A DNA stretch of 64,000 nt, from contig BOKP01000001.1 in NCBI GenBank assembly GCA_016861045.1, positions 933,529-997,528 on the forward strand. The letters run 5' to 3'. The notes beneath the pieces were generated by a model. The model was not told where the DNA came from and ran no database searches. It worked only from the letters and a program-made list of their open reading frames with translations. Shown piece by piece: positions 1-64,000 of the stretch (position 1 is its first letter; each line of letters opens with the position of its first letter). The position numbers were made by a program, and so were the translations under genes. Source of the DNA: Actinomycetes bacterium. Lineage in GTDB: Bacteria > Actinomycetota > Thermoleophilia > Solirubrobacterales > 70-9.

Positions 1-1
1 C

Positions 2-760
2 GTCGATCCGGAGGTCGAGGTGCGCGAGACGAAGAACCAGATCGACGATCTGATGAACGAGGTTCGCGTGCGGACGGAGCGGCAGGAACGCTGCCTGGTC
101 ACGACGCTGACCAAGAAGATGTCGGAGGACCTGACCGAGTACCTGCTCGAGCACGGCTTCCGCGTCCGCTACCTGCACTCCGAGGTCGACACGATCGAGC
201 GGATCCAGATCATCCGCGACCTGCGGCTCGGCGAGTACGACGTGCTCGTCGGCGTCAACCTGCTGCGCGAGGGGCTCGACATCCCCGAGGTCGGGCTCGT
301 CGCGATCCTCGACGCCGACAAGGAGGGGTTCCTGCGCGGCTCGACGAGCCTGATCCAGACGATCGGCCGCGCCGCCCGCAACGTCGACGGCAGGGTCCTC
401 ATGTACGCCGACCGCGAGAGCGAGGCGATGCGGACGGCGATCGAGGAGACGGACCGGCGGCGGGCGATCCAGCTCGCCTACAACCGCGACCACGGGATCA
501 CCCCCGAGACCGTCCGCAAGGGGATCAGCGACATCTCCGACTTCCTCGCGATGGAGTCCAACGCCCCGGCGCGGCGGCGGCGGACGGGCGCGACGTTCGA
601 CGGCAGGCCGATCGAGGGCCCCGAGGACCTCGAAAAGGTGATCGTCGCGATCGAGGAGGAGATGCTCGCCGCCGCCGAGGACCTCCGCTTCGAGGAGGCG
701 GCGCGGCTGCGGGACGAGCTCAAGGAGCTGCGCCGCGACCTCGAGGCGATGCGCGCCTGA
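2..760 (+). CDS. uvrB: UvrABC excision nuclease subunit B, C-terminal part (5' end outside window)
   Basis: This is the DNA-damage-verifying helicase-like subunit of nucleotide excision repair, acting with UvrA and UvrC in the cytoplasm. The open frame runs in from the left edge, so only about 252 C-terminal residues are visible. Seen: helicase domain 2 with the motif VI-like QTIGRAARN, the preceding REGLDIPEV segment, and a C-terminal UVR domain (about the last 40 residues, [17 protein letters not shown]) that in the family contacts UvrC. The likely partner uvrA lies about 0.9 kb downstream on the same strand. Identification is secure; the N-terminal Walker A part cannot be judged. Confidence 0.97.
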
Positions 761-763
761 CGG

Positions 764-779
764 CCCGGGGGCGCCCGGG
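764..779 (+). terminator. possible hairpin after uvrB
   Basis: CCCGGG-GGCG-CCCGGG, a self-complementary stem just after the uvrB stop. No T-tract follows, so intrinsic termination is doubtful and any effect is inference. Confidence 0.2.
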
Positions 780-964
780 TCGTCGTCGTCGTCGGCCGGC
801 CTGTGCCCGGGGCCGCGGCGCCGGTCCTTCCCGATTCGGCGTTCCCGGCCCCTTCGGGCCGCCCGGATCGGGCGAGCGGGACGAAACCGGGCGGATAGGG
901 CGGTTTCAGCCCGCTCAGCGGCGGCGTCAGGGAACCCGGCGGCCGGGAGGCGCATGGACCGGGA

Positions 965-970
965 TACTGT
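965..970 (+). promoter_or_regulatory. -10 box (TACTGT), leaderless type
   Basis: TACTGT lies 6 bases before the ATG of the coiled-coil gene. That spacing puts transcription start at or next to the start codon, as at many other genes of this window. Confidence 0.5.
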
Positions 971-976
971 CTGCCG

Positions 977-1597
977 ATGGATCGAGGGGACGCGAGCGCC
1001 GATCTTGCCGAGCGGGCCGCCGAGCGCGTCCGCGCGATCGTCGCGGCGGCCGAGGCGGCGGCGGCGGAGATCGTCGCCGACGCGAAGGCCGAGGCCGAGC
1101 GGGTTCGGGCGGATGCCGCGGCGGAGGCGGAGCGGATCCGGGCCGCGGCGCGGACCGAGTCGGAGCAGGAGGTCGAGGCGGCGAGCCGTGAGGCGAGCGG
1201 GCGGATCGAGCAGGCGCGCGGGGCCGTCGAGGGCCTCGTCGCCCAGGCCGACCGGCTCCGCGCCCAGGTCGGAGCGCTCGGCCGCGACCTCGCCGCGAAC
1301 GTCCCCGGGGCGCCCGCAAGGAGTGCCGGCGAGGCCGGGGCCGCCCCGGATCCGGCGGCCGGCGAACGACGCGACGAGCCCGCGGCCGAGCCGGAGGAGC
1401 CGGCCGAGCCGGCGGCGGCCGGCGGGTCCTCGCCCCGGCCGGCCGCCGATGAGAGCGGGGCCCGGCTGGTGGCGATGAACATGGCCCTCGAGGGCGCCTC
1501 CCGGGACGCGATCGCGAGGCGGCTCGAGGCCGACTTCGGCTCGCTGGCCGGCGTCGGGGAGATCGTCGACGACGTCCTCCGCCGCGCCGGACGCTGA
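977..1597 (+). CDS. Ala/Glu/Arg-rich coiled-coil protein between uvrB and uvrA
   Basis: Not recognised as a named family. The 206-residue product has three parts. Residues ~10-115 form a long predicted coiled coil made of A/E/R heptad-like stretches, resembling DivIVA- or ATP synthase b-like rods. Residues ~115-160 are a Pro/Ala/Glu linker. The last ~45 residues are compact ([20 protein letters not shown]..., ending DDVLRRAGR). No signal peptide or membrane span is seen. The ATG was chosen because a TACTGT -10 box sits 6 bases upstream; an overlapping frame at 954 has no support. Location between uvrB and uvrA suggests co-inheritance, but a repair role is only inference. Confidence 0.75.
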
Positions 1598-1641
1598 CCG
1601 TCGGGGCCGCGATCCCGCGGCCGAACGTCCGTTCGTGCACG

Positions 1642-1647
1642 TAGAAT
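1642..1647 (+). promoter_or_regulatory. -10 box (TAGAAT) of uvrA, leaderless type
   Basis: TAGAAT ends 7 bases before the GTG start of uvrA, so the uvrA mRNA probably begins at or beside its start codon. No LexA-type box was recognised nearby. Confidence 0.6.
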
Positions 1648-1654
1648 CCCGCTG

Positions 1655-4594
1655 GTGGGATCGAGTCCGAGCAGCGGTCGCATCGTCGTCTCCGGTGCGC
1701 GCGAGCACAACCTGAAGAACATCGACGTCGAGCTGCCCCGCGACGCGCTCGTCGTGATGACCGGGCTCTCCGGCTCCGGCAAGTCGAGCCTCGCCTTCGA
1801 CACGATCTACGCCGAGGGCCAGCGCCGTTACGTCGAGTCGCTGTCGGCGTACGCGCGCCAGTTCCTCGGCCAGATGGACAAGCCCGACGTCGACTCGATC
1901 GAGGGCCTGAGCCCGGCGATCTCGATCGACCAGAAGACGACTTCGCGCAACCCGCGCTCGACCGTCGGCACGGTGACCGAGATCTACGACTACATGCGGC
2001 TGCTGTGGTCGCGGATCGGCAGGCCCCACTGCCCGACCTGCGGCGAGCCGATCGCCGGCCAGTCGATCGAGCAGATCACCGACCGGGTGCTGACGCTGGA
2101 CGAGGGCACCCGGTTCATGGTCCTGGCGCCGGTCGTCCGCGAGCGCAAGGGCGAGTACGGCCGGCTGCTCGAGGAGATGCGGCAGCAGGGCTACGCGCGC
2201 GCCGTCGTCGACGGCGAGCTGTGCCGGCTCGACGAGGAGATCACGCTCGACAAGCGCTTCAAGCACGACATCTCGATCGTCGTTGACCGGCTCGTGATGA
2301 AGGAGGGCCTGCGGAAGCGGTTGTCGGAGTCGGTCGAGGCGGCGGCCGGGCTCGCCGACGGGCTCGTCGAGGTCGAGATCGTCGACGGCGACGACGGCGC
2401 GGCGGGTGGCGACGGCGCCCGCACCCTGTCGGGCCCGAGCGCCGGCAAGCGCGGCGACGTTCTCGTCTTCAGCGAGAAGTTCGCCTGCCTCGCGTGCGGC
2501 ACCTCGATGCCCGAGATCGAGCCGCGGATCTTCTCCTTCAACTCGCCGCACGGAGCCTGCGAGCGCTGCCACGGGCTCGGCTTCCAGCGCGTGATCGATC
2601 CCGAGCTCTGCATCCCCGACCCGACCCTCTCGATCGCCGAGGGGGCGCTCGCGACCTGGATGGGGGCGGCATCGATGTACTACCGGCGCCTCGTCGAGGC
2701 GGTCTGCGAGGAGCACGGGATCGACCGCGACACGCCCTGGCAGGACCTGCCCGAGGCCGATCGCCGCGTGCTGCTCGAGGGGACCGGATCGGAGCGCCAC
2801 CGGATCTCCTACAAGAACCGGTTCGGCCGTCGGCGCAGCTACAACGCCCGCTTCGAGGGAATCACCGCCGGGCTCGAGCGCCGCTACGCGAACACGGACT
2901 CGGAGAAGACGAGGGAGCGGATCGAGGGGCTGATGGCCCTGCAGCCCTGCCCGGCATGCGGCGGCGCCCGGCTCCGCCCCGAGAGCCTCGCGGTCACCGT
3001 CGGCGGCCTCTCGATTCACGAGTACTCGCGGCTCTCGGCCCGTGCCGCGCTCGAGTGGATCGCCGCCCTCGAGCTGACCGACACCGAGCGCGCGATCGCG
3101 AGGCTCGTCGTCCGCGAGGTCGAGGAGCGGCTCTCGTTCCTGGTCTCGGTCGGGATCGGCTACCTGACGCTGGGGCGGGCGGCGACGACGCTGTCGGGCG
3201 GGGAGGCGCAGCGGATCCGCCTGGCGACCCAGATCGGCTCCAGCCTCGTCGGCGTCCTCTACATCCTCGACGAGCCCTCGATCGGGTTGCACCAGCGCGA
3301 CAACGCGAAGCTGATCGGGACGCTGGAGCGGCTTCGCGACCTCGGCAACACGGTGATCGTGGTCGAGCACGACGAGGGGACGATGCGGGCGGCCGACTAC
3401 CTCGTCGACCTCGGGCCCGGCGCGGGCGAGCACGGTGGGCGGATCGTGGCCGCCGGGACGCCGGCGCAGGTGATCCGGGAGCCTGCGTCGCTGACCGGGC
3501 GCTACCTGTCCGGCAAGCTGACGATCCCGGTTCCGGAGCGCCGCCGGCGCGGACGCGGCGATCTGGTCGTACGTGGCGCCCGCGAGCACAACCTGAAGGG
3601 GATCGACGCGGCGATCCCGCTCGGCACCTTCACCTGCGTGACCGGCGTCTCCGGGTCGGGCAAGTCGACGCTGATCAACGAGACGCTCTACCGCGCCGTC
3701 GCCAACCGCCTCCACCGGGCGCGGAGCCGGCCGGGGGCCCACGACCGGATCGACGGGATCGGCGACATCGACAAGGTCATCAACATCGACCAGTCGCCGA
3801 TCGGCCGCACGCCGCGGTCGAACCCGGCCACCTACACCGGCGTCTTCGACCACATCCGCCAGCTCTTCGCGCAGACGAAGGAGGCGCGGGCGCGCGGCTA
3901 TCAGCCGGGCAGGTTCAGCTTCAACGTCAAGGGCGGGCGCTGCGAGGTCTGCAAGGGCGACGGGCAGATCAAGATCGAGATGCACTTCCTGCCCGACGTC
4001 TACGTCCCCTGCGAGCAATGCAACGGCCGCCGCTACAACCGCGAGACGCTCGAGGTCCGCTTCAAGGGCAAGTCGATCGCCGACGTGCTCGAGATGCCGG
4101 TCGCCGACGCGGTCGAGTTCTTCGCCAGGATCCCGAAGATCCACCGGCGCCTGCAGACGCTGCACGACGTCGGGCTCGACTACATCCGGCTCGGGCAGCC
4201 GGCGACGACGCTCTCGGGCGGCGAGGCGCAGCGCGTGAAGCTCGCGACCGAGCTCTCGAAGATCGCCACCGGCGAGACCCTCTACATCCTCGACGAGCCG
4301 ACGACGGGGCTCCACTTCGCCGACGTCGAGCGGCTCCTCGACGTGCTCGCGCGGCTCGTCGACGCCGGCAACACCGTCGTCGTGATCGAGCACAACCTCG
4401 ACGTCATCAAGTCGGCCGACTGGATCGTCGACCTTGGGCCCGAGGGCGGCGAGGGCGGCGGCGAGATCATCGCCGCCGGGACGCCGGAGCAGGTCGCGAC
4501 CGAGACGGGCTCCTACACCGGCCGCTTCCTCGAGGAGCTCGTCGAGCCGAAGGTCGAGCGGACGGCAACCCAGCCCGAGCCGGTCGCGGCCTGA
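1655..4594 (+). CDS. uvrA: UvrABC excision nuclease subunit A
   Basis: DNA damage sensor ATPase of nucleotide excision repair; it loads UvrB on lesions. At 979 residues it is full length for the family. Seen: first Walker [10 protein letters not shown] (~37-45), zinc-finger cysteines (CPTCG; CLACG with CERCHG; CPACGG), first ABC signature [23 protein letters not shown] Walker B, second Walker [11 protein letters not shown], the CEVCKGDG...CEQCNG finger, second signature [14 protein letters not shown], and [10 protein letters not shown]. The start is GTG 1655, supported by the TAGAAT box 7 bases upstream. The frame opens upstream only in antisense or shifted shadows. Identification is secure. 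Confidence 0.98.
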
Positions 4595-4665
4595 GCGGGC
4601 ACGGTGGTCCAGCGGTTGCCGGCGGCGGGGCTGCTGGGAGCGGTAATCCTCGCGCGGTTGGTGAG

Positions 4666-4702
4666 CTGCAGATTGGTGACCATCATGGTCACCAACTTGC
4701 AG
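4666..4702. promoter_or_regulatory. 37 bp palindrome, possible operator (perfect 23 bp core)
   Basis: The core TTGGTGACCAT-C-ATGGTCACCAA (4673-4695) has perfect 11 bp arms; the symmetry extends to 18 bp arms with two mismatches (CTGCA...TGCAG). It overlaps an ATG (4685) that opens a 37-codon frame starting MVTNLQM. A palindrome over the start of a gene is typical of self-regulated antitoxin operons. The following frame shows no recognisable antitoxin, so this may be a relic. Confidence 0.5.
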
Positions 4703-4798
4703 ATGGGACGTGCTGGGGTGGGAGCTGGATCTGAACGATCGCTTGCGGAACGACCACCGGAAGCTGATCTCCGCAGGAGCGTGGTCCGGGGCCGCTGA
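4685..4798 (+). pseudogene. short frame at palindrome, possible antitoxin remnant
   Basis: A 37-codon frame beginning MVTNLQM, which resembles the first residues of VapB-type antitoxins (commonly M-x-T-N-L). After residue 7 it becomes Arg/Gly/Glu-rich with no family likeness, and no toxin frame follows. The same residues are also encoded on the other strand because of the palindrome, which weakens the case. I treat it as a possible remnant only. Confidence 0.2.
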
Positions 4799-4809
4799 AT
4801 GGGCGGGGC

Positions 4810-5472
4810 ATGCAAGCTCGTATTCCGATCGCCGTCGCCGCTGCCTCAGCCGCGCTCGCCGTCGCTCCCGCCGCGGCCGGCGCCGCGGTCACGCACACCG
4901 TCCAGCCCGGTGAGACCCTCTCCGGGATCGCCGCCGCCAACGGCCTCACCACCGACGCGCTCGCCGCCTGGAACGGCGTCGCCAGCGACCACCTCGTGAT
5001 CGCCGGTGCCTCGCTGTCGGTGCCGACGCCCGAGGAGGCCGGCCTCGGCACGACCGCGACCGGCACCGCGGCGACCGGCGCGGCGACGACCGCACCCGGC
5101 ACGGCACCGGCGCCGTGGCTCGGGTCGATTCCGAGCCCGTGGGGCGACCTCTACCTCGATGCCGGCGCCGCCGCGGCCTGGAGCTCGATGCGGCAGGCGT
5201 CGCTGGCCACCTACGGCGTCGATCTCTACCCGGCCGGGCCGCTGTCGGCCTACCGGACGTCTGGCCAGCAGGGGGAGATGTACGAGCTCTACCTGTCCGG
5301 CGCCGGGGCGCCGGCCAACCCGCCCGGCTACTCCTCGCACGAGCTCGGCGTCTCGGTCGACCTGGCGACGCCGGCGATGCGCGACATCGTCGACCAGATC
5401 GGCTGGCAGTACGGCTGGGGCAAGTTCGAGGCGCCGGAGGAGTGGTGGCACGTGAGCTGGGGCGGCGGCTAG
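4810..5472 (+). CDS. secreted LysM + VanY-type D-alanyl-D-alanine carboxypeptidase
   Basis: A predicted exported peptidoglycan peptidase of 220 residues. Residues 1-26 form a signal peptide ending AAAGAA. Residues 28-71 are one LysM domain (HTVQPGETLSGIA...), which in the family binds peptidoglycan. Residues 72-105 are an Ala/Thr/Gly linker. The C-terminal half is a VanY/peptidase M15 domain with the zinc-binding SSHELGVSVD (H177, D184) and the catalytic EEWWHV (E211, H214). All key residues are present, so D,D-carboxypeptidase or endopeptidase activity is likely. The ATG at 4810 gives the complete signal peptide. It stands alone between uvrA and a convergent gene. Confidence 0.88.
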   Translation: MQARIPIAVAAASAALAVAPAAAGAAVTHTVQPGETLSGIAAANGLTTDALAAWNGVASDHLVIAGASLSVPTPEEAGLGTTATGTAATGAATTAPGTAPAPWLGSIPSPWGDLYLDAGAAAAWSSMRQASLATYGVDLYPAGPLSAYRTSGQQGEMYELYLSGAGAPANPPGYSSHELGVSVDLATPAMRDIVDQIGWQYGWGKFEAPEEWWHVSWGGG

Positions 5473-5560
5473 GGGCCGTTCAGGGCGAGGGGCGCCCCGG
5501 CTCGGCGTCCTCGTCCTGGGCTCGGGCGGGTGCGAGGGGCGGGGTCCCGCGGAACCGCCC

Positions 5561-6139
5561 CTACGGGATTCCGGAATCGGGATGGGCTTCCCGGTCCTTG
5601 TCGCTCCCGAGGTCCAGCGGCTCCGGGGCGTCGCCGCCGAGCAGGCGCACCACCTCGGCGCTCCACGGGTTCGTCCGTAGGGTCGGTGCGTAGAGCTTCA
5701 GCGGCCCGCTGCGTTCCGGGAGGTGGAGGAGGACCACGTCGCGCATGAACGCGCGGCCGGCGCGCTCGGCGCGGACGCCGGACCGCGGCCAGGCGCGAGC
5801 CGGCGTCACGGCGGCCTCGTCGCGGCGGATCCCTGCCCGCTCCAGGGCCAGCGCGTGGACCTCGGAGGCGGTCAGCGCGAGCAGGATCGCCGGCGCCAGA
5901 CCGAGGCCGTCGCGGCGCCTGCGGCGGCGGGCGAGCGGCAGCAGCGCCATCCCGAGCAGCGGGACCGAGGCGATCGCCTCGGTCGGAACGGTGCTGAACT
6001 CGCCGGCCGCGAGGATCTCGCCCTCGACTCGCGTCGCGGCGAGCGCCCGCAGCTCGGCGCCGCGCCGCTCGCGGTACCGGCGCGCGATCTCGAGCCGCTC
6101 CTCGCGCGTCTGCTCGCCGGCCGCGTCTCCGAAGGCCAC
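5561..6139 (-). CDS. hypothetical protein with hydrophobic segments
   Basis: Not recognised. The 192-residue product starts at a GTG at 6139, because a TAGCTT -10 box lies 7 bases upstream on this strand. A longer open frame to 6901 is antisense to the acetyltransferase and was trimmed. Seen: an Arg/Glu-rich N-terminal ~40 residues; two hydrophobic stretches (VPLLGMALLPLA and LGLAPAILLALTA) around an Arg cluster; then a soluble C-terminal half with a WSAEVVRLLGG segment. The hydrophobic stretches may be membrane-inserted. It is divergent from the acetyltransferase, with 18 bases between the two starts. Confidence 0.6.
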   Translation of the reverse strand: MAFGDAAGEQTREERLEIARRYRERRGAELRALAATRVEGEILAAGEFSTVPTEAIASVPLLGMALLPLARRRRRRDGLGLAPAILLALTASEVHALALERAGIRRDEAAVTPARAWPRSGVRAERAGRAFMRDVVLLHLPERSGPLKLYAPTLRTNPWSAEVVRLLGGDAPEPLDLGSDKDREAHPDSGIP

Positions 6140-6146
6140 GTCTGGG

Positions 6147-6152
6147 AAGCTA
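6147..6152 (-). promoter_or_regulatory. -10 box (TAGCTT) for the reverse-strand hypothetical gene
   Basis: On the minus strand TAGCTT ends 7 bases before the GTG at 6139, matching the leaderless arrangement seen throughout the window. Confidence 0.45.
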
Positions 6153-6157
6153 CAGCC

Positions 6158-6799
6158 GTGGCGGCCGACGACCCCTACGTGGCGCCGCAGCGCGGGTGGC
6201 GGATGTGGTGGCGGAAGCGCCGCTGGTACGAGCGCACCCACCGCCTCCGGAACCGCTGGCGGATCAACCGGCACGCCGCGCGAGGCGGCTTCTTCGTCCG
6301 TCACCCGGTCGAGGGCGAGGTCCTCGAGGCCCTCGACGACGGGCGCCTGCGGATCGGTGAGGGGACGCTGCTCGAGCCGGGCTGCTGGATCACGCTCGCC
6401 CCGGAGGCGCGGATCACGATCGGCCGCGGCTGCTTCCTCAACCGCGAGACGATGCTCGCCGCGCAGGAGTCGATCGAGATCGGCGACCACGTGATGCTCG
6501 CCAACCACTGCTTCGTCGGCGACTCCGACCACCGCTTCGACGACCCCGGGCTGCCGATCACCTGGCAGGGGTTCGTCGCTCGCGGACCGGTGAGGATCGG
6601 GGCCAACTGCTGGCTCGGCAAGGGCGTCGTCGTCACCGGCGGCACCGAGATCGGCGAGCATTGCGTGATCGGCTCGAACTCGGTGGTCACCCGCGATGCG
6701 CCACCGTGGACGATCTCGGCAGGCGTTCCCGCCGAGGTGATCCGCGAGATCGAGCCCGCCCCCGCCGGGGAGGCGGGCGCCGCCCCGGGTGGCGGCTAG
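6158..6799 (+). CDS. left-handed beta-helix (hexapeptide) acyltransferase
   Basis: An O-acetyltransferase-like enzyme of 213 residues, probably cytoplasmic and using acetyl-CoA. The N-terminal ~45 residues are Trp/Arg-rich (WRMWWRKRRWYERTHRLRNR). From ~residue 60 on there are imperfect [LIV]-G-x4 repeats (LEPGCWITL, ITIGRGCFL, IEIGDHVML, VRIGANCWL, TEIGEHCVI). The conserved loop DSDHRFDDP carries the family His, and the C-terminus has the usual AGVPAEVIREI. GTG 6158 was chosen because the frame upstream overlaps the divergent gene and loses similarity. Substrate (sugar, cell-envelope glycan or other) is unknown. Confidence 0.85.
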   Translation: MAADDPYVAPQRGWRMWWRKRRWYERTHRLRNRWRINRHAARGGFFVRHPVEGEVLEALDDGRLRIGEGTLLEPGCWITLAPEARITIGRGCFLNRETMLAAQESIEIGDHVMLANHCFVGDSDHRFDDPGLPITWQGFVARGPVRIGANCWLGKGVVVTGGTEIGEHCVIGSNSVVTRDAPPWTISAGVPAEVIREIEPAPAGEAGAAPGGG

Positions 6800-6802
6800 C
6801 CT
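6797..6802 (+). promoter_or_regulatory. -10 box (TAGCCT), leaderless type
   Basis: TAGCCT overlaps the acetyltransferase stop and lies 7 bases before the GTG (6810) of the lipoprotein gene. This decides that start over the GTG at 6789. Confidence 0.5.
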
Positions 6803-6809
6803 GTTCGCC

Positions 6810-7328
6810 GTGAACCATCGAGCCACCGCAGCCCTGCTCGCCGCGGCCCTCGCGGCTCCGCTTCTCGCCGCGTGCGGCGAGAAGGAGGAGCCGGCGACCA
6901 CGGGCCCGGTGGTCGCCGAGACGACGACGGGCCCGGCGACGACCCCAAACGGCGGGGGCGGGGGCGGGGGCGGTCAGCCCGCCACCGACGAGGAGCGGAT
7001 CAGGGCCACCATCACCCAGTTCCTGACGAAGCCGGGGAATCTCGAGGAGCCGGCGTCGGCGGCGGTCTGCGACGAGCTGCTAACCGAGCGCTTCCTGAGG
7101 CAGACCTACGGGAGCCGCAAGAACTGCATCGAGTCGCGCATGCCCGGCGCCCTCGCCGATCAGGCGACGATCCTCGGCCGCAAGCCCGGACGCGGCGGCG
7201 CGACCGTCGTCACCGTCGAGCCGCGGGGCGGCGTCTTCGGCGGCCAGACCCTGCGGGTGACGGTGGTCGAGGCCGGCGGCGCCTGGAAGATCGACGAGAT
7301 CAGCGGCAACGCCAAGGTCGGGCCGTAG
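6810..7328 (+). CDS. predicted lipoprotein, function unknown
   Basis: A 172-residue protein whose signal peptide ends in the lipobox LLAAC (Cys at ~22), so it is probably lipid-anchored outside the membrane. A Thr/Pro/Gly-rich linker (~25-58) with a run of eight or more Gly precedes a soluble domain. That domain starts with an ATDEERIRATITQFL-like helix and ends in a beta-rich segment (TLRVTVVEAGGAWKIDEI). The fold recalls small NTF2-like/DUF4878-type lipoprotein domains; this is inference from the 'WKI' end. It faces the pan operon tail to tail with 7 bases between them. Confidence 0.75.
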   Translation: MNHRATAALLAAALAAPLLAACGEKEEPATTGPVVAETTTGPATTPNGGGGGGGGQPATDEERIRATITQFLTKPGNLEEPASAAVCDELLTERFLRQTYGSRKNCIESRMPGALADQATILGRKPGRGGATVVTVEPRGGVFGGQTLRVTVVEAGGAWKIDEISGNAKVGP

Positions 7329-7335
7329 CGCGCGC

Positions 7336-8256
7336 CTACCAGTCCCAGGGGCTGGTCCCCGCCAGCGAGTCCTGCTCGAGGTAGCGCCTGAAGGCGTCGA
7401 GCTCGTCGGGGTCGATCGAGTACGTGTGCGAGCCCTCGGGGAAGCGGCGAGCCCGGACGTCGGCGACGTAGGCGGCGACTCCCTCGACCATCGCCGCGTG
7501 GACATCGGCGTAGCGCTTGACGAACCGTGCCGTGTGACCGTCGTGGATGCCGAGGAGGTCGTGGAAGACGAGGACCTGCCCGTCGGTGGCCGCCCCGGCG
7601 CCGATGCCGATGACCGGTACCTCCATGTGCGGCATGATCGCCTCCGTGACCGCCGCCGGGACCGCCTCGAAGACGATCGCGAAGCACCCGATCGCCTGGA
7701 GCGCGAACGCGTCCTCGGCGATCTGGGCGGCACGCTCCCCGGTCCGGCCCTGGGCTTTGTAGCCGCCGAGGGCGGTCGCCGTCTGCGGGGTCAGACCGAC
7801 GTGGCCCATCACCGGGATCCCGGCGCGGACGATCGCGCGGGCGCGATCGACCGAGGCGCCGCCGCGCTCGAGCTTGACGGCGTCGCAGCCGGCCTCCTTG
7901 ACGAAGCGCTGGGCGTTCGTGACCGCCTGCTCGTTCGAGTTCTCGTAGGAGCCGAACGGCATGTCGCCGATCAGGAAGGCCGTGTCGAGGCCGCGTCGGA
8001 CGGCGGCCGCGAGCATCAGCATCTCGTCCATCCCGACCGGCACGGTCGTGTCGTGGCCGAGCACCGTCATCGCCGCGGAGTCGCCGACGAGGACGATGTC
8101 GACCCCCGCGGCCTCGGCGACCCGCGCCGAGGGATGGTCGTAGGCGGTCACCATCGCGATCGGCTCGCCGAGCCCCCGCATCTCCGCCAGCCGCGGGATC
8201 GTGACCTTCGGGCGCTCGTCGGGCGGGGTGCCGGGTACGCGGGGTGGGGTGCTCAT
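7336..8256 (-). CDS. panB: 3-methyl-2-oxobutanoate hydroxymethyltransferase
   Basis: Ketopantoate hydroxymethyltransferase, first step of pantothenate synthesis (methylene-THF dependent, Mg2+). It is 306 residues long; the family is ~260-300. Seen: VLVGDSAAMTVLGHDTTVPV, GDMPFGSYE, the DAVKLERG strand, the catalytic-Glu strand FAIVFEAVP, and GIGAGAATDGQVLVFHDLLG. The ATG at 8256 was chosen because AGGAGG sits upstream on this strand and the ATGA overlaps the panC stop by 4 bases, indicating translational coupling. The frame extends further upstream only in antisense to panC. Last gene of the three-gene operon. Confidence 0.96.
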   Translation of the reverse strand: MSTPPRVPGTPPDERPKVTIPRLAEMRGLGEPIAMVTAYDHPSARVAEAAGVDIVLVGDSAAMTVLGHDTTVPVGMDEMLMLAAAVRRGLDTAFLIGDMPFGSYENSNEQAVTNAQRFVKEAGCDAVKLERGGASVDRARAIVRAGIPVMGHVGLTPQTATALGGYKAQGRTGERAAQIAEDAFALQAIGCFAIVFEAVPAAVTEAIMPHMEVPVIGIGAGAATDGQVLVFHDLLGIHDGHTARFVKRYADVHAAMVEGVAAYVADVRARRFPEGSHTYSIDPDELDAFRRYLEQDSLAGTSPWDW

Positions 8257-9134
8257 CGGTTCTCCTGTCCTCCTGGATCGGTCGTCGCACCGACGACGAC
8301 GTTGTCGATCAGCCTCGCATCGCCGAGCCGCGCCGCGAGCGCGATCAGGGCGGGACGCCCGTTGAAGGCCTCGACCGGGCTGAGGTCCTCGGCGTCGCGC
8401 GCCTCGAGGTACTCGGGCTCGATCCCCGCGCCGCTCAGCTCCGCTCGGGCGGCGGCGAGGGCGTCGCGGGCGGCGGCGCCGGGAACGGCGACGTCGGCTG
8501 CGGCGCGCAGCGCCCGATGGAGCGCGGGCGCGCGCCGGCGGTCGGCCGGCGTCAGGTACGCGTTGCGCGACGACATCGCCAGCCCGTCGGGCTCGCGGAC
8601 CGTGGGCAGGACCGCGATCCGGGCGCCGTAGTCGAGATCCGTCGCCATCCGCTTGATGACGACCGCCTGCTGGGCGTCCTTCTGGCCGAAGTACGCGACG
8701 TCCGGCTCGACCAGGTTGAGCAGCTTGGCCACGATCGTGGTCACTCCCCGGAAGTGCCCGCGTCCGCGTCGGTTGGGATCGCCGCAGAGGACGTCGGTGA
8801 GCCCGCCGACCTCGACCGTGGTCGAGAACCCGGCCGGATAGACCTCCTCGGCGGCGGGTGCGTAGACGAGGTCGACGCCGGCGTCGGCGGCGAGGGCTGC
8901 GTCGCGCTCGCGGTCGCGCGGATAGCGGGCGAGGTCCTCGCCGGGACCGAACTGGGCCGGGTTCACGAACAGGCTCATGACCGCCACGTCGCATTCGGCC
9001 GACGCCGCCCGAAGCAGCGAGGAATGCCCCTCGTGAAGGGCGCCCATCGTCGGCACGAGCCCGATCGTGCGCGCCTCGCGGCGGGCTGGGGCGAGCGCAT
9101 CGCGCAGCTCCCCGGCGGCGGCGACGATCCTCAC
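8253..9134 (-). CDS. panC: pantothenate synthetase (pantoate--beta-alanine ligase)
   Basis: ATP-dependent ligase joining pantoate and beta-alanine, the final step to pantothenate. The 293 residues are complete for the family. Seen: the HIGH-type VPTMGALHEGHSSLL, the pantoate-binding NPAQFGPGEDLARYPRD, FRGVTTIVAKLLNLVEPD, the YFGQKDAQQ lysine strand, and the KMSKS-like AMSSRNAYL. The start GTG overlaps the stop of the upstream DUF2520 gene (GTGA), and its end overlaps panB, so all three are probably one transcript. Confidence 0.97.
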   Translation of the reverse strand: MRIVAAAGELRDALAPARREARTIGLVPTMGALHEGHSSLLRAASAECDVAVMSLFVNPAQFGPGEDLARYPRDRERDAALAADAGVDLVYAPAAEEVYPAGFSTTVEVGGLTDVLCGDPNRRGRGHFRGVTTIVAKLLNLVEPDVAYFGQKDAQQAVVIKRMATDLDYGARIAVLPTVREPDGLAMSSRNAYLTPADRRRAPALHRALRAAADVAVPGAAARDALAAARAELSGAGIEPEYLEARDAEDLSPVEAFNGRPALIALAARLGDARLIDNVVVGATTDPGGQENR

Positions 9135-9901
9135 CGGCGGGCTCCTTCGGCGGCGATCTCGCGGGTCCGCTCCGCGAGCGCCCGGTACATCGGCGCGAGC
9201 CGGGGGGCCGTCACCGCGATCGCGTCGAGGTGGGCGGCGACAGTCGCCTCGTCGCCGCGGGCGATCGGCCCGGTCAGCGCGGCCGGACCGCGCTCGGCCC
9301 AGTTCGCCGCGGTGCGGAGGACGAGCGGCGCCAGCAGCTCGCGTCCGTCATCGACGCCCGCGGCCGCCAGCAGCTCCTCGGCGCTCGCCTCGAGGGTGAC
9401 GAGGAAGTTCGAGGCGATCGCGGCCGCGGCGTGGTAGGCGGCCCGCGCCCGCTCGGGTACGGTGAACGGGACCATCCCGCAGCGCTCGGCGATCGCGCCC
9501 GCGAGGGCCTCGGCGTCCCGATCGGATCCGGCGACCGCCGCCGGCGCGCCGGTCAGGTCGGTGTCCGGTCCCGGCACGGTCTGCAGCGGGTGGATCGAGA
9601 ACGCGGCGACGGGTGCGGCGGCGAGAGCCGACAGCGGCGTCGCCCCGCTCGTGTGGCCGATGAACCGCAGCCCCGGCGCGGCCGCGGCGACGGCGGCGCA
9701 GGCCGGCGCGATCTCGCCGTCGGGCACGCAGAGCAGAGCCACCTCGGCGTCGGCGCAGGCGGCGGCGAGGCCGTCGCGCCCGGCGATCGCGGCCGCCGCG
9801 CCCCCGGCCGCGAGCGCGGCCGCGAGGCTCGTGCCCACGCGGCCGGGGCCGATCAGCGTGATCGGGGGGATCTGGGTGCTGTGCGGGCGGGTGGGCTGCA
9901 T
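9131..9901 (-). CDS. Rossmann-fold DUF2520 protein, candidate ketopantoate reductase
   Basis: An NAD(P)-binding oxidoreductase of 256 residues. Seen: an N-terminal Rossmann motif ITLIGPGRVGTSLAAAL, then a helical DUF2520 domain with a YHAAAAIASNFLVTLEASAEELL segment. Members of this family occur beside panC in many actinobacteria and have been proposed to replace PanE in reducing ketopantoate to pantoate (PanG-type). Here it opens the panC-panB operon and no panE is seen in the window, which supports that role by context only. The ATG at 9901 is the first start in a complete Rossmann N-terminus. Confidence 0.85.
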   Translation of the reverse strand: MQPTRPHSTQIPPITLIGPGRVGTSLAAALAAGGAAAAIAGRDGLAAACADAEVALLCVPDGEIAPACAAVAAAAPGLRFIGHTSGATPLSALAAAPVAAFSIHPLQTVPGPDTDLTGAPAAVAGSDRDAEALAGAIAERCGMVPFTVPERARAAYHAAAAIASNFLVTLEASAEELLAAAGVDDGRELLAPLVLRTAANWAERGPAALTGPIARGDEATVAAHLDAIAVTAPRLAPMYRALAERTREIAAEGARR

Positions 9902-10044
9902 CCGTTCCAGTTCCCGGGTCGAGATACCGGACGGCGGGTCGGGTTCGAGTCGGGCCCTTCGCGCGGTCCCCCTCCGGGGGCCGGATGGCGGCCGCGGGCC
10001 GGACCCGATGATAGCCGCGACGTGGGCTCGATCCGGCCTCCGAC

Positions 10045-10050
10045 TACGAT
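10045..10050 (+). promoter_or_regulatory. -10 box (TACGAT), leaderless type
   Basis: TACGAT lies exactly 6 bases before the GTG of the FmdB-type gene; the same box and spacing recur before the gene at 35457. Confidence 0.55.
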
Positions 10051-10056
10051 CAGGCC

Positions 10057-10317
10057 GTGCCGATCTACGAGTTCGAGTGCGGCCGGTGCGGCGAGCGGTT
10101 CGAGGAGCTGGTGCCCGCCGGCACCGCCTCGCAAGCCTGTCCCGCCTGCGGAGTCGCCGGCGCCGAGCGCCGCCTCGCCGGCTTTCGGACCACGCGGCAG
10201 CCGACGGCGGCCCAGAAGCGCCGCATGGAGGACCGGCGCGGCGTCGACCGCGGCGGCGCCCGCGAGCGGTTCCAACGCACCCTCGACCGGAGCCGGGAGC
10301 GCCGGCCGCGATCGTGA
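10057..10317 (+). CDS. FmdB family zinc-ribbon protein
   Basis: An 86-residue protein. The N-terminal ~40 residues form the FmdB-type zinc ribbon: MPIYEFECGRCGERFEEL, then CPACG, giving two CxxC pairs that should bind one zinc. The remainder is a basic, Arg-rich tail probably disordered in solution. The role of this family is not settled (a putative regulatory or nucleic-acid-associated ribbon). Its last bases overlap the start of the downstream glycosylase gene (GTGA), so the two are probably co-transcribed from the TACGAT promoter. Confidence 0.88.
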   Translation: MPIYEFECGRCGERFEELVPAGTASQACPACGVAGAERRLAGFRTTRQPTAAQKRRMEDRRGVDRGGARERFQRTLDRSRERRPRS

Positions 10318-10997
10318 GCGGGGCCGGCGCGCGCCGTGACGAGCTCGTCGCGGTCTACCGGACCGCATCGGAGTGCACCCTCTGCCCGCTCGCGGAGACC
10401 CGGGCCACCGTGGTCTTCGGCGCCGGCGACGCCGACGCCGACCTGATGTTCATCGGCGAGGCGCCGGGAGCGGAGGAGGACCGGCGCGGGCTGCCTTTCG
10501 TCGGCCGTGCCGGCGGCCTGCTGAACGAGCTCCTGGGCGAGATCGGGCTCGGCCGCGACGACGTGTTCATCGCCAACACGCTGATGTGCCGCCCGCCCGG
10601 CAACCGCGATCCCCAGCCCGACGAGCTCGCTGCCTGCCGGCCGTACCTGCTCGAGAAGGTGCGGCTGATCGAGCCGAAGGTGATCGCGACGCTCGGCAAC
10701 TTCGCGACGAAGCTGATCACCGGCGACCAGACCGGGATCACCCGGGTCCGCGGCAGGCCGCAGGTCCATCATCTCGGCGTCCGCACGGTCCGCGTGTTCC
10801 CGATCCTGCATCCCGCCGCCGCGCTGCGGACCCCGAAGCTGCGGCCGACGATGAGCGCCGACTTCGCGGCGCTGGGGCGGCTGCTCGGGGAGCCGGCGCC
10901 GGTGCAGGATCCCGCCTCCGCCGGGCAGGGAGAGCGACGGGCCGACGACGCGCCCGAGCCGGATCGCGGCGGCCAGCTCGACATCTTCGCCCCGTAG
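10314..10997 (+). CDS. family 4 uracil-DNA glycosylase
   Basis: Removes uracil from DNA (base excision repair). The 227 residues include the family 4 hallmarks: N-terminal iron-sulphur cysteines CTLCPL (two of four), the active-site loop [20 protein letters not shown], a further pair of cysteines ([14 protein letters not shown] and LAACRPYL), and the HPAAALR motif near the C-terminus. A ~40-residue acidic tail ends [12 protein letters not shown] 10314 was chosen because it overlaps the upstream stop and gives the usual short lead-in to the first CxxC. A much longer open frame upstream is antisense to the DUF2520 gene. Confidence 0.94.
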
Positions 10998-11001
10998 GCA
11001 G

Positions 11002-11448
11002 GTGGCCGCGGAGACGGAGAGCGAGCGGATCCGCTCCGGGGGGCCGGAGCGGACCGAGGCGGCGGCCGCGGCGCTCGCGGCCGAGCTTCGGCCCGGCGAC
11101 GTCGTCCTCCTCCGGGGCGGCCTCGGCACCGGCAAGACCACGTTCGTCCGCGGCGCGGCGCGCGCGCTCGGGGTGACCGAGCCGGTGACCTCGCCGACGT
11201 TCACGATCGGGCGCCGCTACGAGGGCGACGTCGCGATCTCCCACCTCGACCTGCACCGGCTCGCCGGCTCCGGGCTCGCGGCCGAGGACCCGGGCATGCT
11301 CGACGACTACCTGACGGCCGACGCGGTCGCGTTCGTCGAGTGGCCCGAGGCCGCCGCCGCGGCGCTCGTGGCGCCGGCGGCGACGGTGACGCTCGCCCAC
11401 GCCGGCGGCGACGCGCGCGAGATCACGATCGAGCGCCACGGGCCGTGA
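11002..11448 (+). CDS. tsaE: tRNA t6A biosynthesis ATPase TsaE
   Basis: P-loop ATPase of the TsaBDE complex that makes N6-threonylcarbamoyladenosine at tRNA position 37. At 148 residues it is normal for the family. Seen: Walker A RGGLGTGKTTFVRG, switch-like TSPTFTIGRRYEG, HLDLHRL, and the VEWPE strand with the conserved Glu-Trp-Pro. GTG 11002 follows the glycosylase stop by 4 bases. The end overlaps tsaB by 4 bases (GTGA), so it opens the t6A run tsaE-tsaB-rimI-tsaD. Confidence 0.95.
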   Translation: MAAETESERIRSGGPERTEAAAAALAAELRPGDVVLLRGGLGTGKTTFVRGAARALGVTEPVTSPTFTIGRRYEGDVAISHLDLHRLAGSGLAAEDPGMLDDYLTADAVAFVEWPEAAAAALVAPAATVTLAHAGGDAREITIERHGP

Positions 11449-12146
11449 TCCTCGGCTTCGACACGGCCACCGGCATCACCGCCGTCGCGGTCGCCGATCG
11501 CGGCGCGGTCGTCAGCGAGGAGTGGGCGGGCCCCGGGCCCGACGGCCGGCCGGCCGCGGCGCGGGAGCTGCTCGGGATGATCGACGCCGCCGTGCGCGGG
11601 GCCGGGGGCTGGGAGCGGATCAGGACGGTCGCGGTCGGTCGCGGCCCCGGGTCGTTCACCGGGCTGCGGATCGCGATCAGCACCGCCCGCGCCCTCTCGC
11701 AGGCGCGCCGGATCCCGGTCGTCGGGATCGACACGACGGCGGCGCTGGCGGCCGGGATCGCCGTCGATCGCGTGGCGGCGGGCGGTGCCCGGGTCGGGGT
11801 CGTCGATGCCCGCAGGGGCGAGGTGTTCGCCGCCGCCGACCGCGGTGAAGGGGCGGGCGAGCCGGTCGTCTGCCGGCCGCGCGAGCTCGCCGAGGCGCTC
11901 GGAGGCGGCCTCGCGGGCGCTACGGCGGCCGGCGACGGGGCGGTACGATTCAGGTCCGAGATCGAGGCCGCCGGGTTCGCGGTCCCCGTTGACGAGGATC
12001 CTGCGAACCGCCTCTCCGCGGCGCGGATCTGCGGGCTGGCCGCCAAGATGGGTCGCGGCGAGGCCCGCTTTCCGGCCGTCGTGACCCCCAAGTACATGCG
12101 AAGACCTGATGCGGAGCGCTGGCGTGAGCGAGACCACCGAAGCTGA
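11445..12146 (+). CDS. tsaB: tRNA t6A biosynthesis protein TsaB
   Basis: Catalytically inactive ASKHA-fold partner that holds TsaD in the t6A complex. At 233 residues it fits the family. Seen: N-terminal ILGFDTATGITAVAV, the GRGPGSFTGLRIA motif diagnostic of TsaB, VVGIDTTAAL, and the VVDARRGEVFAA strand. The start GTG overlaps the tsaE stop; the longer frame from 11340 is internal to tsaE and was rejected. The 3' end overlaps rimI by ~23 bases. Confidence 0.95.
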   Translation: MILGFDTATGITAVAVADRGAVVSEEWAGPGPDGRPAAARELLGMIDAAVRGAGGWERIRTVAVGRGPGSFTGLRIAISTARALSQARRIPVVGIDTTAALAAGIAVDRVAAGGARVGVVDARRGEVFAAADRGEGAGEPVVCRPRELAEALGGGLAGATAAGDGAVRFRSEIEAAGFAVPVDEDPANRLSAARICGLAAKMGRGEARFPAVVTPKYMRRPDAERWRERDHRS

Positions 12147-12609
12147 ACCGGCGATCGCCGAGGTCGAGGCGATCGGGTTCCGCCGGCTCACCTACGCCGA
12201 TCTGCCGGCGGTGCTGTCGATCGAGCGCCGCTCCTTCCCGGCGCCGTGGTCGCTGGCGATGTTCGTCCTCGAGGTATCGAAGCCGTCCGGGGTCTGCCTG
12301 GCGGCCGTCGCCGGCGACGAGATCGTCGGCTATCTCGTCTGCTCGCGCTACGCCGACGTCTACCACCTGATGAACGTCGCGGTCGATCCCGACCTGCGGC
12401 GGCGCGGGGTCGCGGCGCGGATGATCGAGCGGATGCTCGACGAGGGCGGTCGCGACGAGCGCTACACGCTCGAGGTCAGGGTCTCCAACCATCCCGCCAT
12501 CGCGATGTACGAGCGGCTCGGCTTTCGCCGCGCCGGCCGCCGCCGCCGCTACTACGGCGACAACGGCGAGGACGCGATGATCATGTGGCTCGGCGATCCC
12601 GGGCCGTAG
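12124..12609 (+). CDS. rimI: ribosomal-protein-alanine N-acetyltransferase RimI
   Basis: GNAT acetyltransferase that acetylates the N-terminus of ribosomal protein S18 in E. coli; bacterial homologues may acetylate other N-termini. The 161 residues from GTG 12124 carry the acetyl-CoA loop DLRRRGVAARMIERML, LEVRVSNHPAIAMYERLGF and the C-terminal RRRYYGDNGEDAMIM. GTG 12124 is preferred over ATG 12109 because GGAG (12113-12116) lies 7 bases upstream. The gene begins inside tsaB and is placed between tsaB and tsaD, the usual bacterial order. Confidence 0.94.
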   Translation: MSETTEAEPAIAEVEAIGFRRLTYADLPAVLSIERRSFPAPWSLAMFVLEVSKPSGVCLAAVAGDEIVGYLVCSRYADVYHLMNVAVDPDLRRRGVAARMIERMLDEGGRDERYTLEVRVSNHPAIAMYERLGFRRAGRRRRYYGDNGEDAMIMWLGDPGP

Positions 12610-12614
12610 CGCCG

Positions 12615-13607
12615 GTGCGGCGGATCCTCGCGATCGAGACGTCCTGCGACGACACCTGCGCCGCCGTGCTCGAGGGACCGCGCGCGCGCAGCAACGTCGT
12701 CTCTTCGCAGGCGCGGCTGCACGCCCGCTACGGCGGGATCGTCCCCGAGGTCGCCTCCCGCCGCCACCTCGAGCTGATCAACCCGGTGATCGACGCCGCC
12801 CTCGAGGGCGGCGGCACCGACCTCGATCGGGTCGACGCGGTCGCCGTGACCGTGAAGCCGGGGCTGATCGGGGCGCTGCTCGTCGGCGTCAGCACCGCGA
12901 AGTCGCTGGCCGCGGCGACCGGCAAGCCGCTGATCCCGGTCGATCATCTCCACGGTCACGTCGCCGCAGCCTTCCTCGAGCCCGAACCGCTCGCGCCGCC
13001 GTTCCTCGCGCTGATCGTCAGCGGCGGGCACACGCTGCTCGCCGAGGTGCGCGCCCACGGCTCGTTCGCCGTCGCGGGGCAGACGCTCGATGACGCCGCC
13101 GGCGAGGCGCTGGACAAGGCGGCGAGGCTGCTCGGTCTCGGCTTCCCCGGCGGGCCCGCGATCCAGCGCGAAGCCGCCGCCGGCAACCCCGAGTCGTTCC
13201 CGATGCCGGTCGCGATGAGCCGCGGCGGCGGCCTCGACTTCAGCTTCAGCGGCCTGAAGACGGCGCTCGTCTACGCGGTTGGTGACCTCGGCCCCGAGCG
13301 GACGCTGGAGCGGCGCGCCGATCTCGCGGCGAGCTTTCAGGAGGCGGTGGTCGGCCAGCTCGTCGCCAAGCTGCGGCGGGCGCTCGACCGCGGCGGCTGG
13401 GAAGCCGTCGCGCTCGGCGGCGGCGTCGCCGCGAACGCCCTGCTCCGCGAGCGGGCGACAGCGCTCTGCGCCGAGCGCGGCGTCCGGCTCAAGCTCGTTC
13501 CCCCCGAGCTCTGCACCGACAACGCGGCGATGATCGGGTCGGCGGCCCGCCATGCGGAGCCGATCGCCTATCCCGGCTACCTCGCCCTCGACGCCGCGGC
13601 CCGCTGA
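12615..13607 (+). CDS. tsaD: tRNA N6-adenosine threonylcarbamoyltransferase TsaD
   Basis: Metal-dependent catalytic subunit of the t6A complex; it transfers threonylcarbamoyl from the AMP adduct to A37. At 330 residues it is typical. Seen: ILAIETSCDDTCAAVL, VPEVASRRHLE, the metal-binding HLHGHVAA (two His), SGGHTLL, GEALDKAARLLGLGFPGG, FSFSGLKTAL, GGGVAANALLRE and LCTDNAAMIG. GTG 12615 is the first plausible start after the rimI stop and gives the canonical N-terminus. TsaC/TsaC2, which supplies the adenylate, is not in the window. Confidence 0.97.
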   Translation: MRRILAIETSCDDTCAAVLEGPRARSNVVSSQARLHARYGGIVPEVASRRHLELINPVIDAALEGGGTDLDRVDAVAVTVKPGLIGALLVGVSTAKSLAAATGKPLIPVDHLHGHVAAAFLEPEPLAPPFLALIVSGGHTLLAEVRAHGSFAVAGQTLDDAAGEALDKAARLLGLGFPGGPAIQREAAAGNPESFPMPVAMSRGGGLDFSFSGLKTALVYAVGDLGPERTLERRADLAASFQEAVVGQLVAKLRRALDRGGWEAVALGGGVAANALLRERATALCAERGVRLKLVPPELCTDNAAMIGSAARHAEPIAYPGYLALDAAAR

Positions 13608-13608
13608 C

Positions 13609-13866
13609 GTGGCGCGTCTCGCGGTGGTCACGCTCTACGGCCGCGCCGGCTGCCACCTCTGCGAGGAGGCGCGGGCGGGGCTCGAGGCGCTGCGCCGGGA
13701 CGGGCTCCGGTTCACGCTTTGCGAGGTCGACATCGAGTCGGACCGCGAGCTCCATCGACGGCTGCTCGAGCTGATCCCGGTGGTCGAGGTCGACGGCGCC
13801 CGCGTCAGCGAGCTCCTCTTCGACGCCGACCGCGTCCGCTCCCGGCTCGATACCTTTCCCGCGTGA
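13609..13866 (+). CDS. glutaredoxin-like (DUF836) thiol protein
   Basis: An 85-residue thioredoxin-fold protein with the redox motif GCHLCEEA (CxxC) near the N-terminus, a cis-Pro strand (ELIPVVEVDG) and no signal peptide. It matches small glutaredoxin-like/DUF836 proteins, whose exact partner is unknown. The GTG starts one base after the tsaD stop, and the last codons overlap rex (GTGA), so it is part of the same run. Pairing with the redox sensor rex hints at thiol/NADH homeostasis; this is inference. Confidence 0.85.
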   Translation: MARLAVVTLYGRAGCHLCEEARAGLEALRRDGLRFTLCEVDIESDRELHRRLLELIPVVEVDGARVSELLFDADRVRSRLDTFPA

Positions 13867-14540
13867 GCGCCCGGCGTACCAGCGATCGACCCGCCGCGGG
13901 CGCCTCCCGGGACGGCCTCGGCGCCGACCGCCTCACGCTCGGCGTGGCCGCCAGGCTCGCCCGCTACCTGCAGGTGCTGATCCAGGCCCGGAAGATGGGC
14001 CGGGAGACGATCTCGTCGCAGGACCTCGCCTCCTGGACCCACGTCAACTCGACCCAGATCCGTCGCGACCTGTCGGGGTTCGGCAAGTTCGGCAAGCGCG
14101 GGGTCGGCTACAACGTCGACTCGCTGGTCGCCGAGATCCGCAAGATCCTGCGCACCTCCGGCCACCACAACATCGCGCTGTTCGGCGCCGGCCATCTCGG
14201 ACGGGCGATCGCGACGTCCGACATCTTCGCCGACCACGGGTTCCGGATCGTCTCGATCTTCGACGTCTCGCCGAAGCTGACCGGCAAGCGGATCGGCGGC
14301 ATCGAGGTCCGTCCGCTCGACGAGCTCGAGGGCCTGATCGCTGCCGAGGAGGTCGTCGTCGGCGTTCTCGCCGTGCCGGCCGATGCCGCCCAGGACGTCG
14401 CCGATCGCCTGGTCGAGGCGGGCGTCCGGGTCATCTTCAACTACTCCGAGCGGCTCCTCGAGGTGCCGCCCGAGGTGACGGTGCACACCTCCAGCCCCGC
14501 GGTCGACCTCCTCTACGCGCTCTACTTCTACCTGGCGTGA
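13863..14540 (+). CDS. rex: redox-sensing transcriptional repressor Rex
   Basis: NADH/NAD+-sensing repressor of respiration and fermentation genes. The 225 residues comprise an N-terminal winged helix (~25-95; ARLARYLQVLIQ, the conserved ISSQDLA, NSTQIRRDLSGFGKFGKRGVGY) and a Rossmann domain (NIALFGAGHLGRAI) with the C-terminal domain-swapped helix ending DLLYALYFYLA. The GTG overlaps the upstream stop by 4 bases. It is unusual in being translationally coupled to the t6A genes. No clear Rex operator (TTGTGAA-N4-TTCACAA type) was seen nearby, so self-regulation cannot be claimed. Confidence 0.96.
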   Translation: MSARRTSDRPAAGASRDGLGADRLTLGVAARLARYLQVLIQARKMGRETISSQDLASWTHVNSTQIRRDLSGFGKFGKRGVGYNVDSLVAEIRKILRTSGHHNIALFGAGHLGRAIATSDIFADHGFRIVSIFDVSPKLTGKRIGGIEVRPLDELEGLIAAEEVVVGVLAVPADAAQDVADRLVEAGVRVIFNYSERLLEVPPEVTVHTSSPAVDLLYALYFYLA

Positions 14541-14544
14541 GCCC

Positions 14545-15711
14545 GTGACCCTGGCTCGCGACGAGAGCCTCGACCTCGACGCGGCGCGCGCCCGGTTCGA
14601 GGATGCGACGGACTTCACGATGGCCGTCGAGGAGGAGTTCGCCCTCGTCGATCCGGCGACGCTCGATCTCGTGCACGGCTTCGAGCGCCTGTTCGAGGAG
14701 GCGCAGGCGGACCCGGTCCTGGCCGACTCGGTCCGCGGCGAGCTGATCGACACCGAGGTCGAGATCCGCTCGGGGCGCTCGCTCGACTTCGCCGAGATGA
14801 AGGCGCGCCAGCGGCAGCGGCGGCGGCTGTTGTTCGAGCTGGCCGGTCGCGAGGGCCGGGCGCTGGCCGCCTGCGGCACCCACCCCTGGGCGAGCTATCT
14901 CGACCAGGCGATCATCGACACGCCGCACTACAACCGCCTGCGCGCCGAGCTCGGCTGGGTCGCGCAGCGCAACAACACCTGGAGCCTCCACGTCCACGTC
15001 GGCGTTCGGGGCGCCGATCGCGCGGTCGCCGTCTGCGACAGCCTCCGCAATGCGCTGCCGCTGCTGCTCGCGATCTCCGCCAACTCGCCGTTCCTCGACG
15101 GGCGCGACACCAGCCTCGCGTCGGTCCGGACCCAAATCTTCACCCGCACGTTCCCCCGCTGCGGAATCCACGAGCCGTTCGGGAGCTGGGATGCCTACGC
15201 CGGCTTCGTCGACCTGCTCGAGCGCACTCGATCGATCGTCGAGTCGACGCAGCTCTGGTGGAGCATCCGGCCCCACCACCGCTTCGGGACCGTGGAGGTT
15301 CGGATTTGCGACGCGCAGAGCGGCGGCGAGGAGTCGTTCGGCCTCGCCGGGCTGATGATCGCCGCCGTCGCCCAGGCCGCGGCCGACCACGACGACGGCC
15401 GCCTCGAGGCGCCGCTGCGGCCGCGCGAGGTCGAGGAGAACCTGTGGCGGGCGATCCGCCACGGGCTCGACGGCAGCATGATCGACTTCGGGAGCGGGGC
15501 CGAGGTCACGACCCCGTCGGCGGTCGAGGGGCTGCTCGCGTGGACCGCCCCGGCGCGCGCCCACCTCGGGATCGACCTCGGCGGCTGGGATCCGACCGGG
15601 CCGAACGGCGCCCAGCGCGCGCGTGCCGAGCTCGAGCGGGGGGGATCGGTCGCCGACGCCTACCGCGCGGCGGTCACCCTGACCGCGGACAGCTACGTCG
15701 CGGGCGGGTAA
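14545..15711 (+). CDS. YbdK-type carboxylate-amine ligase (glutamate-cysteine ligase-like)
   Basis: ATP-dependent ligase of the GCS2 family, 388 residues. Seen: [13 protein letters not shown] with the metal-binding Glu cluster, the EVEIRSG motif, [35 protein letters not shown] and [11 protein letters not shown]. coli YbdK has weak gamma-glutamylcysteine ligase activity; actinobacterial relatives may use other amino acids, so the physiological substrate is open. It follows rex by 4 bases and probably belongs to the same transcript. Its stop codon carries the -10 box of the next gene. Confidence 0.9.
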
Positions 15712-15714
15712 GGT
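15709..15714 (+). promoter_or_regulatory. -10 box (TAAGGT) overlapping the upstream stop codon
   Basis: TAAGGT contains the TAA stop of the ligase gene and lies 8 bases before the ATG at 15723, giving a leaderless or near-leaderless start for the DUF1844 gene. Confidence 0.45.
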
Positions 15715-15722
15715 CCACGGCG

Positions 15723-16163
15723 ATGAGCGAGCCGAGCGACAGGAGCGGCGGCGGGGCCGCCGAGGGCGCGGAGCAGCTCACGCCCGAGCAGGAGCAGATG
15801 CTCCGGCAGATGGAGGAGGAGATGCGGAAGGTCCGCGTCCAGGACCTCGTCGCCCAGAGCGTGGTCAGCATCATCAACCTCGCCTACCGCCGGATCGCCA
15901 AGGAGGACGAGCGCGACCTCGAGCAGGCCCGGATCGGGATCGAGGCGGTCCGCGGGCTGGTCGACCTGCTCGAGGAGGACGCTCGGCACGAGATCCGGAA
16001 CGCGCTCTCGCAGCTTCAGGTGCTCTACGCCCGGCAGGCCGGGGGCGGCGCGCCCGGTCAGCCGCCGGAGGGCGGCCCGGAGGCGCCGGCGCAGCCGCGG
16101 GACCCGGGCGCGGCGGGTGGCGCCAAGCCCCCGCCGCGGCTCTGGACCCCGGGCTCCGACTGA
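15723..16163 (+). CDS. DUF1844 domain protein
   Basis: A 146-residue protein. Residues ~25-105 match the DUF1844 pattern: a helical region starting [20 protein letters not shown], then [20 protein letters not shown] and a third helix with [11 protein letters not shown]. Both ends are low-complexity (Ser/Gly/Ala at the start, Pro/Gly/Ala at the end), probably disordered. No signal or membrane span is seen. The function of the family is unknown. Confidence 0.88.
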
Positions 16164-16217
16164 CGATCGCCGGCCCGGCGGGCCGGCACCGAAGCGCATG
16201 GCCGCCCCATCTCCGGG

Positions 16218-16223
16218 TATGCT
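16218..16223 (+). promoter_or_regulatory. -10 box (TATGCT) upstream of hppA
   Basis: TATGCT about 80 bases before the TTG start of hppA. If used, it gives a leader of roughly 75 bases containing the hairpin at 16236-16270. This contrasts with the leaderless genes around it. Confidence 0.4.
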
Positions 16224-16235
16224 GCCCCGGCTTTC

Positions 16236-16270
16236 GAGGCCGCCCCGAGCGAATCGCGGGGGGCGGCCTC
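16236..16270 (+). promoter_or_regulatory. leader hairpin upstream of hppA
   Basis: Perfect 11 bp stem GAGGCCGCCCC / GGGGCGGCCTC with a 13-base loop. No T-run follows, so it is not a standard terminator. It may stabilise the leader, act as an attenuator, or end the DUF1844 transcript. Confidence 0.5.
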
Positions 16271-16306
16271 GCTACGAGTGTCCACAGCTACGAAGGATTT
16301 CCGACC

Positions 16307-18385
16307 TTGACTGACTTCCTCACCGACAACGGGATCGTGATCGCGCTCGTCTGCGCGGCGGCCGGGGTCATCTACGGGGCGATCGTGACCAAGCGGCTGC
16401 TCGCGCTCTCGGCGGGCAACGAGCGCATGCGGGAGATCTCCGGCGCCGTCCAGGAGGGCGCCAAGGCCTACCTGAACCGCCAGTACACGATCATCGGCCT
16501 CGTCGCGATCGTCCTCGCGGTCCTGCTCGTCGTCCTCCAGGACGTAGCGACCGGCGTCGGCTTCGTCATCGGCGGGATCCTGTCCGGCGCCGCCGGCTAC
16601 ATCGGCATGAACGTCTCGGTCCGCGCCAACGCCCGCGTCGCCGAGGCGGCTCGCGGCGGCGTCCCGCCCGCGCTCGACGCCGCCTTCAAGGGCGGCTCGG
16701 TCACCGGCCTTCTGGTCGTCGGCCTGGCGCTGCTCGGCGTCGCCGGCTACTTCGGGATCCTGGTCCTGACCGGCGAGGACGACAAGGCCGCGATCGACGC
16801 CCTCGTCGGGCTCGGCTTCGGCGGCTCCCTGATCTCCGTCTTCGCCCGGCTCGGCGGCGGCATCTTCACGAAGGCCGCCGACGTCGGCGCCGACCTCGTC
16901 GGCAAGGTCGAGGCGGGGATCCCGGAGGACGATCCCCGCAACCCGGCGGTGATCGCTGACAACGTCGGCGACAACGTCGGCGACTGCGCCGGCATGGCCG
17001 CCGACCTGTTCGAGACGTACGCGGTCACCGCGGTCGCGGTGATGCTGATCGGCGTCCTCAGCTTCAACATCGACGTCGCCCGCGAGGTCGCGGTCTATCC
17101 GCTGATCCTCGGCGGCGTCGCGATCCTCGCCTCGATCATCGGCGCCCTGTCGGTCCGCAGCCGCAGCGGCAACGTCGAGGGGGCCCTCTACCGCGGCCTG
17201 ATCGTCTCCGGCCTGCTCTCGGCCATCGTCTTCTACCCGGTCACCGACTGGCTGATGTCCGATCCCCTGCGGTTCGCGGTCTCCGATCCCGAGAGCGCCC
17301 TCGCCGGGGCGTCGGTGACCGGGCTCTGGGTCTGCGCGCTGATCGGGATCGCAGTCACCGCCGGCCTGTTCGTCGTCACCGACTACTACACGTCGACCAG
17401 GTTCAGGCCCGTGAAGACGATCTCGAAGGCCTCGATCACGGGCCACGCGACCAACATCATCCAGGGGCTCGCACAGGGCTTTCAGGGCACGGCGATCCCG
17501 GCCCTGATCATCATCATCGCGATCTTCGGCGCGAACGAGATCGCGGGCATCTACGGCATCGCGATCGCCGTCATGGCGCAGCTCTCGCTGACCGGGCTGA
17601 TCGTCGCCCTCGACGCGTTCGGACCGATCACCGACAACGCCGGCGGGATCGCCGAGATGGCGGACCTGCCCGAGGACGTGCGCAACGTCACCGACCCGCT
17701 GGACGCGGTCGGGAACACGACCAAGGCCGTCACCAAGGGGTACGCGATCGGCTCGGCGGTGCTCGCGGCGCTCGTCCTGTTCGCCGCGTTCAAGATCGAG
17801 ATCCAGCTCGAGTCCGGGCTGGAGATCCTGTCCTTCGACATCAGCGAGCCGGCCGTGCTGATCGGCCTGCTGATCGGCGGGCTGATGACCTACCTGTTCG
17901 CGGCGCTGGCGATCGAGGCGGTCGGCCGGGCCGGCGGCCAGGTCGTCGAGCAGGTCCGCCGCCAGTTCAAGGAGCGGCCCGGGATCATGGAGGGGACCGA
18001 GCGTCCCGACTACGGCGGCACCGTCGCGATCGTCACCGCGGCCGCGCAGAAGGAGATGATCCTGCCGTCGCTGATCCCGATCGCCGTGCCGCTGATCGTC
18101 GGCCTGATCAGCGGCAAGGCCCTCGGCGGCCTGTTGATCGGAGTCATCGTCGTCGGCTTCTTCATGGCCGTCTCGATGACCGCCGGCGGCGGCGCCTGGG
18201 ACAACGCCAAGAAGCTGATCGAGGACGGCGCCTACGGCGGCAAGGGCTCGGAGGCCCATGCGGCATCGGTGACCGGCGACACGGTCGGCGACCCCTACAA
18301 GGACACCGCCGGCCCCGCGATCAACCCGATGATCAAGGTGGCGAACATCGTCGCGATCCTGATCATCCCGATAATCAACTTCTAG
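16307..18385 (+). CDS. hppA: K+-independent, H+-translocating membrane pyrophosphatase
   Basis: Membrane-embedded pump coupling PPi hydrolysis to proton export; 692 residues, about 15-16 membrane segments. Seen: the substrate motif [22 protein letters not shown] followed by [34 protein letters not shown], and the C-terminal [21 protein letters not shown]. The determinant segment reads [10 protein letters not shown] (~468-477): Lys and Thr occupy the two positions that are Ala and Gly in K+-dependent enzymes, so it should be K+-independent. The start is TTG 16307, with AAGGA 12 bases upstream; a start further upstream would run into the leader hairpin. Confidence 0.97.
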
Positions 18386-18390
18386 CGGGC

Positions 18391-18407
18391 AGCTCCGACC
18401 GGGAGCT
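18391..18407 (+). terminator. possible hairpin after hppA
   Basis: AGCTCC-GACCG-GGAGCT, beginning 6 bases after the hppA stop. No T-tract is seen, so its role in termination is uncertain. The rest of 18408-18628 holds nothing I can support. Confidence 0.25.
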
Positions 18408-18628
18408 CCAGGCTTTCGCCCGTCCGCCTCGGTCGGCCCCCCGCGGCGGGGCCCGGCGGCGCCTGGACCACGGCATCCCCTGCGGGGCTGCCGAGAATGG
18501 TGCGCCGCCTGCCGGTCGGCGGGGGTCGCCGCCTTCGAGCGGGCGATCTCGACGAGATCGTCGTCGCTCTCGGCCCCGGCGCGAGCCCACGCCGGCTTCG
18601 GCCGATTGCTCTCTGCCATCCTCGGATC

Positions 18629-18865
18629 GTGGCCTCGCCGCGGGAACCGAAGCGGGAGCGGACGCTGTACGAGATCTCGAGCAGCTTCTTCGCCGCGCTC
18701 GTGATCGTGTTCGCCGTGGCGGGGATGCTCGTCGTCGGCCTCGGGGCCGACGGGCCGGGCTCGCCCGAGTTCGCGATCTGCTCGCTGTTCCTGCTGCTCG
18801 GGGCGGGCCGGCTCTGGCTCGGTCTGGCGCGCGGCAACGAGGGGGCGGAGGAGCGGCGGCGCTGA
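18629..18865 (+). CDS. small membrane protein paired with APC permease (copy 1)
   Basis: A 78-residue protein from GTG 18629 with a basic N-terminus, two hydrophobic spans (FFAALVIVFAVAGMLVVGL and FAICSLFLLLGAGRLWLGL) and an acidic/Arg tail. No named family was recognised. Its length, two-span layout and the LGAGRLWL ending resemble the 64-residue protein at 20847 (IGAARLYL). Each of the two precedes one APC/USP permease by 10-35 bases. The open frame continues upstream to 18497, but without hydrophobic or motif support. An accessory subunit role is inference. Confidence 0.6.
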   Translation: MASPREPKRERTLYEISSSFFAALVIVFAVAGMLVVGLGADGPGSPEFAICSLFLLLGAGRLWLGLARGNEGAEERRR

Positions 18866-18883
18866 TCGCTCTTGCCGCGGTCG

Positions 18884-18889
18884 TATAGT
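18884..18889 (+). promoter_or_regulatory. -10 box (TATAGT), leaderless type
   Basis: TATAGT, a near-consensus -10, lies 10 bases before the ATG of the first APC/USP permease. Confidence 0.55.
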
Positions 18890-18899
18890 CGCGCCCCGC

Positions 18900-20792
18900 A
18901 TGGCGCACCGGGTACCGCGCGACGAGTCCCTGCAGAAGGTCCATGGCGCCGGCGCGCTGTTCAGCGCCGCGTACGGGAACGTCGGCTCGTCGATCTACTA
19001 CGCGCTCGGCGTCGTCGCCGCCTTCGCGCTCGGCCTCACCCCGGTCGCGTTCATGATCTCGGGGCTGATCTTCGTCTGCACGGCCGCCACCTACGTCGAG
19101 GGAACGGTCATGCATCCGGAGGCCGGCGGCTCCGCCAGCTTCGCCCGTCGCGCGTTCAACGAGCTCGTCAGCTTCGTCGCCGGCTGGGGGCAGATGCTCA
19201 ACTACATCATCACGGTCGCGATCTCGGCCTTCTTCGTCCCCCACTACCTCGGCGTCTTCTGGGAGCCGCTGCGGGAGAGCCCCGGCGACATCGTCGGCAG
19301 CATCGCCCTGGTCGCCGCCCTCGCCGCCCTCAACGTCAAGGGGACGCAGGAGTCGTCGCGGCTCAACCTCGTGCTCGCCGTCGGCGACGTCGCGACGCAG
19401 GTCCTGCTCGCCGTCGTCGGCCTCGCCCTCGTCTTCAGCCCCGACGTCCTGATCGGCAACATCGACCTCGGCGTCGCGCCGACCTGGGGCGACTTCGCGC
19501 TCGGGATCGCGCTCGGGATGATCGCCTACACGGGGATCGAGACGATCTCGAACATGTCCGAGGAGGCGGTCGAGCCGGAGCGCACGGTGCCGCGCGGCGC
19601 CGGGCTCGTCATCCTCGCGGTGATCGGCCTCTACGCGCTGCTGCCGATGATCGCGCTCTCGGCGATGCCGGTGACGCTCGGCCCGGACGGCTACACGACC
19701 GAGCTCGGGACGATTTATGCCGGCGATCCGGTGCTCGGCATCGTCGAGAACCTCGGCCTCGGGGCGGGGATCACGGACGTGCTCCGTGCCTACGTCGGCG
19801 TCCTCGCCGCCGTGATCCTCGTGATCGCGACCAACGCGGGAATGATCGGCGTCTCGAGGCTGACCTTCTCGATGGGCCAGCACCGCCAGCTCCCGGAGCG
19901 GCTGCGCCAGGTCCACCCGCGGTTCCGGACGCCGCACGTCGCGATCATCACCTTCTCGGTCATCGCCGCGATCGCGATCCTGCCGGGCCAGGAGGAGCTG
20001 CTGGCGACGATGTACTCGTTCGGAGCGATGCTCTCGTTCACGATCGCGCACGCCGCGATCGTCCGGATGCGTCGCCGCTTCCCCGATGCCGAGCGCGGGT
20101 GGACTCCCCCGGGAGGTGTCCGGATCGCCGGCGTCGACGTGCCGCTGACGGCCGTCCTCGGTGGCCTCGGGACGTTCGCGGCGTGGGTCGTCGTGATGGC
20201 GATGAACCCGGTCACGATGGCGATCGGGCTCGGCTGGATGGCGTTCGGCCTGGCCCTCTACCTGCTCTACCGCCGCCACCACGACCTGCCGATCGCCGAG
20301 ACCGTCCAGGTCGTCAGGCCCGAGCCCCTCGACGTCGAGGAGGTCGAGTACAGGTCCGTGCTCGTCACCTTCGAGGACGATCCGTTCTCGGAGCAGACGA
20401 TCGGCACCGCGGTGCAGCTCGCGGCCCGCAAGAGCCGCGGCATCCACGTCCTCTCGATGCTCAACGTCCCCGCGCACCTGCCGATCGACGCGCCGCTGCC
20501 GGCCGAGCAGGGGAGGGCACAGGAGAAGATCGAGCGGGCGAAGCTGATCGGCGGCCGCCGCGTGACCGGCCACGTGCTGCGGGTGCGGCCGGGGCAGGCG
20601 CCGAAGGCGATCATCGACGAGGCCCGGGACATCCAGGCCGTGGCGATCGTCATGCAGCTCACCTACCGCGACGGAACGCCGCTCTACGGGAAGACGCTGC
20701 AGGGGGTGCTCGCCAAGCGGCCCTGCCGGATCATCGTCGCCGCGAACCCGGCCGCGGCGGCCGGGCCGACGCGGGTCCCCGCCCCCGCCTGA
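18900..20792 (+). CDS. APC-superfamily permease with C-terminal universal-stress (USP) domain, copy 1
   Basis: A 630-residue membrane transporter. Residues ~15-465 form an APC-fold permease with about 12 spans (GNVGSSIYYALGVVAAFALG opening helix, IETISNMSEEAVEPERTVPRG, RLTFSMGQHRQLP). Residues ~485-620 form a cytoplasmic USP-like domain (YRSVLVTFEDDPFSEQTIGTA... RIIVAANP). The same APC+USP layout occurs in the K+ importer KimA and in some amino acid permeases, so the substrate could be an amino acid or K+. The neighbouring RCK proteins make cation transport or c-di-nucleotide control worth testing. Start ATG 18900 with a TATAGT box 10 bases upstream. Confidence 0.88.
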   Translation: MAHRVPRDESLQKVHGAGALFSAAYGNVGSSIYYALGVVAAFALGLTPVAFMISGLIFVCTAATYVEGTVMHPEAGGSASFARRAFNELVSFVAGWGQMLNYIITVAISAFFVPHYLGVFWEPLRESPGDIVGSIALVAALAALNVKGTQESSRLNLVLAVGDVATQVLLAVVGLALVFSPDVLIGNIDLGVAPTWGDFALGIALGMIAYTGIETISNMSEEAVEPERTVPRGAGLVILAVIGLYALLPMIALSAMPVTLGPDGYTTELGTIYAGDPVLGIVENLGLGAGITDVLRAYVGVLAAVILVIATNAGMIGVSRLTFSMGQHRQLPERLRQVHPRFRTPHVAIITFSVIAAIAILPGQEELLATMYSFGAMLSFTIAHAAIVRMRRRFPDAERGWTPPGGVRIAGVDVPLTAVLGGLGTFAAWVVVMAMNPVTMAIGLGWMAFGLALYLLYRRHHDLPIAETVQVVRPEPLDVEEVEYRSVLVTFEDDPFSEQTIGTAVQLAARKSRGIHVLSMLNVPAHLPIDAPLPAEQGRAQEKIERAKLIGGRRVTGHVLRVRPGQAPKAIIDEARDIQAVAIVMQLTYRDGTPLYGKTLQGVLAKRPCRIIVAANPAAAAGPTRVPAPA

Positions 20793-20832
20793 GCGGGGCC
20801 GTGGCCGCCGCGGTGCCGGCGTGCGGACGGCC

Positions 20833-20838
20833 TACAAT
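20833..20838 (+). promoter_or_regulatory. -10 box (TACAAT), leaderless type
   Basis: TACAAT lies 8 bases before the ATG of the small membrane protein at 20847. Confidence 0.55.
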
Positions 20839-20846
20839 CGCCGCCG

Positions 20847-21041
20847 ATGGCGTCCCGGCAGCGGATCGGCACGATCGGAACGAAGGTGCTGTCGTCGCTG
20901 ATCCTCGCGCTCGGCGTCGTCATCGTCGTCCGCACCGTCGCCGCCGGCGGCGGGCCGCTGTCGGTCGGAGTCCTGCTCGGCGTCGTCTTCGTCGCGATCG
21001 GCGCGGCCCGGCTCTACCTCGTCAACCGGCGGCCCGCTTGA
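20847..21041 (+). CDS. small membrane protein paired with APC permease (copy 2)
   Basis: A 64-residue protein with a short basic N-terminus (MASRQR) and two hydrophobic spans (VLSSLILALGVVIVV and SVGVLLGVVFVAIGAARLYLV). No known family was recognised. It resembles the product at 18629 in size, topology and the GA[AG]RL[WY]L end, and sits 10 bases before the second APC/USP gene. It has its own TACAAT promoter box. It may be a subunit or regulator of the permease; this rests on repeated adjacency only. Confidence 0.65.
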   Translation: MASRQRIGTIGTKVLSSLILALGVVIVVRTVAAGGGPLSVGVLLGVVFVAIGAARLYLVNRRPA

Positions 21042-21051
21042 GGCGGCACCG

Positions 21052-22995
21052 GTGAGCGAGCGCCGGGTGGCGCGGCCGGCGCTCGGCCGGCGCTTTCTCG
21101 GCATGCCGTGGCTGTGGGCCGTCGCCCATTCAGCGGTCGCGTTCTCGGTCTACTACTCGCTCGGCGTCGTCGCCGTCGATGCCCTGGCGCTGACGCCCGC
21201 CGTCTTCGCGATCACCGGGCTGATCTACGTCCTGACGACGATGACCTACATGGAGGGAGGGGCGATGTTCCGCGAGCGCGGCGGCTCGAACACCCTCGCC
21301 CGCCACGCCTTCAACGAGCTCGTCAGCTTCATCGCCGGCTGGGCGATCCTGATCGACTACGTGATCGTGATCGCGCTCGCCGCGGTCACCGTGCCGCACT
21401 ACCTCGAGCCGATCTCGGGCGGGCTCGCCTCCGGCGGCGGCGAGCAGGTGATCGCCGTCGCCGTCGTCCTCGCCGTTGCCGCGATCAACATCGTCGGGTA
21501 CACCGGAAGCCGTCGCCAGGGCGCTCTCGTCGCCCTCACCGGCGCCGATCTGCTGCTGCAGTTCCTGCTCATCGTCGTCGGCGCGGTCGTGGTCTGGGAC
21601 CCGGGCGCCCTGACCGGGTCGCTCGACGCGTTCGGCCTGCCCGGCATCGGCGACCTCGCCACCGCGCTGGTCGTCTCGATGGTGGCCCTCGCCGGGATCG
21701 AGGCGGCATCGGATCTGGCCCCGGACCTTGCCTGGCGGCGCGACGACCTGCGCCGCGTCCTCCGGGTGGGGACTCTCGTGGTCCCCTTCGTCTACGTCGG
21801 AATGTCGCTCGTCGCGCTCATGGCGCTGCCCGTGGTCGCCGGCCCGGACGGGCCGACGACGGCGCTGGCGACGACGTTCGAGGACGCGCCCGTCCTCGGC
21901 GTCACGTCGGCGCTCGAGCCGGCCTGGCTCTCCGAGGCCTTTCAGTGGGCGGTCGTCGCGATCGCGCCGCTGATCCTCTTCTTCGCGGCGAACGTGACCA
22001 TGCTCGGGCTCTCGCGCCACATCTACGTGCTCGCCACCAACCGCCAGATCCCGAGCTGGCTCGGAAAGCTCGGGGGCAGTCGCTCGACCCCGCACGTGGC
22101 GATCCTGATCGCGTCGGCGTTCGCGATCGGGCTCGTGCTCCCCGGCGACATCGAGCTGCTCGCCGCCGTCTTCGCCTTCGGGGCGACGCTGGCGATCTCG
22201 ATCGCGCACCTGTCGCTGATCAGGCTCCGGTTCGTCCAGCCCCGGCGCGAGCGGCCGTTCACGGTCCCGGCCGGAATCCGCCTTCGCGGCGCCGTGATTC
22301 CGGTGCCGGCGGTGATCGGGCTGCTGCTCACCGCCGCCGGGTTCGCCTCGATCGTGCTCGTCCACGGCGCCGCGCTCGCCGTCGGCGGCGGCTGGATGCT
22401 GTTCGGCCTCGTCGCCTACTTCGTCTATCGCCGGGCCTTCGAGGGGCTGTCGCTGACCGCCCGCGTCTCGGTGCCCGAGCAGGCGCTGCTTAAGCATGAG
22501 CCCGATGTCGAGCTCGACAGCATCCTCGTGCCGGTGCACGGGACGACGAAGCTCGACGACGACATCGTCTCGACCGCGTGCCGGCTGGCCGAGTCGAACC
22601 CGGCCGAGGGCGAGAGCGCCCCGCGGCTCGAGCTCCTCTACGTGATCGACCTCCCGCTCACGGTCCCGATCGCGGGACCGCTGCCGGCCGCTCGCGTCGT
22701 CGCCGCCGAGGAGGCCCTCGCCCGCGCTCGCGAGGTTGCCGCCGAGTACCCGGGGGTCGAGGTCGACAGCGACTACGTCCCCGCCCGCAACGTCGGCGAG
22801 GCGATCGTCGAGCGCGCCCGCCTGGACGGGGTCGAGGCGATCATCGTCGGCGGCGAGCCCCCGAGCCTGGTCCGCGGCGGCGCCGTCCTCGGCGGCGTCC
22901 GCGGCTCGAGGCCGGCCGAGATCGGCCCGATCAGCGAGTACGTGCTCAAGAACGCTCCCTGCCGGGTCCTGCTCACCGCTCCGCCGGCCGAATAA
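21052..22995 (+). CDS. APC-superfamily permease with C-terminal USP domain, copy 2
   Basis: A 647-residue paralogue of the gene at 18900 with the same two-part plan: an APC permease (~1-470; AVAFSVYYSLGVVAVDALALTP, MTYMEGGAMFRERGGSNTLARHAFNELVSF in pieces, LSRHIYVLATNRQIPSWL) and a USP-like C-terminal domain (~485-645) that starts LDSILVPVHGTTKLDDD and ends CRVLLTAPP. Conserved FNELVSF(I/V)AGW in both copies supports recent common origin. GTG 21052 follows the small membrane gene by 10 bases. The next genes encode RCK proteins. Substrate unresolved (amino acid, polyamine or K+). Confidence 0.87.
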   Translation: MSERRVARPALGRRFLGMPWLWAVAHSAVAFSVYYSLGVVAVDALALTPAVFAITGLIYVLTTMTYMEGGAMFRERGGSNTLARHAFNELVSFIAGWAILIDYVIVIALAAVTVPHYLEPISGGLASGGGEQVIAVAVVLAVAAINIVGYTGSRRQGALVALTGADLLLQFLLIVVGAVVVWDPGALTGSLDAFGLPGIGDLATALVVSMVALAGIEAASDLAPDLAWRRDDLRRVLRVGTLVVPFVYVGMSLVALMALPVVAGPDGPTTALATTFEDAPVLGVTSALEPAWLSEAFQWAVVAIAPLILFFAANVTMLGLSRHIYVLATNRQIPSWLGKLGGSRSTPHVAILIASAFAIGLVLPGDIELLAAVFAFGATLAISIAHLSLIRLRFVQPRRERPFTVPAGIRLRGAVIPVPAVIGLLLTAAGFASIVLVHGAALAVGGGWMLFGLVAYFVYRRAFEGLSLTARVSVPEQALLKHEPDVELDSILVPVHGTTKLDDDIVSTACRLAESNPAEGESAPRLELLYVIDLPLTVPIAGPLPAARVVAAEEALARAREVAAEYPGVEVDSDYVPARNVGEAIVERARLDGVEAIIVGGEPPSLVRGGAVLGGVRGSRPAEIGPISEYVLKNAPCRVLLTAPPAE

Positions 22996-22998
22996 GAT
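22993..22998 (+). promoter_or_regulatory. -10 box (TAAGAT), leaderless type
   Basis: TAAGAT overlaps the permease stop codon (TAA) and lies 6 bases before the ATG of the first RCK protein. Confidence 0.5.
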
Positions 22999-23004
22999 CG
23001 CCCC

Positions 23005-23454
23005 ATGCTGATCCTGATCGTGGGATGCGGGCGCGTCGGCTCCTCCGTGGCGCGGGCGATGCTGGCCGAGGGCCACGAGGTCTCCTGCCTCGACGAGGAC
23101 CCGGAGTCCCACGCCCGGCTCGAGCTCGGGCTCGACACCTCCTGGGAGGATGCCGGCGGCCAGTTCACGGTCGGCACCGGCCTCGAGATCGACGCCCTGA
23201 CGACGGCCGGGATCGAGCGTGCCGACGTCTTCGTCGCCTCGACCGACGGCGACAACACGAACATCGTCATCGCCCAGATCGCGAAGCGGCGGTTCGACGT
23301 CGAGACGGTGATCGCCCGCATCCTCGATCCCTACCGGGCCGAGTGGTACGCGACCCAGGGCCTGACGACCGTCTGCCCGACCCGGACGGCGATCGAGATG
23401 CTCGAGCTGACCCTGCGCGAGGTCGCGACCAAGAAGGCGGGGACGAGTGGCTGA
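23005..23454 (+). CDS. RCK_N (TrkA-N) regulatory protein, short form
   Basis: A 149-residue NAD/nucleotide-binding subunit of a K+ transport regulator. Seen: GCGRVGSSVARAM with the acidic end of strand 2 (CLDEDP), IERADVFVASTDGDNTN, and RILDPYRAEWYATQGL. Only the N-terminal RCK domain is present; the C-terminal ligand-binding RCK_C domain is missing. It overlaps the full-length partner by 8 bases, so the two probably form a hetero-oligomer. No TrkH/KtrB channel is seen in the window. The adjacent APC/USP permeases may be the target, by inference. Confidence 0.88.
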   Translation: MLILIVGCGRVGSSVARAMLAEGHEVSCLDEDPESHARLELGLDTSWEDAGGQFTVGTGLEIDALTTAGIERADVFVASTDGDNTNIVIAQIAKRRFDVETVIARILDPYRAEWYATQGLTTVCPTRTAIEMLELTLREVATKKAGTSG

Positions 23455-24160
23455 GCAGCCCGGCGGCGGCGACTACATGCTCGTCGTCGGCGGCGGCAAG
23501 GTCGGCTGGAACCTCGCCCGGGAGCTGATCGACAAGGGCAACGAGGTGACGGTGATCGAGTCCGATCGGGAGCGCTTCCTGACCATCGAGCAGGAGCTCG
23601 AGCACCGCGTCCACTACGGCGACGCGTCCGAGCTCTGGGTCCTCGAGCGGGCCGGGATCGCGCGGGCGGCGATGGTCATCGCCGTCACCGGAGACGACGA
23701 GGACAACCTCCTGATCTGCCAGGTGGCCAAGGACAAGTACGGGGTCGAACGCGTGATCGCGCGGGTCAACAACCCCCGCAACCGCCAGCACTTCGAGTTG
23801 CTCGGGGTGAAGCCCTACGTTTCCGCGACTGATTTGATCCTGCGCCTGATCGAGCGTGAGGTGCCGCGCTACGGCCTCGTCCACCTGCTCGACCTCGCCG
23901 ACGCCGGGATCGAGATCATCGACCTGCTGATCGGCGAGAAGGCGCAGGTCGTCGGCCGCCGTCTCGACGAGCTCGAGATGCCGAAGGGGAGCCTCCTGAT
24001 CAGCGTCATGCGCGAGGGTCGTGGCTTCGTGCCGACGCCCGACACCGTGCTGGAGCCTGGCGACGAGGTCCTCGCCGTGCTCGACCCCACCATCGAGGAG
24101 GAGCTGACCGGCTACCTCGGCCTCGAGGAGGGGAAGGGCGAGCCCGCCCCCGAGCCCTAG
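23447..24160 (+). CDS. RCK_N + RCK_C (TrkA-type) potassium transport regulator
   Basis: A 237-residue two-domain regulator. The N-terminal RCK domain has GGGKVGWNLARELIDKG and VIESDRERF; MVIAVTGDDEDN and RVNNPRNRQHF follow. The C-terminal RCK_C domain (~150-230, AQVVGRRLDELEMPKGSLLISVMR, PGDEVLAVL) would bind a ligand such as c-di-AMP in relatives. The GTG start lies 8 bases inside the upstream RCK gene. In the family these rings gate K+ channels in response to NAD(H), ATP or c-di-AMP. Confidence 0.92.
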   Translation: MAEQPGGGDYMLVVGGGKVGWNLARELIDKGNEVTVIESDRERFLTIEQELEHRVHYGDASELWVLERAGIARAAMVIAVTGDDEDNLLICQVAKDKYGVERVIARVNNPRNRQHFELLGVKPYVSATDLILRLIEREVPRYGLVHLLDLADAGIEIIDLLIGEKAQVVGRRLDELEMPKGSLLISVMREGRGFVPTPDTVLEPGDEVLAVLDPTIEEELTGYLGLEEGKGEPAPEP

Positions 24161-24163
24161 CCG

Positions 24164-25396
24164 GTGGCCCGCCGCGCTGTCGACTTCCTGCTCGTCGGCG
24201 GCGGCGTCGCCGCCGCCCACTGCGCGATCGAGCTGCGCCGCCGCGGCGCCGAGGGCTCGATCCTGCTCTGCGGTCGCGAGCCGGAGCCGCCGTACGAGCG
24301 GCCGCCGCTCTCGAAGGAGTACCTGCGGGGCGAGACGGGACGGGCGGACGCGCTCGTGCGATCGCGCGACTGGTACGCCGACGCCGGCGTCGAGCTCGCG
24401 ACCGGGGTCAGTGTCGTCTCCATCGAACCCGACCGGCGCCTGGCGAAGCTCCAGGGCGGCGAGGAGGTCGGCTTCGGGCGGGCGCTGCTGGCGACCGGAG
24501 CGATGGTCAACATCCTCCGCGTCGACGGCGCCCAGCTCGAGGGCATCCACTACCTGCGGGCGTTCGGCAACGCCGACTCGATCCGCGACGACCTCGAGGG
24601 ACGCGAGCACGTCGTCTGCGTCGGCGGCGGCTACATCGGCGTCGAGGTCGCCGCCTCGCTGACGGCGATGGGCACGCGCTGCACCATCGTCGAGATCGAG
24701 CCGGTGATCCTCGCCCGCGCCTTCGGGGAGGAGGTGGGTCGCTGGTTCGGCGAGCTGGTGGCCGCCAACGGCGTCGCGGTCCGCACCGGCGAGACGGTCG
24801 CCGCCTTCGAGGGCGACGAGCGGGTCGAGGCCGTGCTGACGGAGAGTGGAAGCGTGATCGACTGCGACGCGGTCGTCGTCGGCGCCGGCGTCCGGCCCGA
24901 CACGGCCCTGGCCGGCCGGGCCGGGCTCGACGTCGGTGACGGCATCCTCTGCGACGGCCGCCTCGAGACCTCGGCTCCCGGCGTCTTCGCCGCCGGTGAC
25001 TGCTGCAACTTCGCGAGCGAGCTGCGCGGCGGCCGTGTCCGGGTCGAGCACTGGGACGTCGCCCTGCAGCAGGGCCGCCACGCCGCCCGGGCGATGCTCG
25101 GCGACGAGGCTCCCTATCGCGTCGTGCCGTACTTCTTCAGCGACATCCACGACTGGGCTTCGCTCGAGTATGTGGGCGGCGGCCCTGAATGGGACGAGGT
25201 CCTGTGGCGCGGCGACCGCGACTCGGGCGGGTTCTCGGCCTGGTACGTCGGCGCCGGCAGGCTCGTCGGGGCGCTGTCGGTGGGGCGGCCGGCCGACCTG
25301 ATCCCGGCCCGGGCCATGATCGAATCGGGCGAGCCCGTCGGAGAGCGGCGCGAGGCCATCGCCGACCCCGACGCCGACCTCGACTGGCTCGCCTAG
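24164..25396 (+). CDS. FAD-dependent pyridine nucleotide reductase (ferredoxin reductase/AIF-like)
   Basis: A 410-residue flavoprotein. Seen: N-terminal FAD Rossmann motif FLLVGGGVAAAHCAIELRR; the PPYERPPLSKEYLRGE loop typical of rubredoxin/ferredoxin reductases of oxygenase systems; the NAD(P)H Rossmann motif VVCVGGGYIGVEVAASL; the second FAD motif PGVFAAGDCCNF; and a C-terminal domain with YFFSDIHDWASLEYVG. No redox-active CxxC is seen, so it does not belong to the thioredoxin reductase or dihydrolipoamide type. No ferredoxin or P450 partner is adjacent. GTG 24164 begins 4 bases after the RCK stop, suggesting co-transcription. Confidence 0.9.
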   Translation: MARRAVDFLLVGGGVAAAHCAIELRRRGAEGSILLCGREPEPPYERPPLSKEYLRGETGRADALVRSRDWYADAGVELATGVSVVSIEPDRRLAKLQGGEEVGFGRALLATGAMVNILRVDGAQLEGIHYLRAFGNADSIRDDLEGREHVVCVGGGYIGVEVAASLTAMGTRCTIVEIEPVILARAFGEEVGRWFGELVAANGVAVRTGETVAAFEGDERVEAVLTESGSVIDCDAVVVGAGVRPDTALAGRAGLDVGDGILCDGRLETSAPGVFAAGDCCNFASELRGGRVRVEHWDVALQQGRHAARAMLGDEAPYRVVPYFFSDIHDWASLEYVGGGPEWDEVLWRGDRDSGGFSAWYVGAGRLVGALSVGRPADLIPARAMIESGEPVGERREAIADPDADLDWLA

Positions 25397-25418
25397 CAGC
25401 TAATCTCAGCGGCGGCCC

Positions 25419-25489
25419 TGCGGGCTGGTGTAATGGCAACACGCCTGTCTCTGGAACAGGTATTCGGGGTTCGAGTCCCTGGCCCGCAG
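25419..25489 (+). tRNA. tRNA-Gln (anticodon CTG)
   Basis: A cloverleaf can be drawn: acceptor TGCGGGC / GCCCGCA, D-arm region TGGTGTAATGGCAACA, anticodon stem CCTGT / ACAGG with loop CTCTGGA (anticodon CTG at 25451-25453, reads CAG), T-arm CGGGG-TTCGAGT-CCCTG, and discriminator G. The 3' CCA is not encoded, so it must be added after transcription. The sequence closely follows bacterial tRNA-Gln. Confidence 0.96.
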
Positions 25490-25598
25490 CTCACGCCGGT
25501 CCGCGGCCGGGCCGGGGGCCGGCCCCCGCGTTGCCGCCGCCGGGCCGGGATCGGTCGGACATCCGTCCGGACGCGGTCCAGCGGGCGGGGTGGGGCGC

Positions 25599-25604
25599 TA
25601 ACCT
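25599..25604 (+). promoter_or_regulatory. -10 box (TAACCT), leaderless type
   Basis: TAACCT lies 7 bases before the ATG at 25612 and supports that start against the longer open frame upstream. Confidence 0.5.
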
Positions 25605-25611
25605 GCGGGCG

Positions 25612-26322
25612 ATGAGAGGGACGGCGGCCAGGCTGTGCGCCGTGGCCATCGGCGCGATCGCGATCTGGAGCGCCGGCTGCGGCGACGACGACTCGACCAC
25701 CGCGACGGTGACCCCGGCTACGGATGCGACCGCCGGCGCGGTCTCGACCGAGGAGTTCATCACCGCGGCCGATGCCCGCTGCGCGGAGGCGAACGCGGCG
25801 ATCGCGAACCTGGGCACGGAGGGAAGCGCGAGCGCGACGACGGTCCAGCAGGAGCTCGACATCACCGAGGAGACCCTGAAGGGGCTGAAGGCGCTCGGCA
25901 GCCCCGACGACCCGGACGGGTCGCTCGCCGACTACTACGCGGCGGTCAAGCAGGAGATCGCGCTCCTCGGCCAGGAGCAGAGCGCGCTCGCGACCGGGGA
26001 CACGGTCGCCGCGCAGGCGGCCACGTCCCAGCTCGAGCAGGCTCGAGGCGATGCCCGCGAGGCCGCCGAGGCCTTCGGCTTCGAGGAGTGCGGCCAGGAG
26101 GGCGCGCCGATCGACGCCGGCGACAGCACATCGGGGGCGCCGCCGGCGCCGACCACGACCGCGCCGGTGACGCCGACCACGACCGCGCCGGTGACGCCGA
26201 CCACGACCGCGCCGGTGACGCCGCCGCCCTCCGGAGGCACCTCCGGGACCGGCACCGGGGGCGGGACCGGGACCGGAGGCACCGGCGGCGGCTCTTCGGG
26301 CGGCATCAGCCCCGGCGGCTGA
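25612..26322 (+). CDS. predicted lipoprotein with TTTAPVTP repeats
   Basis: A 236-residue protein. Residues 1-22 form a signal peptide with a lipobox-like WSAGC, so it is probably lipid-anchored. Residues ~45-165 form a helical domain opening EEFITAADARCAEANAAIANLG with a second Cys near the end (FGFEECGQ), a layout shared with the lipoprotein at 31545 (ADALCADS...LEVCGA). A three-fold PTTTAPVTP repeat and a Gly/Thr/Ser-rich tail follow. The longer frame upstream crosses the tRNA and was rejected. Function unknown; an extracytoplasmic helical domain with paired cysteines is what can be seen. Confidence 0.75.
   Translation: MRGTAARLCAVAIGAIAIWSAGCGDDDSTTATVTPATDATAGAVSTEEFITAADARCAEANAAIANLGTEGSASATTVQQELDITEETLKGLKALGSPDDPDGSLADYYAAVKQEIALLGQEQSALATGDTVAAQAATSQLEQARGDAREAAEAFGFEECGQEGAPIDAGDSTSGAPPAPTTTAPVTPTTTAPVTPTTTAPVTPPPSGGTSGTGTGGGTGTGGTGGGSSGGISPGG
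26152..26223 (+). repeat. three perfect 24 bp tandem repeats inside the lipoprotein gene
   Basis: Unit ACCACGACCGCGCCGGTGAC followed by GCCG, repeated three times without a mismatch. It encodes TTTAPVTP three times. In-frame copy-number change is likely between strains. Confidence 0.9.
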
Positions 26323-26331
26323 CCCCTCCCG

Positions 26332-28287
26332 TCAGGCCGCCGCGCTGCCGGCCCAGCTCCCGTAGAGGCGCGCGTAGGCGCCGTCGCGCGCGAGCAGCTC
26401 CTCGTGGCTGCCGCTCTCGACGATCTCGCCGTGCTCGAGGACGACGATCAGGCTCGCCCGCCTGATCGTCGAGAGCCGATGGGCGATCACGATCGCGGTG
26501 CGGCCGGCGAGCAGCCGCTCGAGGCCACGCTCGATCAGGCGCTCGGTGCGGACGTCGACGTTCGACGTCGCCTCGTCGAGGATCAGGATCCGCGGCTTCG
26601 CGAGCAGCGCCCGCGCGAAGGCGACGATCTGCCGCTCGCCGGCCGACAGGGAGGAGCCGCGCTCGCCGACCTCGGTCCCGAGCCCGTTCGGGAGCGCTTC
26701 GAGGAGGTCGGCGCCGCCGACCGCGATCATCGCCGCGGCGATCTCGTCGCGGCCGGCGCCGGGGCGGCCGAAGGCGACGTTGTCGGCGACCGTGCCGCTG
26801 AACAGGAAGCCCTCCTGGGGGACGATCCCGAGACGGCTGCGGAGCGCCGCGGAGTCGAGCTCGCGGACGTCGAGGCCGTCGATCCTGATCCGGCCTCGCT
26901 GCGGGTCGTAGAAGCGGGCGACGAGCTTGGCCAGCGTGGACTTGCCGGCACCGGTCTCGCCGACGAGCGCGATCGTCTGTCCCGGGAGGACGCGGAGATC
27001 GACGTCCCGAAGCGCCCAGTCCTCCTCGCGCCGGGGGGCGTCGCCATATCCGAACCAGACCCCTTCGAGGTCGATCGCGCCGCGGATCTCGCCCGGGTCG
27101 ACCGCGTCGGGGCGGTCGACGAGGTCGGGCTCGGTGTCGAGCAGGTCGAAGATCTTGTCGAGGGCGGCCATCCCCTGCTGGTAGGTCGTGTAGAGCTGGC
27201 TGATCTGCTGGATCGGGTCGAAGAACGTCTGCAGGTAGCCGACGAAGGCGACGAGGATGCCGATCTCGACGTGGCCCTCGACGACCTGATGGCCGCCGAA
27301 GAGCAGGATCGCGGCGGTGCCGACCGCCGACAACAGCTCGACCGCCGGGAAGTAGGAGGCGTTGAGGTAGACGGTCCGCATGTTGGCGGAGCGGTTCTCC
27401 TCGTTCAGGACCGCCATCTCGCTCAGGTGGCGCGGCTCCTGGCCGAAGCTGCGCACGACGCGAACCCCGCTCAGGCTCTCCTGCAGGTACGCGGTGATGT
27501 TCGCGATCTTCTCCCGCGTCAGCCGGTAGGCGCTGGCGGAGGCGATCCGGAAGACGATGCTGCCGATCGCCAGCAGCGGGAAGGTCAGGAACGTGATCAG
27601 CGCGAGCTGGACGTCGATCGCGAGCAGGATGATGACCACCCCGACCAGGGTCAGGACGCTCGAGACCATCGTCACGATGCCGTCGGTGACGAGCGTGTCG
27701 AGCGCCTGCACGTCGTTGGTCATCCGCGAGATCAGCACCCCGGGCCGGTTGCGCGTGTAGAACCCCAGCGACATCGCCTGCAGGTGCACGTAGATCCGCT
27801 CCCGGAGGTCCTGCAGCGCCCGCTGCCCGACCCAGCCGACGAGGTAGGTCTGGACGTAGGTCGCGGCCCAGTAGACGGCGGCGGAGACGAGGAACGCGAC
27901 GACGATCAGGGTGAGCGCGTCGAGGTCGCCGGGCGTGATCCCCTCGTCGATCGCGAGCCCGGCGAGATAGGGGGGAGCGAGCGCGGCGGCGGTGGCGACG
28001 ACGAGCGCGAGGAGCATCGAGGCGACCCGGAACCGGTAGGGGCGGAGGAGGCCGAGCAGCCACCTGACCTTGCGCCCGCGGTCGTCCTCGCCGCGGATCG
28101 TCCTCCAGACGGCCTTGGCGAGCAGCCAGGCGTCGCCGATCGGCGCCCGCGTCTCCGACTCGCGGGCCTCGTCCTCGCGCGCCAGCCCCGGATCGGCCTC
28201 GGGCCTCCCTGCGCCCGGCTGCTCGCCGCCGACCGCCCGTCCGGCCCGTCGACTCCGACCCCCGCCCTCCATCCTCCGACCTCTCAC
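26332..28287 (-). CDS. ABC exporter half-transporter, canonical Walker B subunit
   Basis: A 651-residue type IV ABC exporter with an extra ~65-residue charged N-terminus, a six-span membrane domain (~75-370) and an ATPase domain. Seen: Walker A LVGETGAGKSTLAKL, Q-loop VPQEGFLFSGTV, signature LSAGERQIVAF (departing from LSGGQ), Walker B ILILDEATSNVD with the catalytic Glu, and H-loop IAHRLSTI. The partner at 28284 has Asp for this Glu and a standard signature. Such complementary degeneration defines heterodimeric exporters with one active site. GTG 28287 overlaps the partner's stop (GTGA). Substrate unknown (drug/lipid type). Confidence 0.93.
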   Translation of the reverse strand: MRGRRMEGGGRSRRAGRAVGGEQPGAGRPEADPGLAREDEARESETRAPIGDAWLLAKAVWRTIRGEDDRGRKVRWLLGLLRPYRFRVASMLLALVVATAAALAPPYLAGLAIDEGITPGDLDALTLIVVAFLVSAAVYWAATYVQTYLVGWVGQRALQDLRERIYVHLQAMSLGFYTRNRPGVLISRMTNDVQALDTLVTDGIVTMVSSVLTLVGVVIILLAIDVQLALITFLTFPLLAIGSIVFRIASASAYRLTREKIANITAYLQESLSGVRVVRSFGQEPRHLSEMAVLNEENRSANMRTVYLNASYFPAVELLSAVGTAAILLFGGHQVVEGHVEIGILVAFVGYLQTFFDPIQQISQLYTTYQQGMAALDKIFDLLDTEPDLVDRPDAVDPGEIRGAIDLEGVWFGYGDAPRREEDWALRDVDLRVLPGQTIALVGETGAGKSTLAKLVARFYDPQRGRIRIDGLDVRELDSAALRSRLGIVPQEGFLFSGTVADNVAFGRPGAGRDEIAAAMIAVGGADLLEALPNGLGTEVGERGSSLSAGERQIVAFARALLAKPRILILDEATSNVDVRTERLIERGLERLLAGRTAIVIAHRLSTIRRASLIVVLEHGEIVESGSHEELLARDGAYARLYGSWAGSAAA

Positions 28288-30053
28288 AGCCGCGCCACCT
28301 CCTCGCGCTCCTCGAGGTCGTGCTGCAGGCAGGCCCGGTCGACGAAACCGTAGTCGGCGATCTCGCGGTAGAGCGGGCTGCGGTCGAGGAGCTCGGCGTG
28401 GGCTCCGCGGTCGACGATCCGGCCGCCGTCGAGGACGACGATCTCATCGGCGAGGGAGATCGTCGAGAGGCGGTGGGCGACGATGAAGGTGGTGCGGGCG
28501 GCGAGCGCCTCGTTGAGCCCGGCCCTGATCGCCTCCTCCGTACGGGCGTCGACGGACGAGGTGGCGTCGTCGAGGATCAGGATCCGGGGGTCGGCGAGGA
28601 GGGCGCGGGCGATCGCGATCCGCTGCCGCTGACCGCCCGACAGGGTGAGCCCGCGCTCGCCCACCATCGTCGCGTAGCCCTCCGGCAGCCGCTCGATGAA
28701 CGGCGCCGCTTGGGCGCGACGGGCCGCGAGCTCGACCTCCGCCCGGGTCGCGTCGGGGCGGGCGTAGGCGATGTTGTCGGCGACGGTGGCGCTGAACAGG
28801 AAGCTGTCGTCGGCTACGAACGCGATCTCGCGGCGGAGCGAGGCCAGGTCGACCTCGCGGAGATCGGCGCCGTCGATCGCGACCGAGCCGCTCGTCGGGT
28901 CGTAGAGACGGGCGAGCAGCGCGACGAGGCTCGTCTTGCCGGAGCCCGACGGCCCGACGAGCGCGACGGCGGTCCCGGCCTCGACCTCGAGGTCGATCCC
29001 GGTGAGCGCGGGGTCGGCCTCGCCGTAGCGGAGGCTGACGCCGTCGAAGACGACTCGGCCGCCCCCGGCGGGCAGCGCCGGGGCCCCCGGCGGGCTCGCG
29101 ATCGCCGGCTCGCGGTCGAGGACCTCGAAGAGGCGGTTGCCGGACGCGATCGCGCGCTGCGACATCCCGAGCGCGGTGCCGAGCATCCGCATCGGCCCGA
29201 TCAGCATCACCAGGTACGTGTAGAAGGCGGTGAAGTCGCCCAGCGAGAGCGATCCGCCGATCACCTGGCGGCCGCCGACGAGCAGGACGACCGCCAGGCC
29301 GAGGTTCGGCAGGAAGGCGATCATCGGGTTGTAGAAGGCGCGCAGCCGCGTCGAGAAGACGTTCTGGTCGAAGACCCGGTCGACGCGATCGCGGAAGCGA
29401 TCGAGCATGTGCTCCTCGCGCGCGAACGCCTTGACGACGCGGACGCCCGAGACCGACTCCTCGGCTTCGACGGTGAGCTCGGCGATCCGCTGCTGGACCT
29501 CCTGCAGCGCCGGTCGCGACGTCCGGTTGTAGCGCGCTGCGGTGAAGACGACGAACGGCACCGGCAGCAGCGCGAGCGCCGCGAGCCCGGGCTGGAGGAT
29601 GAACATCACCGCCCCCGCGAGGACCAGCGTCAGCGCGGCCTGGGTGATGAACACGAGCCCGTAGCCGAGGAAGAACCGGATCGACTGCAGATCGACCGTG
29701 GCCCGAGACATCAGCTGCCCCGTCTGCTGCGAGTCGAAGTAGCCGAGCTCGAGCGCCTGCAGGTGCGAGTAGACGCGCTCGCGGAGGTCGTACTCGACGG
29801 CGAGCGAGACCTTGCCGGCGACGATCCGGCGGGCGGCGGTCAGCGCGAGCCGGATCAGCCCCGCGGCCACTATCGCCAGGGCGAGCGGGACGAACGCTCC
29901 GGTGTCGCCGTGGTCGATCGCGTTGATCGTGCGGCCGACGAGCCACGGGATCAGGACCGTCATTCCCATCGCCAGCGAGGCGAGGGCCAGCGAGCCGATG
30001 GTTTGCCGCCGGTAGGGATCGAGGAAGGCGAGGAGGCGGCGGAAGGTCGGCAT
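28284..30053 (-). CDS. ABC exporter half-transporter, degenerate Walker B subunit
   Basis: A 589-residue ABC exporter: membrane domain ~15-310, ATPase domain ~340-575. Seen: Walker A LVGPSGSGKTSLVAL, signature LSGGQRQRIAIARAL, and Walker B ILILDDATSSVD where Asp replaces the catalytic Glu, followed by VAHRLSTI. It therefore likely contributes the non-hydrolysing site of a heterodimer with the gene at 26332. Start ATG 30053 has a TATAGT box 8 bases upstream on this strand, so the mRNA is probably leaderless. Upstream lies the 65 bp tandem repeat. Confidence 0.94.
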   Translation of the reverse strand: MPTFRRLLAFLDPYRRQTIGSLALASLAMGMTVLIPWLVGRTINAIDHGDTGAFVPLALAIVAAGLIRLALTAARRIVAGKVSLAVEYDLRERVYSHLQALELGYFDSQQTGQLMSRATVDLQSIRFFLGYGLVFITQAALTLVLAGAVMFILQPGLAALALLPVPFVVFTAARYNRTSRPALQEVQQRIAELTVEAEESVSGVRVVKAFAREEHMLDRFRDRVDRVFDQNVFSTRLRAFYNPMIAFLPNLGLAVVLLVGGRQVIGGSLSLGDFTAFYTYLVMLIGPMRMLGTALGMSQRAIASGNRLFEVLDREPAIASPPGAPALPAGGGRVVFDGVSLRYGEADPALTGIDLEVEAGTAVALVGPSGSGKTSLVALLARLYDPTSGSVAIDGADLREVDLASLRREIAFVADDSFLFSATVADNIAYARPDATRAEVELAARRAQAAPFIERLPEGYATMVGERGLTLSGGQRQRIAIARALLADPRILILDDATSSVDARTEEAIRAGLNEALAARTTFIVAHRLSTISLADEIVVLDGGRIVDRGAHAELLDRSPLYREIADYGFVDRACLQHDLEEREEVARL

Positions 30054-30061
30054 CGAACCGC

Positions 30062-30067
30062 ACTATA
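30062..30067 (-). promoter_or_regulatory. -10 box (TATAGT) of the ABC exporter operon
   Basis: On the minus strand TATAGT ends 8 bases before the exporter ATG. The near-consensus box suggests a fairly strong leaderless promoter. Confidence 0.6.
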
Positions 30068-30097
30068 CAAAGTGAAGTAGGGTCGGCAGGCCGGGCG

Positions 30098-30162
30098 GGC
30101 CGGGGCGTGACCCGGCCGGTCGGCGCAGTCGAGCAGCCCGGAGGGCTGCGAGTCGCGCGGTT
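30098..30162 (+). repeat. 65 bp direct repeat, copy 1
   Basis: Identical over 65 bases to copy 2 (30178-30242), at a period of 80 bases. Each copy contains two hairpins: GGCCGGG-GCGTGA-CCCGGCC and CAGCCC-GGA-GGGCTG. It lies between the divergent exporter and DUF488 genes. Confidence 0.95.
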
Positions 30163-30177
30163 GTTGCCCGGGAGACC

Positions 30178-30242
30178 GGCCGGGGCGTGACCCGGCCGGT
30201 CGGCGCAGTCGAGCAGCCCGGAGGGCTGCGAGTCGCGCGGTT
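30178..30242 (+). repeat. 65 bp direct repeat, copy 2
   Basis: Second perfect copy of the 65-base unit. It ends directly at the TATCTATGTGAGAAT promoter region of the DUF488 gene, so it could affect transcription of that gene. The 15-base spacer between copies is TTGCCCGGGAGACC-like and not repeated. Confidence 0.95.
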
Positions 30243-30248
30243 ATCTAT

Positions 30249-30256
30249 GTGAGAAT
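30249..30256 (+). promoter_or_regulatory. possible extended -10 (TGTGAGAAT) of the DUF488 gene
   Basis: TGT-GAGAAT ends 6 bases before the GTG at 30263. The hexamer deviates from TANNNT, but the upstream TG and the spacing fit the pattern of the window. Confidence 0.35.
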
Positions 30257-30262
30257 CGAGAC

Positions 30263-30628
30263 GTGGACGTCCGCATCAAGCGTGCCCAGGAGCCGGCGGC
30301 GCGGTCCGACGGCCAGCGCGTCCTGATCGACCGGCTCTGGCCGCGCGGGATCTCCCGCGAGCGGGCTCGCCTCGACGGCTGGGAGCGCGACCTGGCGCCG
30401 AGCACCGAGCTGCGGAAGTGGTTCGGGCACGACCCCGCCCGCTTCGCGGAGTTCCGGCGCCGCTACGTCGAGGAGCTGCGCGGGCAGCGATCGCGACTGA
30501 CCGAGCTCCGCCGGCGCGCCGGCGAGAGCCGGCTGACGCTCGTCTACGCGGCTCGCGACACCGAGCACAACGACGCGGTCGTCCTCGCCGAGGTCCTGCG
30601 CCGCGGGCTACCGCGGCGGCCGCGGTGA
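30263..30628 (+). CDS. DUF488 family protein
   Basis: A 121-residue cytoplasmic protein of the DUF488/YeaO type. Seen: N-terminal VRIKRAQEPAARSDGQRVLIDRLWPRGISRE, the conserved DRLWPRG, LRKWFGHDPARFAEFRRRY, and LTLVYAARDTEHNDA. It has the length usual for the family. Function is not established. GTG 30263 gives the family's N-terminus directly. It is divergent from the exporter operon across the 65 bp repeats. Confidence 0.92.
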   Translation: MDVRIKRAQEPAARSDGQRVLIDRLWPRGISRERARLDGWERDLAPSTELRKWFGHDPARFAEFRRRYVEELRGQRSRLTELRRRAGESRLTLVYAARDTEHNDAVVLAEVLRRGLPRRPR

Positions 30629-30658
30629 GCGTGCGGGGCCGTCGGACCGCCCGCCCGG

Positions 30659-31528
30659 TCAGCTCTGCGGCGCCTCGACGGCGTCGGTCGAGCTCAGGGC
30701 GCCGGCCGAGGCGGCGATGACGAGCGTGATCGCGAGCAGTTCGCGGGCGGCGAGGCTCTGTCCGAGGACGGCGAGTCCGACGAGCGCCGCGACGGCGGGC
30801 TCGAGGCTGAGGAGGACGCCGAAGGTGCGCTCCGGCAGGCGCCGCAGCGCCTCGAGCTCGACGGTGTAGGGCAGGACCGAGCTGAGCAGGGCGACGCCGA
30901 GGCCGGCGAGCAGGGTCGCCGGGTGCAGCAGCCCGCCGCCGCCGTCGGCGACGCCGACCGGAACGAGCAGGACCGCAGCGTAGATCATCGCCGCCGAGAG
31001 GCCGCCGTGGCCGGCGGGCCCGCGCCCGACCCGGGCCGCGATCAGGATGTAGGCGCCCCAGAAGCCCCCGGCCGCCAGCGCGAGGGCGACGCCGGCCGCG
31101 TCGAGCCCGTCGCCGATCCCCGGGGCGAGCAGAAGGATCCCGAGCGCTGCCAGCGCGGCCCAGAGGAGGTCGCCCCGGCTCCGCGAGCCCGCGATCGCGA
31201 CGGTCAGCGGCCCGACGAACTCGAGCGTCACCGCGATCCCGAGCGGGATCCGCTCGAGCGCCTCGTAGAAGCAGAGGTTCATGCCGACGAGGCAGGCGCC
31301 GTAGAGTGCGATCACGCGCCACGTCGTCTGCCCCATCCCGCGCAGGGCCGGGCGCCAGATCGCGGCGAGGACGAGCGCGGCGAACGCCGTCCGCAGCAGC
31401 ACGGTGCCGCCCGGGCCGGCCTCTTCGAAGAGGGTGGTCGCGAGGGCCGAGCCGAGCTGGACCGATGCGATCCCGGCCAGGACGAGGCCGACCGCCGCCC
31501 GCCGGTCCGCCCGCGGCGCTCCGCTCAA
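30659..31528 (-). CDS. EamA/DMT-family exporter (RhtA-like)
   Basis: A 289-residue inner-membrane protein with about ten hydrophobic spans in two EamA repeats. It resembles RhtA-type threonine/homoserine exporters: ALYGACLVGMNLCFYEALERIPLGIAVTLEFVGPL in the first repeat, and LPYTVELEALRRLPERTFGVLLSLEPAVAAL in the second. Both are family hallmarks. Substrate is inferred from the family. The end of the gene converges with DUF488; it starts 17 bases after the downstream end of the lipoprotein gene at 31545, so the two may be co-transcribed. Confidence 0.92.
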   Translation of the reverse strand: MSGAPRADRRAAVGLVLAGIASVQLGSALATTLFEEAGPGGTVLLRTAFAALVLAAIWRPALRGMGQTTWRVIALYGACLVGMNLCFYEALERIPLGIAVTLEFVGPLTVAIAGSRSRGDLLWAALAALGILLLAPGIGDGLDAAGVALALAAGGFWGAYILIAARVGRGPAGHGGLSAAMIYAAVLLVPVGVADGGGGLLHPATLLAGLGVALLSSVLPYTVELEALRRLPERTFGVLLSLEPAVAALVGLAVLGQSLAARELLAITLVIAASAGALSSTDAVEAPQS

Positions 31529-31544
31529 GCCATCGCTCCGGCGC

Positions 31545-32117
31545 TCAGGGCGCGGCCGGAGCGTCGCTGGCGCCGCAGACCTCGAGGCCGAGCTCGCGCG
31601 AGGCGCGGTTGAGCTCGACCAGCTTGCGCTGCGCGTCGACCGCGACCTGGTAGAGGGCGTCGGGGTCGCCGTCTTCGGCCGGGCCGAGGAGCGCGTTCGC
31701 GTAATCGACGGTCCCGGCTTCGAGCAGCTTCAGGAACTCGTCCCAGCTCTCCTGCTCGGCCTCCGGCGGCCGCAGCTGCGAGAGCTGGTCGACCAGCACC
31801 TCTCCCTCGGTCGCGGTCGCCCGCCAGAACGGCGCTGTGGCCTCGACCTCCTCCGGCTGGGGCCCGTCGGTGCCGAAGTCGGGCGGCGCGGCCGCGGCTA
31901 GGATGCGGTCGGTCGAGTCGGCGCAGAGCGCGTCCGCCTCGGAGGCGAGCTCCGAGCGCGACAGCGTCCCGGCCGGGAGCTCCATCGTCGCGTCTGTGGC
32001 CGGCACGGTCGCGTCGTCTCCACCGCAGCCGCCGAGCGCGACCGCCGCGCCGGTGGCGAGGATCAGGGCCAGGGGGGCGATCAGGTGCCTGCTCGGGGTG
32101 TTCGGCCGTCCGCTCAT
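31545..32117 (-). CDS. predicted lipoprotein
   Basis: A 190-residue protein: signal peptide with lipobox ALGGC (~30), a short acidic/Thr linker, then a helical domain (ELASEADALCADSTDRIL ... DEFLKLLEAGTVDYANALLG ... AQRKLVELNRASRELGLEVCGA). Two conserved Cys at the ends of this domain resemble those in the lipoprotein at 25612, suggesting a shared extracytoplasmic helical family. ATG 32117 gives the complete signal peptide; the open frame upstream is antisense to the MDR gene. Function unknown. Confidence 0.75.
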   Translation of the reverse strand: MSGRPNTPSRHLIAPLALILATGAAVALGGCGGDDATVPATDATMELPAGTLSRSELASEADALCADSTDRILAAAAPPDFGTDGPQPEEVEATAPFWRATATEGEVLVDQLSQLRPPEAEQESWDEFLKLLEAGTVDYANALLGPAEDGDPDALYQVAVDAQRKLVELNRASRELGLEVCGASDAPAAP

Positions 32118-32159
32118 CCGCTCTGCGCCGGCCGCCGATCGCGGCCCGGGCGCCCGCGG

Positions 32160-32165
32160 ATCATA
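32160..32165 (-). promoter_or_regulatory. -10 box (TATGAT) for the lipoprotein gene
   Basis: TATGAT on the minus strand, 42 bases before the ATG at 32117; it predicts a leader of about 35 bases. Confidence 0.4.
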
Positions 32166-32199
32166 GAGCCGGACCCGCGTCCGTCCCGGCGGCTCGCGA

Positions 32200-32205
32200 T
32201 ATCTT
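32200..32205 (+). promoter_or_regulatory. -10 box (TATCTT) of the MDR/SDR operon
   Basis: TATCTT precedes a short leader that holds a strong hairpin (32219-32237) and a ribosome binding site (AAGGAG at 32243-32248). Confidence 0.4.
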
Positions 32206-32218
32206 GCGATCGTCAACC

Positions 32219-32237
32219 GCCCGCCGCGTCGGCGGGC
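32219..32237 (+). promoter_or_regulatory. leader hairpin
   Basis: GCCCGCCG-CGT-CGGCGGGC, a perfect 8 bp stem with a 3-base loop, ending 5 bases before the AAGGAG ribosome binding site. It could modulate translation of the small frame at 32254. Confidence 0.45.
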
Positions 32238-32253
32238 CGCCGAAGGAGAAGCC

Positions 32254-32373
32254 GTGCCCAACCGTCTGCCCGCGGTCGCCGCGGGCCCGCTTGCGACGCT
32301 CGTCCTCCCCGCCGTCGTGACCGCCGGCGACGGCGCGGTCACCACCGGGGCCGCTGGCGTCCACCGGCGATGA
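32254..32373 (+). CDS. 39-residue small ORF coupled to the oxidoreductase gene
   Basis: A GTG frame with a good ribosome binding site (AAGGAG, 5 bases upstream). Its stop overlaps the next start as ATGA, so translation is probably coupled. The peptide has a basic start (MPNRL), a hydrophobic middle (AVAAGPLATLVLPAVVTAG) and a short polar end, like a single-span or signal-like peptide. No family was recognised. It may be a leader peptide or a small membrane protein. The evidence is the binding site and overlap only. Confidence 0.4.
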   Translation: MPNRLPAVAAGPLATLVLPAVVTAGDGAVTTGAAGVHRR

Positions 32374-33362
32374 GGGCGATCGAGATCTTCGACCTGAGCG
32401 GGCCGGAGACGGCGCTGCGCGAGGCCGAGCTGCCGGAGCCGGAGCCGTCCCACCTGCTGACGCCGGGCGGCGGGGTGGTGGTCGAGGTCGAGGCGGCGGG
32501 GGTCTCGTTCCCGGAGGTCCTGCAGACGCGCGGCGAGTACCAGGTGAGGCCGCCGCCGCCGTTCGTGCCCGGCAGCGAGGTCGCCGGCACCGTGCGGTCG
32601 GCGCCGGAGGGCTCCGACCTGGCGCCCGGCGACCGCGTCGCCGCCTTCCCGATGCTGGGCGGGTTCGCGGAGGTGGCGGTGGCGCCCGCGTTCCTCACCT
32701 TCCCGCTTCCCGACGCGCTCGACTGGCGGCAGGGAGCGGGGCTGATCCTCAACTACCACACCGCCTGGTTCGCGCTGGTGGTCCGCGGTCGCATGCGGGC
32801 AGGGGAGACGGTCCTCGTGCACGGGGCCGCCGGCGGCGTCGGCACGGCCTCGATCCAGGTCGCCAAGGGGCTGGGCGCGCGGACGATCGCCGTCGTCTCG
32901 AGCGGGGCGAAGGAGGACGTCGCGCGCGCGGCCGGTGCCGAGGAGGTCGTGCGCTCCGACGGCGAGTGGCGAGAGGAGGCGAAGGAGCTCTCGGGGGGCG
33001 GCGTCGACCTCGTGCTCGACCCGGTCGGCGGCGACCGCTTCACCGATTCGCTGCGCTCGCTCGCCGAGGGTGGCCGGCTCGTCGTCGTCGGCTTCACCGC
33101 CGGCTCGATCCCGGAGGTGAAGGTGAACCGGCTGCTCCTCAACAACACCGAGGTGATCGGCGCCGGTTGGGGGGCCTACGTGATCTCCAAGCCGGACCTC
33201 AACGGCAAGATCGCGGCCGAGCTCGCGAGGCTGATCGACGCGGGGGCGGTGCGGCCGATCGTCGGGGCGTCGTTCCCGCTCACGGTCGCGGGCGCGAGCG
33301 AGGCGCTGCGGCTCATCGACGGGCGCGGCGCGACCGGCAAGGTCGTCCTCGACGTCGGCTGA
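32370..33362 (+). CDS. NADPH:quinone oxidoreductase-like MDR enzyme
   Basis: A zinc-free medium-chain dehydrogenase/reductase of 330 residues. Seen: GroES-like N-terminal domain with VEAAGVSFPEVLQTRGEYQ and FVPGSEVAGTV; the NAD(P) Rossmann motif VLVHGAAGGVGTASIQVAK; DPVGGDRF and the VVVGFTAGSIPEV strand; and C-terminal GKVVLDVG. The zinc-ligand set of alcohol dehydrogenases is absent, as expected for quinone oxidoreductase relatives. ATG 32370 overlaps the upstream small frame, and its stop overlaps the SDR start (TGATG), so three frames form one operon. Confidence 0.93.
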   Translation: MRAIEIFDLSGPETALREAELPEPEPSHLLTPGGGVVVEVEAAGVSFPEVLQTRGEYQVRPPPPFVPGSEVAGTVRSAPEGSDLAPGDRVAAFPMLGGFAEVAVAPAFLTFPLPDALDWRQGAGLILNYHTAWFALVVRGRMRAGETVLVHGAAGGVGTASIQVAKGLGARTIAVVSSGAKEDVARAAGAEEVVRSDGEWREEAKELSGGGVDLVLDPVGGDRFTDSLRSLAEGGRLVVVGFTAGSIPEVKVNRLLLNNTEVIGAGWGAYVISKPDLNGKIAAELARLIDAGAVRPIVGASFPLTVAGASEALRLIDGRGATGKVVLDVG

Positions 33363-34156
33363 TGGCGCGGGTATTCCTCGTCACCGGCGCCTCGAGCGGG
33401 ATCGGGGAGGCGGCGGCCAGGCGCCTCGCGCACGAGCCCGGCGCGACCCTGGTGCTCGTCGCGCGGCGGGAGGAGCGCCTGCGCGCGCTGGCGGAGTCGC
33501 TGCCGGCGCCCGCGACCCGGGTTGCCGCCGATCTCACCGACGACGACGCGCCCGCCCGGATCGCCGCCCACGTCGAGGATCACCACGGGCGCCTCGACCT
33601 CCTCGTCAACAACGCCGGGGCATCGTGGCGCGGTGGCTTCGCCGACGCCGGCTGGGAGAACGTCGCCCGCACGATGGAGGTCAACTTCAACGCGGTCGTC
33701 CGGCTCACCGAGGCGCTCCTGCCGCTCCTCCGCCGCTCGGCGCCGAGCGCGATCGTCAACGTCGCCAGCACCGCCGGCCGCGTCTCCCGCCCGGGCGCCG
33801 GCGCCTACTCGGCGTCGAAGTACGCGCTGATCGGTTGGAGCGACTCGCTCCACGCCGAGGAGCGCGTGCACGGGGTCCACGTCGGCCTCGTCATGCCGGG
33901 CTTCATCGCGACCGAGGGCTTCCCGGCGACGGAGCTGCTCGCGAGGCCATGGACCAGGTGGATGGTCTCGACCCCCGAGAAGGCGGCCGCCGCGATCGGC
34001 GACGCCGGCCTCGGCCGCCGCGCCGAGCGCTACGTCCCGCGTCCCTACGGCTTGATCGCCGTCCTCCGCATCCTCGCCCCCGCCCTCGTCCGTCGCGCTC
34101 TCGCCGGCGGTGCCGGCCGGTCGATGACGACGGCGACGCGGCCGGGGGAGGGGTGA
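33362..34156 (+). CDS. short-chain dehydrogenase/reductase
   Basis: A 264-residue classical SDR. Seen: FLVTGASSGIGEAAARRL, the LLVNNAGASWRG strand, NVASTAGRVSRPGAGAYSASKYAL with the catalytic Ser, Tyr and Lys (YSASK), and a C-terminal extension with a hydrophobic segment ILAPALVRRAL that may associate with the membrane. The cofactor is probably NADP(H), judging from the Arg pair after strand 2 (VARREERL). The start overlaps the MDR stop by 1 base. Substrate unknown, perhaps a lipid-type carbonyl. Confidence 0.92.
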   Translation: MARVFLVTGASSGIGEAAARRLAHEPGATLVLVARREERLRALAESLPAPATRVAADLTDDDAPARIAAHVEDHHGRLDLLVNNAGASWRGGFADAGWENVARTMEVNFNAVVRLTEALLPLLRRSAPSAIVNVASTAGRVSRPGAGAYSASKYALIGWSDSLHAEERVHGVHVGLVMPGFIATEGFPATELLARPWTRWMVSTPEKAAAAIGDAGLGRRAERYVPRPYGLIAVLRILAPALVRRALAGGAGRSMTTATRPGEG

Positions 34157-34175
34157 CGGGGACGGACGGACCCGG

Positions 34176-34568
34176 TCAGCCGAGCAGCTTCGCCTTCATC
34201 CGCTCGTACTCGGCGTCGCTGAGCTTGCCCTTGTCGTGGAGCTCGGCGAGGTTGGCGAGCTCGTCGACCTGGGACGTGCCCGCGGTCTCGCGGATGTACT
34301 CGTCGAAGTGCTTCTTCTGCTCGGCCTGCTCCTTGAGGGCGCGCTCACGCATGCCGCCGCCGCGCGCGATCAGGTAGACGAGCGCCGTCAGGAACGGGAC
34401 GAAGATCAGGAACACGACCCAGATCGCCTTCCCCCAACCGCCCATCTCGTGGTCCCGGAAGAGGTCGGAGAGGATCGTGAACAGGACCATGATCCAAGCG
34501 ACGAAGATGAAGACCGCGAGCACGGTCCCGAGCGCTTCGCCGAACGAGTAGTCGGCTACGAGTGGCAA
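34176..34568 (-). CDS. membrane protein with PLDc_N-like spans and SHOCT domain
   Basis: A 130-residue protein. Two spans in the N-terminal part (VLAVFIFVAWIMVLFTILSD and AIWVVFLIFVPFLTALVYLIA) match PLDc_N/cardiolipin-synthase-N-type regions. The C-terminal ~30 residues are a SHOCT motif (LANLAELHDKGKLSDAEYERMKAKLL). The start is TTG 34568, because AAAGGAA lies 7-8 bases upstream on this strand and no ATG/GTG precedes the first span. Such proteins are common in actinobacteria and have no defined function. It converges with the SDR gene. Confidence 0.9.
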   Translation of the reverse strand: MPLVADYSFGEALGTVLAVFIFVAWIMVLFTILSDLFRDHEMGGWGKAIWVVFLIFVPFLTALVYLIARGGGMRERALKEQAEQKKHFDEYIRETAGTSQVDELANLAELHDKGKLSDAEYERMKAKLLG

Positions 34569-34648
34569 TTCGGTTCCTTTCGTTGCGTTTCCGGCCCGGG
34601 ATGGTACCCGCCGGGCCGGACCGCGGACCCCGGATCCCGGCCCTCCCG

Positions 34649-34654
34649 TAGGCT
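34649..34654 (+). promoter_or_regulatory. -10 box (TAGGCT), leaderless type
   Basis: TAGGCT lies 6 bases before the GTG of the SDR gene at 34661. Confidence 0.5.
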
Positions 34655-34660
34655 TGCGCC

Positions 34661-35440
34661 GTGACCGGCGACGGCGAGCAGGCGGCGGCGGTCGATCTCG
34701 GCGGCCGGGTCGCCCTCGTGACCGGCGGCGCCGGCGGGATCGGCTCGGCGACGGCCCGCGCGCTCGCCGCCGCGGGGGCGCGCGTGGCCGTCGCCGACAT
34801 CGATCCGGCGGGCGCCGCGGTGGCGGCCGAGGTCGACGGCATCTTCGTCGCCGCCGACGTCGCCGATCCCGACGCCAACCACGACCTCGTCGAGCGGGTT
34901 CGCCGCGAGCTCGGGGGCCTCGACCTCGTCCACCTGAACGCCGGCGTCGCGAGCGGCTTCGGCCTCGGCGACGACTTCGACCTCGATCGCTACCGGCGCG
35001 TGATGGGGATCAACCTCGACGGCGTCGTCTTCGGCACCGTCGCCGCCCTGCCGGCGCTGCGCGAGCGTGGCGGCGGCGCGATCGTCGTGACCGCATCCCT
35101 TGCCGGGCTCACCGCGGTTCCCTTCGATCCGCTGTACGCGGCCAACAAGCACGCGGTCGTCGGCCTCGCCCGCTCGCTCGGACTCGGGCTCGCCGCCGAG
35201 GGCGTCCGCTTCAACGCCGTCTGCCCGGGCTTCGCCGAGACCCCGATCATCGCGCCGATCCGCGAGGCGCTGGTCGAGTCGGGGACGCCGATCATCCCCG
35301 CCGAGCGGGTCGCCGAGGCGGTCCTGGAGCTCTTCGCCGGTGAGATGAGCGGCGAGTGCCTGTACGTCCAGCCCGGACGTCCCGCCGAGGCCTTCCGGTT
35401 CCGCAACGTCCCCGGCCCCCGGGCGGAGGCCCGGAGCTGA
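34661..35440 (+). CDS. short-chain dehydrogenase/reductase
   Basis: A 259-residue SDR. Seen: ALVTGGAGGIGSATARALA, VAVADIDPAG (Asp at the end of strand 2 favours NAD), HLNAGVASG, VVTASLAGLTAVPFDPLYAANKHAV with catalytic Ser-Tyr-Lys (Y-x3-K), and VCPGFAETPII. No neighbouring pathway genes define the substrate. GTG 34661 is supported by the TAGGCT box 6 bases upstream. Confidence 0.92.
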   Translation: MTGDGEQAAAVDLGGRVALVTGGAGGIGSATARALAAAGARVAVADIDPAGAAVAAEVDGIFVAADVADPDANHDLVERVRRELGGLDLVHLNAGVASGFGLGDDFDLDRYRRVMGINLDGVVFGTVAALPALRERGGGAIVVTASLAGLTAVPFDPLYAANKHAVVGLARSLGLGLAAEGVRFNAVCPGFAETPIIAPIREALVESGTPIIPAERVAEAVLELFAGEMSGECLYVQPGRPAEAFRFRNVPGPRAEARS

Positions 35441-35444
35441 CGCC

Positions 35445-35450
35445 TACGAT
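35445..35450 (+). promoter_or_regulatory. -10 box (TACGAT), leaderless type
   Basis: TACGAT lies 6 bases before the ATG at 35457; identical box and spacing to the promoter at 10045. Confidence 0.55.
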
Positions 35451-35456
35451 CCCGGC

Positions 35457-36251
35457 ATGACCCATGCCGCCCCCGGGGGATCGCCGGGCAGCTTCGATCG
35501 CTTCGTCGCGCTCGGCGACTCGACCACCGAGGGCCTCGAGGATCGCTACCCGGGCGGCGGCTACCGGGGCTGGGCCGACCGGCTCGCCGAGCTCCTGGCG
35601 ACCGTCAACCCCGGCATCGCCTACGCCAACCTCGCGATCCGCGGCCGCAAGGTGCCGCAGATCCGCGCCGAGCAGCTCGAGCCGGCGATCCGGCTCGAGC
35701 CCGACCTCGTCAGCATCCTCGGCGGCATCAACGACATCCTCCGCCCCAGCTTCGACCTCGACCGGGTGGCGGGCGACCTCGACGCGATGGCGACGGCGCT
35801 GGGCCGGCGGGGGGCGACGGTCCTCGCCTTCACCTTCCCCGATCCGACGGCCGCGATCACGATCGCGAGAAGGCCGATCCGGGCCCGCGTCGAGCGTTTC
35901 AACGATCGCGTCCGCCGGATGGCGGCGACGCGCGGTGCGGTCCTCGTCGACCTCGCCGCCGGCGGCGTCGCCGACCCGGCCCACTGGTCCGCCGACCGTC
36001 TCCACGCCAACGGAGCCGGGCACGCGCGGATCGCCGCCGCCGCCGCCGCGGCCCTCGGCGCCGCCCCCGATCCCGAGCCGGGGGATCCGCCGCCGCCGCG
36101 CCGCCGCGGGGCCGCGACCCGTTACGCGGCCGACGCGGTCTGGATCGGCCGTCACCTGACCCCGTGGCTCGTCCGCAGGATTCGCGGCGTCTCCTCCGGC
36201 GACGGGCGCGACCCGAAGCGCCCGGAGCTTCGACCGGTCCTCGTCGACTGA
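35457..36251 (+). CDS. SGNH/GDSL-type hydrolase
   Basis: A 264-residue esterase/lipase-like enzyme. Seen: block I FVALGDSTTEGLED with the catalytic Ser, block II Gly in the NLAIRGRKV strand, block III GGINDILRP with the oxyanion Asn, and block V SADRLHANGAGHARIA with the catalytic Asp and His (D-x2-H). All catalytic residues are present. No signal peptide is seen, so it is probably cytoplasmic. A ~50-residue basic C-terminal extension follows block V. Substrate unknown. Confidence 0.93.
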   Translation: MTHAAPGGSPGSFDRFVALGDSTTEGLEDRYPGGGYRGWADRLAELLATVNPGIAYANLAIRGRKVPQIRAEQLEPAIRLEPDLVSILGGINDILRPSFDLDRVAGDLDAMATALGRRGATVLAFTFPDPTAAITIARRPIRARVERFNDRVRRMAATRGAVLVDLAAGGVADPAHWSADRLHANGAGHARIAAAAAAALGAAPDPEPGDPPPPRRRGAATRYAADAVWIGRHLTPWLVRRIRGVSSGDGRDPKRPELRPVLVD

Positions 36252-36261
36252 TCACGGGCGC

Positions 36262-37797
36262 TCAGGCCGGAAGTAGCGCGGCGGCATCGCCCGGAGAGGG
36301 CGGCGGAGCCGGCAGCGGCGAGAGCATCGCGACGTCCCGGCCCGCGGCCTTGGCGGCGTAGAGCGCCTCGTCCATCCGCTCGAAGAGCTCGATCGCGCTC
36401 TCGCGTCCGTCCCACGAGGCGATCCCGGCCGAGCACGTCTCGCCGCCGGGCGTGCTTCGTCGCACCCGCTCGACGACCTCGAGCGCGCAGGCCCCGCCGC
36501 AGTCGGGTAGCAGCAGCGTGAACTCCTCGCCGCCCCAGCGGGCGAGTACGTCGCCCTGACGGATCGCCGCGGTCCAGGCGCCGGCCGCCGTGCGCAGGAG
36601 CCGGTCGCCGGCGGGATGACCGTTGAGGTCGTTGTAGTCCTTGAACCGGTCGAGGTCGATGATCGCGACCGAGAGCGGGGCCCCGCGGCTGCGGCTGATC
36701 GCCATCTCCTTGGCGAGCAGCCCGTCCCAGCCGCGCCGGTTCGTGAGCCCGGTGAGCTGATCGCGCGAGGCGCTTGCCGAGAGCGACCGCAGGAGGTCGG
36801 TGTGGTCGATCGTCGTCGACGCCTCCGAGGCGAGCGATCGGACCACGTCGATCCGGAGGTCGCCGGGATCGCGGACCGGGCGCTCCCAGCCCGCGCAGAG
36901 CACGGCGGCGACGACGCCGCTGCCCATGACCGGCGCGCAGAACCAGGACGTGATCGCGGCGAGCTCGGCGAGGCGCGGCGGCAGCTCGGCGGTGCGGCGG
37001 GCGTCGGGCACGAACACGGGCGCCCCGGCCCGGTTCGCCCGGTGGACGAGCGAGTGGGCGACGTCGGGCACCTGGGTCCCGACGAGGTCGTCACGGCTCG
37101 CCGCGGTGACGACGAACGCGCCGGCTCTGTCGGGCTCGACCAGCGCGACGAGCTCGCATCCGGCGAGCTCGGGGGCGGCGCGGACGAGCGCCTCGCGCGA
37201 GTCGGGCCGGGCCAGCATCTCCGCCTGCAGCGCCCGCAACCGCGGGCCGAGCGCGACCCGGTCGCGGAGCTCCTGCGAGCGCCGTTGGATCGGCAGCGCC
37301 AGCAGCGGCAGCAGGACGCTCCAGACGAGCGCCCGGAGCCCGAGCCCGGCGGGGTGGACGAGCGCCGGAACGGCGAGCGCCGCCCAGGTCGCGGCGAGGA
37401 CGATCGCCAGCGTCCGGCGGTCGTTCTGGAGGGCGACGAGGAGGACGTTGAAGCAGAGGATCACGTCGTAGAGGGGCTCGCCGGTGATCGCCGCGAGGAC
37501 GGCCATCGCGGCAGCGAAGGCGACCGCGGGGAGGGCGCGGCCGACCGGGCCGACCGCGCGGCCGCGAAGCAGGGCCCGCCAGGTCGCGAGCGCGACCAGC
37601 GCGAGACCGCCGCCGGCGCGGGTCGCGTCGGGTCCGGGGATCAGGACCACCACCGCGGCCGCGATCGCCGTGAACGCGAGCAGCTCGGCCGCCACGGCCG
37701 GAAGCCACGGCGGCCCGCCGGCGTCGCCGACGACGAGGACCGGCGCGTCGGCGCCGGCGGGATCGACCTCGAGCTTGGGGGTTCCGCCCCTGTGCAT
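36262..37797 (-). CDS. membrane-anchored GAF-GGDEF diguanylate cyclase
   Basis: Makes c-di-GMP from two GTP. The 511 residues comprise about 5-6 hydrophobic spans (~35-165), a GAF-like domain (~200-335; CELVALVEPD ... WFCAPVMGSGVVAAVLC) and a C-terminal GGDEF domain (~345-495). The active motif is GGEEF (RWGGEEFTLLLPD), which is functional in the family. The inhibitory site RQGD lies exactly five residues before it (RxxD-x5-GGEEF), so product inhibition is expected. ATG 37797 was chosen because the longer frame upstream is antisense to the aldehyde dehydrogenase. Confidence 0.93.
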   Translation of the reverse strand: MHRGGTPKLEVDPAGADAPVLVVGDAGGPPWLPAVAAELLAFTAIAAAVVVLIPGPDATRAGGGLALVALATWRALLRGRAVGPVGRALPAVAFAAAMAVLAAITGEPLYDVILCFNVLLVALQNDRRTLAIVLAATWAALAVPALVHPAGLGLRALVWSVLLPLLALPIQRRSQELRDRVALGPRLRALQAEMLARPDSREALVRAAPELAGCELVALVEPDRAGAFVVTAASRDDLVGTQVPDVAHSLVHRANRAGAPVFVPDARRTAELPPRLAELAAITSWFCAPVMGSGVVAAVLCAGWERPVRDPGDLRIDVVRSLASEASTTIDHTDLLRSLSASASRDQLTGLTNRRGWDGLLAKEMAISRSRGAPLSVAIIDLDRFKDYNDLNGHPAGDRLLRTAAGAWTAAIRQGDVLARWGGEEFTLLLPDCGGACALEVVERVRRSTPGGETCSAGIASWDGRESAIELFERMDEALYAAKAAGRDVAMLSPLPAPPPSPGDAAALLPA

Positions 37798-37929
37798 GCT
37801 CCGCCTATCGAGTCGACGCCGGGGGACCTTTAACCGCGCGGCGCCGCCGTGAGCCGACCGGGGCGCGTGCGCCGGCGGTTCGCACGGCCGCGGCCGGTGA
37901 CGGGCCGCCGCATCGTCTTCCATTCTCGG

Positions 37930-37935
37930 TACAGT
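37930..37935 (+). promoter_or_regulatory. -10 box (TACAGT) of the aldehyde dehydrogenase/IclR operon
   Basis: TACAGT, followed 3 bases later by the operator-like sequence at 37939. Transcription should start inside that sequence; the gene has a normal leader with GGAG (37960-37963) before ATG 37967. Confidence 0.45.
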
Positions 37936-37938
37936 GCG

Positions 37939-37953
37939 TTGAAAGCGGTTCGA
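37939..37953. promoter_or_regulatory. operator-like inverted repeat TTGAA-N5-TTCGA
   Basis: TTGAA-AGCGG-TTCGA spans the expected transcription start. It shares the TTGAA-N5-TTCRA layout with the perfect palindrome at 53036-53062. It is a candidate binding site of the IclR regulator encoded downstream. Confidence 0.45.
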
Positions 37954-37966
37954 GATACTGGAGATC

Positions 37967-39382
37967 ATGCACACCGTAACCCCCCCCGATTCCAGCGAGG
38001 AGCTGGGTGCAGTCGAGCTCACCCCCGCCGAGCAGGTCCAGGGCGTCGTCGATCGGGCCGCGGTCGCGCAGCGGCCCTGGGCGCGGCTCCCGGTTCGCGA
38101 GCGGGCCGCGGCGCTCGACCGCGCGGCAGCGGCGCTCGAGCCCGACGCCGGCGAGCTCGCGGAGCTGCTCGCCGCGGAGTCCGGCAAGCCGCTCGGCCAG
38201 GCCGAGTTCGAGGTCGGGGGCGCGATCGCTCTGCTCCGCGGCAACGCCGAGGAGGGACGGCGGCTCGGCGGCCGCGTCCTGCCGACCGAGGGCAACACCG
38301 GGACCGAGTACGACCTCGCGACCACCCGGCGCGAGCCGCTCGGGGTGATCGCCGCGATCCTGCCGTTCAACTTCCCGGTCGAGCTCTTCGTCGAGAAGTG
38401 CGCGGCGGCGCTCGTCGCCGGCAACGCCGTCGTCGCCAAGCCGCCGCCCGATGCCCCGCTGGCGATCGAGCGGTTCCGGCTTGCCCTCGTCGGAGCCGGG
38501 GTGCCCGCCGACGCGATCGCGGCCGTGCACGGCGGTGCTGACGTCGGTGCCGCGCTCGCCGGCGCCGACGGCGTCGCCGCCGTGTCGCTGACCGGCTCGA
38601 CCGCGGCGGGCGTCGCGGTCGCCAAGGCCGCCGCTCCGACCCTGCGCCGCCTCCACCTCGAGCTCGGCGGCAACAACGCCTGCATCGTGCTCGCGGACGC
38701 CGACCTCGACCTCCTCGTCGCCGAGGCGGTTCGCGGTCGGCTGATGATGAACGGCCAGGCCTGCTCGGCGACGAAGCGGATCATCGTCGCGGCCGCCCTG
38801 CACGACGAGCTGGCCGACCGGCTCGCGTCGGCGGCCGCCGAGCAGGTGGTCGGTCCCGCGCGCGCGCGAGAGACCACTGTCGGCCCCCTGATCAACCCCG
38901 ACGCCGCCGCCCGGGTCGCCGCCCAGGTCGGCACGGCCGTCTCCCAGGGAGGGCGGCTCGCCGCCGGCGCCGTCGGCGCCGACGGCGCCTACTTCGCGCC
39001 GGCGGTGCTCGCCGGGTTGCCCCCCGAAAGCGACATCGCCCGCGACGAGGAGGTCTTCGGCCCGGTCTTCAGCCTGATCCCGGCGGCGACGCCGGAGCGG
39101 GCGCTCGAGATCGCCAACGCATCCGAGTACGGGCTGATGGCGAGCGTCTTCAGCGCCGACCTCGAGCTCGCCTGGGCGCTCGCCGAGCGGCTCGAGGCGG
39201 GCGGGGTCGTGATCAACGGGTCGGACAACTACCGCCCTCCCGTGATCCCGTTCGGCGGCGTCAAGCTCTCCGGCGTCGGCCGTGAGGGCCTCGGCTACAC
39301 GATCGAGGAGCTGAGCCGCGAGAAGACCATCGTCCTGCGCCGCTTCCGCCGACGAACCGTCGATGGAGGGCTCGGGGGGTGA
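37967..39382 (+). CDS. NAD(P)+-dependent aldehyde dehydrogenase
   Basis: Oxidises an aldehyde to the acid. The 471 residues are family-typical. Seen: ILPFNFPVELF with the oxyanion Asn, cofactor Lys strand NAVVAKPPPDAP (Lys-Pro), SLTGSTAAG, LELGGNNACIVL with the catalytic Glu, MNGQACSATKR with the nucleophile Cys, EEVFGPVF, and the C-terminal PFGGVKLSGVGREG. The sequence is closest in feel to succinate-semialdehyde/glyceraldehyde-type dehydrogenases, but the substrate is not fixed. It opens the catabolic cluster and could oxidise a semialdehyde from the ring-opening reactions. Its GTGA end overlaps the IclR gene. Confidence 0.93.
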   Translation: MHTVTPPDSSEELGAVELTPAEQVQGVVDRAAVAQRPWARLPVRERAAALDRAAAALEPDAGELAELLAAESGKPLGQAEFEVGGAIALLRGNAEEGRRLGGRVLPTEGNTGTEYDLATTRREPLGVIAAILPFNFPVELFVEKCAAALVAGNAVVAKPPPDAPLAIERFRLALVGAGVPADAIAAVHGGADVGAALAGADGVAAVSLTGSTAAGVAVAKAAAPTLRRLHLELGGNNACIVLADADLDLLVAEAVRGRLMMNGQACSATKRIIVAAALHDELADRLASAAAEQVVGPARARETTVGPLINPDAAARVAAQVGTAVSQGGRLAAGAVGADGAYFAPAVLAGLPPESDIARDEEVFGPVFSLIPAATPERALEIANASEYGLMASVFSADLELAWALAERLEAGGVVINGSDNYRPPVIPFGGVKLSGVGREGLGYTIEELSREKTIVLRRFRRRTVDGGLGG

Positions 39383-40188
39383 GCGGCGGCTACAGGGTCC
39401 CGGCGGTCGTATCCGCCGCGAAGATCCTCCGCGAGCTGCGCCGGGCGAGCCGGCCGATGACACAGGCGGAGCTGGTCCGGGCGACCGGGCTCTCGAAGAG
39501 CTCGATGCACAACCTGCTCTCGACGCTGGAGGGGGAGGGGCTCGTCAGCCGCGACGACCGCAGCCGCGAGTACAGGCTCGGTCCGGCCCTGATCGTGCTC
39601 GGGGCGGCCGCCTCGGGGCAGGCGCGGCTGATCGACCTCGCCTCCGAACGCCTCGCGCCGCTCGCGGGCGAGCGGCAGATCTCGTTCGCGATCGCGCAGC
39701 CCCTCGGAAGCTCCGAGGTCGTGATCGTCGAGCGCTTCTACCCGCCCACCGGGGTTCACGTCGGGATCCGGATCGGGAGCACCTTCGGCCTCTACGACGG
39801 CGCGCTCGGCAAGTGCCTGCTCGCCGGCCTGCCCGAAGACGCGCTCGCCGACCGCCTCGCCGCGAAGCCGATCCCGGCCCACACCGAGCGGACGCTGACC
39901 GAGCCCGGAGAGCTGCTCGCCGAGGTGGCGAGGGTGCGCGAGAGCGGCTGGGCCGCCTCCGAGCAGGAGCTGAACGAGAACAACGCCGTCGCCGCGCCGC
40001 TGCGCGGCCGCAACGGGGGCATCGAGCTGATCCTGCTCGCGCTCGGCTTCGCCGAGGAGCTCGGCGGGGAGGAGATCGGGCGCACCGGCGAGCTCCTCGC
40101 CGCGATCGCCGAGGAGATCAGGGTCTCCGCGGGCCTGGTGGCGGAGGGCGATGAGGACGAGGCGACGGCGACCGCCGGAGTCGGGTAA
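39379..40188 (+). CDS. IclR-family transcriptional regulator
   Basis: A 269-residue regulator. The N-terminal winged helix (~5-70) contains AAKILRELRRASRPMTQAEL and GLSKSSMHNLLSTLEGEGLVSRD; the C-terminal effector domain (~85-255) contains the IclR strand GIRIGSTFGLYDGALGKCLLAGLPE and an ELNENNAVAAPLRG segment. Such proteins bind short palindromes and respond to a pathway metabolite. Its own promoter is that of the aldehyde dehydrogenase (4-base overlap). Candidate sites are 37939-37953, the region before 40252, and 53036-53062. Confidence 0.93.
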   Translation: MSGGYRVPAVVSAAKILRELRRASRPMTQAELVRATGLSKSSMHNLLSTLEGEGLVSRDDRSREYRLGPALIVLGAAASGQARLIDLASERLAPLAGERQISFAIAQPLGSSEVVIVERFYPPTGVHVGIRIGSTFGLYDGALGKCLLAGLPEDALADRLAAKPIPAHTERTLTEPGELLAEVARVRESGWAASEQELNENNAVAAPLRGRNGGIELILLALGFAEELGGEEIGRTGELLAAIAEEIRVSAGLVAEGDEDEATATAGVG

Positions 40189-40191
40189 TGT
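40186..40191 (+). promoter_or_regulatory. possible -10 box (TAATGT) before the amidohydrolase operon
   Basis: TAATGT contains the iclR stop codon and lies ~60 bases before GTG 40252, giving a leader that includes the half-sites at 40195-40229. Confidence 0.3.
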
Positions 40192-40194
40192 CCT

Positions 40195-40240
40195 GTTCAG
40201 CAAGTCGTACCGAGTTCGGCAGACTGAACTAGTCTTGCCA
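40195..40240. promoter_or_regulatory. inverted half-sites before the dihydropyrimidinase-like gene
   Basis: GTTCAG (40195-40200) and CTGAAC (40224-40229) form an inverted pair 23 bases apart. GGCAGACT...AGTCTTGCC (40218-40239) gives a second imperfect dyad just before the AAGGAG ribosome binding site. It is a possible operator but lacks the exact TTGAA-N5-TTCRA core. Confidence 0.35.
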
Positions 40241-40251
40241 AAGGAGAGCGA

Positions 40252-41760
40252 GTGACAATGAGCCGTGAAGTCGACCTGACCATCACCGGAGGCACCGTCG
40301 TCACCCCGAGCGGGCCGCGCCGCGTCGGGATCGCGATCGACGCCGGCCGGATCGTCGCCGTCGCTCCCGACGAGCTGCTGCCTCCGGCGCGGGCCAACCA
40401 CGACGCCGGCGGGCTCCACGTCCTGCCCGGGCTCGTCGACACCGAGGCCCATCCCGGCTGCTACGTCCCGCTCGCCGACGACCTCGCCTCGGAGTCGCGG
40501 GCGGCGGTCGCCGCCGGCGTCACGACCTGGGGCATCCATGCGCCCTCGACGCGAATGGGCCACCCCGACTTCCCCGAGTTCGTCCAGCCCGAGGACGTCG
40601 TCAGCTTCCACGACGTGATCGACCACTTCACCGGGCTCGTCGACTCGGACTCGGCGGTCGACGTGTTCGCCACCTACATGCTGGAGACCGACCAGCAGGC
40701 GAAGGAGATCCCCGAGTACGCGCGCGACCACGGAGTCACCTCCTACAAGCTCTACCTGCAGTCGAAGAGCCCGGCCGCCGAGCCGAACTGGCCCGGCCGC
40801 CGCGCCGGGCTCGGCCACGGCTTCGACGACGGCACCTGCTGGCTGACGATGGAGGCCGTCGCCGCGCTCGGCGACCCCGGCGTCGTCTGCATGCACTGCG
40901 AGAACTGGGAGATCGCGCGGATCTTCGACGAGCGGCTGCGCGCCGAGGGCCGGACCGACTGGGCGACCTGGTCGGACCGCTCGCCGCACTTCCTCGAGGC
41001 GACCCACATCCGCACTTACGGCGACATGGCCGCCGAGACCGGCTGCCCGATCTACATCCAGCACGCGACGACCCCGGAGAGCTACCGAGAGATCCTCGAG
41101 CTGCGCGGCCGCGGCGTCACCGTCCACGCCCAGACCGGCCCGCACTGGCTGCATTTCGGCAAGGAGGAGTTCAACGCCTGGCGGATCAACGTGCCGCTGC
41201 GCTCGCGCGAGAACAACCCGAATATCTGGCGGGCGATGCGCGACGGCGTCATCAACAGCGTCGGCTCCGACCACGTCGTCTCCTGGCCGCCGTCGGACTA
41301 CGACAGCTCCTACAACGAGAACATCTGGGAGCTGAAGACCGGCTTCACCTCGCGGGTCGAGATGCTGCTGCCGGTCCTGCTCGAGGGCGTCCACCAGGAC
41401 AAGCTCAGCCTCGAGCGGCTCGTCGAGGTCGCCTGCGAGAACCCGGCGAAGATCTTCGGGCTCTACCCGCAGAAGGGCTCGCTAGAGGTCGGTGCCGACG
41501 CCGACGTCGTCCTCGTCGACCTCGATCGCACGGTCAAGGTCAGCAACGACATGGTCCTGACCCGCTCCGGCTGGACGGTGCTCGACGGGCACGAGATGCA
41601 CGGCTGGCCGGTCGCCACCTACCTCCGCGGCAAGCAGATGGCGCGCTGGGAGGACGGGGCGCCGAAGCCGGAGTTCATCGGCGACGCCGACGGGCGGTAC
41701 CTGCGACGGGTGCCGGGACGCGCGCGCGTGCCGGTCGGCGAGGCCGTGGAGGTCGGCTGA
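40252..41760 (+). CDS. dihydropyrimidinase/allantoinase-like amidohydrolase with an altered first metal motif
   Basis: A cyclic-amide hydrolase of the D-hydantoinase superfamily, 502 residues. Seen: GLVDTEAHPGCY, where the usual HxH is ExH; the carboxylated-Lys strand SYKLYLQSK; CMHCENWE; IQHATTP; and VGSDHVVSWPPS with the catalytic Asp. All later ligands are present, so only the first His is changed to Glu. It probably opens a cyclic imide/ureide or related ring; the substitution could shift metal use or chemistry. AAGGAG lies 5 bases before GTG 40252, the better-spaced start than ATG 40258. Followed with 1-base overlap by the isochorismatase-like gene. Confidence 0.85.
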   Translation: MTMSREVDLTITGGTVVTPSGPRRVGIAIDAGRIVAVAPDELLPPARANHDAGGLHVLPGLVDTEAHPGCYVPLADDLASESRAAVAAGVTTWGIHAPSTRMGHPDFPEFVQPEDVVSFHDVIDHFTGLVDSDSAVDVFATYMLETDQQAKEIPEYARDHGVTSYKLYLQSKSPAAEPNWPGRRAGLGHGFDDGTCWLTMEAVAALGDPGVVCMHCENWEIARIFDERLRAEGRTDWATWSDRSPHFLEATHIRTYGDMAAETGCPIYIQHATTPESYREILELRGRGVTVHAQTGPHWLHFGKEEFNAWRINVPLRSRENNPNIWRAMRDGVINSVGSDHVVSWPPSDYDSSYNENIWELKTGFTSRVEMLLPVLLEGVHQDKLSLERLVEVACENPAKIFGLYPQKGSLEVGADADVVLVDLDRTVKVSNDMVLTRSGWTVLDGHEMHGWPVATYLRGKQMARWEDGAPKPEFIGDADGRYLRRVPGRARVPVGEAVEVG

Positions 41761-42533
41761 TGGCGAACGTTTGGGACGACGTCCTGCCCGAGGAGGACCG
41801 GCTCGTCTTCGAGCGCGCCGGGTGGGGCAGGGAGGTCGGCTTCGGCGAGCGCCCGGTCCTGCTCGTCGTCGACGTGATCTACAACTTCGTCGGCGACGTG
41901 CCGGAGCCGATCCTGAAGTCGATCGAGCGCTGGCGCTACTCCTGCGGCGAGCGCGGCTGGGAGGGGATCGCCCACCTGCGGCGGCTGATCGAGGCCGCCC
42001 GCGAGCGCGAGATCCCGATCGTCTACACGGGAATGGATCGCCGCCCCGACGGGTTCGACCAGGGCGCCTGGAACTGGAAGAGCCACCGCGCCGGCGACGC
42101 CTCCGACATCAAGGGCTCGCTCGGGAACGAGATCGTCGCCGAGGTCGCCCCCGAGGCCCGTGACATCTACTTCGTCAAGGACAAGCCGAGCGCGTTCCAC
42201 GGCACCCACCTGCTCGACTACCTGATCTACCTCGGGGCCGACACGGTGATCACGACCGGGACGACGACGAGCGGCTGCGTGCGGGCGAGCGCCGTCGACG
42301 CCGCCCAGTACAACTACCGCTCGGTCGTTCCCGAGGAGTGCGTCTGGGACCGCTCGACGATCTCGCACAAGGTCAACCTGCTCGACATCCAGATGAAGTA
42401 CGGCGACGTGAAGACGACCGACGAGGTGATCGCCTACCTGCGGTCGCTGCCGCAGCGGCCGTGCGGGCCGAACACGCCGACCGGCGTCGCGAACACGGAC
42501 GAGCCGGTGCCGGTGGCCGGGGGGGAGGCCTGA
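41760..42533 (+). CDS. isochorismatase-like cysteine amidohydrolase
   Basis: A 257-residue hydrolase of the isochorismatase fold. The catalytic triad is visible: Asp in LLVVDVIYNF, Lys in YFVKDKPSAF, and Cys in the TTTSGCVRASAVDA loop. Relatives are N-carbamoylsarcosine amidase, maleamate amidohydrolase, biuret hydrolase and ureidoacrylate amidohydrolase, all cleaving amide or carbamoyl groups. Position directly after the cyclic amidohydrolase suggests it takes the ring-opened (carbamoyl or amide) product and releases ammonia or carbamate. The N-terminal ~30 residues precede the usual core. Start overlaps the upstream stop (TGATG). Confidence 0.88.
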   Translation: MANVWDDVLPEEDRLVFERAGWGREVGFGERPVLLVVDVIYNFVGDVPEPILKSIERWRYSCGERGWEGIAHLRRLIEAAREREIPIVYTGMDRRPDGFDQGAWNWKSHRAGDASDIKGSLGNEIVAEVAPEARDIYFVKDKPSAFHGTHLLDYLIYLGADTVITTGTTTSGCVRASAVDAAQYNYRSVVPEECVWDRSTISHKVNLLDIQMKYGDVKTTDEVIAYLRSLPQRPCGPNTPTGVANTDEPVPVAGGEA

Positions 42534-42534
42534 G

Positions 42535-43131
42535 GTGGCCGGCCTCGAGATCCGCAAGATCGCGACGTTCGTCGACGAGGTGCTGACCGAGGGCGGGCGC
42601 GGCGACGGCGAGCCGCTGGTCAAGACCGCGGTCGCGGTCGTCTTCCGCAATCCCTACGCCGGCCGCGAGTTCAGCGACGACCTGTCGGAGATCGTCGAGC
42701 CGAGCGCCGAGCTCGGCCGGATCATCGGCGAGCGCTGCCTGGCCGCCGTCGGCCGTCCCGTCGAGAGCCAGGGCAAGGCCGTCCTGGTCGGCACCGCCGG
42801 CGAGCAGGAGCACGGCAACGCGGCGAAGACGACGACGTTCGGCAACCCGTTTCGCGAGGCCTTCCACGGCGGCCGGGCCTGGCTGCCATCGACCACGAAG
42901 CGCTGCGCGCCCGGCGCCTCGGTCGACGTGCCGCTCTGCTTCAAGGACGAGATCTGGGTCCGCTCCCACTACGACACGATCACGGTTGCGGTCGCCGACG
43001 CGCCGGCGCCGGACGAGATCGTGCTCGTCGGCGCCGTCGCCTCGCGCGGGCGGCTCAACGCCAGGCTCGGCGGCAAGACCAAGCAGGAGGCGCTGGCCGA
43101 GATCGCCGCCGCGGAGGAGGGGAGCGGTTGA
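42535..43131 (+). CDS. AA_synth (DUF1185) family protein
   Basis: A 198-residue protein matching the family annotated 'amino acid synthesis' (PF06684): LEIRKIATFVDEVLTEGG at the start, AVAVVFRNPYAGREFSDDLSEI split over the first strands, VGTAGEQEHGNAAKT, the EAFHGGRAWLPSTTKR core and DEIVLVGAVASRGRLNARLGG. Known structures of the family have a small chorismate mutase-like fold; the enzymatic role is unknown. It is recurrently found beside amidohydrolases, so a role in ring-cleavage metabolism is plausible by context. GTG 42535 begins one base after the previous stop. Confidence 0.85.
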   Translation: MAGLEIRKIATFVDEVLTEGGRGDGEPLVKTAVAVVFRNPYAGREFSDDLSEIVEPSAELGRIIGERCLAAVGRPVESQGKAVLVGTAGEQEHGNAAKTTTFGNPFREAFHGGRAWLPSTTKRCAPGASVDVPLCFKDEIWVRSHYDTITVAVADAPAPDEIVLVGAVASRGRLNARLGGKTKQEALAEIAAAEEGSG

Positions 43132-43132
43132 G

Positions 43133-44299
43133 GTGAGCACCCTCGAGATCACCGGGCTCGGGGGGCTTGTCAGCGGCCGGCTTGGCGATGCGCTCGCGCC
43201 AGTCGAGTCGATCAGGATCGAGGACGGGTTGATCGCGTCGCTCGAGGCCACGGGCTCGGCCGACGAGGTCCTCGACGCCGGCGGCGCCGTCGCCGTGCCG
43301 GGTCTGATCGACTCCCACGTCCACGTCGTCTTCGGCGACTGGACCCCGCGCCAGTCGACGCTCGGCTGGATCGAGAGCTCGATGCACGGCGGCGTGACGA
43401 TGATGATGTCGGCCTCCGAGGTCCACCTCCCCGGGCGCCCGCACGACCGGGTCGGCGTCAAGGCGCTGGCGATCGCCGCCCAGCGCGCGTTCGCCGACTT
43501 CCGGCCCGGCGGCGTCAAGGTGCTCGGCGGCTCGCTGATCATCGAGCCGGACCTCGAGCCGGCGGACCTCGCCGAGCTCGCCGCCGCCGGCGTCGGCCTC
43601 GCCAAGGTCGGCTTCGGCGCCTTCGAGCGGCAGGGCGACGCGGCTCCGCTGGTCCGGGCCGCCCAGGCGGCTGGGATCGTCGTCATGAACCACACCGGCG
43701 GCGCCTCGATCCCCGACTCCTCGCCGGTGACGATCGATGACGTGCTCGAGCTCGGGTGCGACATCGTCGGCCACGCCAACGGCGGCCCGACCGCGCTCCC
43801 CGACGCCGACCTGCCGCGGCTCTTCGACGCCCCCGGCGTTCTGCAGCTCGTCCAGGCCGGCAACCTGCGGAGCTCGCTGCGGATCGTCGAGCTCGCGAAG
43901 GAGCGCGACGCGCTCGACCGGATCGTGCTGGCGACCGACACGCCGACCGGAACCGGCGTGATGCCGCTCGGGATGATCAAGACGGTCTGCGAGGTCTCCT
44001 CGCTGGGGCGGATCCCGGCGACCGACGCGCTGGCGCTCGCGACCGGCAACAACGGGTCGGCGCTGCGCCGCGACGAGGGCGTCCTCGCGCCCGGCCGGCC
44101 CGCCGACCTGGCCCTGCTTCTTCCCCCGCTCGGCAGCGCCCACGACGATCCCCTGGCCTGCATCGAGCAGGGCGACATCCCCGGCATCGCGGCGATGGTG
44201 ATAGACGGCGAGGTGCGGGCGCTGCGCTCGCGCAACACGCCGGCGCCCGACGGCGCCTGCCGGATCCTGACCCGCGAGCAAATGGAGGCGAGTGCATGA
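43133..44299 (+). CDS. enamidase-like amidohydrolase
   Basis: A binuclear amidohydrolase of 388 residues that strongly recalls enamidase of anaerobic nicotinate breakdown (opens 1,4,5,6-tetrahydro-6-oxonicotinate). Seen: IDSHVHVVFGDWTPRQ with HxH, SSMHGGVTMMMSASEVHLPGRPHD (in pieces), VVMNHTGGASIPDSSPVT, VGHANGGPTAL, LATDTPTGTGVMPLG, and LEPAD and SRNTPAPDG near the end. Key metal ligands (HxH, His in NHTGG, His in GHANGG, Asp in ATDTP) are present. No nicotinate or hydroxynicotinate reductase genes are nearby, so the substrate may be another cyclic enamide. The start GTG 43133 follows the previous stop by one base. Confidence 0.85.
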   Translation: MSTLEITGLGGLVSGRLGDALAPVESIRIEDGLIASLEATGSADEVLDAGGAVAVPGLIDSHVHVVFGDWTPRQSTLGWIESSMHGGVTMMMSASEVHLPGRPHDRVGVKALAIAAQRAFADFRPGGVKVLGGSLIIEPDLEPADLAELAAAGVGLAKVGFGAFERQGDAAPLVRAAQAAGIVVMNHTGGASIPDSSPVTIDDVLELGCDIVGHANGGPTALPDADLPRLFDAPGVLQLVQAGNLRSSLRIVELAKERDALDRIVLATDTPTGTGVMPLGMIKTVCEVSSLGRIPATDALALATGNNGSALRRDEGVLAPGRPADLALLLPPLGSAHDDPLACIEQGDIPGIAAMVIDGEVRALRSRNTPAPDGACRILTREQMEASA

Positions 44300-44928
44300 G
44301 CGAGATCCCGATCGAGGAGCGCGGTCGCATGGTCGAGGAGGTGCACGTCCCGGCGCGGACGGCCGCCGTCGTCGAGGTCCGTCGCGGCCAGGTGCTGCAG
44401 GTGGTCGACCTCGAGGGGCAGCAGGTGGGCGACCTGATGGCCTACCGGCAGGGCGACCCGAGCGAGTACCTCTCGCCCGGCCACACCCTCTCCTGCCTCG
44501 TCAAGCTGATGCCCGAGACCGGGGACGAGCTCTTCTCCAATCATCGGACGCCGCTGTTCCGGATCACCCGCGACGACGTCAACACCCACGACATGATCGT
44601 CCCCTGTTGCGACCCCGAGCGCTACGGTCGTGACTACGACCAGCCCGACCATCCCTCGTGTCTCGCCTCGCTGCAGAAGGCGCTCGCCGAGTTCGGCTCG
44701 GACTTCGCTGCGCCCGGCGAGTCGGCCTGGAACGTGTTCATGAACAACCGCCACGAGGATGGCCGGATCGTCACCTACGAGCCCGAGCACGGCCCCGGCT
44801 CGGCGATCGACCTCGAGGTCCTCGAGGACCTGGTCGTGGCCCTGTCCGCCTGCCCCCAGGATCTGTCTCCCTGCAACGCCTACGACCCGACCGCGATGGC
44901 GATGCGGGTGTGGGAGGTCGAGGATTGA
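44296..44928 (+). CDS. DUF1989 (urea carboxylase-associated) protein, longer subunit
   Basis: A 210-residue protein of the urea carboxylase-associated family: VPARTAAVVEVRRGQVLQVVDLEGQQVGDLMAY, the SPGHTLSCLVKLMPETG segment, LFSNHRTPLFRI, CCDPERYG, DHPSCLASLQKAL and ALSACPQDLSPCNAYDPT. Paired members of this family have been shown to be carboxyguanidine deiminase subunits in guanidine use. Here two differing copies (this and 45604) flank an aldolase-like gene, with no urea carboxylase or allophanate hydrolase in sight, so another deimination substrate is possible. ATG overlaps the enamidase-like stop by 4 bases (ATGA). Confidence 0.88.
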   Translation: MSEIPIEERGRMVEEVHVPARTAAVVEVRRGQVLQVVDLEGQQVGDLMAYRQGDPSEYLSPGHTLSCLVKLMPETGDELFSNHRTPLFRITRDDVNTHDMIVPCCDPERYGRDYDQPDHPSCLASLQKALAEFGSDFAAPGESAWNVFMNNRHEDGRIVTYEPEHGPGSAIDLEVLEDLVVALSACPQDLSPCNAYDPTAMAMRVWEVED

Positions 44929-44929
44929 C

Positions 44930-45607
44930 GTGCCTGCGACCGTCTCCGAGATGACGAGCGCAACCGCCGCCGAGGTCGCGGCGGTGGCCCGCCTGCTCGC
45001 CGCGGCCGGCCTCGTCGAGGCGTTCGGCCACGTCTCGGCCCGGATCGACGGCGGCGGCTTCGCGATCACCTCGACGGCGCCGCTCGGCCGGGCGACCGCG
45101 GAAGCCACGCTCGCCTGCGACGAGGCCGGGATGCCGCTCGGCGATGGCGCGGGGCTGCCGCTGGAGACGCCGCTTCACGCCGCGATCTACGCTGCTCGCG
45201 CCGATGTCGGCGCGATCTGCCGCACCCACTCGCCGGCGGCGGTCGCGGCCGGCGTCGCGGACGAGACGCCGCCGGTCGCCCACGGGCTCGGCGGCCTCTC
45301 CGGACGGGTCGCGCGATTCGGGGACCCGCAGCTCGTCACCGGCCGCGAGCGCGCGGCCGCCGCCGTGGCGGCGCTCGGCGCCGACGACTGCCTGCTGATC
45401 CGCGGCAACGGCGCCGTCGCCACCGGCGCCTCCCTCCCGGAGGCTGCAGTCCGGGCCTGGTATCTGGAGGAGCGCGCCCGGGTCTGGCGGGCCGGGCGGC
45501 TCGAGCTCTCCGCTGATGCGCTCGAGGAGCGTTCCAGCCACTACCCGGCCGAGGCCGATCGCGCCTGGAGCTGGCTGCGCTGGAGGTTCGGGGGGGAGGA
45601 GCGATGA
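44930..45607 (+). CDS. class II aldolase/adducin-domain protein lacking two zinc histidines
   Basis: A 225-residue protein with the aldolase class II fold: AFGHVSARIDGGGFAI, PLETPLHAAIYAARADVGAICRTHSPAAV, GLGGLSGRVARFGDP and CLLIRGNGAVATGASLPEA. In active members the zinc ligands are the two His of HxH (here RTH) and a His in the NHG-type turn (here GNG). Two of three are therefore replaced (Arg, Asn), so classic zinc-dependent aldolase activity is unlikely. It could be a decarboxylase-type, scaffolding or non-metal relative. It is placed between the two DUF1989 genes, overlapping the second by 4 bases. Confidence 0.82.
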   Translation: MPATVSEMTSATAAEVAAVARLLAAAGLVEAFGHVSARIDGGGFAITSTAPLGRATAEATLACDEAGMPLGDGAGLPLETPLHAAIYAARADVGAICRTHSPAAVAAGVADETPPVAHGLGGLSGRVARFGDPQLVTGRERAAAAVAALGADDCLLIRGNGAVATGASLPEAAVRAWYLEERARVWRAGRLELSADALEERSSHYPAEADRAWSWLRWRFGGEER

Positions 45608-46185
45608 CGGCCGCCACCGACGTCACGGTCGCTTCCGGCACCGGCTACGGCGTCGACCTCGCCGCCGGCGAGCAGATCAGGATCTCGACCCCGGACGGCG
45701 GCCAGGGCGGGGACTTCAGCTTCCTCGGCTTCGACCAGGCGCTGTCTCGCAACATCAACGGCTGGGAGCGCTTCGGGCGTCCCTGGCTCATCTTCAGCGC
45801 CGACCCGGGCACCCGCCTCTACGACGGCGAGGGCGAGCCCGTGTTCGAGGTCGGCGAGTGCACCGGCGACGGCCGCAACGACATCATGTACCCGGGCTGC
45901 TGGTCGGAGCTCTACGAGGACGGCCGCCCGGGCTGCCGCGACCTGATCGCCGACGCGCTCGGGATCGCGCGCGCGGAGATCACCGGGATGCTCTCGTTCT
46001 TCGTCAACGCCACGGTCGACACGACCGCCTACCGGGGCCTGCAGGAAGTCCGGATCGAGCCCGGCGATCACATCACCCTGCTGGCGCTGCGCGACGTCCG
46101 CGCCGCCGTCTCGGCCTGTCCCGACTCCGAGATCCCGGGCTGGAGGCCGGGTGACCTGCGGGTCGAGGTCGGAAGACCTTCCTGA
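45604..46185 (+). CDS. DUF1989 (urea carboxylase-associated) protein, shorter subunit
   Basis: A 193-residue paralogue of the gene at 44296. Seen: GYGVDLAAGEQIRISTPDGGQGGDFSFLGFDQ, NINGWERFGRPWLIFSADPGT, VGECTGDGRNDIMYPGCW, SFFVNATVDTTAYRGL, and VSACPDSEIPGW near the end. The pair likely forms one heteromeric enzyme, as with the CgdA/CgdB carboxyguanidine deiminase; the motifs differ enough that each probably has its own role. ATG overlaps the aldolase-like stop (ATGA), showing coupled translation. The transporter operon begins 30 bases later. Confidence 0.85.
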   Translation: MTAATDVTVASGTGYGVDLAAGEQIRISTPDGGQGGDFSFLGFDQALSRNINGWERFGRPWLIFSADPGTRLYDGEGEPVFEVGECTGDGRNDIMYPGCWSELYEDGRPGCRDLIADALGIARAEITGMLSFFVNATVDTTAYRGLQEVRIEPGDHITLLALRDVRAAVSACPDSEIPGWRPGDLRVEVGRPS

Positions 46186-46215
46186 GAACGATGTCCAGCG
46201 ACCAAGGAGTACACA

Positions 46216-47262
46216 GTGACTAGACGACGCAAACCGCACGGCTCCCGGTTCGGGGTGCTCGCCGTCCTGATGCTGGCGATCGGGGCCCTGGTCCTCGCCG
46301 CATGCGGCGGCGACGACTCGACCACCAGTGACAGTGCCGACTCGACGTCCGGGGGTGAGATGCAGGATGCGACGCTGGTCCTCGACTTCGTTCCGGGCCC
46401 GGTCCACGCCGGCATCTACGACGCGGTCGTCAACGGCTACTACGAGGACGAGGGGATCAATCTCGAGATCATCGAGCCGACCTCGACCGCGGACACGCTG
46501 AAGCTGATCGACGCCGGCAAGGCCAACTTCGGCATCGCCGACGGGATCGACGTCGCCACCCAGATCGCCGACGGCCGCGGCGCCAAGGGCATCATGGCGC
46601 TTGTCCAGCGGCCGCTGGGCGGGCTGATCACGCTCACCGAGTCGGGCTTCGACTCGCCGGCCGACCTCGACGGCAAGACCGTCGGCGTCACCGGCGTCCC
46701 CTCCGACGACGCGATCATGAACACGACGATCTCCGACGCGGGCGGCGATCCCGCCAGCGTCAACAAGGTGACGATCGGGTTCAACGGGGTCCAGAACCTC
46801 GAGAGCGGCAAGGTCGACGCCTTCACCGGGTTCATCCCCGCCGACGGCGTCCAGATCGACGTCGACGGGTTCCCGACGACGTCGTTCGCGCTCGACGAGT
46901 ACGGCGGGCCCAAGTACCCGGGCCTGGTCGTGTTCTCGACCGAGGACGCGATCAGCTCCGAGTCGGATCTGATGCAGGGCTTCGTGAGCGCCACGATCAG
47001 GGGCTACGAGGACGTCATCGCCGATCCGCAGGCCGGGCTCGACGCGTTGCTCGAGGAGAACCCGGCGATCCCGGAGAAGTTCGCCGAGGCGTCGCTTGAC
47101 GCGTACATGCCGCTGTTCGAGGCCGGCACCGACCAGTACGGGTCGTTCAACACCGACGATCTCGAGTCGCTGTCGACGTTCATGGTCGACAACGACCTCG
47201 CAACCGAGCCGATCGCCCCCGACCGGTACGCGACGAACGAGTTCGTCGAGGGGTCGGAATAG
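46216..47262 (+). CDS. ABC transporter substrate-binding lipoprotein (NMT1/THI5-like)
   Basis: A 348-residue lipoprotein: signal peptide with lipobox VLAAC, then a Ser/Asp/Thr linker, then an NMT1-type binding domain (LVLDFVPGPVHAGIYDAVVNGYY, GKANFGIADGIDVATQIA, DLDGKTVGVTGVPSDDAI, GFNGVQNLESGKVDAFTGFIP). Relatives bind thiamine precursors (hydroxymethylpyrimidine), riboflavin and alkanesulphonates, so a pyrimidine-like or heterocyclic ligand is plausible. AAGGAG lies 6 bases before GTG 46216. The ATPase and permease follow directly, forming a complete importer. Confidence 0.93.
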   Translation: MTRRRKPHGSRFGVLAVLMLAIGALVLAACGGDDSTTSDSADSTSGGEMQDATLVLDFVPGPVHAGIYDAVVNGYYEDEGINLEIIEPTSTADTLKLIDAGKANFGIADGIDVATQIADGRGAKGIMALVQRPLGGLITLTESGFDSPADLDGKTVGVTGVPSDDAIMNTTISDAGGDPASVNKVTIGFNGVQNLESGKVDAFTGFIPADGVQIDVDGFPTTSFALDEYGGPKYPGLVVFSTEDAISSESDLMQGFVSATIRGYEDVIADPQAGLDALLEENPAIPEKFAEASLDAYMPLFEAGTDQYGSFNTDDLESLSTFMVDNDLATEPIAPDRYATNEFVEGSE

Positions 47263-47266
47263 CGCG

Positions 47267-48073
47267 ATGCCGGCCACGACGGCACGTCTGCGGACCGAGG
47301 GTCTGACGAAGGCGTTCCCGGCGCGTTCCGGGGCCGGCGATCGGGTCAGCGCGCTCGAAGGGGTCGAGATGACGATCGACCCCGGCGAGTTCGTCTCGAT
47401 CGTCGGGCCGTCGGGGTGCGGCAAGTCGACGCTGTTCAACCTGTTGGCCGGGCTCGACCGGCCGTCGGGCGGGCGCATCCTGCTCGACGGCCGACCGGCC
47501 GACAACCTGCTCGGCGAGATCGGCTACATGCCGCAGGCCGACCTCTTGATGCCGTGGCGGACCGTGCTCGACAACACCGCGCTCGGCCTCCAGCTCAATG
47601 GCGTCAAGCGGGCCGAGGCGCGCGAGCGGGCGCGGGGGGAGTTCCAGCGCTTCGGGCTCGCCGGCTTCGAGGACGTCTGGCCCTCGCAGATCTCCGGCGG
47701 CATGCGCCAGCGCGCTGCGCTGCTGCGGACTTTCCTGGCCGGCCGCGAGGTGATGCTCCTCGACGAGCCCTTCGGTGCCCTCGACGCGCTCACCCGCCAG
47801 GAGATGCAGCAGTGGCTCCTGCGAATCTGGCAAGAGGACCGCAAGACGATCCTGTTCGTCACCCACGACGTCGAGGAGGCGCTGTTCCTCTCCGACCGGG
47901 TCTACGTGATGTCGGGCCGGCCCGGCCGGATCGAGCTCTGCGTCGAGGTCGAGCTCGAGCGCCCGCGCGAGCTCGAGCGGACGATGACCGCCCCCGAGTT
48001 CGCGGAGCTGAAGCTGAAGCTGATCGAGCCGCTGCGCCGGGCGTCGGCGGCCGCGCGCGCGGAGGACGGCTGA
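47267..48073 (+). CDS. ABC importer ATPase (TauB/SsuB/ThiZ type)
   Basis: A 268-residue ATPase with all motifs: Walker A VGPSGCGKSTLFNL, Q-loop YMPQADLLMPW, signature ISGGMRQRAAL, Walker B VMLLDEPFGALD, H-loop FVTHDVEEALFL. It energises the importer with the lipoprotein at 46216 and the permease at 48073. ATG 47267 was chosen because upstream codons overlap the binding-protein gene in another frame. The end overlaps the permease start (TGATG). Confidence 0.95.
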   Translation: MPATTARLRTEGLTKAFPARSGAGDRVSALEGVEMTIDPGEFVSIVGPSGCGKSTLFNLLAGLDRPSGGRILLDGRPADNLLGEIGYMPQADLLMPWRTVLDNTALGLQLNGVKRAEARERARGEFQRFGLAGFEDVWPSQISGGMRQRAALLRTFLAGREVMLLDEPFGALDALTRQEMQQWLLRIWQEDRKTILFVTHDVEEALFLSDRVYVMSGRPGRIELCVEVELERPRELERTMTAPEFAELKLKLIEPLRRASAAARAEDG

Positions 48074-48921
48074 TGGGCAACGGCGGGCGCCTCAGCCTCG
48101 ACTCGCGCGCGGCCCGGATCGCGGCGCCGGCGATCTTCGCCCTGCTCGTGCTCGCGATCTGGCAGCTCTACACGGTCGTCTCCGACGTCCCCGAGTCCTC
48201 GCTTCCGTCGCCGACGCAGATCGCCGCGGCCGGCTGGGAGAACCGCCAGCTCCTGCTCGACAACACGTGGGTCACGATCGAGGAGATCCTGATCGGGTTC
48301 GCGGCGGCGATCGTGCTCGGCGTCGTCCTGGCGATGCTGATCCGCTCCTCGCGCACGGTCGAGCGGGCGCTGTATCCGTGGCTCGTCGTCTCGCAGATGG
48401 TCCCGGTGCCGGCCGTCGCTCCGATCTTCGTGATCTGGACCGGCTTCGACCTGCGCCCGAAGATCATGGTCATCGCCCTCGTCGCGTTCTTCCCGATCGC
48501 CGTCAACACGATCGACGGGCTCCGCGCGGTCGACCCGCAGCTCCTGCGGCTGATGCGGACGCTGCGGGCATCGTTCTGGCAGCGGTTCCGCTACGCGCAG
48601 CTCCCGGCGGCGCTGCCGTTCGTCTTCAGCGGCCTCAAGGTCGCGGCCGCGCTCTCGGTCATCGGCGCGGTGTTCGGCGAGTGGGTGGGGGCCTCGGAGG
48701 GCCTTGGCTACCTGATCCTCGTCCTCAACAACGCGACCGACACAGCGACGATGTTCGCGACGATCTTCCTGCTGGCGCTGATCGGGATCTCGCTGTTCGG
48801 GCTCGTGATCCTGATCGAGCGGCTCCTGCTGCCCTGGTATCACGACGCGCGCAAGGAGAGCAGCGACGACGGCATCGCCGAGCCCGCCGACGACGCGGTC
48901 GAGATCGGGGGGCGGCTGTGA
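48073..48921 (+). CDS. ABC importer permease (TauC/SsuC/ThiX type)
   Basis: A 282-residue inner-membrane protein with about six spans and the EAA-loop-like sequence MRTLRASFWQRFRYAQLPAALPFVFSGLK. Other landmarks: ILIGFAAAIVLGVVLAMLI, PVPAVAPIFVIWTGFDLRPKI, FGEWVGASEGLGYLIL. It completes the NMT1-type importer. Its GTGA end overlaps the amidohydrolase at 48918, so transporter and enzyme are translationally coupled, which strengthens the idea that the imported compound is that enzyme's substrate. Confidence 0.95.
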   Translation: MGNGGRLSLDSRAARIAAPAIFALLVLAIWQLYTVVSDVPESSLPSPTQIAAAGWENRQLLLDNTWVTIEEILIGFAAAIVLGVVLAMLIRSSRTVERALYPWLVVSQMVPVPAVAPIFVIWTGFDLRPKIMVIALVAFFPIAVNTIDGLRAVDPQLLRLMRTLRASFWQRFRYAQLPAALPFVFSGLKVAAALSVIGAVFGEWVGASEGLGYLILVLNNATDTATMFATIFLLALIGISLFGLVILIERLLLPWYHDARKESSDDGIAEPADDAVEIGGRL

Positions 48922-50318
48922 GCGGCGCGAGCGCCACGATCGTCCGCGGCGCCTGGGTGCTGCCGATGGCCGCGGGCTCCGACCCGATCCGCGACGGGGC
49001 CGTCCTGCTCGGCGCCGACGGCGCGATCGCGGCGGTCGGGAGCTTCGCGGAGCTGAGCGACCGCGAGCCTGACGCGACCGTCGCCGGCGACGGCAACGGC
49101 ATCGTCATGCCGGGGATGGTCAACGCCCACACCCATCTGACCGAGTGCCTGATCCCGGGGATGGGGGAGGACGCCGTCCTCTACGAGTGGTTCCAGCGCG
49201 TCGTCAACCCCGTCGGCGAGCTGATCGTCCGCGACGAGGTCGCGCTCGGGACGCGCCTGAAGGCGGTCGAGATGCTGCGCAGCGGCATCACCACGGTCAA
49301 CGACATGTCCTGCCACCGCAACGTCGGGAGCCTGGCGACGCTCGGGGCCGTCGACGGGCTCGCCTGGGCCGGCCTCCGCGGGGTCGTCAGCTTCGGCGCC
49401 GAGGACATGTACGAGGGTGCGCCGGGGCCCGAGCCGTTCATGGCCGAGCACGAGGCGCTCGCGGATCGCACCGCGTCCGAGCCGCTGATCTCCTTCCGCT
49501 GCGGGGTCGGAACCGTCCTCGGCCTCAGCGACCAGCTCTTCGAGCGCACCGTGAGCGCCTGCCGCGAGCACGGCTGGGCGGTCCACACCCACCTCTCCGA
49601 GGTCCGCGAGGAGCTCACCGAGGGGCGGCTGCGCTGGGGTGGGACGACGATCGAGCGCTCGGGCCGCGCCGGGCTGCTCGACGCCGAGGTGATCGCCGCG
49701 CACTGCATCTGGTGCACCGAGCGCGACATCGGGCTGCTCGGCCGCCACGACGTCGCCGTCGCTCACAACCCGGTCGCCAACATGCTGCTCGGTAACGGCG
49801 TCTGCCCGGTCCCGCGGCTGCGCAGCGAGGGGATCACGATCGCGCTCGGCACCGACGGCGCCGCCTCCAACGACAACCAGGACATGTTCGGAGTCATCAA
49901 GACCGCGGGCCTGCTGCACAAGGTCAACACGATGGACCCGACCGTGATCGGGGCCCGCGAGGTGCTGGCGATGGCGACGATCGACGGCGCCCGGGCGCTC
50001 GGGATCGATGCCGAGGTCGGCTCGCTCGAGCCCGGCAAGCGCGCCGACGTGGTCCTGCTCGACGGCAACACCCCGGAGCTGGCGACGATTCACGATCCCT
50101 GGCAGCAGGTCGTCTACTGCGCGACCGCGCGCTGCGTCAGCGACGTCTGGGTCGACGGCGTGCGCCGGGTCGAGGGGGGCGAGGTGCCCGGCGTCGACCT
50201 GCCCGCGCTCGCGGCCGAGGTCCGCGAGGCCGGCGCCGATCTCGCCCGCCGCTCCGACCTCGGCTCCGAGTCGGTCTATGCCGGCGACGGCCGCGCCTTC
50301 GCCGGGGCCGGCGCCTGA
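48918..50318 (+). CDS. Atz/Trz-family amidohydrolase (deaminase/chlorohydrolase-like), 1
   Basis: A 466-residue enzyme of the guanine deaminase/triazine hydrolase type. Seen: MPGMVNAHTHLTECLIPG (HxH), VHTHLSEVREE (His), VIAAHCIWCTERDI (His), VAHNPVANMLLGNG and GTDGAASNDNQDMF with the catalytic Asp. All metal and catalytic residues are present. Relatives deaminate SAH/MTA, guanine, cytosine or s-triazines. The enzyme probably deaminates or hydrolyses the N-heterocycle taken up by the importer just upstream. GTG 48918 overlaps the permease stop by 4 bases. Confidence 0.9.
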   Translation: MSGASATIVRGAWVLPMAAGSDPIRDGAVLLGADGAIAAVGSFAELSDREPDATVAGDGNGIVMPGMVNAHTHLTECLIPGMGEDAVLYEWFQRVVNPVGELIVRDEVALGTRLKAVEMLRSGITTVNDMSCHRNVGSLATLGAVDGLAWAGLRGVVSFGAEDMYEGAPGPEPFMAEHEALADRTASEPLISFRCGVGTVLGLSDQLFERTVSACREHGWAVHTHLSEVREELTEGRLRWGGTTIERSGRAGLLDAEVIAAHCIWCTERDIGLLGRHDVAVAHNPVANMLLGNGVCPVPRLRSEGITIALGTDGAASNDNQDMFGVIKTAGLLHKVNTMDPTVIGAREVLAMATIDGARALGIDAEVGSLEPGKRADVVLLDGNTPELATIHDPWQQVVYCATARCVSDVWVDGVRRVEGGEVPGVDLPALAAEVREAGADLARRSDLGSESVYAGDGRAFAGAGA

Positions 50319-51955
50319 TGGCCGCCTGCGACGTCGTCGTCATCGGCGCCGGCCACAACGGACTCGCCTGCGGCAGCTATCTCGCCCGCGCCGGGCTCGA
50401 CACGATCGTGCTCGAGCAGGCGGCCGAGCCGGGGGGCTGCATCGTCACCGAGGAGCTTCCGAGCGGCGTCGGGCGGCTCGAGCTCGGCGCCTTCGAGCAC
50501 AGCGGCATCCGCGCCAGCGGCGTCGACGCCGACCTCGAGCTCAGCACCCGCTTCGGGCTCGAGTGGCGGCTCGTCGACGAGCTCGTCCTCGCCCCCTGCG
50601 ACGACGGCGTCGACCTCGCGATGCACAACTCGCTCGACCGCACCGTCGAGGGCTTCGCCGAGGTGCTCGGACGCGAGGAGGCCGAGCGCTACCGCGAGTT
50701 CGCGCGCTGGGCCGAGCGGGCGATGACCGTGCTCTCGCAGGCGAACAACGGGCCGCCGCCGACGATGCGGGAGCTGACGGCGATCGCCGAGCTGACGCTC
50801 GGCAGCCAGGGCGACCGGCTGATCCAGGCCCTGTACGCCTCCGCCTCCAACCTCTGCGCCTCCCACCTCGGCGACCCGCGCCTGCGCGGCCTGATGCTGC
50901 ACTGGGCCGCCCACTCCCAGCAGCCGCCCGACGATCCCGGGACGGCGGCGGGAGCGCTCATGCTCGCCGCCTTCCACGGAGCCCCCTCGGCCCGTCCCGC
51001 CGGCGGCTCGCGCGGGACCGTCGACGCGCTCGCCCGTTGCCTCGCCGGCCACGGCGGGGTGCTCCGCACCGGTGCCCCGGCGGAGCGGATCGAGCTCGCC
51101 GGCGGACGAGCGGTCGCGGTCCACGCCGGCGGCGAGCGGATCGCTGCGCGGCGCGCCGTCGTCTCGGCGATCGACGCCAAGCGGGTCTTCGGCGGCCTCG
51201 TGGCGGATGCCGACGTCCCCGCCGGCCTCGCGCGGGAGGTTGCGGCGATCCACGTCGGCCGCCGCAACGTCTCCGAGCTCAAGGTCGATGCGGTGATCGC
51301 GGGGCTCCCCGATCTCGGTGCGCCGGCCGGCTTCGAGCGGGCGCTGATGCTCTCGCCGAACACCGATGCCGACATCGAGGCGGCATTCGCGCGGATCCGG
51401 CTCGGCGAGCTGCCGGAGCGGCCGCCGATGATGATCGGGTTCCCCTCGACCCGCGAGCCGGGATGGACGCGCGACCCCGATCACGAGGTCGTCTGGCTCT
51501 CCACGTTCGTCCCCTGGGAGCCCGCGGCCGGCCCCTGGGACGAGGGATCGCTCGAGGCTGCCGCCGACTGGGCCTGGGCCGCGGCCGAGCGCGCCCTGCG
51601 GGTCGATATGGAGCCGGTCGAGCGGCTCGTCACCGGTCCCGGCGACTGGGTCCGCCGCAACGGCAATCCCTACGCCTGCCCCAACCACATCGAGATGTCG
51701 CTCGACCAGCTCCTCGGGATGCGCCCCTCGCCGTCGCTCTCACGCTACGCGACCCCCGTGCCCGGCCTCTACCTCAGCGGCGCCGGCTCCCATCCGGGCG
51801 GCGGCGTCACCGGGATGCCGGGCCGGAACGCCGCCGCGGTCGTCCTCCGGGATCTCGGCCTGCGCCGCAAGGGCAGGCTCGAGCGTTGGCGCGGCCAGGC
51901 GGCGATGCTGCGCGACGCCGCCCGCGCCGCCCGCTCGCTTCGGAGGGCGGCGTGA
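50318..51955 (+). CDS. FAD-dependent oxidoreductase (phytoene desaturase/PYROXD-like)
   Basis: A 545-residue flavoprotein: N-terminal dinucleotide motif VVVIGAGHNGLACGSYLARAG, then VLEQAAEPGGCIVTEE, GGSRGTVDALARCLAGHGG in the middle, and the C-terminal FAD contact GLYLSGAGSHPGGGVTGMPGRNAA. It belongs to the phytoene dehydrogenase-like group that oxidises C-C or C-N single bonds. In this cluster it may desaturate or aromatise a ring intermediate; this is inference. The start overlaps the previous stop by one base (TGATG), and the end overlaps the methyltransferase (GTGA). Confidence 0.9.
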   Translation: MAACDVVVIGAGHNGLACGSYLARAGLDTIVLEQAAEPGGCIVTEELPSGVGRLELGAFEHSGIRASGVDADLELSTRFGLEWRLVDELVLAPCDDGVDLAMHNSLDRTVEGFAEVLGREEAERYREFARWAERAMTVLSQANNGPPPTMRELTAIAELTLGSQGDRLIQALYASASNLCASHLGDPRLRGLMLHWAAHSQQPPDDPGTAAGALMLAAFHGAPSARPAGGSRGTVDALARCLAGHGGVLRTGAPAERIELAGGRAVAVHAGGERIAARRAVVSAIDAKRVFGGLVADADVPAGLAREVAAIHVGRRNVSELKVDAVIAGLPDLGAPAGFERALMLSPNTDADIEAAFARIRLGELPERPPMMIGFPSTREPGWTRDPDHEVVWLSTFVPWEPAAGPWDEGSLEAAADWAWAAAERALRVDMEPVERLVTGPGDWVRRNGNPYACPNHIEMSLDQLLGMRPSPSLSRYATPVPGLYLSGAGSHPGGGVTGMPGRNAAAVVLRDLGLRRKGRLERWRGQAAMLRDAARAARSLRRAA

Positions 51956-52956
51956 GCCCGGCGGTCGGCGAGACGCCGGCGGAGCCGCTCGAGCTCCTGA
52001 CCGGCTACCAGGCGGCGGCGATCCTCGGAACCGCGGTCGAGCTCGGGGTGCCCGCGGAGCTCGCCGCCGGCCCGCGAACTGCGGCGGAGGTGGCGGCCGC
52101 GCTCGGCACCGACGAGCGCGCCACCGGGTACCTGCTCGGCGCTCTCGTCGTCCTCGGCCTCGCCCGGGTCGAGGACGCGGAGCGCGGCTTCGGCCTGACC
52201 GGACGCGGCGCCGAGCTCGTCGACGGCACGTCGGGGTCGATCGCCGAGATCGTCCGCAAGGAGTGGTTCTTCTACCGCGTCTGGGCCGAGCTGCCGAAGG
52301 CGATCGGCGACGGCCACGCGCGGATCGCGCCGTGGCGCGAGCGGCTCCGCGACGACCCGGCGCAGTCGCTCGCCTTCCTGCGGGCGCTCGATGACCTCGC
52401 CGCCCGCTTCGGCGCCGGCCTGCCCGAGCTCGCCGGGCTCGAGCGCGGCGGCCGGCTGCTCGACGTCGGCGGCGGCGCCGGCTCCCACTCCGCCTATCTC
52501 GAGGCGGCGGTGCCGGGGCTCGAGGCGACGGTGCTCGACCTCCCCGCCGCCGAGGAAGTGCTGCGCGAGCGCCACCCGGAGCTGGGCTTCGTCGCCGGCG
52601 ACTTCGACGAGGAGCGGTTCGGAAGGCCCTCCGGGGAGTTGTGGGACCACGTCCTGATCGCCAACCTCCTTCACGACCACCCGCCGCAGCGCTGCCGCGA
52701 GCTGATCGCCGAGGCCGCAGGCCTGCTGGCGCCGGGCGGGACCCTGCTGATCTACGACTGGGTCCTCGGCGAGGACCGGGTGACGCCTCCCGACGTGGCC
52801 GTCTTCGCGCTGATGATGCTGGTCGAGAACGAGGGCGGCGGCACCTGGACCGAGGGCGAGATCCGCTCCTGGGTCGAGGCGGCGGGGCTTCGGGCCGAGC
52901 CGCTGCGACGCGACCCCGGCCCGATCGCGGTCCTGCGGGCGACGCGCCCCGGCTGA
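51952..52956 (+). CDS. SAM-dependent O-methyltransferase (acetylserotonin/tetracenomycin type)
   Basis: A 334-residue two-domain methyltransferase. Residues ~10-95 form the dimerisation/winged helix domain (TGYQAAAILGTAVELGVPAELA). The catalytic part has the SAM motif GRLLDVGGGAGSHSAYL, ATVLDLPAAEEV, VAGDFDEERFG, and LIANLLHDHPPQRCRELI with the catalytic-base His (LLHDH). An O-methyltransferase is unexpected in a breakdown cluster; it may protect or tag an intermediate, or act as a demethylating partner of another scheme. Last gene before the operator at 53036. Confidence 0.9.
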   Translation: MSPAVGETPAEPLELLTGYQAAAILGTAVELGVPAELAAGPRTAAEVAAALGTDERATGYLLGALVVLGLARVEDAERGFGLTGRGAELVDGTSGSIAEIVRKEWFFYRVWAELPKAIGDGHARIAPWRERLRDDPAQSLAFLRALDDLAARFGAGLPELAGLERGGRLLDVGGGAGSHSAYLEAAVPGLEATVLDLPAAEEVLRERHPELGFVAGDFDEERFGRPSGELWDHVLIANLLHDHPPQRCRELIAEAAGLLAPGGTLLIYDWVLGEDRVTPPDVAVFALMMLVENEGGGTWTEGEIRSWVEAAGLRAEPLRRDPGPIAVLRATRPG

Positions 52957-53020
52957 TCCGGCGTCGCAGCCGCGCAAGTCACCGCCGCCCGTCGCATGGC
53001 AAAGCATCGGTTCGCCGATT

Positions 53021-53029
53021 GTGATTTGA
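53021..53029 (+). promoter_or_regulatory. extended -10 (TGATTTGAT) of the second catabolic operon
   Basis: TG-A-TTTGAT precedes the palindrome by 6 bases, so transcription should start at its left arm and a bound repressor would block it. Confidence 0.4.
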
Positions 53030-53035
53030 TCCGGC

Positions 53036-53062
53036 AGTCCATTGAACGTAGTTCAATGGACT
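53036..53062. promoter_or_regulatory. perfect 27 bp palindromic operator
   Basis: Two perfect 12 bp arms, AGTCCATTGAAC and GTTCAATGGACT, around GTA. The inner TTGAA-N5-TTCAA core matches the site at 37939-37953. It lies between the -10 box and the amidohydrolase at 53118, the position of a repressor site. IclR-type control is likely but unproven. Confidence 0.75.
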
Positions 53063-53117
53063 GAACAAGAGGGAGGGCAAGAGTGCTCAGGAAGCGACCG
53101 GGCGAAGGGAAAGCGGC

Positions 53118-54626
53118 GTGGTGTCCGCGCCCGTGAGCGCGTCCACGGTTCCCGACCTCCTGATCGCCGGCTGCGACGTGCTGCCCGGGCCCGGCGAAGA
53201 GCGTCGAGCCGTCGACGTCGAGATCGGAGGAGGCCGGATCAGCTCGATCGTGGACGCCGGCTCCGCAGGTGACGGCAGCGCGGAGAGGATCGACGGCACC
53301 GGGCTCCTCGCGATCCCCGGCCTCGTCAACGCCCACACCCATTCCCCCGAGAACTGCCTTCGCGGCATCGGCGAGGGTCTGGCGCTGGAGCCCTGGCTGC
53401 TGAGGATGTTCGGCAGCTCCGGCCCCTACACGCCCCAGGACCACTACGACTGCGCTCTCGCCGGGGCGGTGGAGATGCTCGAGCTCGGCGTCACCGGCGT
53501 TGTCGACCACCTGTGGATGACGCCGCCCAGCGTCGAGGCCGTCGACGCGGCGATGCGCGCCTACCGGGACATCGGCATTCGCGCGACCGTGGCGCCGCTG
53601 ATGGACGACCACGACTACACCGAGGACTTCGGCGCGGCGATCGGTGCCGACCTCGGGATCGGCGGGATGTCGCATCACGTCGCGCTGCCTCCGGCCGAGG
53701 AGCTGGTCGCGCAGCTCCGCGAGAGCCTCGCTTCATGGCATGGCGCCGAGGGGGACAGGCTCCGGATCCTCGCCGGCCCGGGCGGTGTGCAATGGGCCTC
53801 GGAGGAGCTCCTCGCCGGGCTCGCGGCGGCGGCACGCGAGCACGGGGCGGGTATCCACATCCACCTGCTCGAGACGACGTTGCAGGATCGCGTCTGCCGC
53901 CATCGCTTCGGCTGCAGCGCCGTCGAGGCGCTCGACCGGCTCGGCATCCTCGCTCCCGATTGCTCGCTTCCGCACTCGGTCTGGACGAGCGACGGCGATG
54001 TCGAGTTGATCGCGGCAAGCGGAGCGATCCCGGTTCACAACCCGGCTGCGAACCTCCGCCTCGGCAGCGGCCGGGCACCGATCAGGGCGCTGCTGGAGGC
54101 GGGGGCCGTCGTGGCGCTGGGTACCGACGGCTCAGCCTCATCCGACAACCAGAACCTCTGGGAGGCGCTGAGACTCGCCTCGCTGATCCACAACGACGCC
54201 GCGGCGGGCCGCTGGCTGACCAGCTCCGCGACTCTCGCGATGGCGACTTCGGGAGGCGCTGCCGTCATCGGCCGGAACGCGGAGCTCGGCCGGCTGGCCG
54301 TGGGCGCGATCGCCGATCTGGCTCTGATCGACCGGCGCGGGGACGGTGTCGCCGGCTCCGTCGACACGACCGCGGCGCTGGCGCTCTCGGAATCGGGTCG
54401 CGGCGTCCGTCATGTGATCGTCGACGGTCGCCCGGTCGTCCGTGACGGCCGGTGCGTCACCGTCGATCGCGATGCCGCACGCGCCCGGCTGGCCGAGCAG
54501 GCCGCCCGCCGGTCCCCGACAGCTTCACGGCCCCCCGACAAGACCCGGAGGGCGATGGAGGAGATGATGCGCTTCCGCGGAACGGCGGCGCGCTTGACAG
54601 ACAACGAGGAAAGGGAGACGACATGA
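53118..54626 (+). CDS. Atz/Trz-family amidohydrolase (deaminase-like), 2
   Basis: A 502-residue paralogous-type amidohydrolase. Seen: IPGLVNAHTHSPENCLRGIGEG (HxH), IHIHLLETTLQD (His), CSLPHSVWTSDGD (His), PVHNPAANLRLGSG and GTDGSASSDNQNLWE with the catalytic Asp. Compared with the gene at 48918 it has a C-terminal ~50-residue basic extension. It is the first gene behind the 27 bp operator. Relatives include guanine deaminase, cytosine deaminase and triazine hydrolases. GTG 53118 was chosen because GAAGGGAAAG lies just upstream; GTG 53121 is an alternative. Its end overlaps the BMP lipoprotein start (ATGA). Confidence 0.88.
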   Translation: MVSAPVSASTVPDLLIAGCDVLPGPGEERRAVDVEIGGGRISSIVDAGSAGDGSAERIDGTGLLAIPGLVNAHTHSPENCLRGIGEGLALEPWLLRMFGSSGPYTPQDHYDCALAGAVEMLELGVTGVVDHLWMTPPSVEAVDAAMRAYRDIGIRATVAPLMDDHDYTEDFGAAIGADLGIGGMSHHVALPPAEELVAQLRESLASWHGAEGDRLRILAGPGGVQWASEELLAGLAAAAREHGAGIHIHLLETTLQDRVCRHRFGCSAVEALDRLGILAPDCSLPHSVWTSDGDVELIAASGAIPVHNPAANLRLGSGRAPIRALLEAGAVVALGTDGSASSDNQNLWEALRLASLIHNDAAAGRWLTSSATLAMATSGGAAVIGRNAELGRLAVGAIADLALIDRRGDGVAGSVDTTAALALSESGRGVRHVIVDGRPVVRDGRCVTVDRDAARARLAEQAARRSPTASRPPDKTRRAMEEMMRFRGTAARLTDNEERETT

Positions 54627-55648
54627 CGGTTCGACGCTCATCAGCGCTCGCCGCGCTCGTCGTGGCGCTGGCAATGACCGTTGCCGCGTGCGGCGACAGC
54701 GGCGATGACACGAGCGGGGGCGATTCCAGCGGCCTGAAGGTCGCGATGGTCCTGCCCGGCGCGATCAACGACAAGGGCTTCAACCAGACCGGCTACGAGG
54801 GGCTCCAGCAATGCGAGGACGCCGGCGCGACGACCACCTACAAGGAGATGGTGCCCGTTCCGGAGTTCGAGCAGACCTACGAGACGTTCTCGCAGGACAA
54901 CGATCTCGTGATCGGCCACGGCTTCGAGTTCGGCGAGATCGCCGCCAAGGTGGCGCCGGACTTCCCAGACGTGGACTACGTCGTCACCTCGAACCCGCTG
55001 AAGCCCGAGCAGGACAACATCGAGCACCTGATGCCCAACTCGACCCAGGGTGCGTATCTCGCGGGCGTCGTCGCCGGTCAGGCGACCGAGACGAACAAGC
55101 TCGGCGGGATCTTCGGATTCGACTTCCCGGTGCTGATGGCGCAGGCGAAGGCGTTCGAGGCCGGTGCGAAGTCGGTCAATCCCGACATCACGTTCGAGGC
55201 CGTGTACCTCGGCACGTTCGACGACGTCGCCAAGGGCAAGGAGGCCGCGCAGAGCATGGCCGCCGACGGCATCGATGTCATCTACCACATCGCCGACGCC
55301 GCTGGCATCGGCGTCATCAACGGCGCCACCGAGGAGGGGATCTACGTGATCGGCTGGGGGGCCGACCAGAACGAGGTCGCCCCGGAGACGGTGATCGCGA
55401 GCCAGATCGTCGACCAGGCGAAGATGATCGGCCTGGCCTGCCAGGCTGCCGTCGACGGTGAGTTCGAGGGTGGCGGCCTGGTGGTCGACGGCCTCCAGTC
55501 CGGGGTCATCGACCTGAGCCCGGTGTACAACCTGCCTGAGGACGTTCAGGCCAAGGTCGACGAGGTCAAGCAGCAGATCATCGACGGCGAGGTCGAAGTG
55601 CCCTCGGTCGGTGGCGGGATCCCCGGCTCCGGAGAGGGCAGCGGCTGA
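54623..55648 (+). CDS. BMP-family ABC substrate-binding lipoprotein (nucleoside-type)
   Basis: A 341-residue lipoprotein: signal peptide with lipobox TVAAC, an Asp/Ser/Gly linker, then a basic-membrane-protein domain (KVAMVLPGAINDKGFNQTGYEGL split over the first strand and helix, DLVIGHGFEFGEIAAKVAPDFPDV, IEHLMPNSTQGAYLAGVVAG, YVIGWGADQNEVAPETVIAS). Characterised relatives (PnrA, BmpDEFG, NupN) bind purine or pyrimidine nucleosides. The ligand here may be a nucleoside or base handled by the adjacent deaminase. ATG 54623 overlaps the amidohydrolase stop; GGGAG lies upstream. Confidence 0.93.
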   Translation: MTVRRSSALAALVVALAMTVAACGDSGDDTSGGDSSGLKVAMVLPGAINDKGFNQTGYEGLQQCEDAGATTTYKEMVPVPEFEQTYETFSQDNDLVIGHGFEFGEIAAKVAPDFPDVDYVVTSNPLKPEQDNIEHLMPNSTQGAYLAGVVAGQATETNKLGGIFGFDFPVLMAQAKAFEAGAKSVNPDITFEAVYLGTFDDVAKGKEAAQSMAADGIDVIYHIADAAGIGVINGATEEGIYVIGWGADQNEVAPETVIASQIVDQAKMIGLACQAAVDGEFEGGGLVVDGLQSGVIDLSPVYNLPEDVQAKVDEVKQQIIDGEVEVPSVGGGIPGSGEGSG

Positions 55649-55673
55649 TCACGCCTCGGGCCACCTGATCAAC

Positions 55674-55683
55674 AGGAGGTGAT
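55674..55683 (+). promoter_or_regulatory. full-length Shine-Dalgarno AGGAGGTGAT before TTG start
   Basis: AGGAGGTGAT, the full complement of the 16S 3' tail, lies 3-7 bases before TTG 55687 and decides this start. It is by far the best ribosome site in the window, possibly offsetting the weak TTG codon. Confidence 0.75.
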
Positions 55684-55686
55684 GTC

Positions 55687-57177
55687 TTGCCCGCGCCGAC
55701 TCGGATGAGCGGCATCGTCAAGGAGTTCGCCAATGTCACGGCCTGCGACGATGTGTCGCTGGAGGTCGCAGGCGGCGAGGTCCACGCGCTGCTCGGAGAG
55801 AACGGCGCGGGCAAGACGACCCTCATGAACATCCTCTACGGGCTGGTCCGCCCCGACCGGGGCGTGATCGAGTTCGAGGGTCGGCGGATCGACCCGCGGA
55901 CGCCCGGCGACGCGCTCACCGCCGGCATCGGGATGGTCCATCAGCACCCGCTCGTGGTCGGGCCGATGAGCGTCGCCGAGAATCTCTTCCTCGGCGGGCT
56001 GGGCGATGGAACCCAGGATGGCGCTCGGGCGGCGATCGCACCGATCACGAAGACGATTCCGCTCGACGTGGACCTCGCCGCACGCGTCGACTCCCTGCCG
56101 ATGTCGCAGCGCCAGCGGATCGAGATCGTCCGCTGCCTGGCACGGGACGTCCGCCTGCTGATCCTGGATGAGCCGACGGCGGTCCTGACGCCCGAGGAGG
56201 TCGAGCAGCTGTTCATCGAGATCGAGCGCCTGCGCGGCTCGGGTCGGAGCGTGATCTTCATCTCTCACAAGCTCTCCGAGGTGATGCGGATCGCCGATCG
56301 CGTGACCGTGTTGCGGGGCGGCCGCAATGTCGGAACGCACGAGGCCGGCGCGATGACGGCGGCGAAGCTGGCGGCGGCGATGGTCGGGGCGGCAACCGGC
56401 GATGTCACGCGGAGCGACGGCTCGAAGCCGGGGCGTGTCCGCCTCGAGGTCGATGCCTGCACGATCACCGGCAGGTTCGGCCCCCCCGAGCTCGAACGCT
56501 GCACGCTGGGCGTGCGATCCGGGGAGATCATCGGCATCGCCGGGGTGGAAGGCAACGGACAGCGGCCGCTTGCCGAGCTGCTCTTCGGCCTCCGGCGGGC
56601 GACGAGCGGCACGGTGCGCTTCGACGGTCGCGCGCTGCCGCCGGTCGGACGGTGGCAGGCGAGCAAGGTCCCGATCGCCCGGATTCCCGAGGACCGGCGC
56701 CATCACGGCCTCCTCCTGGGCGCGCCGCTGTGGCAGAACCTCATGCTCGGCCCCCAGCCGCCGCGCTTCGGGCCGGTTCTCGCTCGACGGGCAGTTCTCG
56801 ATTGGGCGCGAACGACCCTCGAGGAGTACGGGGTGAGGCCGGCGGATCCGACGACCCTCGCCGCGAACCTCTCCGGCGGCAACCAGCAGAAGGTCGTGAT
56901 CGCCCGTGAGCTTGGCGGCGCGCCCGAGGCGGTGGTCGCGGTGAACCCGACCCGCGGCCTCGACATCCGCGCTCAGCAGGAGGTCCAGGAGCGGCTCCTG
57001 CAAGCACGCGGCCGAGGGGCCGCCGTGCTGCTCATATCGACCGACCTCGATGAGATCTTCGCGCTCTCGGACTCGATCGCCGTTCTCTACGGGGGTCGGA
57101 TCACCGGCCCCTTCGCCGCGGCCGAGATCGATCGCGATCGCGCCGGGATGCTGATGGGCGGGGTCGATGGGGGGTAG
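55687..57177 (+). CDS. BMP-type ABC importer ATPase (two fused ATPase domains)
   Basis: A 496-residue double ATPase (YufO/NupO/RbsA type). Domain 1: Walker A LLGENGAGKTTLMNI, VHQHPLVVGPMS, signature replaced by LPMSQRQRIEIVR, Walker B LLILDEPTAVLTPEE, H-loop ISHKLSEV. Domain 2: no P-loop GKT/GKS is seen (IIGIAGVEGNGQRPLAEL instead), signature LSGGNQQKVVIAREL, and Walker B region VVAVNPTRGLDI where the catalytic Glu is Pro/Asn. Such asymmetry is normal in this family. The start is TTG 55687, with the AGGAGGTGAT site. It energises the BMP importer. Confidence 0.92.
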   Translation: MPAPTRMSGIVKEFANVTACDDVSLEVAGGEVHALLGENGAGKTTLMNILYGLVRPDRGVIEFEGRRIDPRTPGDALTAGIGMVHQHPLVVGPMSVAENLFLGGLGDGTQDGARAAIAPITKTIPLDVDLAARVDSLPMSQRQRIEIVRCLARDVRLLILDEPTAVLTPEEVEQLFIEIERLRGSGRSVIFISHKLSEVMRIADRVTVLRGGRNVGTHEAGAMTAAKLAAAMVGAATGDVTRSDGSKPGRVRLEVDACTITGRFGPPELERCTLGVRSGEIIGIAGVEGNGQRPLAELLFGLRRATSGTVRFDGRALPPVGRWQASKVPIARIPEDRRHHGLLLGAPLWQNLMLGPQPPRFGPVLARRAVLDWARTTLEEYGVRPADPTTLAANLSGGNQQKVVIARELGGAPEAVVAVNPTRGLDIRAQQEVQERLLQARGRGAAVLLISTDLDEIFALSDSIAVLYGGRITGPFAAAEIDRDRAGMLMGGVDGG

Positions 57178-58258
57178 CTTCGGTTTTGGTGAAGGCGTGG
57201 GGGCGCTGATCGCCCGCACCTCGATCGCGCTTGCCGGTGCGGCGCTGGTCGGTGCGCTCGTCCTGACCGCGGCCGGCCTCGACCTGGCGACCACGTGGGA
57301 GGCGATCTACGAGGGCGCGATCGGCGACGAGTTGGCGATCCGCAACTCGCTGCTCGAGGCCGTCCCGATCACGATCACGGCGATCGGGGTTGCGATCGCG
57401 TTCCGTGCCGGCCTGTTCAACCTCGGAGGCCAGGGCCAGATCTACGTCGGCGCCCTCGCGGCGGTGCTCGTGGCCCTGTACCTGCACGCACCTGGAGCTG
57501 TCGTGATCGCGATTGCGCTGGTTGCGTCGATGCTCGCGGCCGGCGCCTGGGGAGGGATCGCCGGCGTCCTTCGGGCCCGGCTCGGGCTCTCGGAGATCAT
57601 CACGACGATCATGCTCAACTTCATCGCGTTCTGGCTGGTCAGCTATCTGGTCAGGGGACCGATCCAGGACCCCGAGGGAGACGGATACCCGTACACGCGA
57701 GAGATCCCCGAGCCGGTTCAGCTCGGGCTGATCGGCGACGTGGTCCCGGTCGGCGCGGTCTTGATGCTCGCGGTCGGCGTGGCCGCGTGGCTGCTGATGG
57801 ACCGCTCCCGGTTCGGCCTCAAGATCAAGGCGCTGGGAGAGGGTGAAGCCGCCAGCCGCTTCGCGGGCATCGCCGTCCCCCGGGTGACGATCGTCGCGAT
57901 GGTGATCGCCGGCGCCCTCGGCGGGCTCGGCGGTACCGCGAGCCTGCTCGGCGTCCAGCACCGACTCAGTGACTTCTTCAGTCCGGGATGGGGCTTCGAC
58001 GCGGTCGCGACTGCGCTGATCGGGCGCGGTTCACCGATCGGGACGCTCGTTGCGGGGGTCTTCATCGGCTTCCTGCGCAGCGGCATTCAGACCGCGGAGG
58101 GGACAGCGGAGGTGCCCGCGGCGCTCGCCCAGATCCTGCTCGGAGTCGTCGTCCTCTTCCTGATAATCGCCAATGCCGACCTCGTGGTCAGGCTGGGGCG
58201 CAGGCTGCGCCAGCGGCTCGCGCGTGGAAGGGGGGAGGCGCTTGAGCGACCTGCTTGA
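57167..58258 (+). CDS. BMP-type ABC importer permease 1
   Basis: A 363-residue inner-membrane permease of the NupP/YufP/BmpF-like family with about 8-10 spans. Seen: NSLLEAVPITITAIGVAIAFRAGLFNLGGQGQIYVGAL split over helix and loop, LGLSEIITTIMLNFIAFWLVSYL, and GLGGTASLLGVQHRLSDFFSPGWGFDAVATALIGRGSP in the C-terminal part. ATG 57167 overlaps the ATPase gene by 11 bases. With permease 2 it makes the two-permease set of nucleoside-type BMP importers. Confidence 0.93.
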   Translation: MGGSFGFGEGVGALIARTSIALAGAALVGALVLTAAGLDLATTWEAIYEGAIGDELAIRNSLLEAVPITITAIGVAIAFRAGLFNLGGQGQIYVGALAAVLVALYLHAPGAVVIAIALVASMLAAGAWGGIAGVLRARLGLSEIITTIMLNFIAFWLVSYLVRGPIQDPEGDGYPYTREIPEPVQLGLIGDVVPVGAVLMLAVGVAAWLLMDRSRFGLKIKALGEGEAASRFAGIAVPRVTIVAMVIAGALGGLGGTASLLGVQHRLSDFFSPGWGFDAVATALIGRGSPIGTLVAGVFIGFLRSGIQTAEGTAEVPAALAQILLGVVVLFLIIANADLVVRLGRRLRQRLARGRGEALERPA

Positions 58259-59174
58259 CATCTTCACCTCGGCGGCGCTCTACGCGGCGGCCATCCGGCT
58301 CGCGCTGCCGGTCTTCTTCGCCGCGCTCGGCGAGGTCTTCGCGGAGCGCTCGGGGTTGGTGAACGTGGGCCTCGAAGGGATGATGCTCATGGCGGCCTTC
58401 GGTGGCGTCCTCGGATCCGATCTGACCGGCTCGCCGATGATGGGGCTGCTCCTCGGGCTTGTCTTCGCGCTCGTGATCGCGGCGGTTCAGGCTTTCGTGG
58501 CGGTCAACCTCGGCGGCGATCAGATCGTAAGCGGGATCGCGCTCAACATCACCGCCCTCGGGCTGACCGCCTACCTGTCCCGGGCGATCTGGGAGGGTGG
58601 AAACGTCCCGCAGGTGAACGGCTTTCCGACGCTCGATCCGCCGATCCTCTCCGACATCCCGATCCTCGGTCCGATCCTGTTCGAGCAGAGCCTGTTCGTC
58701 TACATCGCCGCGGTCGCGGTCGCGGTCTCGTGGTGGGCGCTGACGCGCACGGCATGGGGGCTGCGCCTGCGCGCCTGCGGTGAAGATCCGCGAGCATCCG
58801 ACAGCCTCGGGATCGACGTGATCCGGGTGCGATGGCAGACGATGCTGATCTGCGGCGCGCTCGCGGGGCTCGGTGGCGCGTTCCTCTCGCTCGGCTCCCT
58901 CTTCACGTTCAGTGACGCCATGACCGGAGGGCGCGGGTTCATCGCGCTCGCGGTCGTGATCATCGCGAGCTGGTCTCCCGTCAAGGCAGTCTGGGCGTCG
59001 TTGCTGTTCAGCCTCTGCGAGGCCTTCGCCTTGCGCGTTCAGACCAGCGACATCGAGTTGCCGGCTGAATTGATGCTCGCGCTCCCCTACGTCGTCACGC
59101 TGATCGTCTACGCGGTGATCGTCGGGCGGACTGCCATGCCCGCGGCGCTCGGGAGGACCTACGTTCGAGAATGA
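58242..59174 (+). CDS. BMP-type ABC importer permease 2
   Basis: A 310-residue permease of the NupQ/YufQ-like family. Seen: ALGEVFAERSGLVNVGLEGMMLMAAFGG, FVAVNLGGDQIVSGIALNITALGLTAYLSR in two helices, RACGEDPRASDSLGIDVIRVRW, and IALAVVIIASWSPVKAVWAS. The start is TTG 58242, matching the family N-terminus (SDLLDIFTSAA); GTG 58224 is an alternative. It overlaps permease 1 by ~17 bases. The last residues (AALGRTYVRE) are followed 10 bases later by the nitrilase-like gene. Confidence 0.92.
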   Translation: MSDLLDIFTSAALYAAAIRLALPVFFAALGEVFAERSGLVNVGLEGMMLMAAFGGVLGSDLTGSPMMGLLLGLVFALVIAAVQAFVAVNLGGDQIVSGIALNITALGLTAYLSRAIWEGGNVPQVNGFPTLDPPILSDIPILGPILFEQSLFVYIAAVAVAVSWWALTRTAWGLRLRACGEDPRASDSLGIDVIRVRWQTMLICGALAGLGGAFLSLGSLFTFSDAMTGGRGFIALAVVIIASWSPVKAVWASLLFSLCEAFALRVQTSDIELPAELMLALPYVVTLIVYAVIVGRTAMPAALGRTYVRE

Positions 59175-59184
59175 GGAGGCGTAC

Positions 59185-60063
59185 ATGAGCAGTCGCCCTG
59201 ACGGGCTGAGAATGGCGGTGGCCCAGCCGCGCGCCCGGGAAACGGAGGACGAGCGCGTGAAGGTGGACGACGCGGTCGCGACGATCCTCGAGGCCGGACG
59301 ACGCGGCGTTGAGCTTCTCGCCTTTCCCGAGGCGTACCCCGGTCCGATCCGCGCCGGGCTCGGCCACGATGCGACGCCCGCGATGGCCGCGGCCGCTGCC
59401 GAGGCAGTCTGCGCGGTCTGCTGGAGCCGGATCGAGCGAGGCGACGACGGCTTCTATAGGACCGTCGCCTACGTGCATGATCGTGACGGGACGCTGGCAT
59501 ACCGCTACGAGCGCAGCCATCCCGCCACCGGTGACGTCCACCCGGTTCTGTCCGGGGTTCCGATGGCACCGGGAGCCGAGCTGGCCGTCTTCGACCTCCG
59601 GGGGCTGCGGATCGGCATCCTCATCTGCTCGGAGCTCTGGATCCCCGAGATCGCCCGTTCGCTGGCCGTCCGCGGCGCCGAGGTCCTGCTCGCCCCCGCC
59701 GGCGGGGCCTTTCACCGCGTTGCGCCGAACTGGCAGCTGATCGCTCGCGCGCGGGCGATCGAGAACCAGTGTCATCTGGGTCTCACGCAGTCGCTGTTCG
59801 GGAACGAGCGCGGCTCCGCGTTGATAGCCGGCCCCGAAGCGGTCCTCGCGGCGTCGGAGGAGCCGGGGCTGGTCGACGCCGACGCCGATCTCGAGCGAGC
59901 TCGATGGCTGCGCTCGGTCGATGATTCGATGCGGGAGCCGAAGCCGTTCGACTCGCTTCCGGGGCTGATACGAGCGCGGAGGCCGGACCTCTATCGGGTG
60001 CTTGCCGAGCCGCGAGAAGGTCTCTATGACTACGAGGCGGCGGCTCGATCGGGGGCGGGATGA
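59185..60063 (+). CDS. nitrilase-superfamily C-N hydrolase with altered catalytic lysine
   Basis: A 292-residue carbon-nitrogen hydrolase. Seen: catalytic Glu in [11 protein letters not shown], the substrate loop [16 protein letters not shown] where the family lysine (Y-R-K-x-H) is Arg, and catalytic Cys in [17 protein letters not shown]. The family needs a Glu-Lys-Cys triad, so the Arg may lower or change activity. Alternatively it is an amidase relative with another base, or the alignment is off by two (RYER). It follows the BMP permeases by 10 bases and overlaps the HDAC-like gene by 4 (ATGA). The final ~20 residues ([15 protein letters not shown]) are flexible. Confidence 0.8.
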
Positions 60064-61193
60064 CCGGTCGCGCGTCGCGCCGGACCGGCTTCGTGTGGAA
60101 CGAGGCCTACATGTGGCACACGACGGGAATGGGCGCCGCGTTCCTTCCCGCGGGCGGTCCCCTCGAGCCCGAGGAGCACATCGAGCGACCGGCGCCGAAG
60201 CGCCGCCTGCGGAACCTGCTCGAGCTCAGCGGTGTCCTCGAGGAGCTGGTCACGATCCCCTCGCGTCCGGCGTCCGACGCCGAGCTGGAGCGCGTTCACC
60301 ATGCCGACCACGTCGCGCTCGTCGAGAGCGTCAGCGCCGCGGGCGGCGGCGAGGTCGGCGAGGAGGCGCCGATCGGCCCCGGCGGAGCCGCCGTCGCGAG
60401 GCTTGCGGCGGGCGGGTGCATCGCGGCGGTCGAGGCGGTCGTCGGTGGTGGCGTCGAGAATGCGTTCGCCCTGGTCCGCCCGCCGGGCCACCACGCCGGG
60501 CCGGCCGGCGCCTACGGGTTCTGCGTCTACTCGAACGTAGCGATCGCCGCCGCCCACGCGCGCGCGGCGCTCGGCATCGAACGCGTCGCGATCCTCGATT
60601 GGGACGCCCACCACGGCAACGGGACCGAGCAGGCGTTCTGGAGCGATTCCTCGGTGCTGACGATCTCGATCCACCAAGACGGAGCCTTTCCGCATGGCGG
60701 TGGCGGGGTCGAGATGGTCGGCGGCGACGATGCCCGGGGCACGAACCTGAACGTGCCGCTGCCCCCCGGGTCGGGAGTCGGCGCCTACCTCGCCGCGGTT
60801 GACCGCGTTGTGCTTCCCGCCCTGCACACCCACCGACCCGGCCTCGTGCTCGTCGCCTGCGGCTTCGACCCCTCGCCGATGGATCCGCTCGCAAGGATGA
60901 TGGTCCACAGCGGCGGCTTCCGTGCGATGACAGCGGCGGTGAGAGCGGCGGCCGGAGAGCTCTGCGGGGGGCGGCTCGTCCTCAGCCAGGAGGGGGGCTA
61001 CGCGTCGGCGTACGTGCCGTTCTGCGGGCTCGCGGTCGTCGAGGAGCTCGCGGGTGTCGATTCGGGCGTCGGCGATCCGTTCCTCGCCGGGTACGAGGGC
61101 TTTCCCTACCAGGATCTGCAACCCCACCAGGATCGGGCGATCGCCGCGGCGGAAGCCAACCTCGGCCTGCTGACCGCGGCGGTGGGCGAATGA
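60060..61193 (+). CDS. histone deacetylase-family (acetylpolyamine-type) amidohydrolase
   Basis: A 377-residue zinc deacetylase. Seen: [18 protein letters not shown] at the start, [25 protein letters not shown] with the charge-relay His pair, [17 protein letters not shown] (Asp and His zinc ligands), [32 protein letters not shown] (Asp ligand), and [13 protein letters not shown] with the catalytic Tyr. All catalytic residues are intact. Bacterial relatives act on acetylpolyamines or N-acyl intermediates; in this cluster an N-formyl/acyl amide product is a plausible substrate. ATG overlaps the upstream stop and its end overlaps the next gene. Confidence 0.9.
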
Positions 61194-62140
61194 GTCGCGC
61201 GCAGCTCCTCACCGCCGCACGCGCGAAGCCGGTAGCGCCCTACACGCTCGACGAGCGGCTGACCTTCTTCTGCCCGCAGGAGAACGTCGAGGCTCTCGAG
61301 ACCGAGCTCGTGCAACGGTTCCTGGCCTGGGCGCGGGACGACTACGAGCCCGCCGCCGGCGAGGAGCCACGGGTGCTGCTGATGGTCCCCTGCCAGAAGA
61401 CGAAGCCGTACACGCTCTCGGACGAGCATGTCGCGATCAACTCGCGCCTGCTCGCGGAGGGCTTCGAGCCCGTCGGCCCGGGCGATCCGCCGGACGGTCT
61501 CGCGAGCGACCTCGATCCCGGCCTGCTCTCGAACGCCCCGCTCGTCGGCCGCGGCCTGCGGATCGATCGGGTCGTGATCTCCGAGCCGTTCGCCTACGTT
61601 CCCTATGAGTCGATCTATCACTGGCAGGGCGAGCTCAGCCCGTGTGGCCGCTACGACGACCCGGGCCTGTTCGAGGAGCGCGGGATCGTGCCGCGCTGGC
61701 GGGCCGATTGCACGGTCGCCGGTGGCCGCTGGGGGGACAACGAGAAAGCCGCCTACGTGGAGATGCACAACCGGATGGCGGAGCAGCTTCACGCCGTCAT
61801 CAGCCGGCTCCGCGACCGCTACCTGGCGGTGATCGGTTACGTGGCTCCGACGCTGACACATCGCACCTTCCTCGCGGACGGCGGCGAGCGCCGCCGCTCG
61901 GGGGTTCCGGCGAGTCGCTCGGTCGGCGGCGATGAGCGGGTGCTGGTCGGTGTCAACGACCTCGAGCCCGGGCTCGTCGAGATCGTGCCGGATGGCCGCC
62001 AGCTGACCGGTCTGCGGGGGGTCCTGGGCGAGCGGTTGCCCGCTGATCTGCTCGAGCGCCCCGAGTGTCTCGACCTGCTCGTCGCCACGCTTCGGGCCGC
62101 AGCCGATCGAGCGGACCCGCCGGACGCGGACAGCCCGTAG
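61190..62140 (+). CDS. protein with the archaeosine synthase (ArcS)-type PCx3KPYx2Sx2H motif
   Basis: A 316-residue bacterial protein whose residues 67-80 read [14 protein letters not shown]. This matches exactly the signature PCx3KPYx2Sx2H described for archaeal ArcS, the enzyme that modifies the nitrile of preQ0 in tRNA. The DUF5591-like region spans ~60-240, with [20 protein letters not shown] and DVV-type strands around [17 protein letters not shown]; no PUA or TGT domain is visible. It is the last gene of the cluster and overlaps the HDAC-like gene by 4 bases. A role in deazapurine or nitrile/amidine chemistry is suggested by motif and context; function unproven. Confidence 0.8.
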
Positions 62141-62176
62141 CCGGTTCGGCCTGCACGGGGATCGAGGCGGGGCGGT

Positions 62177-63370
62177 TCAGCCTGGTGCCGGTGTCGCCGC
62201 TTTGGGGCCGGCCGTGCCGCCGGGGTCCTCGTCGGCACGCCGCTCGGCCTCGCGGGCCCGCGCGAGGTCGGCCGAGATCCGCACGACCGCGGCGACCAGC
62301 GGCGCCGCGACGATCAGCCCGACGGTGCCGAACAGCGCGCCGCCGGCGATCGTCACGATCAGGACGGCGAGCGGGTGGATGCCGAGCGCGGTTCCCATCG
62401 CGAACGGCTGGACGATCTGCTGCAGCGGCCCGTTGGCGAGGAGCTGGAGGAACGCCATCGCGCTCGCCGCGGCCGCGCCCTCGGCCCCGAGCGTCAGCAA
62501 CACGGCGAAGATCGCCGCCGACCAGGCGCCGATGTAGGGGATGTAGCCGGCGACGAAGGTGACGGCGACGATCGTCCCGACGAGCGGAACGCCGATGATG
62601 AGCGACCCGATCCCGACGACGACCGCGCTGAACAGCGCCACGAGCGTGGTGCCGAGGAAGTAGCCGCGCATCGAGCCGATCGTCCGCTGGGTGACGATCC
62701 GGGCCACCGGCGCGGGGAGGCCCATGTGGCTCTCGGTCCAGGCGCGGATCGACGGTCCGTCCTTGAGCAGGAAGAAGAGGCTGAGGACGGTCATCGCGAG
62801 GAAGAAGGCGAGCGAGGAGAGCCTGCCGATCCCCGAGATGACGCCGCCGAGCAGCGCCGAGATGCCCTCGGAGGCGCCCTTGCCGAGGTCCTGCTTCGCC
62901 CGGTCGGCACGCTCCTGGCTGACACCGGCGTCCTGCAGCCACCCCGAGATCGCGTCCTTGGCGTCGTCGAGGTGGGAGGCGATGCTGCTCTCCTGGCTCT
63001 CGATCCCGCCGGCGACCATGACGCCGAGCCCGATGCCGGCGGCGACGACCGCGAGCATCAACAGCAGCGCACCGAGCGCGCGCGGCACCCGGTGGCGGTG
63101 CAGCCATCCGACCAGGGGTGATCCGACCACGGCGACGATCCCGGCGACGATCACCGGGATCGTGATCACCTGGGTCAGCGCCCCGAGCCAGACGAGTCCG
63201 CTGATCAGCAGCGTGACCCCGACCAGGAGCCAGGCCATCATCCCGATGTCCCGGAGCCAGTCCGGGACGTTGAAGATCCCGCTCAGCTGAGCGGGATCGA
63301 TCTCGACGATCTCCTCGCGGGCGCCCGGCTCCGGCGTGCCCGGGTGCCGTCGCAGTCGGCCGCGGATCAT
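62177..63370 (-). CDS. AI-2E family transporter / permease
   Basis: A 397-residue membrane protein of the AI-2E exporter (PerM/YdiK) family with about 8 spans. Seen: charged N-terminus; helix pair MAWLLVGVTLLISGLVWLG and TIPVIVAGIVAVVGSPLVGWLHRHRVPRALGA in the typical layout; the extended soluble part ~120-185; VLSLFFLLKDGPSIRAW; GSLIIGVPLVGTIVAVTFVAGYIPYIGA; and VQPFAMGTALGIHPLAVLI. Members export AI-2 or Na+/H+; substrate cannot be told. ATG 63370 has a TAGGTT box 7 bases upstream. The tail ends in a Pro/Gly/Ala stretch. Confidence 0.92.
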   Translation of the reverse strand: MIRGRLRRHPGTPEPGAREEIVEIDPAQLSGIFNVPDWLRDIGMMAWLLVGVTLLISGLVWLGALTQVITIPVIVAGIVAVVGSPLVGWLHRHRVPRALGALLLMLAVVAAGIGLGVMVAGGIESQESSIASHLDDAKDAISGWLQDAGVSQERADRAKQDLGKGASEGISALLGGVISGIGRLSSLAFFLAMTVLSLFFLLKDGPSIRAWTESHMGLPAPVARIVTQRTIGSMRGYFLGTTLVALFSAVVVGIGSLIIGVPLVGTIVAVTFVAGYIPYIGAWSAAIFAVLLTLGAEGAAAASAMAFLQLLANGPLQQIVQPFAMGTALGIHPLAVLIVTIAGGALFGTVGLIVAAPLVAAVVRISADLARAREAERRADEDPGGTAGPKAATPAPG

Positions 63371-63377
63371 TCCCGGG

Positions 63378-63383
63378 AACCTA
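63378..63383 (-). promoter_or_regulatory. -10 box (TAGGTT) of the AI-2E gene
   Basis: On the minus strand TAGGTT ends 7 bases before ATG 63370, leaderless type, back to back with the promoter of the gene at 63415. Confidence 0.5.
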
Positions 63384-63401
63384 GCTGCGGGTCCCGACGG
63401 A

Positions 63402-63407
63402 TAGCCT
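63402..63407 (+). promoter_or_regulatory. -10 box (TAGCCT), leaderless type
   Basis: TAGCCT lies 7 bases before ATG 63415; same box and spacing as at 6797. Confidence 0.5.
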
Positions 63408-63414
63408 CGCGCGG

Positions 63415-64000
63415 ATGAGCGCGGCGGCCCGTCGGGCCAACACCTGGATCGGCCTGCTGTTCGCGGTCGGCTCGATCTGCTTCGTCCTCGGGCCGTTCCC
63501 GGGCTTCGTCCAAAGGGTCGGCTCCAGCGCCGACGGCATCACGTTCTTCGTCGGCTCCGTCTTCTTCACCTCGGCGTCCTTCCTGCAGCTCGCCACCACG
63601 CGGCTGACCGGTGGCGGCGCGCTCGACCGCTGGGCGGCAGCGATCCAGTTCGCGGGTACCCTGTTCTTCAACCTGAGCACGTTCGAGGCGATGCAGGACG
63701 CTCTCGACACGTCCGCCACGGACCGCCTGGTCTGGGCGCCGGACGCTTTCGGGTCGGTCTGCTTCCTCGTCTCGAGCGCGCTCGCCTACCGTTCGGTGAA
63801 CGGCAGCTTCGGGCGTCGTCGTCACCGGGGAGGAGCGATGCGAATCGCCGTCGTCAACCTGATCGGGAGCGTCGCCTTCGGGATCTCGGCCGTCGCCTCG
63901 TTCGTCGTCCCGGCGACCGGCGACGTCCTCGATCTCGCCGCCGCCAACTTCATGACGGCGATCGGCGCCGCCGGCTTCCTCGCCGGAGCGATCCTCCTGA
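63415..64000 (+). CDS. membrane protein, truncated by the right edge
   Basis: An open frame of 195 codons runs off the window; the stop is not seen. Predicted product: a basic N-terminus, then spans IGLLFAVGSICFVLGPFPGF, FFVGSVFFTSASFLQLA, a third near AAIQFAGTLFFNLSTF, VCFLVSSALAYRSV, and a second block of spans after an RRRHRGG linker (IAVVNLIGSVAFGISAVASF). The paired GS-x-x-F helices resemble YrhK-like membrane repeats, not verified. ATG 63415 is supported by the TAGCCT box. Function unknown. Confidence 0.7.
   Translation, partial: MSAAARRANTWIGLLFAVGSICFVLGPFPGFVQRVGSSADGITFFVGSVFFTSASFLQLATTRLTGGGALDRWAAAIQFAGTLFFNLSTFEAMQDALDTSATDRLVWAPDAFGSVCFLVSSALAYRSVNGSFGRRRHRGGAMRIAVVNLIGSVAFGISAVASFVVPATGDVLDLAAANFMTAIGAAGFLAGAILL

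What the first reader, a model, noticed from the sequence alone, without database searches (positions are those of the whole stretch)
18629..24160. Duplicated small-membrane-protein plus APC/USP permease units next to RCK regulators
Two units of the same plan (two-span peptide ending GA[AG]RL[WY]L, then a ~630-residue APC permease with a cytoplasmic USP domain) are followed by a short and a full RCK protein. RCK rings normally gate K+ channels and no TrkH is present. Combined with the KimA-like domain plan, this suggests a K+ or amino-acid transporter under RCK/USP nucleotide control.
Basis: partly seen in the sequence, partly recalled or inferred. Interest (0 to 1): 0.5.

Follow-up and report, generated by a model that had tools for sequence, protein, structure and literature searches.

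The report
TrkH-less potassium-transport-type operon with RCKs
A soil-type actinobacterium with no standard potassium importer gene found in its genome keeps two paired membrane permeases, a tiny membrane protein and two RCK regulators in one conserved gene cluster that probably moves potassium, which would mean that the RCK switches known from potassium channels also control a quite different type of transporter.

Summary
The cluster is real: small two-span ORF, APC-USP permease (APC1), small ORF, APC-USP permease (APC2), RCK-N-only protein, full RCK, packed like one operon. It is a conserved Solirubrobacterales module: 55 of 58 named loci with enough flank keep APC1-APC2-RCKs-RCKf, and 76 of 76 APC1-APC2 gaps hold a two-span ORF. 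The upstream peptide was seen only in the window's genus. TrkH, Kup, KdpA and KimA were not found in the own genome, and these two are its only strong TrkA_N hits. APC1 keeps the non-acidic K+-site residues of KimA and its proton-coupling Glu, but has Asn where KUP/KimA have the essential Asp. Outside the class, 17 of 39 fetched RCK regions hold a KimA-type protein and 11 TrkH; in M. tuberculosis the neighbour Rv2690c shares a transposon phenotype with ceoB (PMC12216072). Best reading: TrkH-independent K+ (monovalent-cation) transport of the KimA plan under RCK control, with an altered ion site. Against: profiles are nearer to amino-acid APCs than to KimA, and D36N abolishes uptake in KimA. 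No transport was tested. New variant of a known kind.

The parts
18629..18865 (+). SP1, 78-aa two-span small membrane protein, GTG start (seen in own genus only)
18900..20792 (+). APC1: 630-aa APC-superfamily permease with C-terminal USP-like domain; N27, Y34, N101, T105, S109, T211, E214, Y372 at the KimA-type ion site
20847..21041 (+). SP2, 64-aa two-span small membrane protein; a two-span ORF is in 76 of 76 APC1-APC2 gaps examined
21052..22995 (+). APC2: 647-aa APC-USP paralogue of APC1; D102 (KimA D117 position) in 72 of 72
23005..23454 (+). RCKs: TrkA_N-only RCK protein, GxGxxG motif intact
23447..24160 (+). RCKf: full RCK protein (TrkA_N + TrkA_C), GxGxxG motif intact
24164..25396 (+). 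ferredoxin-reductase-like flavoprotein, probable last gene of the operon (peripheral, kept in 24 of 43 loci)
16307..18385 (+). membrane pyrophosphatase (H_PPase), frequent upstream neighbour (29 of 59 loci), not shown to be part of the system

Best explanation
The cluster encodes a K+ (monovalent-cation) transport system that does without TrkH. APC1 and APC2 are LeuT-fold permeases with cytoplasmic USP-like domains, built like the K+/H+ symporter KimA; they probably assemble as a heteromeric pair through the USP domains with the two-span peptide SP2 as a small membrane subunit. APC1 would carry the ion site (N27, T105, T211, Y372, with Y34 as outer gate) and E214 would be the proton-coupling residue, as E233 is in KimA. 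The N-only and full RCK proteins would form the cytoplasmic ring that reads a nucleotide (NAD(H) or ATP/ADP) and sets transport activity, doing for an alternating-access carrier what TrkA/KtrA do for TrkH/KtrB. Shown by computation here: gene order and its conservation, domain composition, no TrkH/Kup/KdpA/KimA found in the own genome, conservation of site residues, KimA-type proteins beside homologous RCK pairs in other Actinomycetota. Inferred: substrate, direction, heteromeric assembly, role of SP2, RCK ligand and direct contact.
For: Site residues: APC1 has the equivalents of KimA Y43, T121, S125, T230, N237 and Y377 in 81 of 81 sequences and E233 as Glu 78 / Asp 3. The 80 named loci were fetched with patterns NVGSSIYY and [GA]M[IV]AYTGI, so the TM1 and some TM6 columns are biased; 46 of 62 class permeases fetched without patterns (the window's own and some genomes counted twice) show Y[GD]N[VI][GS]SSIYY. 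The other five APC permeases of the own genome and GkApcT lack the set. Kup TM1 FGDIGTSPLY aligns with APC1 YGNVGSSIYY. Linkage: 75 of 98 class genomes with both listed hits have APC and RCK within 6 kb; 55 of 58 named loci. Elimination: own genome and its sister G180 lack TrkH, Kup and KdpA; no KimA-level score among its 7 AA_permease_2 hits, APC1 being the best at 55 bits; 9 of 15 own-family genomes lack all three families. Partner swapping: of 39 RCK-centred regions outside the class 17 hold a KimA-type protein, 11 TrkH, 2 another APC, 9 none of these; three KimA motifs complete in 18 of 19 KimA-type rows. Print: S. venezuelae KimA-like Vnz_27465 and RCK_C protein Vnz_27460 (PMC10117811, passages; adjacency inferred from the tags); M. 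tuberculosis insertions in ceoB and the adjacent Rv2690c share a rifampicin phenotype (PMC12216072, passages); deletion of ceoBC makes a low-K+ reporter slightly more sensitive (PMC6375644, passages). Structure: KimA 8b71 Z 41.8 over 513 residues of APC1, ApcT 40.7 over 412. Tree: APC1, APC2, KimA, Kup on one side, amino-acid APCs on the other, SH-aLRT 99.
Against: KimA D36 is essential and D36N abolishes uptake (PMC6994465, passages); APC1 has Asn there in 81 of 81 (or, in the sequence-only register, a variable residue) and APC2 of this order mostly A/S/V/T (64 of 72). Profile comparison puts APC1 much nearer to amino-acid APCs (E 2.5e-64) than to KimA (7e-20), with no significant match to Kup. 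Best PDB sequence match of APC1 is a CAT homologue (KimA not listed at E 1e-3); Foldseek puts the CAT homologue first and KimA fourth; a second KimA entry, 6s3k, scores only Z 37.5. With the KimA profile an amino-acid-type permease of the genome (L009, 25 bits) outscores APC2 (22.5). The tree split carries long-branch warnings. 15 of 65 class genomes without TrkH/Kup/KdpA also lack APC1, so something else can supply K+; KimA-type genes were not counted there. The own genome has a lone TVGYG channel (L095) and a second Ion_trans_2 hit. 23 of 98 genomes have APC and RCK apart, 21 of them on different contigs. [quoted passage not shown]
Confidence: 0.55

Rival explanations
1. An amino-acid (or other small-solute) APC transporter pair whose activity is tuned by RCK proteins sensing K+, osmotic or NAD(H) state; RCKs act on a non-K+ carrier.
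For: Closest families by profile are amino-acid APCs, Pfam/NCBIfam names are amino-acid permease, best PDB sequence matches are amino-acid transporters, and there is no acid at the D36 position of either permease.
Against: TM1 reads GSS (APC1) and AFS (APC2), not the GxG seen in GkApcT and own_L007 (its role in backbone binding is recalled); T105, S109, Y34 and Y372 match KimA/Kup and not the amino-acid APCs; homologous RCK pairs sit with KimA-type proteins or TrkH in 28 of 39 regions.
Confidence: 0.25
2. The RCK pair serves an unlinked K+ channel (such as the TVGYG protein at G000:C3) and its place beside the permeases is operon convenience.
For: RCK domains classically act on channels or TrkH (general knowledge); two Ion_trans_2 hits exist in the own genome and one carries TTVGYGD.
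Against: The pair follows the permeases in 55 of 58 loci and in several class families; homologous pairs sit with KimA-type proteins or TrkH in other classes.
Confidence: 0.1
3. A K+ exporter/antiporter or a K+-Cl- type cotransporter: an Asn/Thr site without acid, as in KCC, whose K+ is held by main-chain carbonyls of Asn131, Ile132, Pro429 and Thr432.
For: KCC4 binds K+ without an acid (PMC13294203, passages); N27 and T211 in 81 of 81 APC1 (columns partly selected); NKCC1 and KCC chains appear among full-length structural matches.
Against: NKCC1 TM domain Z 34.0 is below KimA and many amino-acid APCs; E214, the KimA proton residue, is kept; residue equivalence to KCC was not computed.
Confidence: 0.1

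Closest known systems
KimA (B. subtilis K+/H+ symporter, KUP family; PDB 6s3k, 8b70, 8b71)
   Same: LeuT-fold core plus cytoplasmic USP-like domain; Y43, T121, S125, T230, E233, N237, Y377 equivalents kept in APC1
   Different: D36 is Asn in 81 of 81 APC1 and D117 is Asn in 74 of 81 (Thr 6, Ser 1; Asp in L092 and Val in some other class families); two paralogues in tandem plus SP2; RCK genes linked; HNQS segment absent (0 of 81 APC1, 0 of 72 APC2)
CeoB/CeoC with the adjacent Rv2690c of M. tuberculosis, and Vnz_27460/Vnz_27465 of Streptomyces (RCK pair + KimA-type protein)
   Same: RCK genes next to an APC-fold USP-domain permease; no TrkH in the 17 fetched regions of this type
   Different: one full KimA-type permease with Asp at the site, divergent from the RCK genes in 16 of 17 regions; both RCKs full-length; here two permeases, SP2, an N-only RCK and one apparent transcription unit. 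That Rv2690c itself is KimA-type is inferred from unnamed relatives, not tested on the M. tuberculosis sequence
TrkAH / KtrAB
   Same: RCK proteins as cytoplasmic regulators of K+ transport
   Different: no TrkH/KtrB; the membrane partner would be a LeuT-fold carrier
CAT/ApcT-type amino-acid permeases (GkApcT, APC-USP proteins)
   Same: AA_permease_2 core, closest by overall profile, some with USP domains
   Different: substrate-site motifs of TM1, TM3 and TM10 differ; no RCK linkage known to me (recalled, not searched)

Membership tests
KUP/KimA K+ symporters | Asp at KimA D36 / Kup D23 in TM1 | tested here: not met
   Asn in 81 of 81 APC1 in the structure/Kup register, variable residue in the sequence-only register; APC2 of this order mostly A/S/V/T; Glu (YGE or YDE) in 15 of 16 APC2-type proteins of the fetched class regions, the 16th being from the own order
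KUP/KimA K+ symporters | T121, S125, T230, E233, Y377 and outer-gate Y43 | tested here: met
   APC1 only: 81 of 81 except E233 (78 Glu, 3 Asp); APC2 keeps E233 in 69 of 72 and D117 in 72 of 72 but not T121/S125
KUP/KimA K+ symporters | USP-like cytoplasmic domain after TM12 | tested here: met
   Pfam Usp above cut-off in both; KimA 8b71 aligned over 513 residues, Z 41.8
KUP/KimA K+ symporters | Pfam K_trans (PF02705) match | tested here: not met
   no K_trans match for APC1/APC2 at E 1; B. subtilis KimA has none at E 0.1 either, so not decisive
KUP/KimA K+ symporters | K+/H+ symport activity | not testable with these tools
   needs uptake assays
Trk/Ktr systems | TrkH/KtrB membrane subunit | tested here: not met
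   0 of 1 own genome; 0 of 15 own-family genomes
RCK (TrkA/KtrA/CeoBC) regulators | TrkA_N Rossmann fold with GxGxxG and acidic end of strand 2 | tested here: met
   both proteins; among relatives GxGxxG in all RCKf rows not gapped there (56-58 of 64) and 64 of 66 RCKs (2 gapped)
RCK (TrkA/KtrA/CeoBC) regulators | TrkA_C domain | tested here: inconclusive
   present in RCKf, no match in the 149-aa RCKs
Amino-acid APC permeases | AA_permease_2 core | tested here: met
   shared with KimA
Amino-acid APC permeases | GxG motif in TM1 | tested here: not met
   GSS in APC1, AFS in APC2 versus GTG/GAG in GkApcT and own_L007

The most novel reading that the evidence does not exclude
Across Actinomycetota RCK pairs have been moved between TrkH channels and LeuT-fold KimA-type carriers; in Thermoleophilia this became a heteromeric machine (two permeases, one two-span subunit, an N-only plus a full RCK) whose K+ site has lost its essential Asp and works through an Asn/Thr/Tyr site, and in mycobacteria and Streptomyces the unexplained 'Trk without TrkH' (CeoBC) uses a KimA-type protein (Rv2690c in M. 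tuberculosis) as its membrane part.
Probability: 0.4. Interest if true: 0.75.

Novelty: new variant of a known kind. Interest (0 to 1): 0.55.

Why it matters
RCK proteins are understood as gates of channel-like pores. A conserved system with RCKs fixed beside KimA-plan carriers would be a case of RCK control of an alternating-access transporter, and it makes an open question directly testable: what the membrane subunit of the 'Trk' (CeoBC) system of mycobacteria is. It would also give a natural D-to-N variant of the KUP ion site to study.

Tried and rejected
Riboswitch: no Rfam riboswitch in 13000-27000 at E 1 (only a tRNA and a miRNA model far below its cut-off). Promoter/terminator scan: nothing above chance. 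c-di-AMP control through RCKf: published RCK_C motif in 0 of 64 (aligned stretches, some cut short). TrkH as hidden partner: not found in the own family. Mechanism of SP2: Pfam gave only sub-threshold hits. Fold search cannot separate KimA from amino-acid APCs by the membrane core alone. Class-wide statistic (APC1-like in 50 of 65 genomes lacking TrkH/Kup/KdpA versus 75 of 134 others, Fisher p 0.005) is not corrected for relatedness and is given little weight. Literature: the nine searches gave no paper that names these APC-USP permeases as K+ carriers, or Rv2690c as KimA-type, in what I saw (listings, abstract starts and passages; no paper was read whole); PMC12216072 does list Rv2690 with the Trk genes.
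Full report
What is there. Six ORFs run in one direction from 18629 to 24160: SP1 (78 aa), APC1 (630 aa), SP2 (64 aa), APC2 (647 aa), RCKs (149 aa) and RCKf (237 aa), with gaps of 34, 54, 10 and 9 bp and an 8-bp overlap between the RCK genes. Pfam gives AA_permease_2 and Usp for both permeases, TrkA_N without TrkA_C for RCKs, TrkA_N and TrkA_C for RCKf. A ferredoxin-reductase-like gene starts 3 bp after RCKf; a membrane pyrophosphatase ends 243 bp before SP1. APC1 and APC2 are 36% identical.

It is a conserved module. Of 58 with at least 4 kb downstream, 55 keep APC1-APC2-RCKs-RCKf; the exceptions are L159, L169 and L224. Pyrophosphatase lies within 2.5 kb upstream in 29 of 59, the ferredoxin-reductase-like gene downstream in 24 of 43. 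In a separate sample of 199 class genomes, 98 have listed hits to both APC1 and RCKf, and in 75 these lie within 6 kb; of the other 23, 21 are on different contigs and 2 on the same contig (8.6 kb and about 150 kb apart). Many of these are fragmented assemblies, but one genus of family f5 seems truly to hold them apart.

The small protein. Each of 76 loci with a second permease downstream has a two-span ORF in the gap, 75 with the glycine-rich motif, consensus around TLAxGGGPxSxGVxxGxLFxAxGxGRL. No Pfam family reaches its cut-off for the four SP2-type rows tested.

No canonical K+ importer found. The own genome (2.7 Mb, 97% complete) has no match to TrkH, Kup or KdpA. Among its seven AA_permease_2 hits APC1 is the most like KimA (55 bits; L009 25, APC2 22.5), against about 1145 for two actinomycete rows that helped to build the profile. 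RCKs and RCKf are its only strong TrkA_N hits (73 and 102 bits); three more just pass the cut-off (23.9-24.9 bits) and one falls below (by eye L003 and L004 look like dehydrogenases and L006 like adenosylhomocysteinase, names recalled; L005 not identified). It has two Ion_trans_2 hits, one a TVGYG channel without RCK. In the own family (15 genomes) TrkH is in 0, Kup above cut-off in 4, KdpA in 3 (one a 50-position fragment), and 9 have none of the three.

TrkH as hidden partner. In 9 of the 20 fetched class regions TrkH lies near the cluster; in those 9 a separate long RCK ORF (445-837 codons open, 305-396 bits) is next to TrkH. The RCKs/RCKf pair therefore goes with the permeases.

Ion-site anatomy. 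KimA holds K+ with D36, T121 and Y377, uses Y43 as probable outer gate and E233 for proton coupling; D36A/N, Y43A and E233A/Q abolish uptake, D117A/N/E does not, T230A is like wild type (PMC6994465, passages). Aligned to KimA, APC1 has N101/Y102/T105/S109 in TM3, T211/E214/N218 in TM6 and Y372 in TM10; in 81 sequences T105, S109, T211, N218 and Y372 do not vary, E214 is Glu 78 / Asp 3, N101 is Asn 74 / Thr 6 / Ser 1. For TM1 two registers compete. Sequence profiles pair APC1 'ALFSAAYG' with KimA 'ALSSVAYG'; the structural alignment starts at APC1 21 with KimA 30, an offset of 9 that, if it holds along TM1, puts N27 on D36 and Y34 on Y43, and Kup FGDIGTSPLY falls on APC1 YGNVGSSIYY. In neither register is there an acid. 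APC2-type proteins of other class families read YGE or YDE here (15 of 16; the 16th is from the own order) and keep D117, whereas the window's order has lost the Glu. The 80 named loci were fetched with patterns NVGSSIYY and [GA]M[IV]AYTGI, so conservation at those columns is partly by selection; 46 of 62 class permeases fetched without patterns carry the YGN form. The five other APC permeases of the genome and GkApcT do not have the set.

Family position. A tree of 75 rows puts APC1, APC2, KimA and Kup on one side of a branch and amino-acid APCs on the other (SH-aLRT 99), with long-branch warnings. Profile comparison says otherwise on closeness: APC1 against amino-acid APCs E 2.5e-64, against KimA 7e-20, Kup not significant. 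Direct BLASTP to KimA gives 23% identity over 557 residues, E 2e-12 for a one-sequence database. AlphaFold models (mean pLDDT 87.3 and 81.8): in VIA-align two KimA chains lead for APC1 (8b71 Z 41.8 and 8b70 40.9 over 513 and 529 residues, rmsd about 13, I presume because the domains are swung), ApcT 40.7 over 412, and KimA 6s3k only 37.5; for APC2 KimA 8b71 and BasC tie at 38.4. Foldseek ranks a CAT homologue first and KimA fourth. So the plan and site are KimA-like, the overall sequence is nearer to amino-acid APCs; I do not file APC1/APC2 as KUP members.

Evidence from other Actinomycetota. RCKf-like proteins (E 1e-20) are in 295 of 396 phylum genomes, but APC1 hits below 1e-60 are confined to the class except for one, G472. 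In 39 RCK-centred regions outside the class, chosen by me from listed hits, 17 hold a KimA-type protein (divergent from the RCK genes in 16; about 3 kb away in L126), 11 TrkH, 2 another APC, 9 none. Three KimA motifs are complete in 18 of 19 KimA-type rows, which include B. subtilis KimA and L082. In print, S. venezuelae has KimA-like Vnz_27465 and an RCK_C protein Vnz_27460 whose RCK_C domain did not bind c-di-AMP (PMC10117811, passages). In M. tuberculosis, insertions in ceoB and the adjacent Rv2690c both enhance survival in rifampicin (PMC12216072, passages). CeoBC is called the Trk K+ uptake system; TrkH and TrkG occur in none of the four papers in which I looked for them. Deleting ceoBC made a low-K+ reporter slightly more sensitive but gave no growth defect in low K+ (PMC6375644, passages). 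That Rv2690c is KimA-type is my inference from unnamed relatives.

How it most likely works. Two KimA-plan permeases, with SP2 in the membrane, form the transport unit; the RCK pair forms a nucleotide-sensing ring beneath it. GxGxxG motifs with an acidic residue at the end of strand 2 are kept in both RCKs, which by general knowledge of RCK domains fits NAD(H) or ATP/ADP binding. The c-di-AMP motif of RCK_C (0 of 64 RCKf) and the HNQS segment of KimA (0 of 81 APC1 and 0 of 72 APC2) are missing, so c-di-AMP control is unlikely. The loss of D36 is the main difficulty: the site must use another chemistry. KCC4 shows that K+ can be held without an acid (PMC13294203, passages). I put 0.55 on K+ transport under RCK control, 0.25 on an amino-acid carrier under RCK control.

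Verdict. A real, conserved operon, a new variant of the RCK-plus-carrier arrangement, with a specific and testable ion-site puzzle and a useful link to the Trk (CeoBC) system of mycobacteria.

Noticed in passing
16307-18385: Membrane pyrophosphatase gene is a frequent upstream neighbour of the cluster (29 of 59 loci); possible energetic link not followed.
   Followed up: partly
24164-25396: Ferredoxin-reductase-like flavoprotein 3 bp after RCKf, conserved in 24 of 43 loci; together with a Rex-like ORF at 13719-14540 (identity recalled, not tested) it may point to redox/NADH sensing.
   Followed up: partly
L215, L221, L226: Three public MAG records titled Bifidobacterium breve carry this Solirubrobacterales cluster: probably mislabelled records.
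   Followed up: no
L082:576-2870: In class genome G110 a KimA-type gene (41% to KimA over the match) lies upstream of the APC1-APC2-RCK cluster.
   Followed up: partly
L133, L134, L135: In three genomes of other families a short+full RCK pair (full one 44-51% to RCKf) follows short ORFs weakly like APC1/APC2 (49-66 bits); possibly a more distant version of the system.
   Followed up: no
L095:1483-3246: Lone TVGYG K+ channel-like protein in the window's genome, without a TrkA domain match.
   Followed up: partly
L118, L120, L127, L131, L132, L136, L151-L153: RCK pairs with none of TrkH, Kup, KimA or APC1/2 profiles matching in the fetched 13-16.5 kb: their membrane partner is unknown.
   Followed up: no
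L089, L100-L102, L105 (family f5, genus g42): Genomes of a genus with a single APC1-type match that lies away from the RCK hit; L089 shows APC1 alone in 14 kb.
   Followed up: no

Follow-up and report, generated by a model that had tools for sequence, protein, structure and literature searches.

What a protein that carries the signature of archaeosine synthase (ArcS) might be doing at the end of a bacterial catabolic cluster is the question raised by the locus analyzed here, which lies in a window (the whole stretch of DNA analyzed) of 64,000 nucleotides and whose features are listed in Table 1. A first-pass annotation had pointed out that residues 67-80 of a 316-aa protein fit PCx3KPYx2Sx2H at every fixed position, a pattern that, following that annotation and general knowledge, we take to be the ArcS signature. 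A motif scan confirms the exact fit and finds no second copy in any of the six reading frames of the window; given the composition of the protein, chance would produce about 2.6e-5 matches per proteome of ~850,000 residues. The profile search proposed in the same annotation yields a match to Pfam DUF5591 (PF17884) with 30.7 bits, above the gathering score of 26, that covers only the first 43 of the 150 profile positions. Over the same stretch, the NCBIfam ArcS model NF040592 gives a weak local match (20.1 bits versus an equivalog cut-off of 440). A literature search returned no papers naming DUF5591.

To place the protein structurally, two AlphaFold2 models from proteins that are 47% identical were used (pLDDT of 79 and 81, pTM of 0.82 and 0.83), the alignment behind both being shallow, with eight homologues only. 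Structural alignment, carried out as a re-comparison of the candidates supplied by Foldseek, singles out AF0587 of Archaeoglobus fulgidus (2q07) as the one solved structure in good agreement with both models, with Z 11.8, rmsd 3.0 and 23% identity over 137 residues for model 1, and Z 11.5, rmsd 2.9 and 25% identity over 138 residues for model 2. The runners-up reach Z 5.5 and Z 3.7, respectively, and the uracil-DNA-glycosylase-type folds present at Z 4-5 in the list for model 1 were set aside as too weak for use. Foldseek alone returned nothing at E <= 0.001, and a profile was required on the sequence side, where a single-sequence search of the PDB with the 316-aa protein gave no match. When compared with all PDB sequences, the profile of the bacterial proteins has one match up to E 10, which is again AF0587 (E 0.0032), and the bacterial signature falls on AF0587's own PCTARKPYLTSRTH. 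Because the two models and this independent sequence search agree, the fold is assigned to that of AF0587 despite the null result of Foldseek. The first-pass annotation had held that a match to an unrelated fold would reveal the motif as a coincidence; instead, both models match a protein that itself bears the signature. AF0587, for which no function is given, differs from the bacterial protein in that only 137-138 residues of its 306-aa chain are aligned and in that a conserved ...WRxDxT...WGDxE segment of the bacterial proteins is not seen in it, and its structure presumably also contains a PUA part.

Remote homology extends beyond this single structure. In a profile-profile comparison, the bacterial set aligns over 122 columns (probability 94%, E 1.4e-7) with a set made up of two haloarchaeal plasmid proteins, in which DUF5591 follows a TGT domain, and two Sulfolobus virus proteins that contain DUF5591 only. 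The joint alignment of haloarchaeal, viral and bacterial sequences shows L64, C68, K72, P73, Y74, H80, S131, V137, P138 and Y155 to be invariant and P67, S77, L87 and D156 to be almost invariant; P267 does not vary either, but lies in a region where the alignment is doubtful. Hence, besides the signature, the 316-aa protein displays a second shared block formed by S131-E132-P133...V137-P138 and Y155-D156, and it has in common with ArcS (NF040592, NF053620) a DUF5591 core with both the signature and the VP / YD block. Extra conserved stretches are present in the bacterial proteins, notably ...WRxDxT...WGDxE (about residues 155-185), and these are mostly absent from the aligned archaeal and viral members. 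Scans of genome collections recovered seven homologues with 41-57% identity to the window protein, six of them in Actinomycetota (loci L001, L002, L003, G090, G111 and G172) and the seventh, which scores 34.5 bits with Pfam DUF5591, on the Rhizobium plasmid CP021373. All of them keep C68, K72, P73, Y74, E79 and H80, and the signature departs from its consensus only through the replacement by Ala of P67 in L003 and of S77 in L011; the loss of Cys, Lys or His in close homologues, named beforehand as an outcome that would speak against the motif, was thus seen in none of those found. Taken together, the Pfam, profile and fold evidence rules out a chance motif, and the 316-aa protein is a true DUF5591 (ArcS-core) homologue.

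With regard to domain architecture, the bacterial protein departs clearly from ArcS. DUF5591 is its sole Pfam match, so the reported absence of TGT and PUA domains holds, and this loss of the TGT-like N-terminal and PUA C-terminal domains is accompanied by a bacterial host, a catabolic operon and a genome that lacks RaSEA. The stand-alone architecture itself was correctly recognized, but it is not unique, since the proteins of the Sulfolobus viruses STSV1 (ORF19) and STSV2 also have DUF5591 as their sole Pfam match, with the full signature. These differ from the bacterial protein in length (185-187 aa), in their viral context and in the lack of the bacterial insertions, and their genes (L023:1399-1956 and L024:1345-1908) are annotated as hypothetical. 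Novelty resides, therefore, in the bacterial catabolic context and in the added segments. The haloarchaeal plasmid proteins of Natrinema and Haladaptatus (L021:974-2977 and L022:1019-2983) likewise contain DUF5591 with the signature, but fused behind a TGT domain. In Natrinema the fusion gene is followed by a DEAD/DEAH helicase, and the two plasmid loci are perhaps DNA-modification systems.

Since phage homologues of ArcS are known in DNA modification (PMC6884629), the homology with ArcS might indicate that an archaeosine-type enzyme acquired by the bacterium modifies tRNA or DNA. This appears extremely improbable, because Pfam detects in the protein neither TGT or PUA nor any other domain that binds nucleic acids, the DUF5591 gene always lies within a catabolic cluster, there is no phage match and the genome, which is 97% complete, shows no RaSEA, no QueA and no convincing QueC: RaSEA (TIGR01210) has no match in it, with control archaea positive, QueA is absent, and the QueC model yields partial matches only (22.9 and 19.8 bits, covering 54-60 of 210 positions, one of them nominally above the cut-off). 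The missing domains and the missing RaSEA rule out archaeosine biosynthesis in particular. The genome does encode one TGT (L020, G000:C2:112035-113162) and, given the absence of QueA and of a convincing QueC, direct salvage of queuine would fit this gene content. A phage origin of the DUF5591 gene was also considered and rejected: tblastn against 50,697 phage records and a search of viral contigs were both negative, and the fold comparison with viral proteins gave nothing at E <= 0.001.

The DUF5591 gene closes an add-on module (53133-62140) in which a deaminase-like amidohydrolase is followed by a four-gene importer of the BMP type, a CN_hydrolase and an HDAC-like hydrolase (Table 1). The amidohydrolases, the nitrilase-like protein and the nucleoside-type importer described by the first-pass annotation are therefore as claimed. 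The nitrilase-like neighbor does belong to the CN_hydrolase (nitrilase) superfamily, but it provides no argument for a nitrile substrate, because motif reading shows that Glu and Cys are kept with an Arg at the position expected for the catalytic Lys, an exchange conserved in five loci. The G090 locus presents a shortened version of the module and the G172 locus nearly all of its genes in a different order. On the Rhizobium plasmid, the DUF5591 gene is accompanied by two amidohydrolase genes and an HDAC-like gene, together with other genes for N-heterocycles. The HDAC-like gene of the Rhizobium sp. ACO-34A plasmid (L015:25678), which is missing in the PLSDB gene table, is 55% identical to the one in the window (60060-61193) and lies 4.7 kb from the DUF5591 gene.

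Table 1. Features of the core catabolic island and of the add-on module in the window.
Feature	Position	Strand	Remarks
Aldehyde dehydrogenase, IclR regulator, dihydropyrimidinase-like, isochorismatase-family hydrolase, DUF1185 (AA_synth)	37967..43131	+	
Amidohydrolase (enamidase-like by eye), DUF1989, class II aldolase, second DUF1989	43133..46185	+	
NMT1/THI5-type ABC importer (binding protein, ATPase, permease)	46255..48921	+	
TRZ/ATZ-type amidohydrolase	48918..50318	+	
FAD oxidoreductase (50318-51955) and O-methyltransferase-like protein (51952-52956)	50318..52956	+	
Amidohydrolase nearest 8-oxoguanine deaminase	53133..54626	+	below equivalog cut-off
BMP/PnrA-like substrate-binding lipoprotein (PF02608)	54623..55648	+	
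BMP-type importer ATPase	55705..57177	+	
BMP-type importer permease A (PF02653)	57167..58258	+	
BMP-type importer permease B (PF02653)	58242..59174	+	
CN_hydrolase (nitrilase superfamily)	59212..60063	+	start 59185 or 59212
HDAC-superfamily hydrolase (PF00850)	60060..61193	+	
DUF5591 (ArcS-core) protein	61190..62140	+	316 aa, ATG; signature residues 67-80 (Cys68, Lys72, His80)

The close association of the HDAC-like and DUF5591 genes, the stop of the former overlapping the start of the latter by 4 bp in the window, L001 and L002, might reflect a functional coupling. Members of the HDAC family deacylate polyamines and the side chains of lysine. ArcS, in turn, transfers lysine to preQ0 (PMC11298593), and the DUF5591 protein could have kept such a lysine- or amine-transfer activity, with the coupled hydrolase subsequently removing the amine or its acyl adduct. 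We regard this as very unlikely, however, because the HDAC-like gene is directly 5' of the DUF5591 gene in only 4 of 8 loci (it is not adjacent in L003, G090 and G172) and homologues of it are common in the order of the window genome in the absence of DUF5591.

Upstream, the module borders on a conserved core island (37967-52956) of ~15 genes. Taking the isochorismatase as a marker (E <= 1e-140), the island is detected in 19 of the 151 genomes of the order, 14 of which lack DUF5591, and the gene tables of further loci also reveal the island, or most of it, without this gene. Conversely, all five DUF5591 carriers among the 151 genomes are found within the 19 that harbor the marker (Fisher p 1.9e-5, ignoring genome kinship). 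As DUF5591 is confined, among these 151 genomes, to those with the marker and the island also occurs alone, the module appears to be an entry branch leading into the core island. In the other samples, the gene is present in 2 of 396 genomes from across the phylum and in 1 of 27 in the order of G172, a thin distribution that suggests spread by transfer. Two further features of the island were observed. The dihydropyrimidinase-like protein (40258-41760) has E-A-H (DTEAHPGC or DSEAHPGC) at the H-x-H metal site of hydantoinases, a variant that is kept in all five copies examined (window, L001, L002, L011 and L013). The class II aldolase is flanked by two different DUF1989 proteins (44296-46185); carboxyguanidine deiminase has been described as a DUF1989 heterocomplex (PMC11271267).

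Amidohydrolases, DUF1989 proteins, the dihydropyrimidinase-like protein and an amidase of the isochorismatase family dominate the setting, and this composition can be read as a sign that the substrate of the DUF5591 protein is a common base of the purine or pyrimidine type, or a ring-opened product thereof, in which the enzyme would hydrolyze an amide, an amidine or a ring C-N bond after having lost the nitrile specificity of ArcS. An adenosine deaminase annotated near the Rhizobium homologue, together with adenosine-deaminase-like and purine-phosphorylase-like proteins recognized by eye near the G090 homologue, points in the same direction. Nonetheless, the whole signature has been kept even though the chemistry would differ, and known purine and pyrimidine pathways present no nameable gap for such an enzyme, so that this reading, while possible, seems doubtful to us. 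On account of the hydrolase set of the island, we also considered the route by which clostridia degrade xanthine, through ureidoimidazole carboxylate, aminoimidazole, imidazolone and formiminoglycine, but obtained no specific support for it.

The explanation that we favor, and to which we give about even chances, is that the 316-aa protein represents a tRNA-independent bacterial descendant of the ArcS DUF5591 core that probably acts on a free, imported nucleobase- or nucleoside-like molecule. ArcS acts on the preQ0 nucleoside and 5'-monophosphate without tRNA (PMC11298593); since the DUF5591 domain can thus dispense with tRNA, a soluble substrate is plausible. Catalysis, the roles of the residues and the substrate class of the DUF5591 protein are what we infer from here on. 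The BMP-type importer would bring in a nucleobase- or nucleoside-like compound, the base of which would occupy the pocket of the DUF5591 core. Cys68 might then attack the electrophilic carbon of a nitrile, an amidine or a ring C=N to form a covalent thioimidate, with Lys72 and His80 acting as binding or acid-base residues, and water, ammonia or an amine could set the product free. This product would subsequently be processed by the deaminase-like, CN-hydrolase and HDAC-like partners and handed over to the core island for ring opening. The thioimidate chemistry of Cys68 is proposed by likeness to QueF/QueF-L (PMC5485725), the fold of which is different from that of the DUF5591 protein, and no role for the signature Cys in ArcS catalysis was found in the accessible literature.

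Within this general scheme, nitrile or 7-deazapurine chemistry is possible. A more specific proposal is that the enzyme acts on preQ0 or another 7-substituted 7-deazapurine, as base or nucleoside, converting the nitrile to an amide, acid or amidine as a catabolic entry step. The core and signature are those of ArcS, which works on preQ0 nucleotides, the importer belongs to the nucleoside-binding BMP family and is encoded beside an 8-oxoguanine-deaminase-like partner, and a TGT without QueA or a convincing QueC is consistent with the use of external 7-deazapurines. On the other hand, the module contains no queuosine or preQ0 gene, no Rfam riboswitch was detected (none at E <= 1 in the window stretch and none at the gathering score in six related loci), and the proposal has no precedent, 7-deazapurine catabolism being absent from the results of our literature search. 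On balance we consider it unlikely. An extension of the same idea, which we consider quite unlikely, would make the module a pathway for the breakdown of 7-deazapurines, the first of its kind, with the ArcS core processing a small-molecule nitrile at the entry step; the compounds degraded could be preQ0, bases derived from queuine, or antibiotic bases, for example toyocamycin.

Returning to the tRNA-independent descendant of the ArcS core, the locus suggests that ArcS-core chemistry, so far known from the modification of tRNA and probably also of viral DNA, has been put to new use on a small molecule in free form within a catabolic cluster for N-containing rings in a soil-type bacterium. The compact 316-aa bacterial version, which retains every signature residue, would offer an easier system in which to address the chemistry of this domain, and the operon around it hints at a soluble substrate. 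Furthermore, the DUF5591 gene marks an uncharacterized catabolic island, the core of which is found in 19 of the 151 sampled genomes of the order, and the class of its substrate is now testable.
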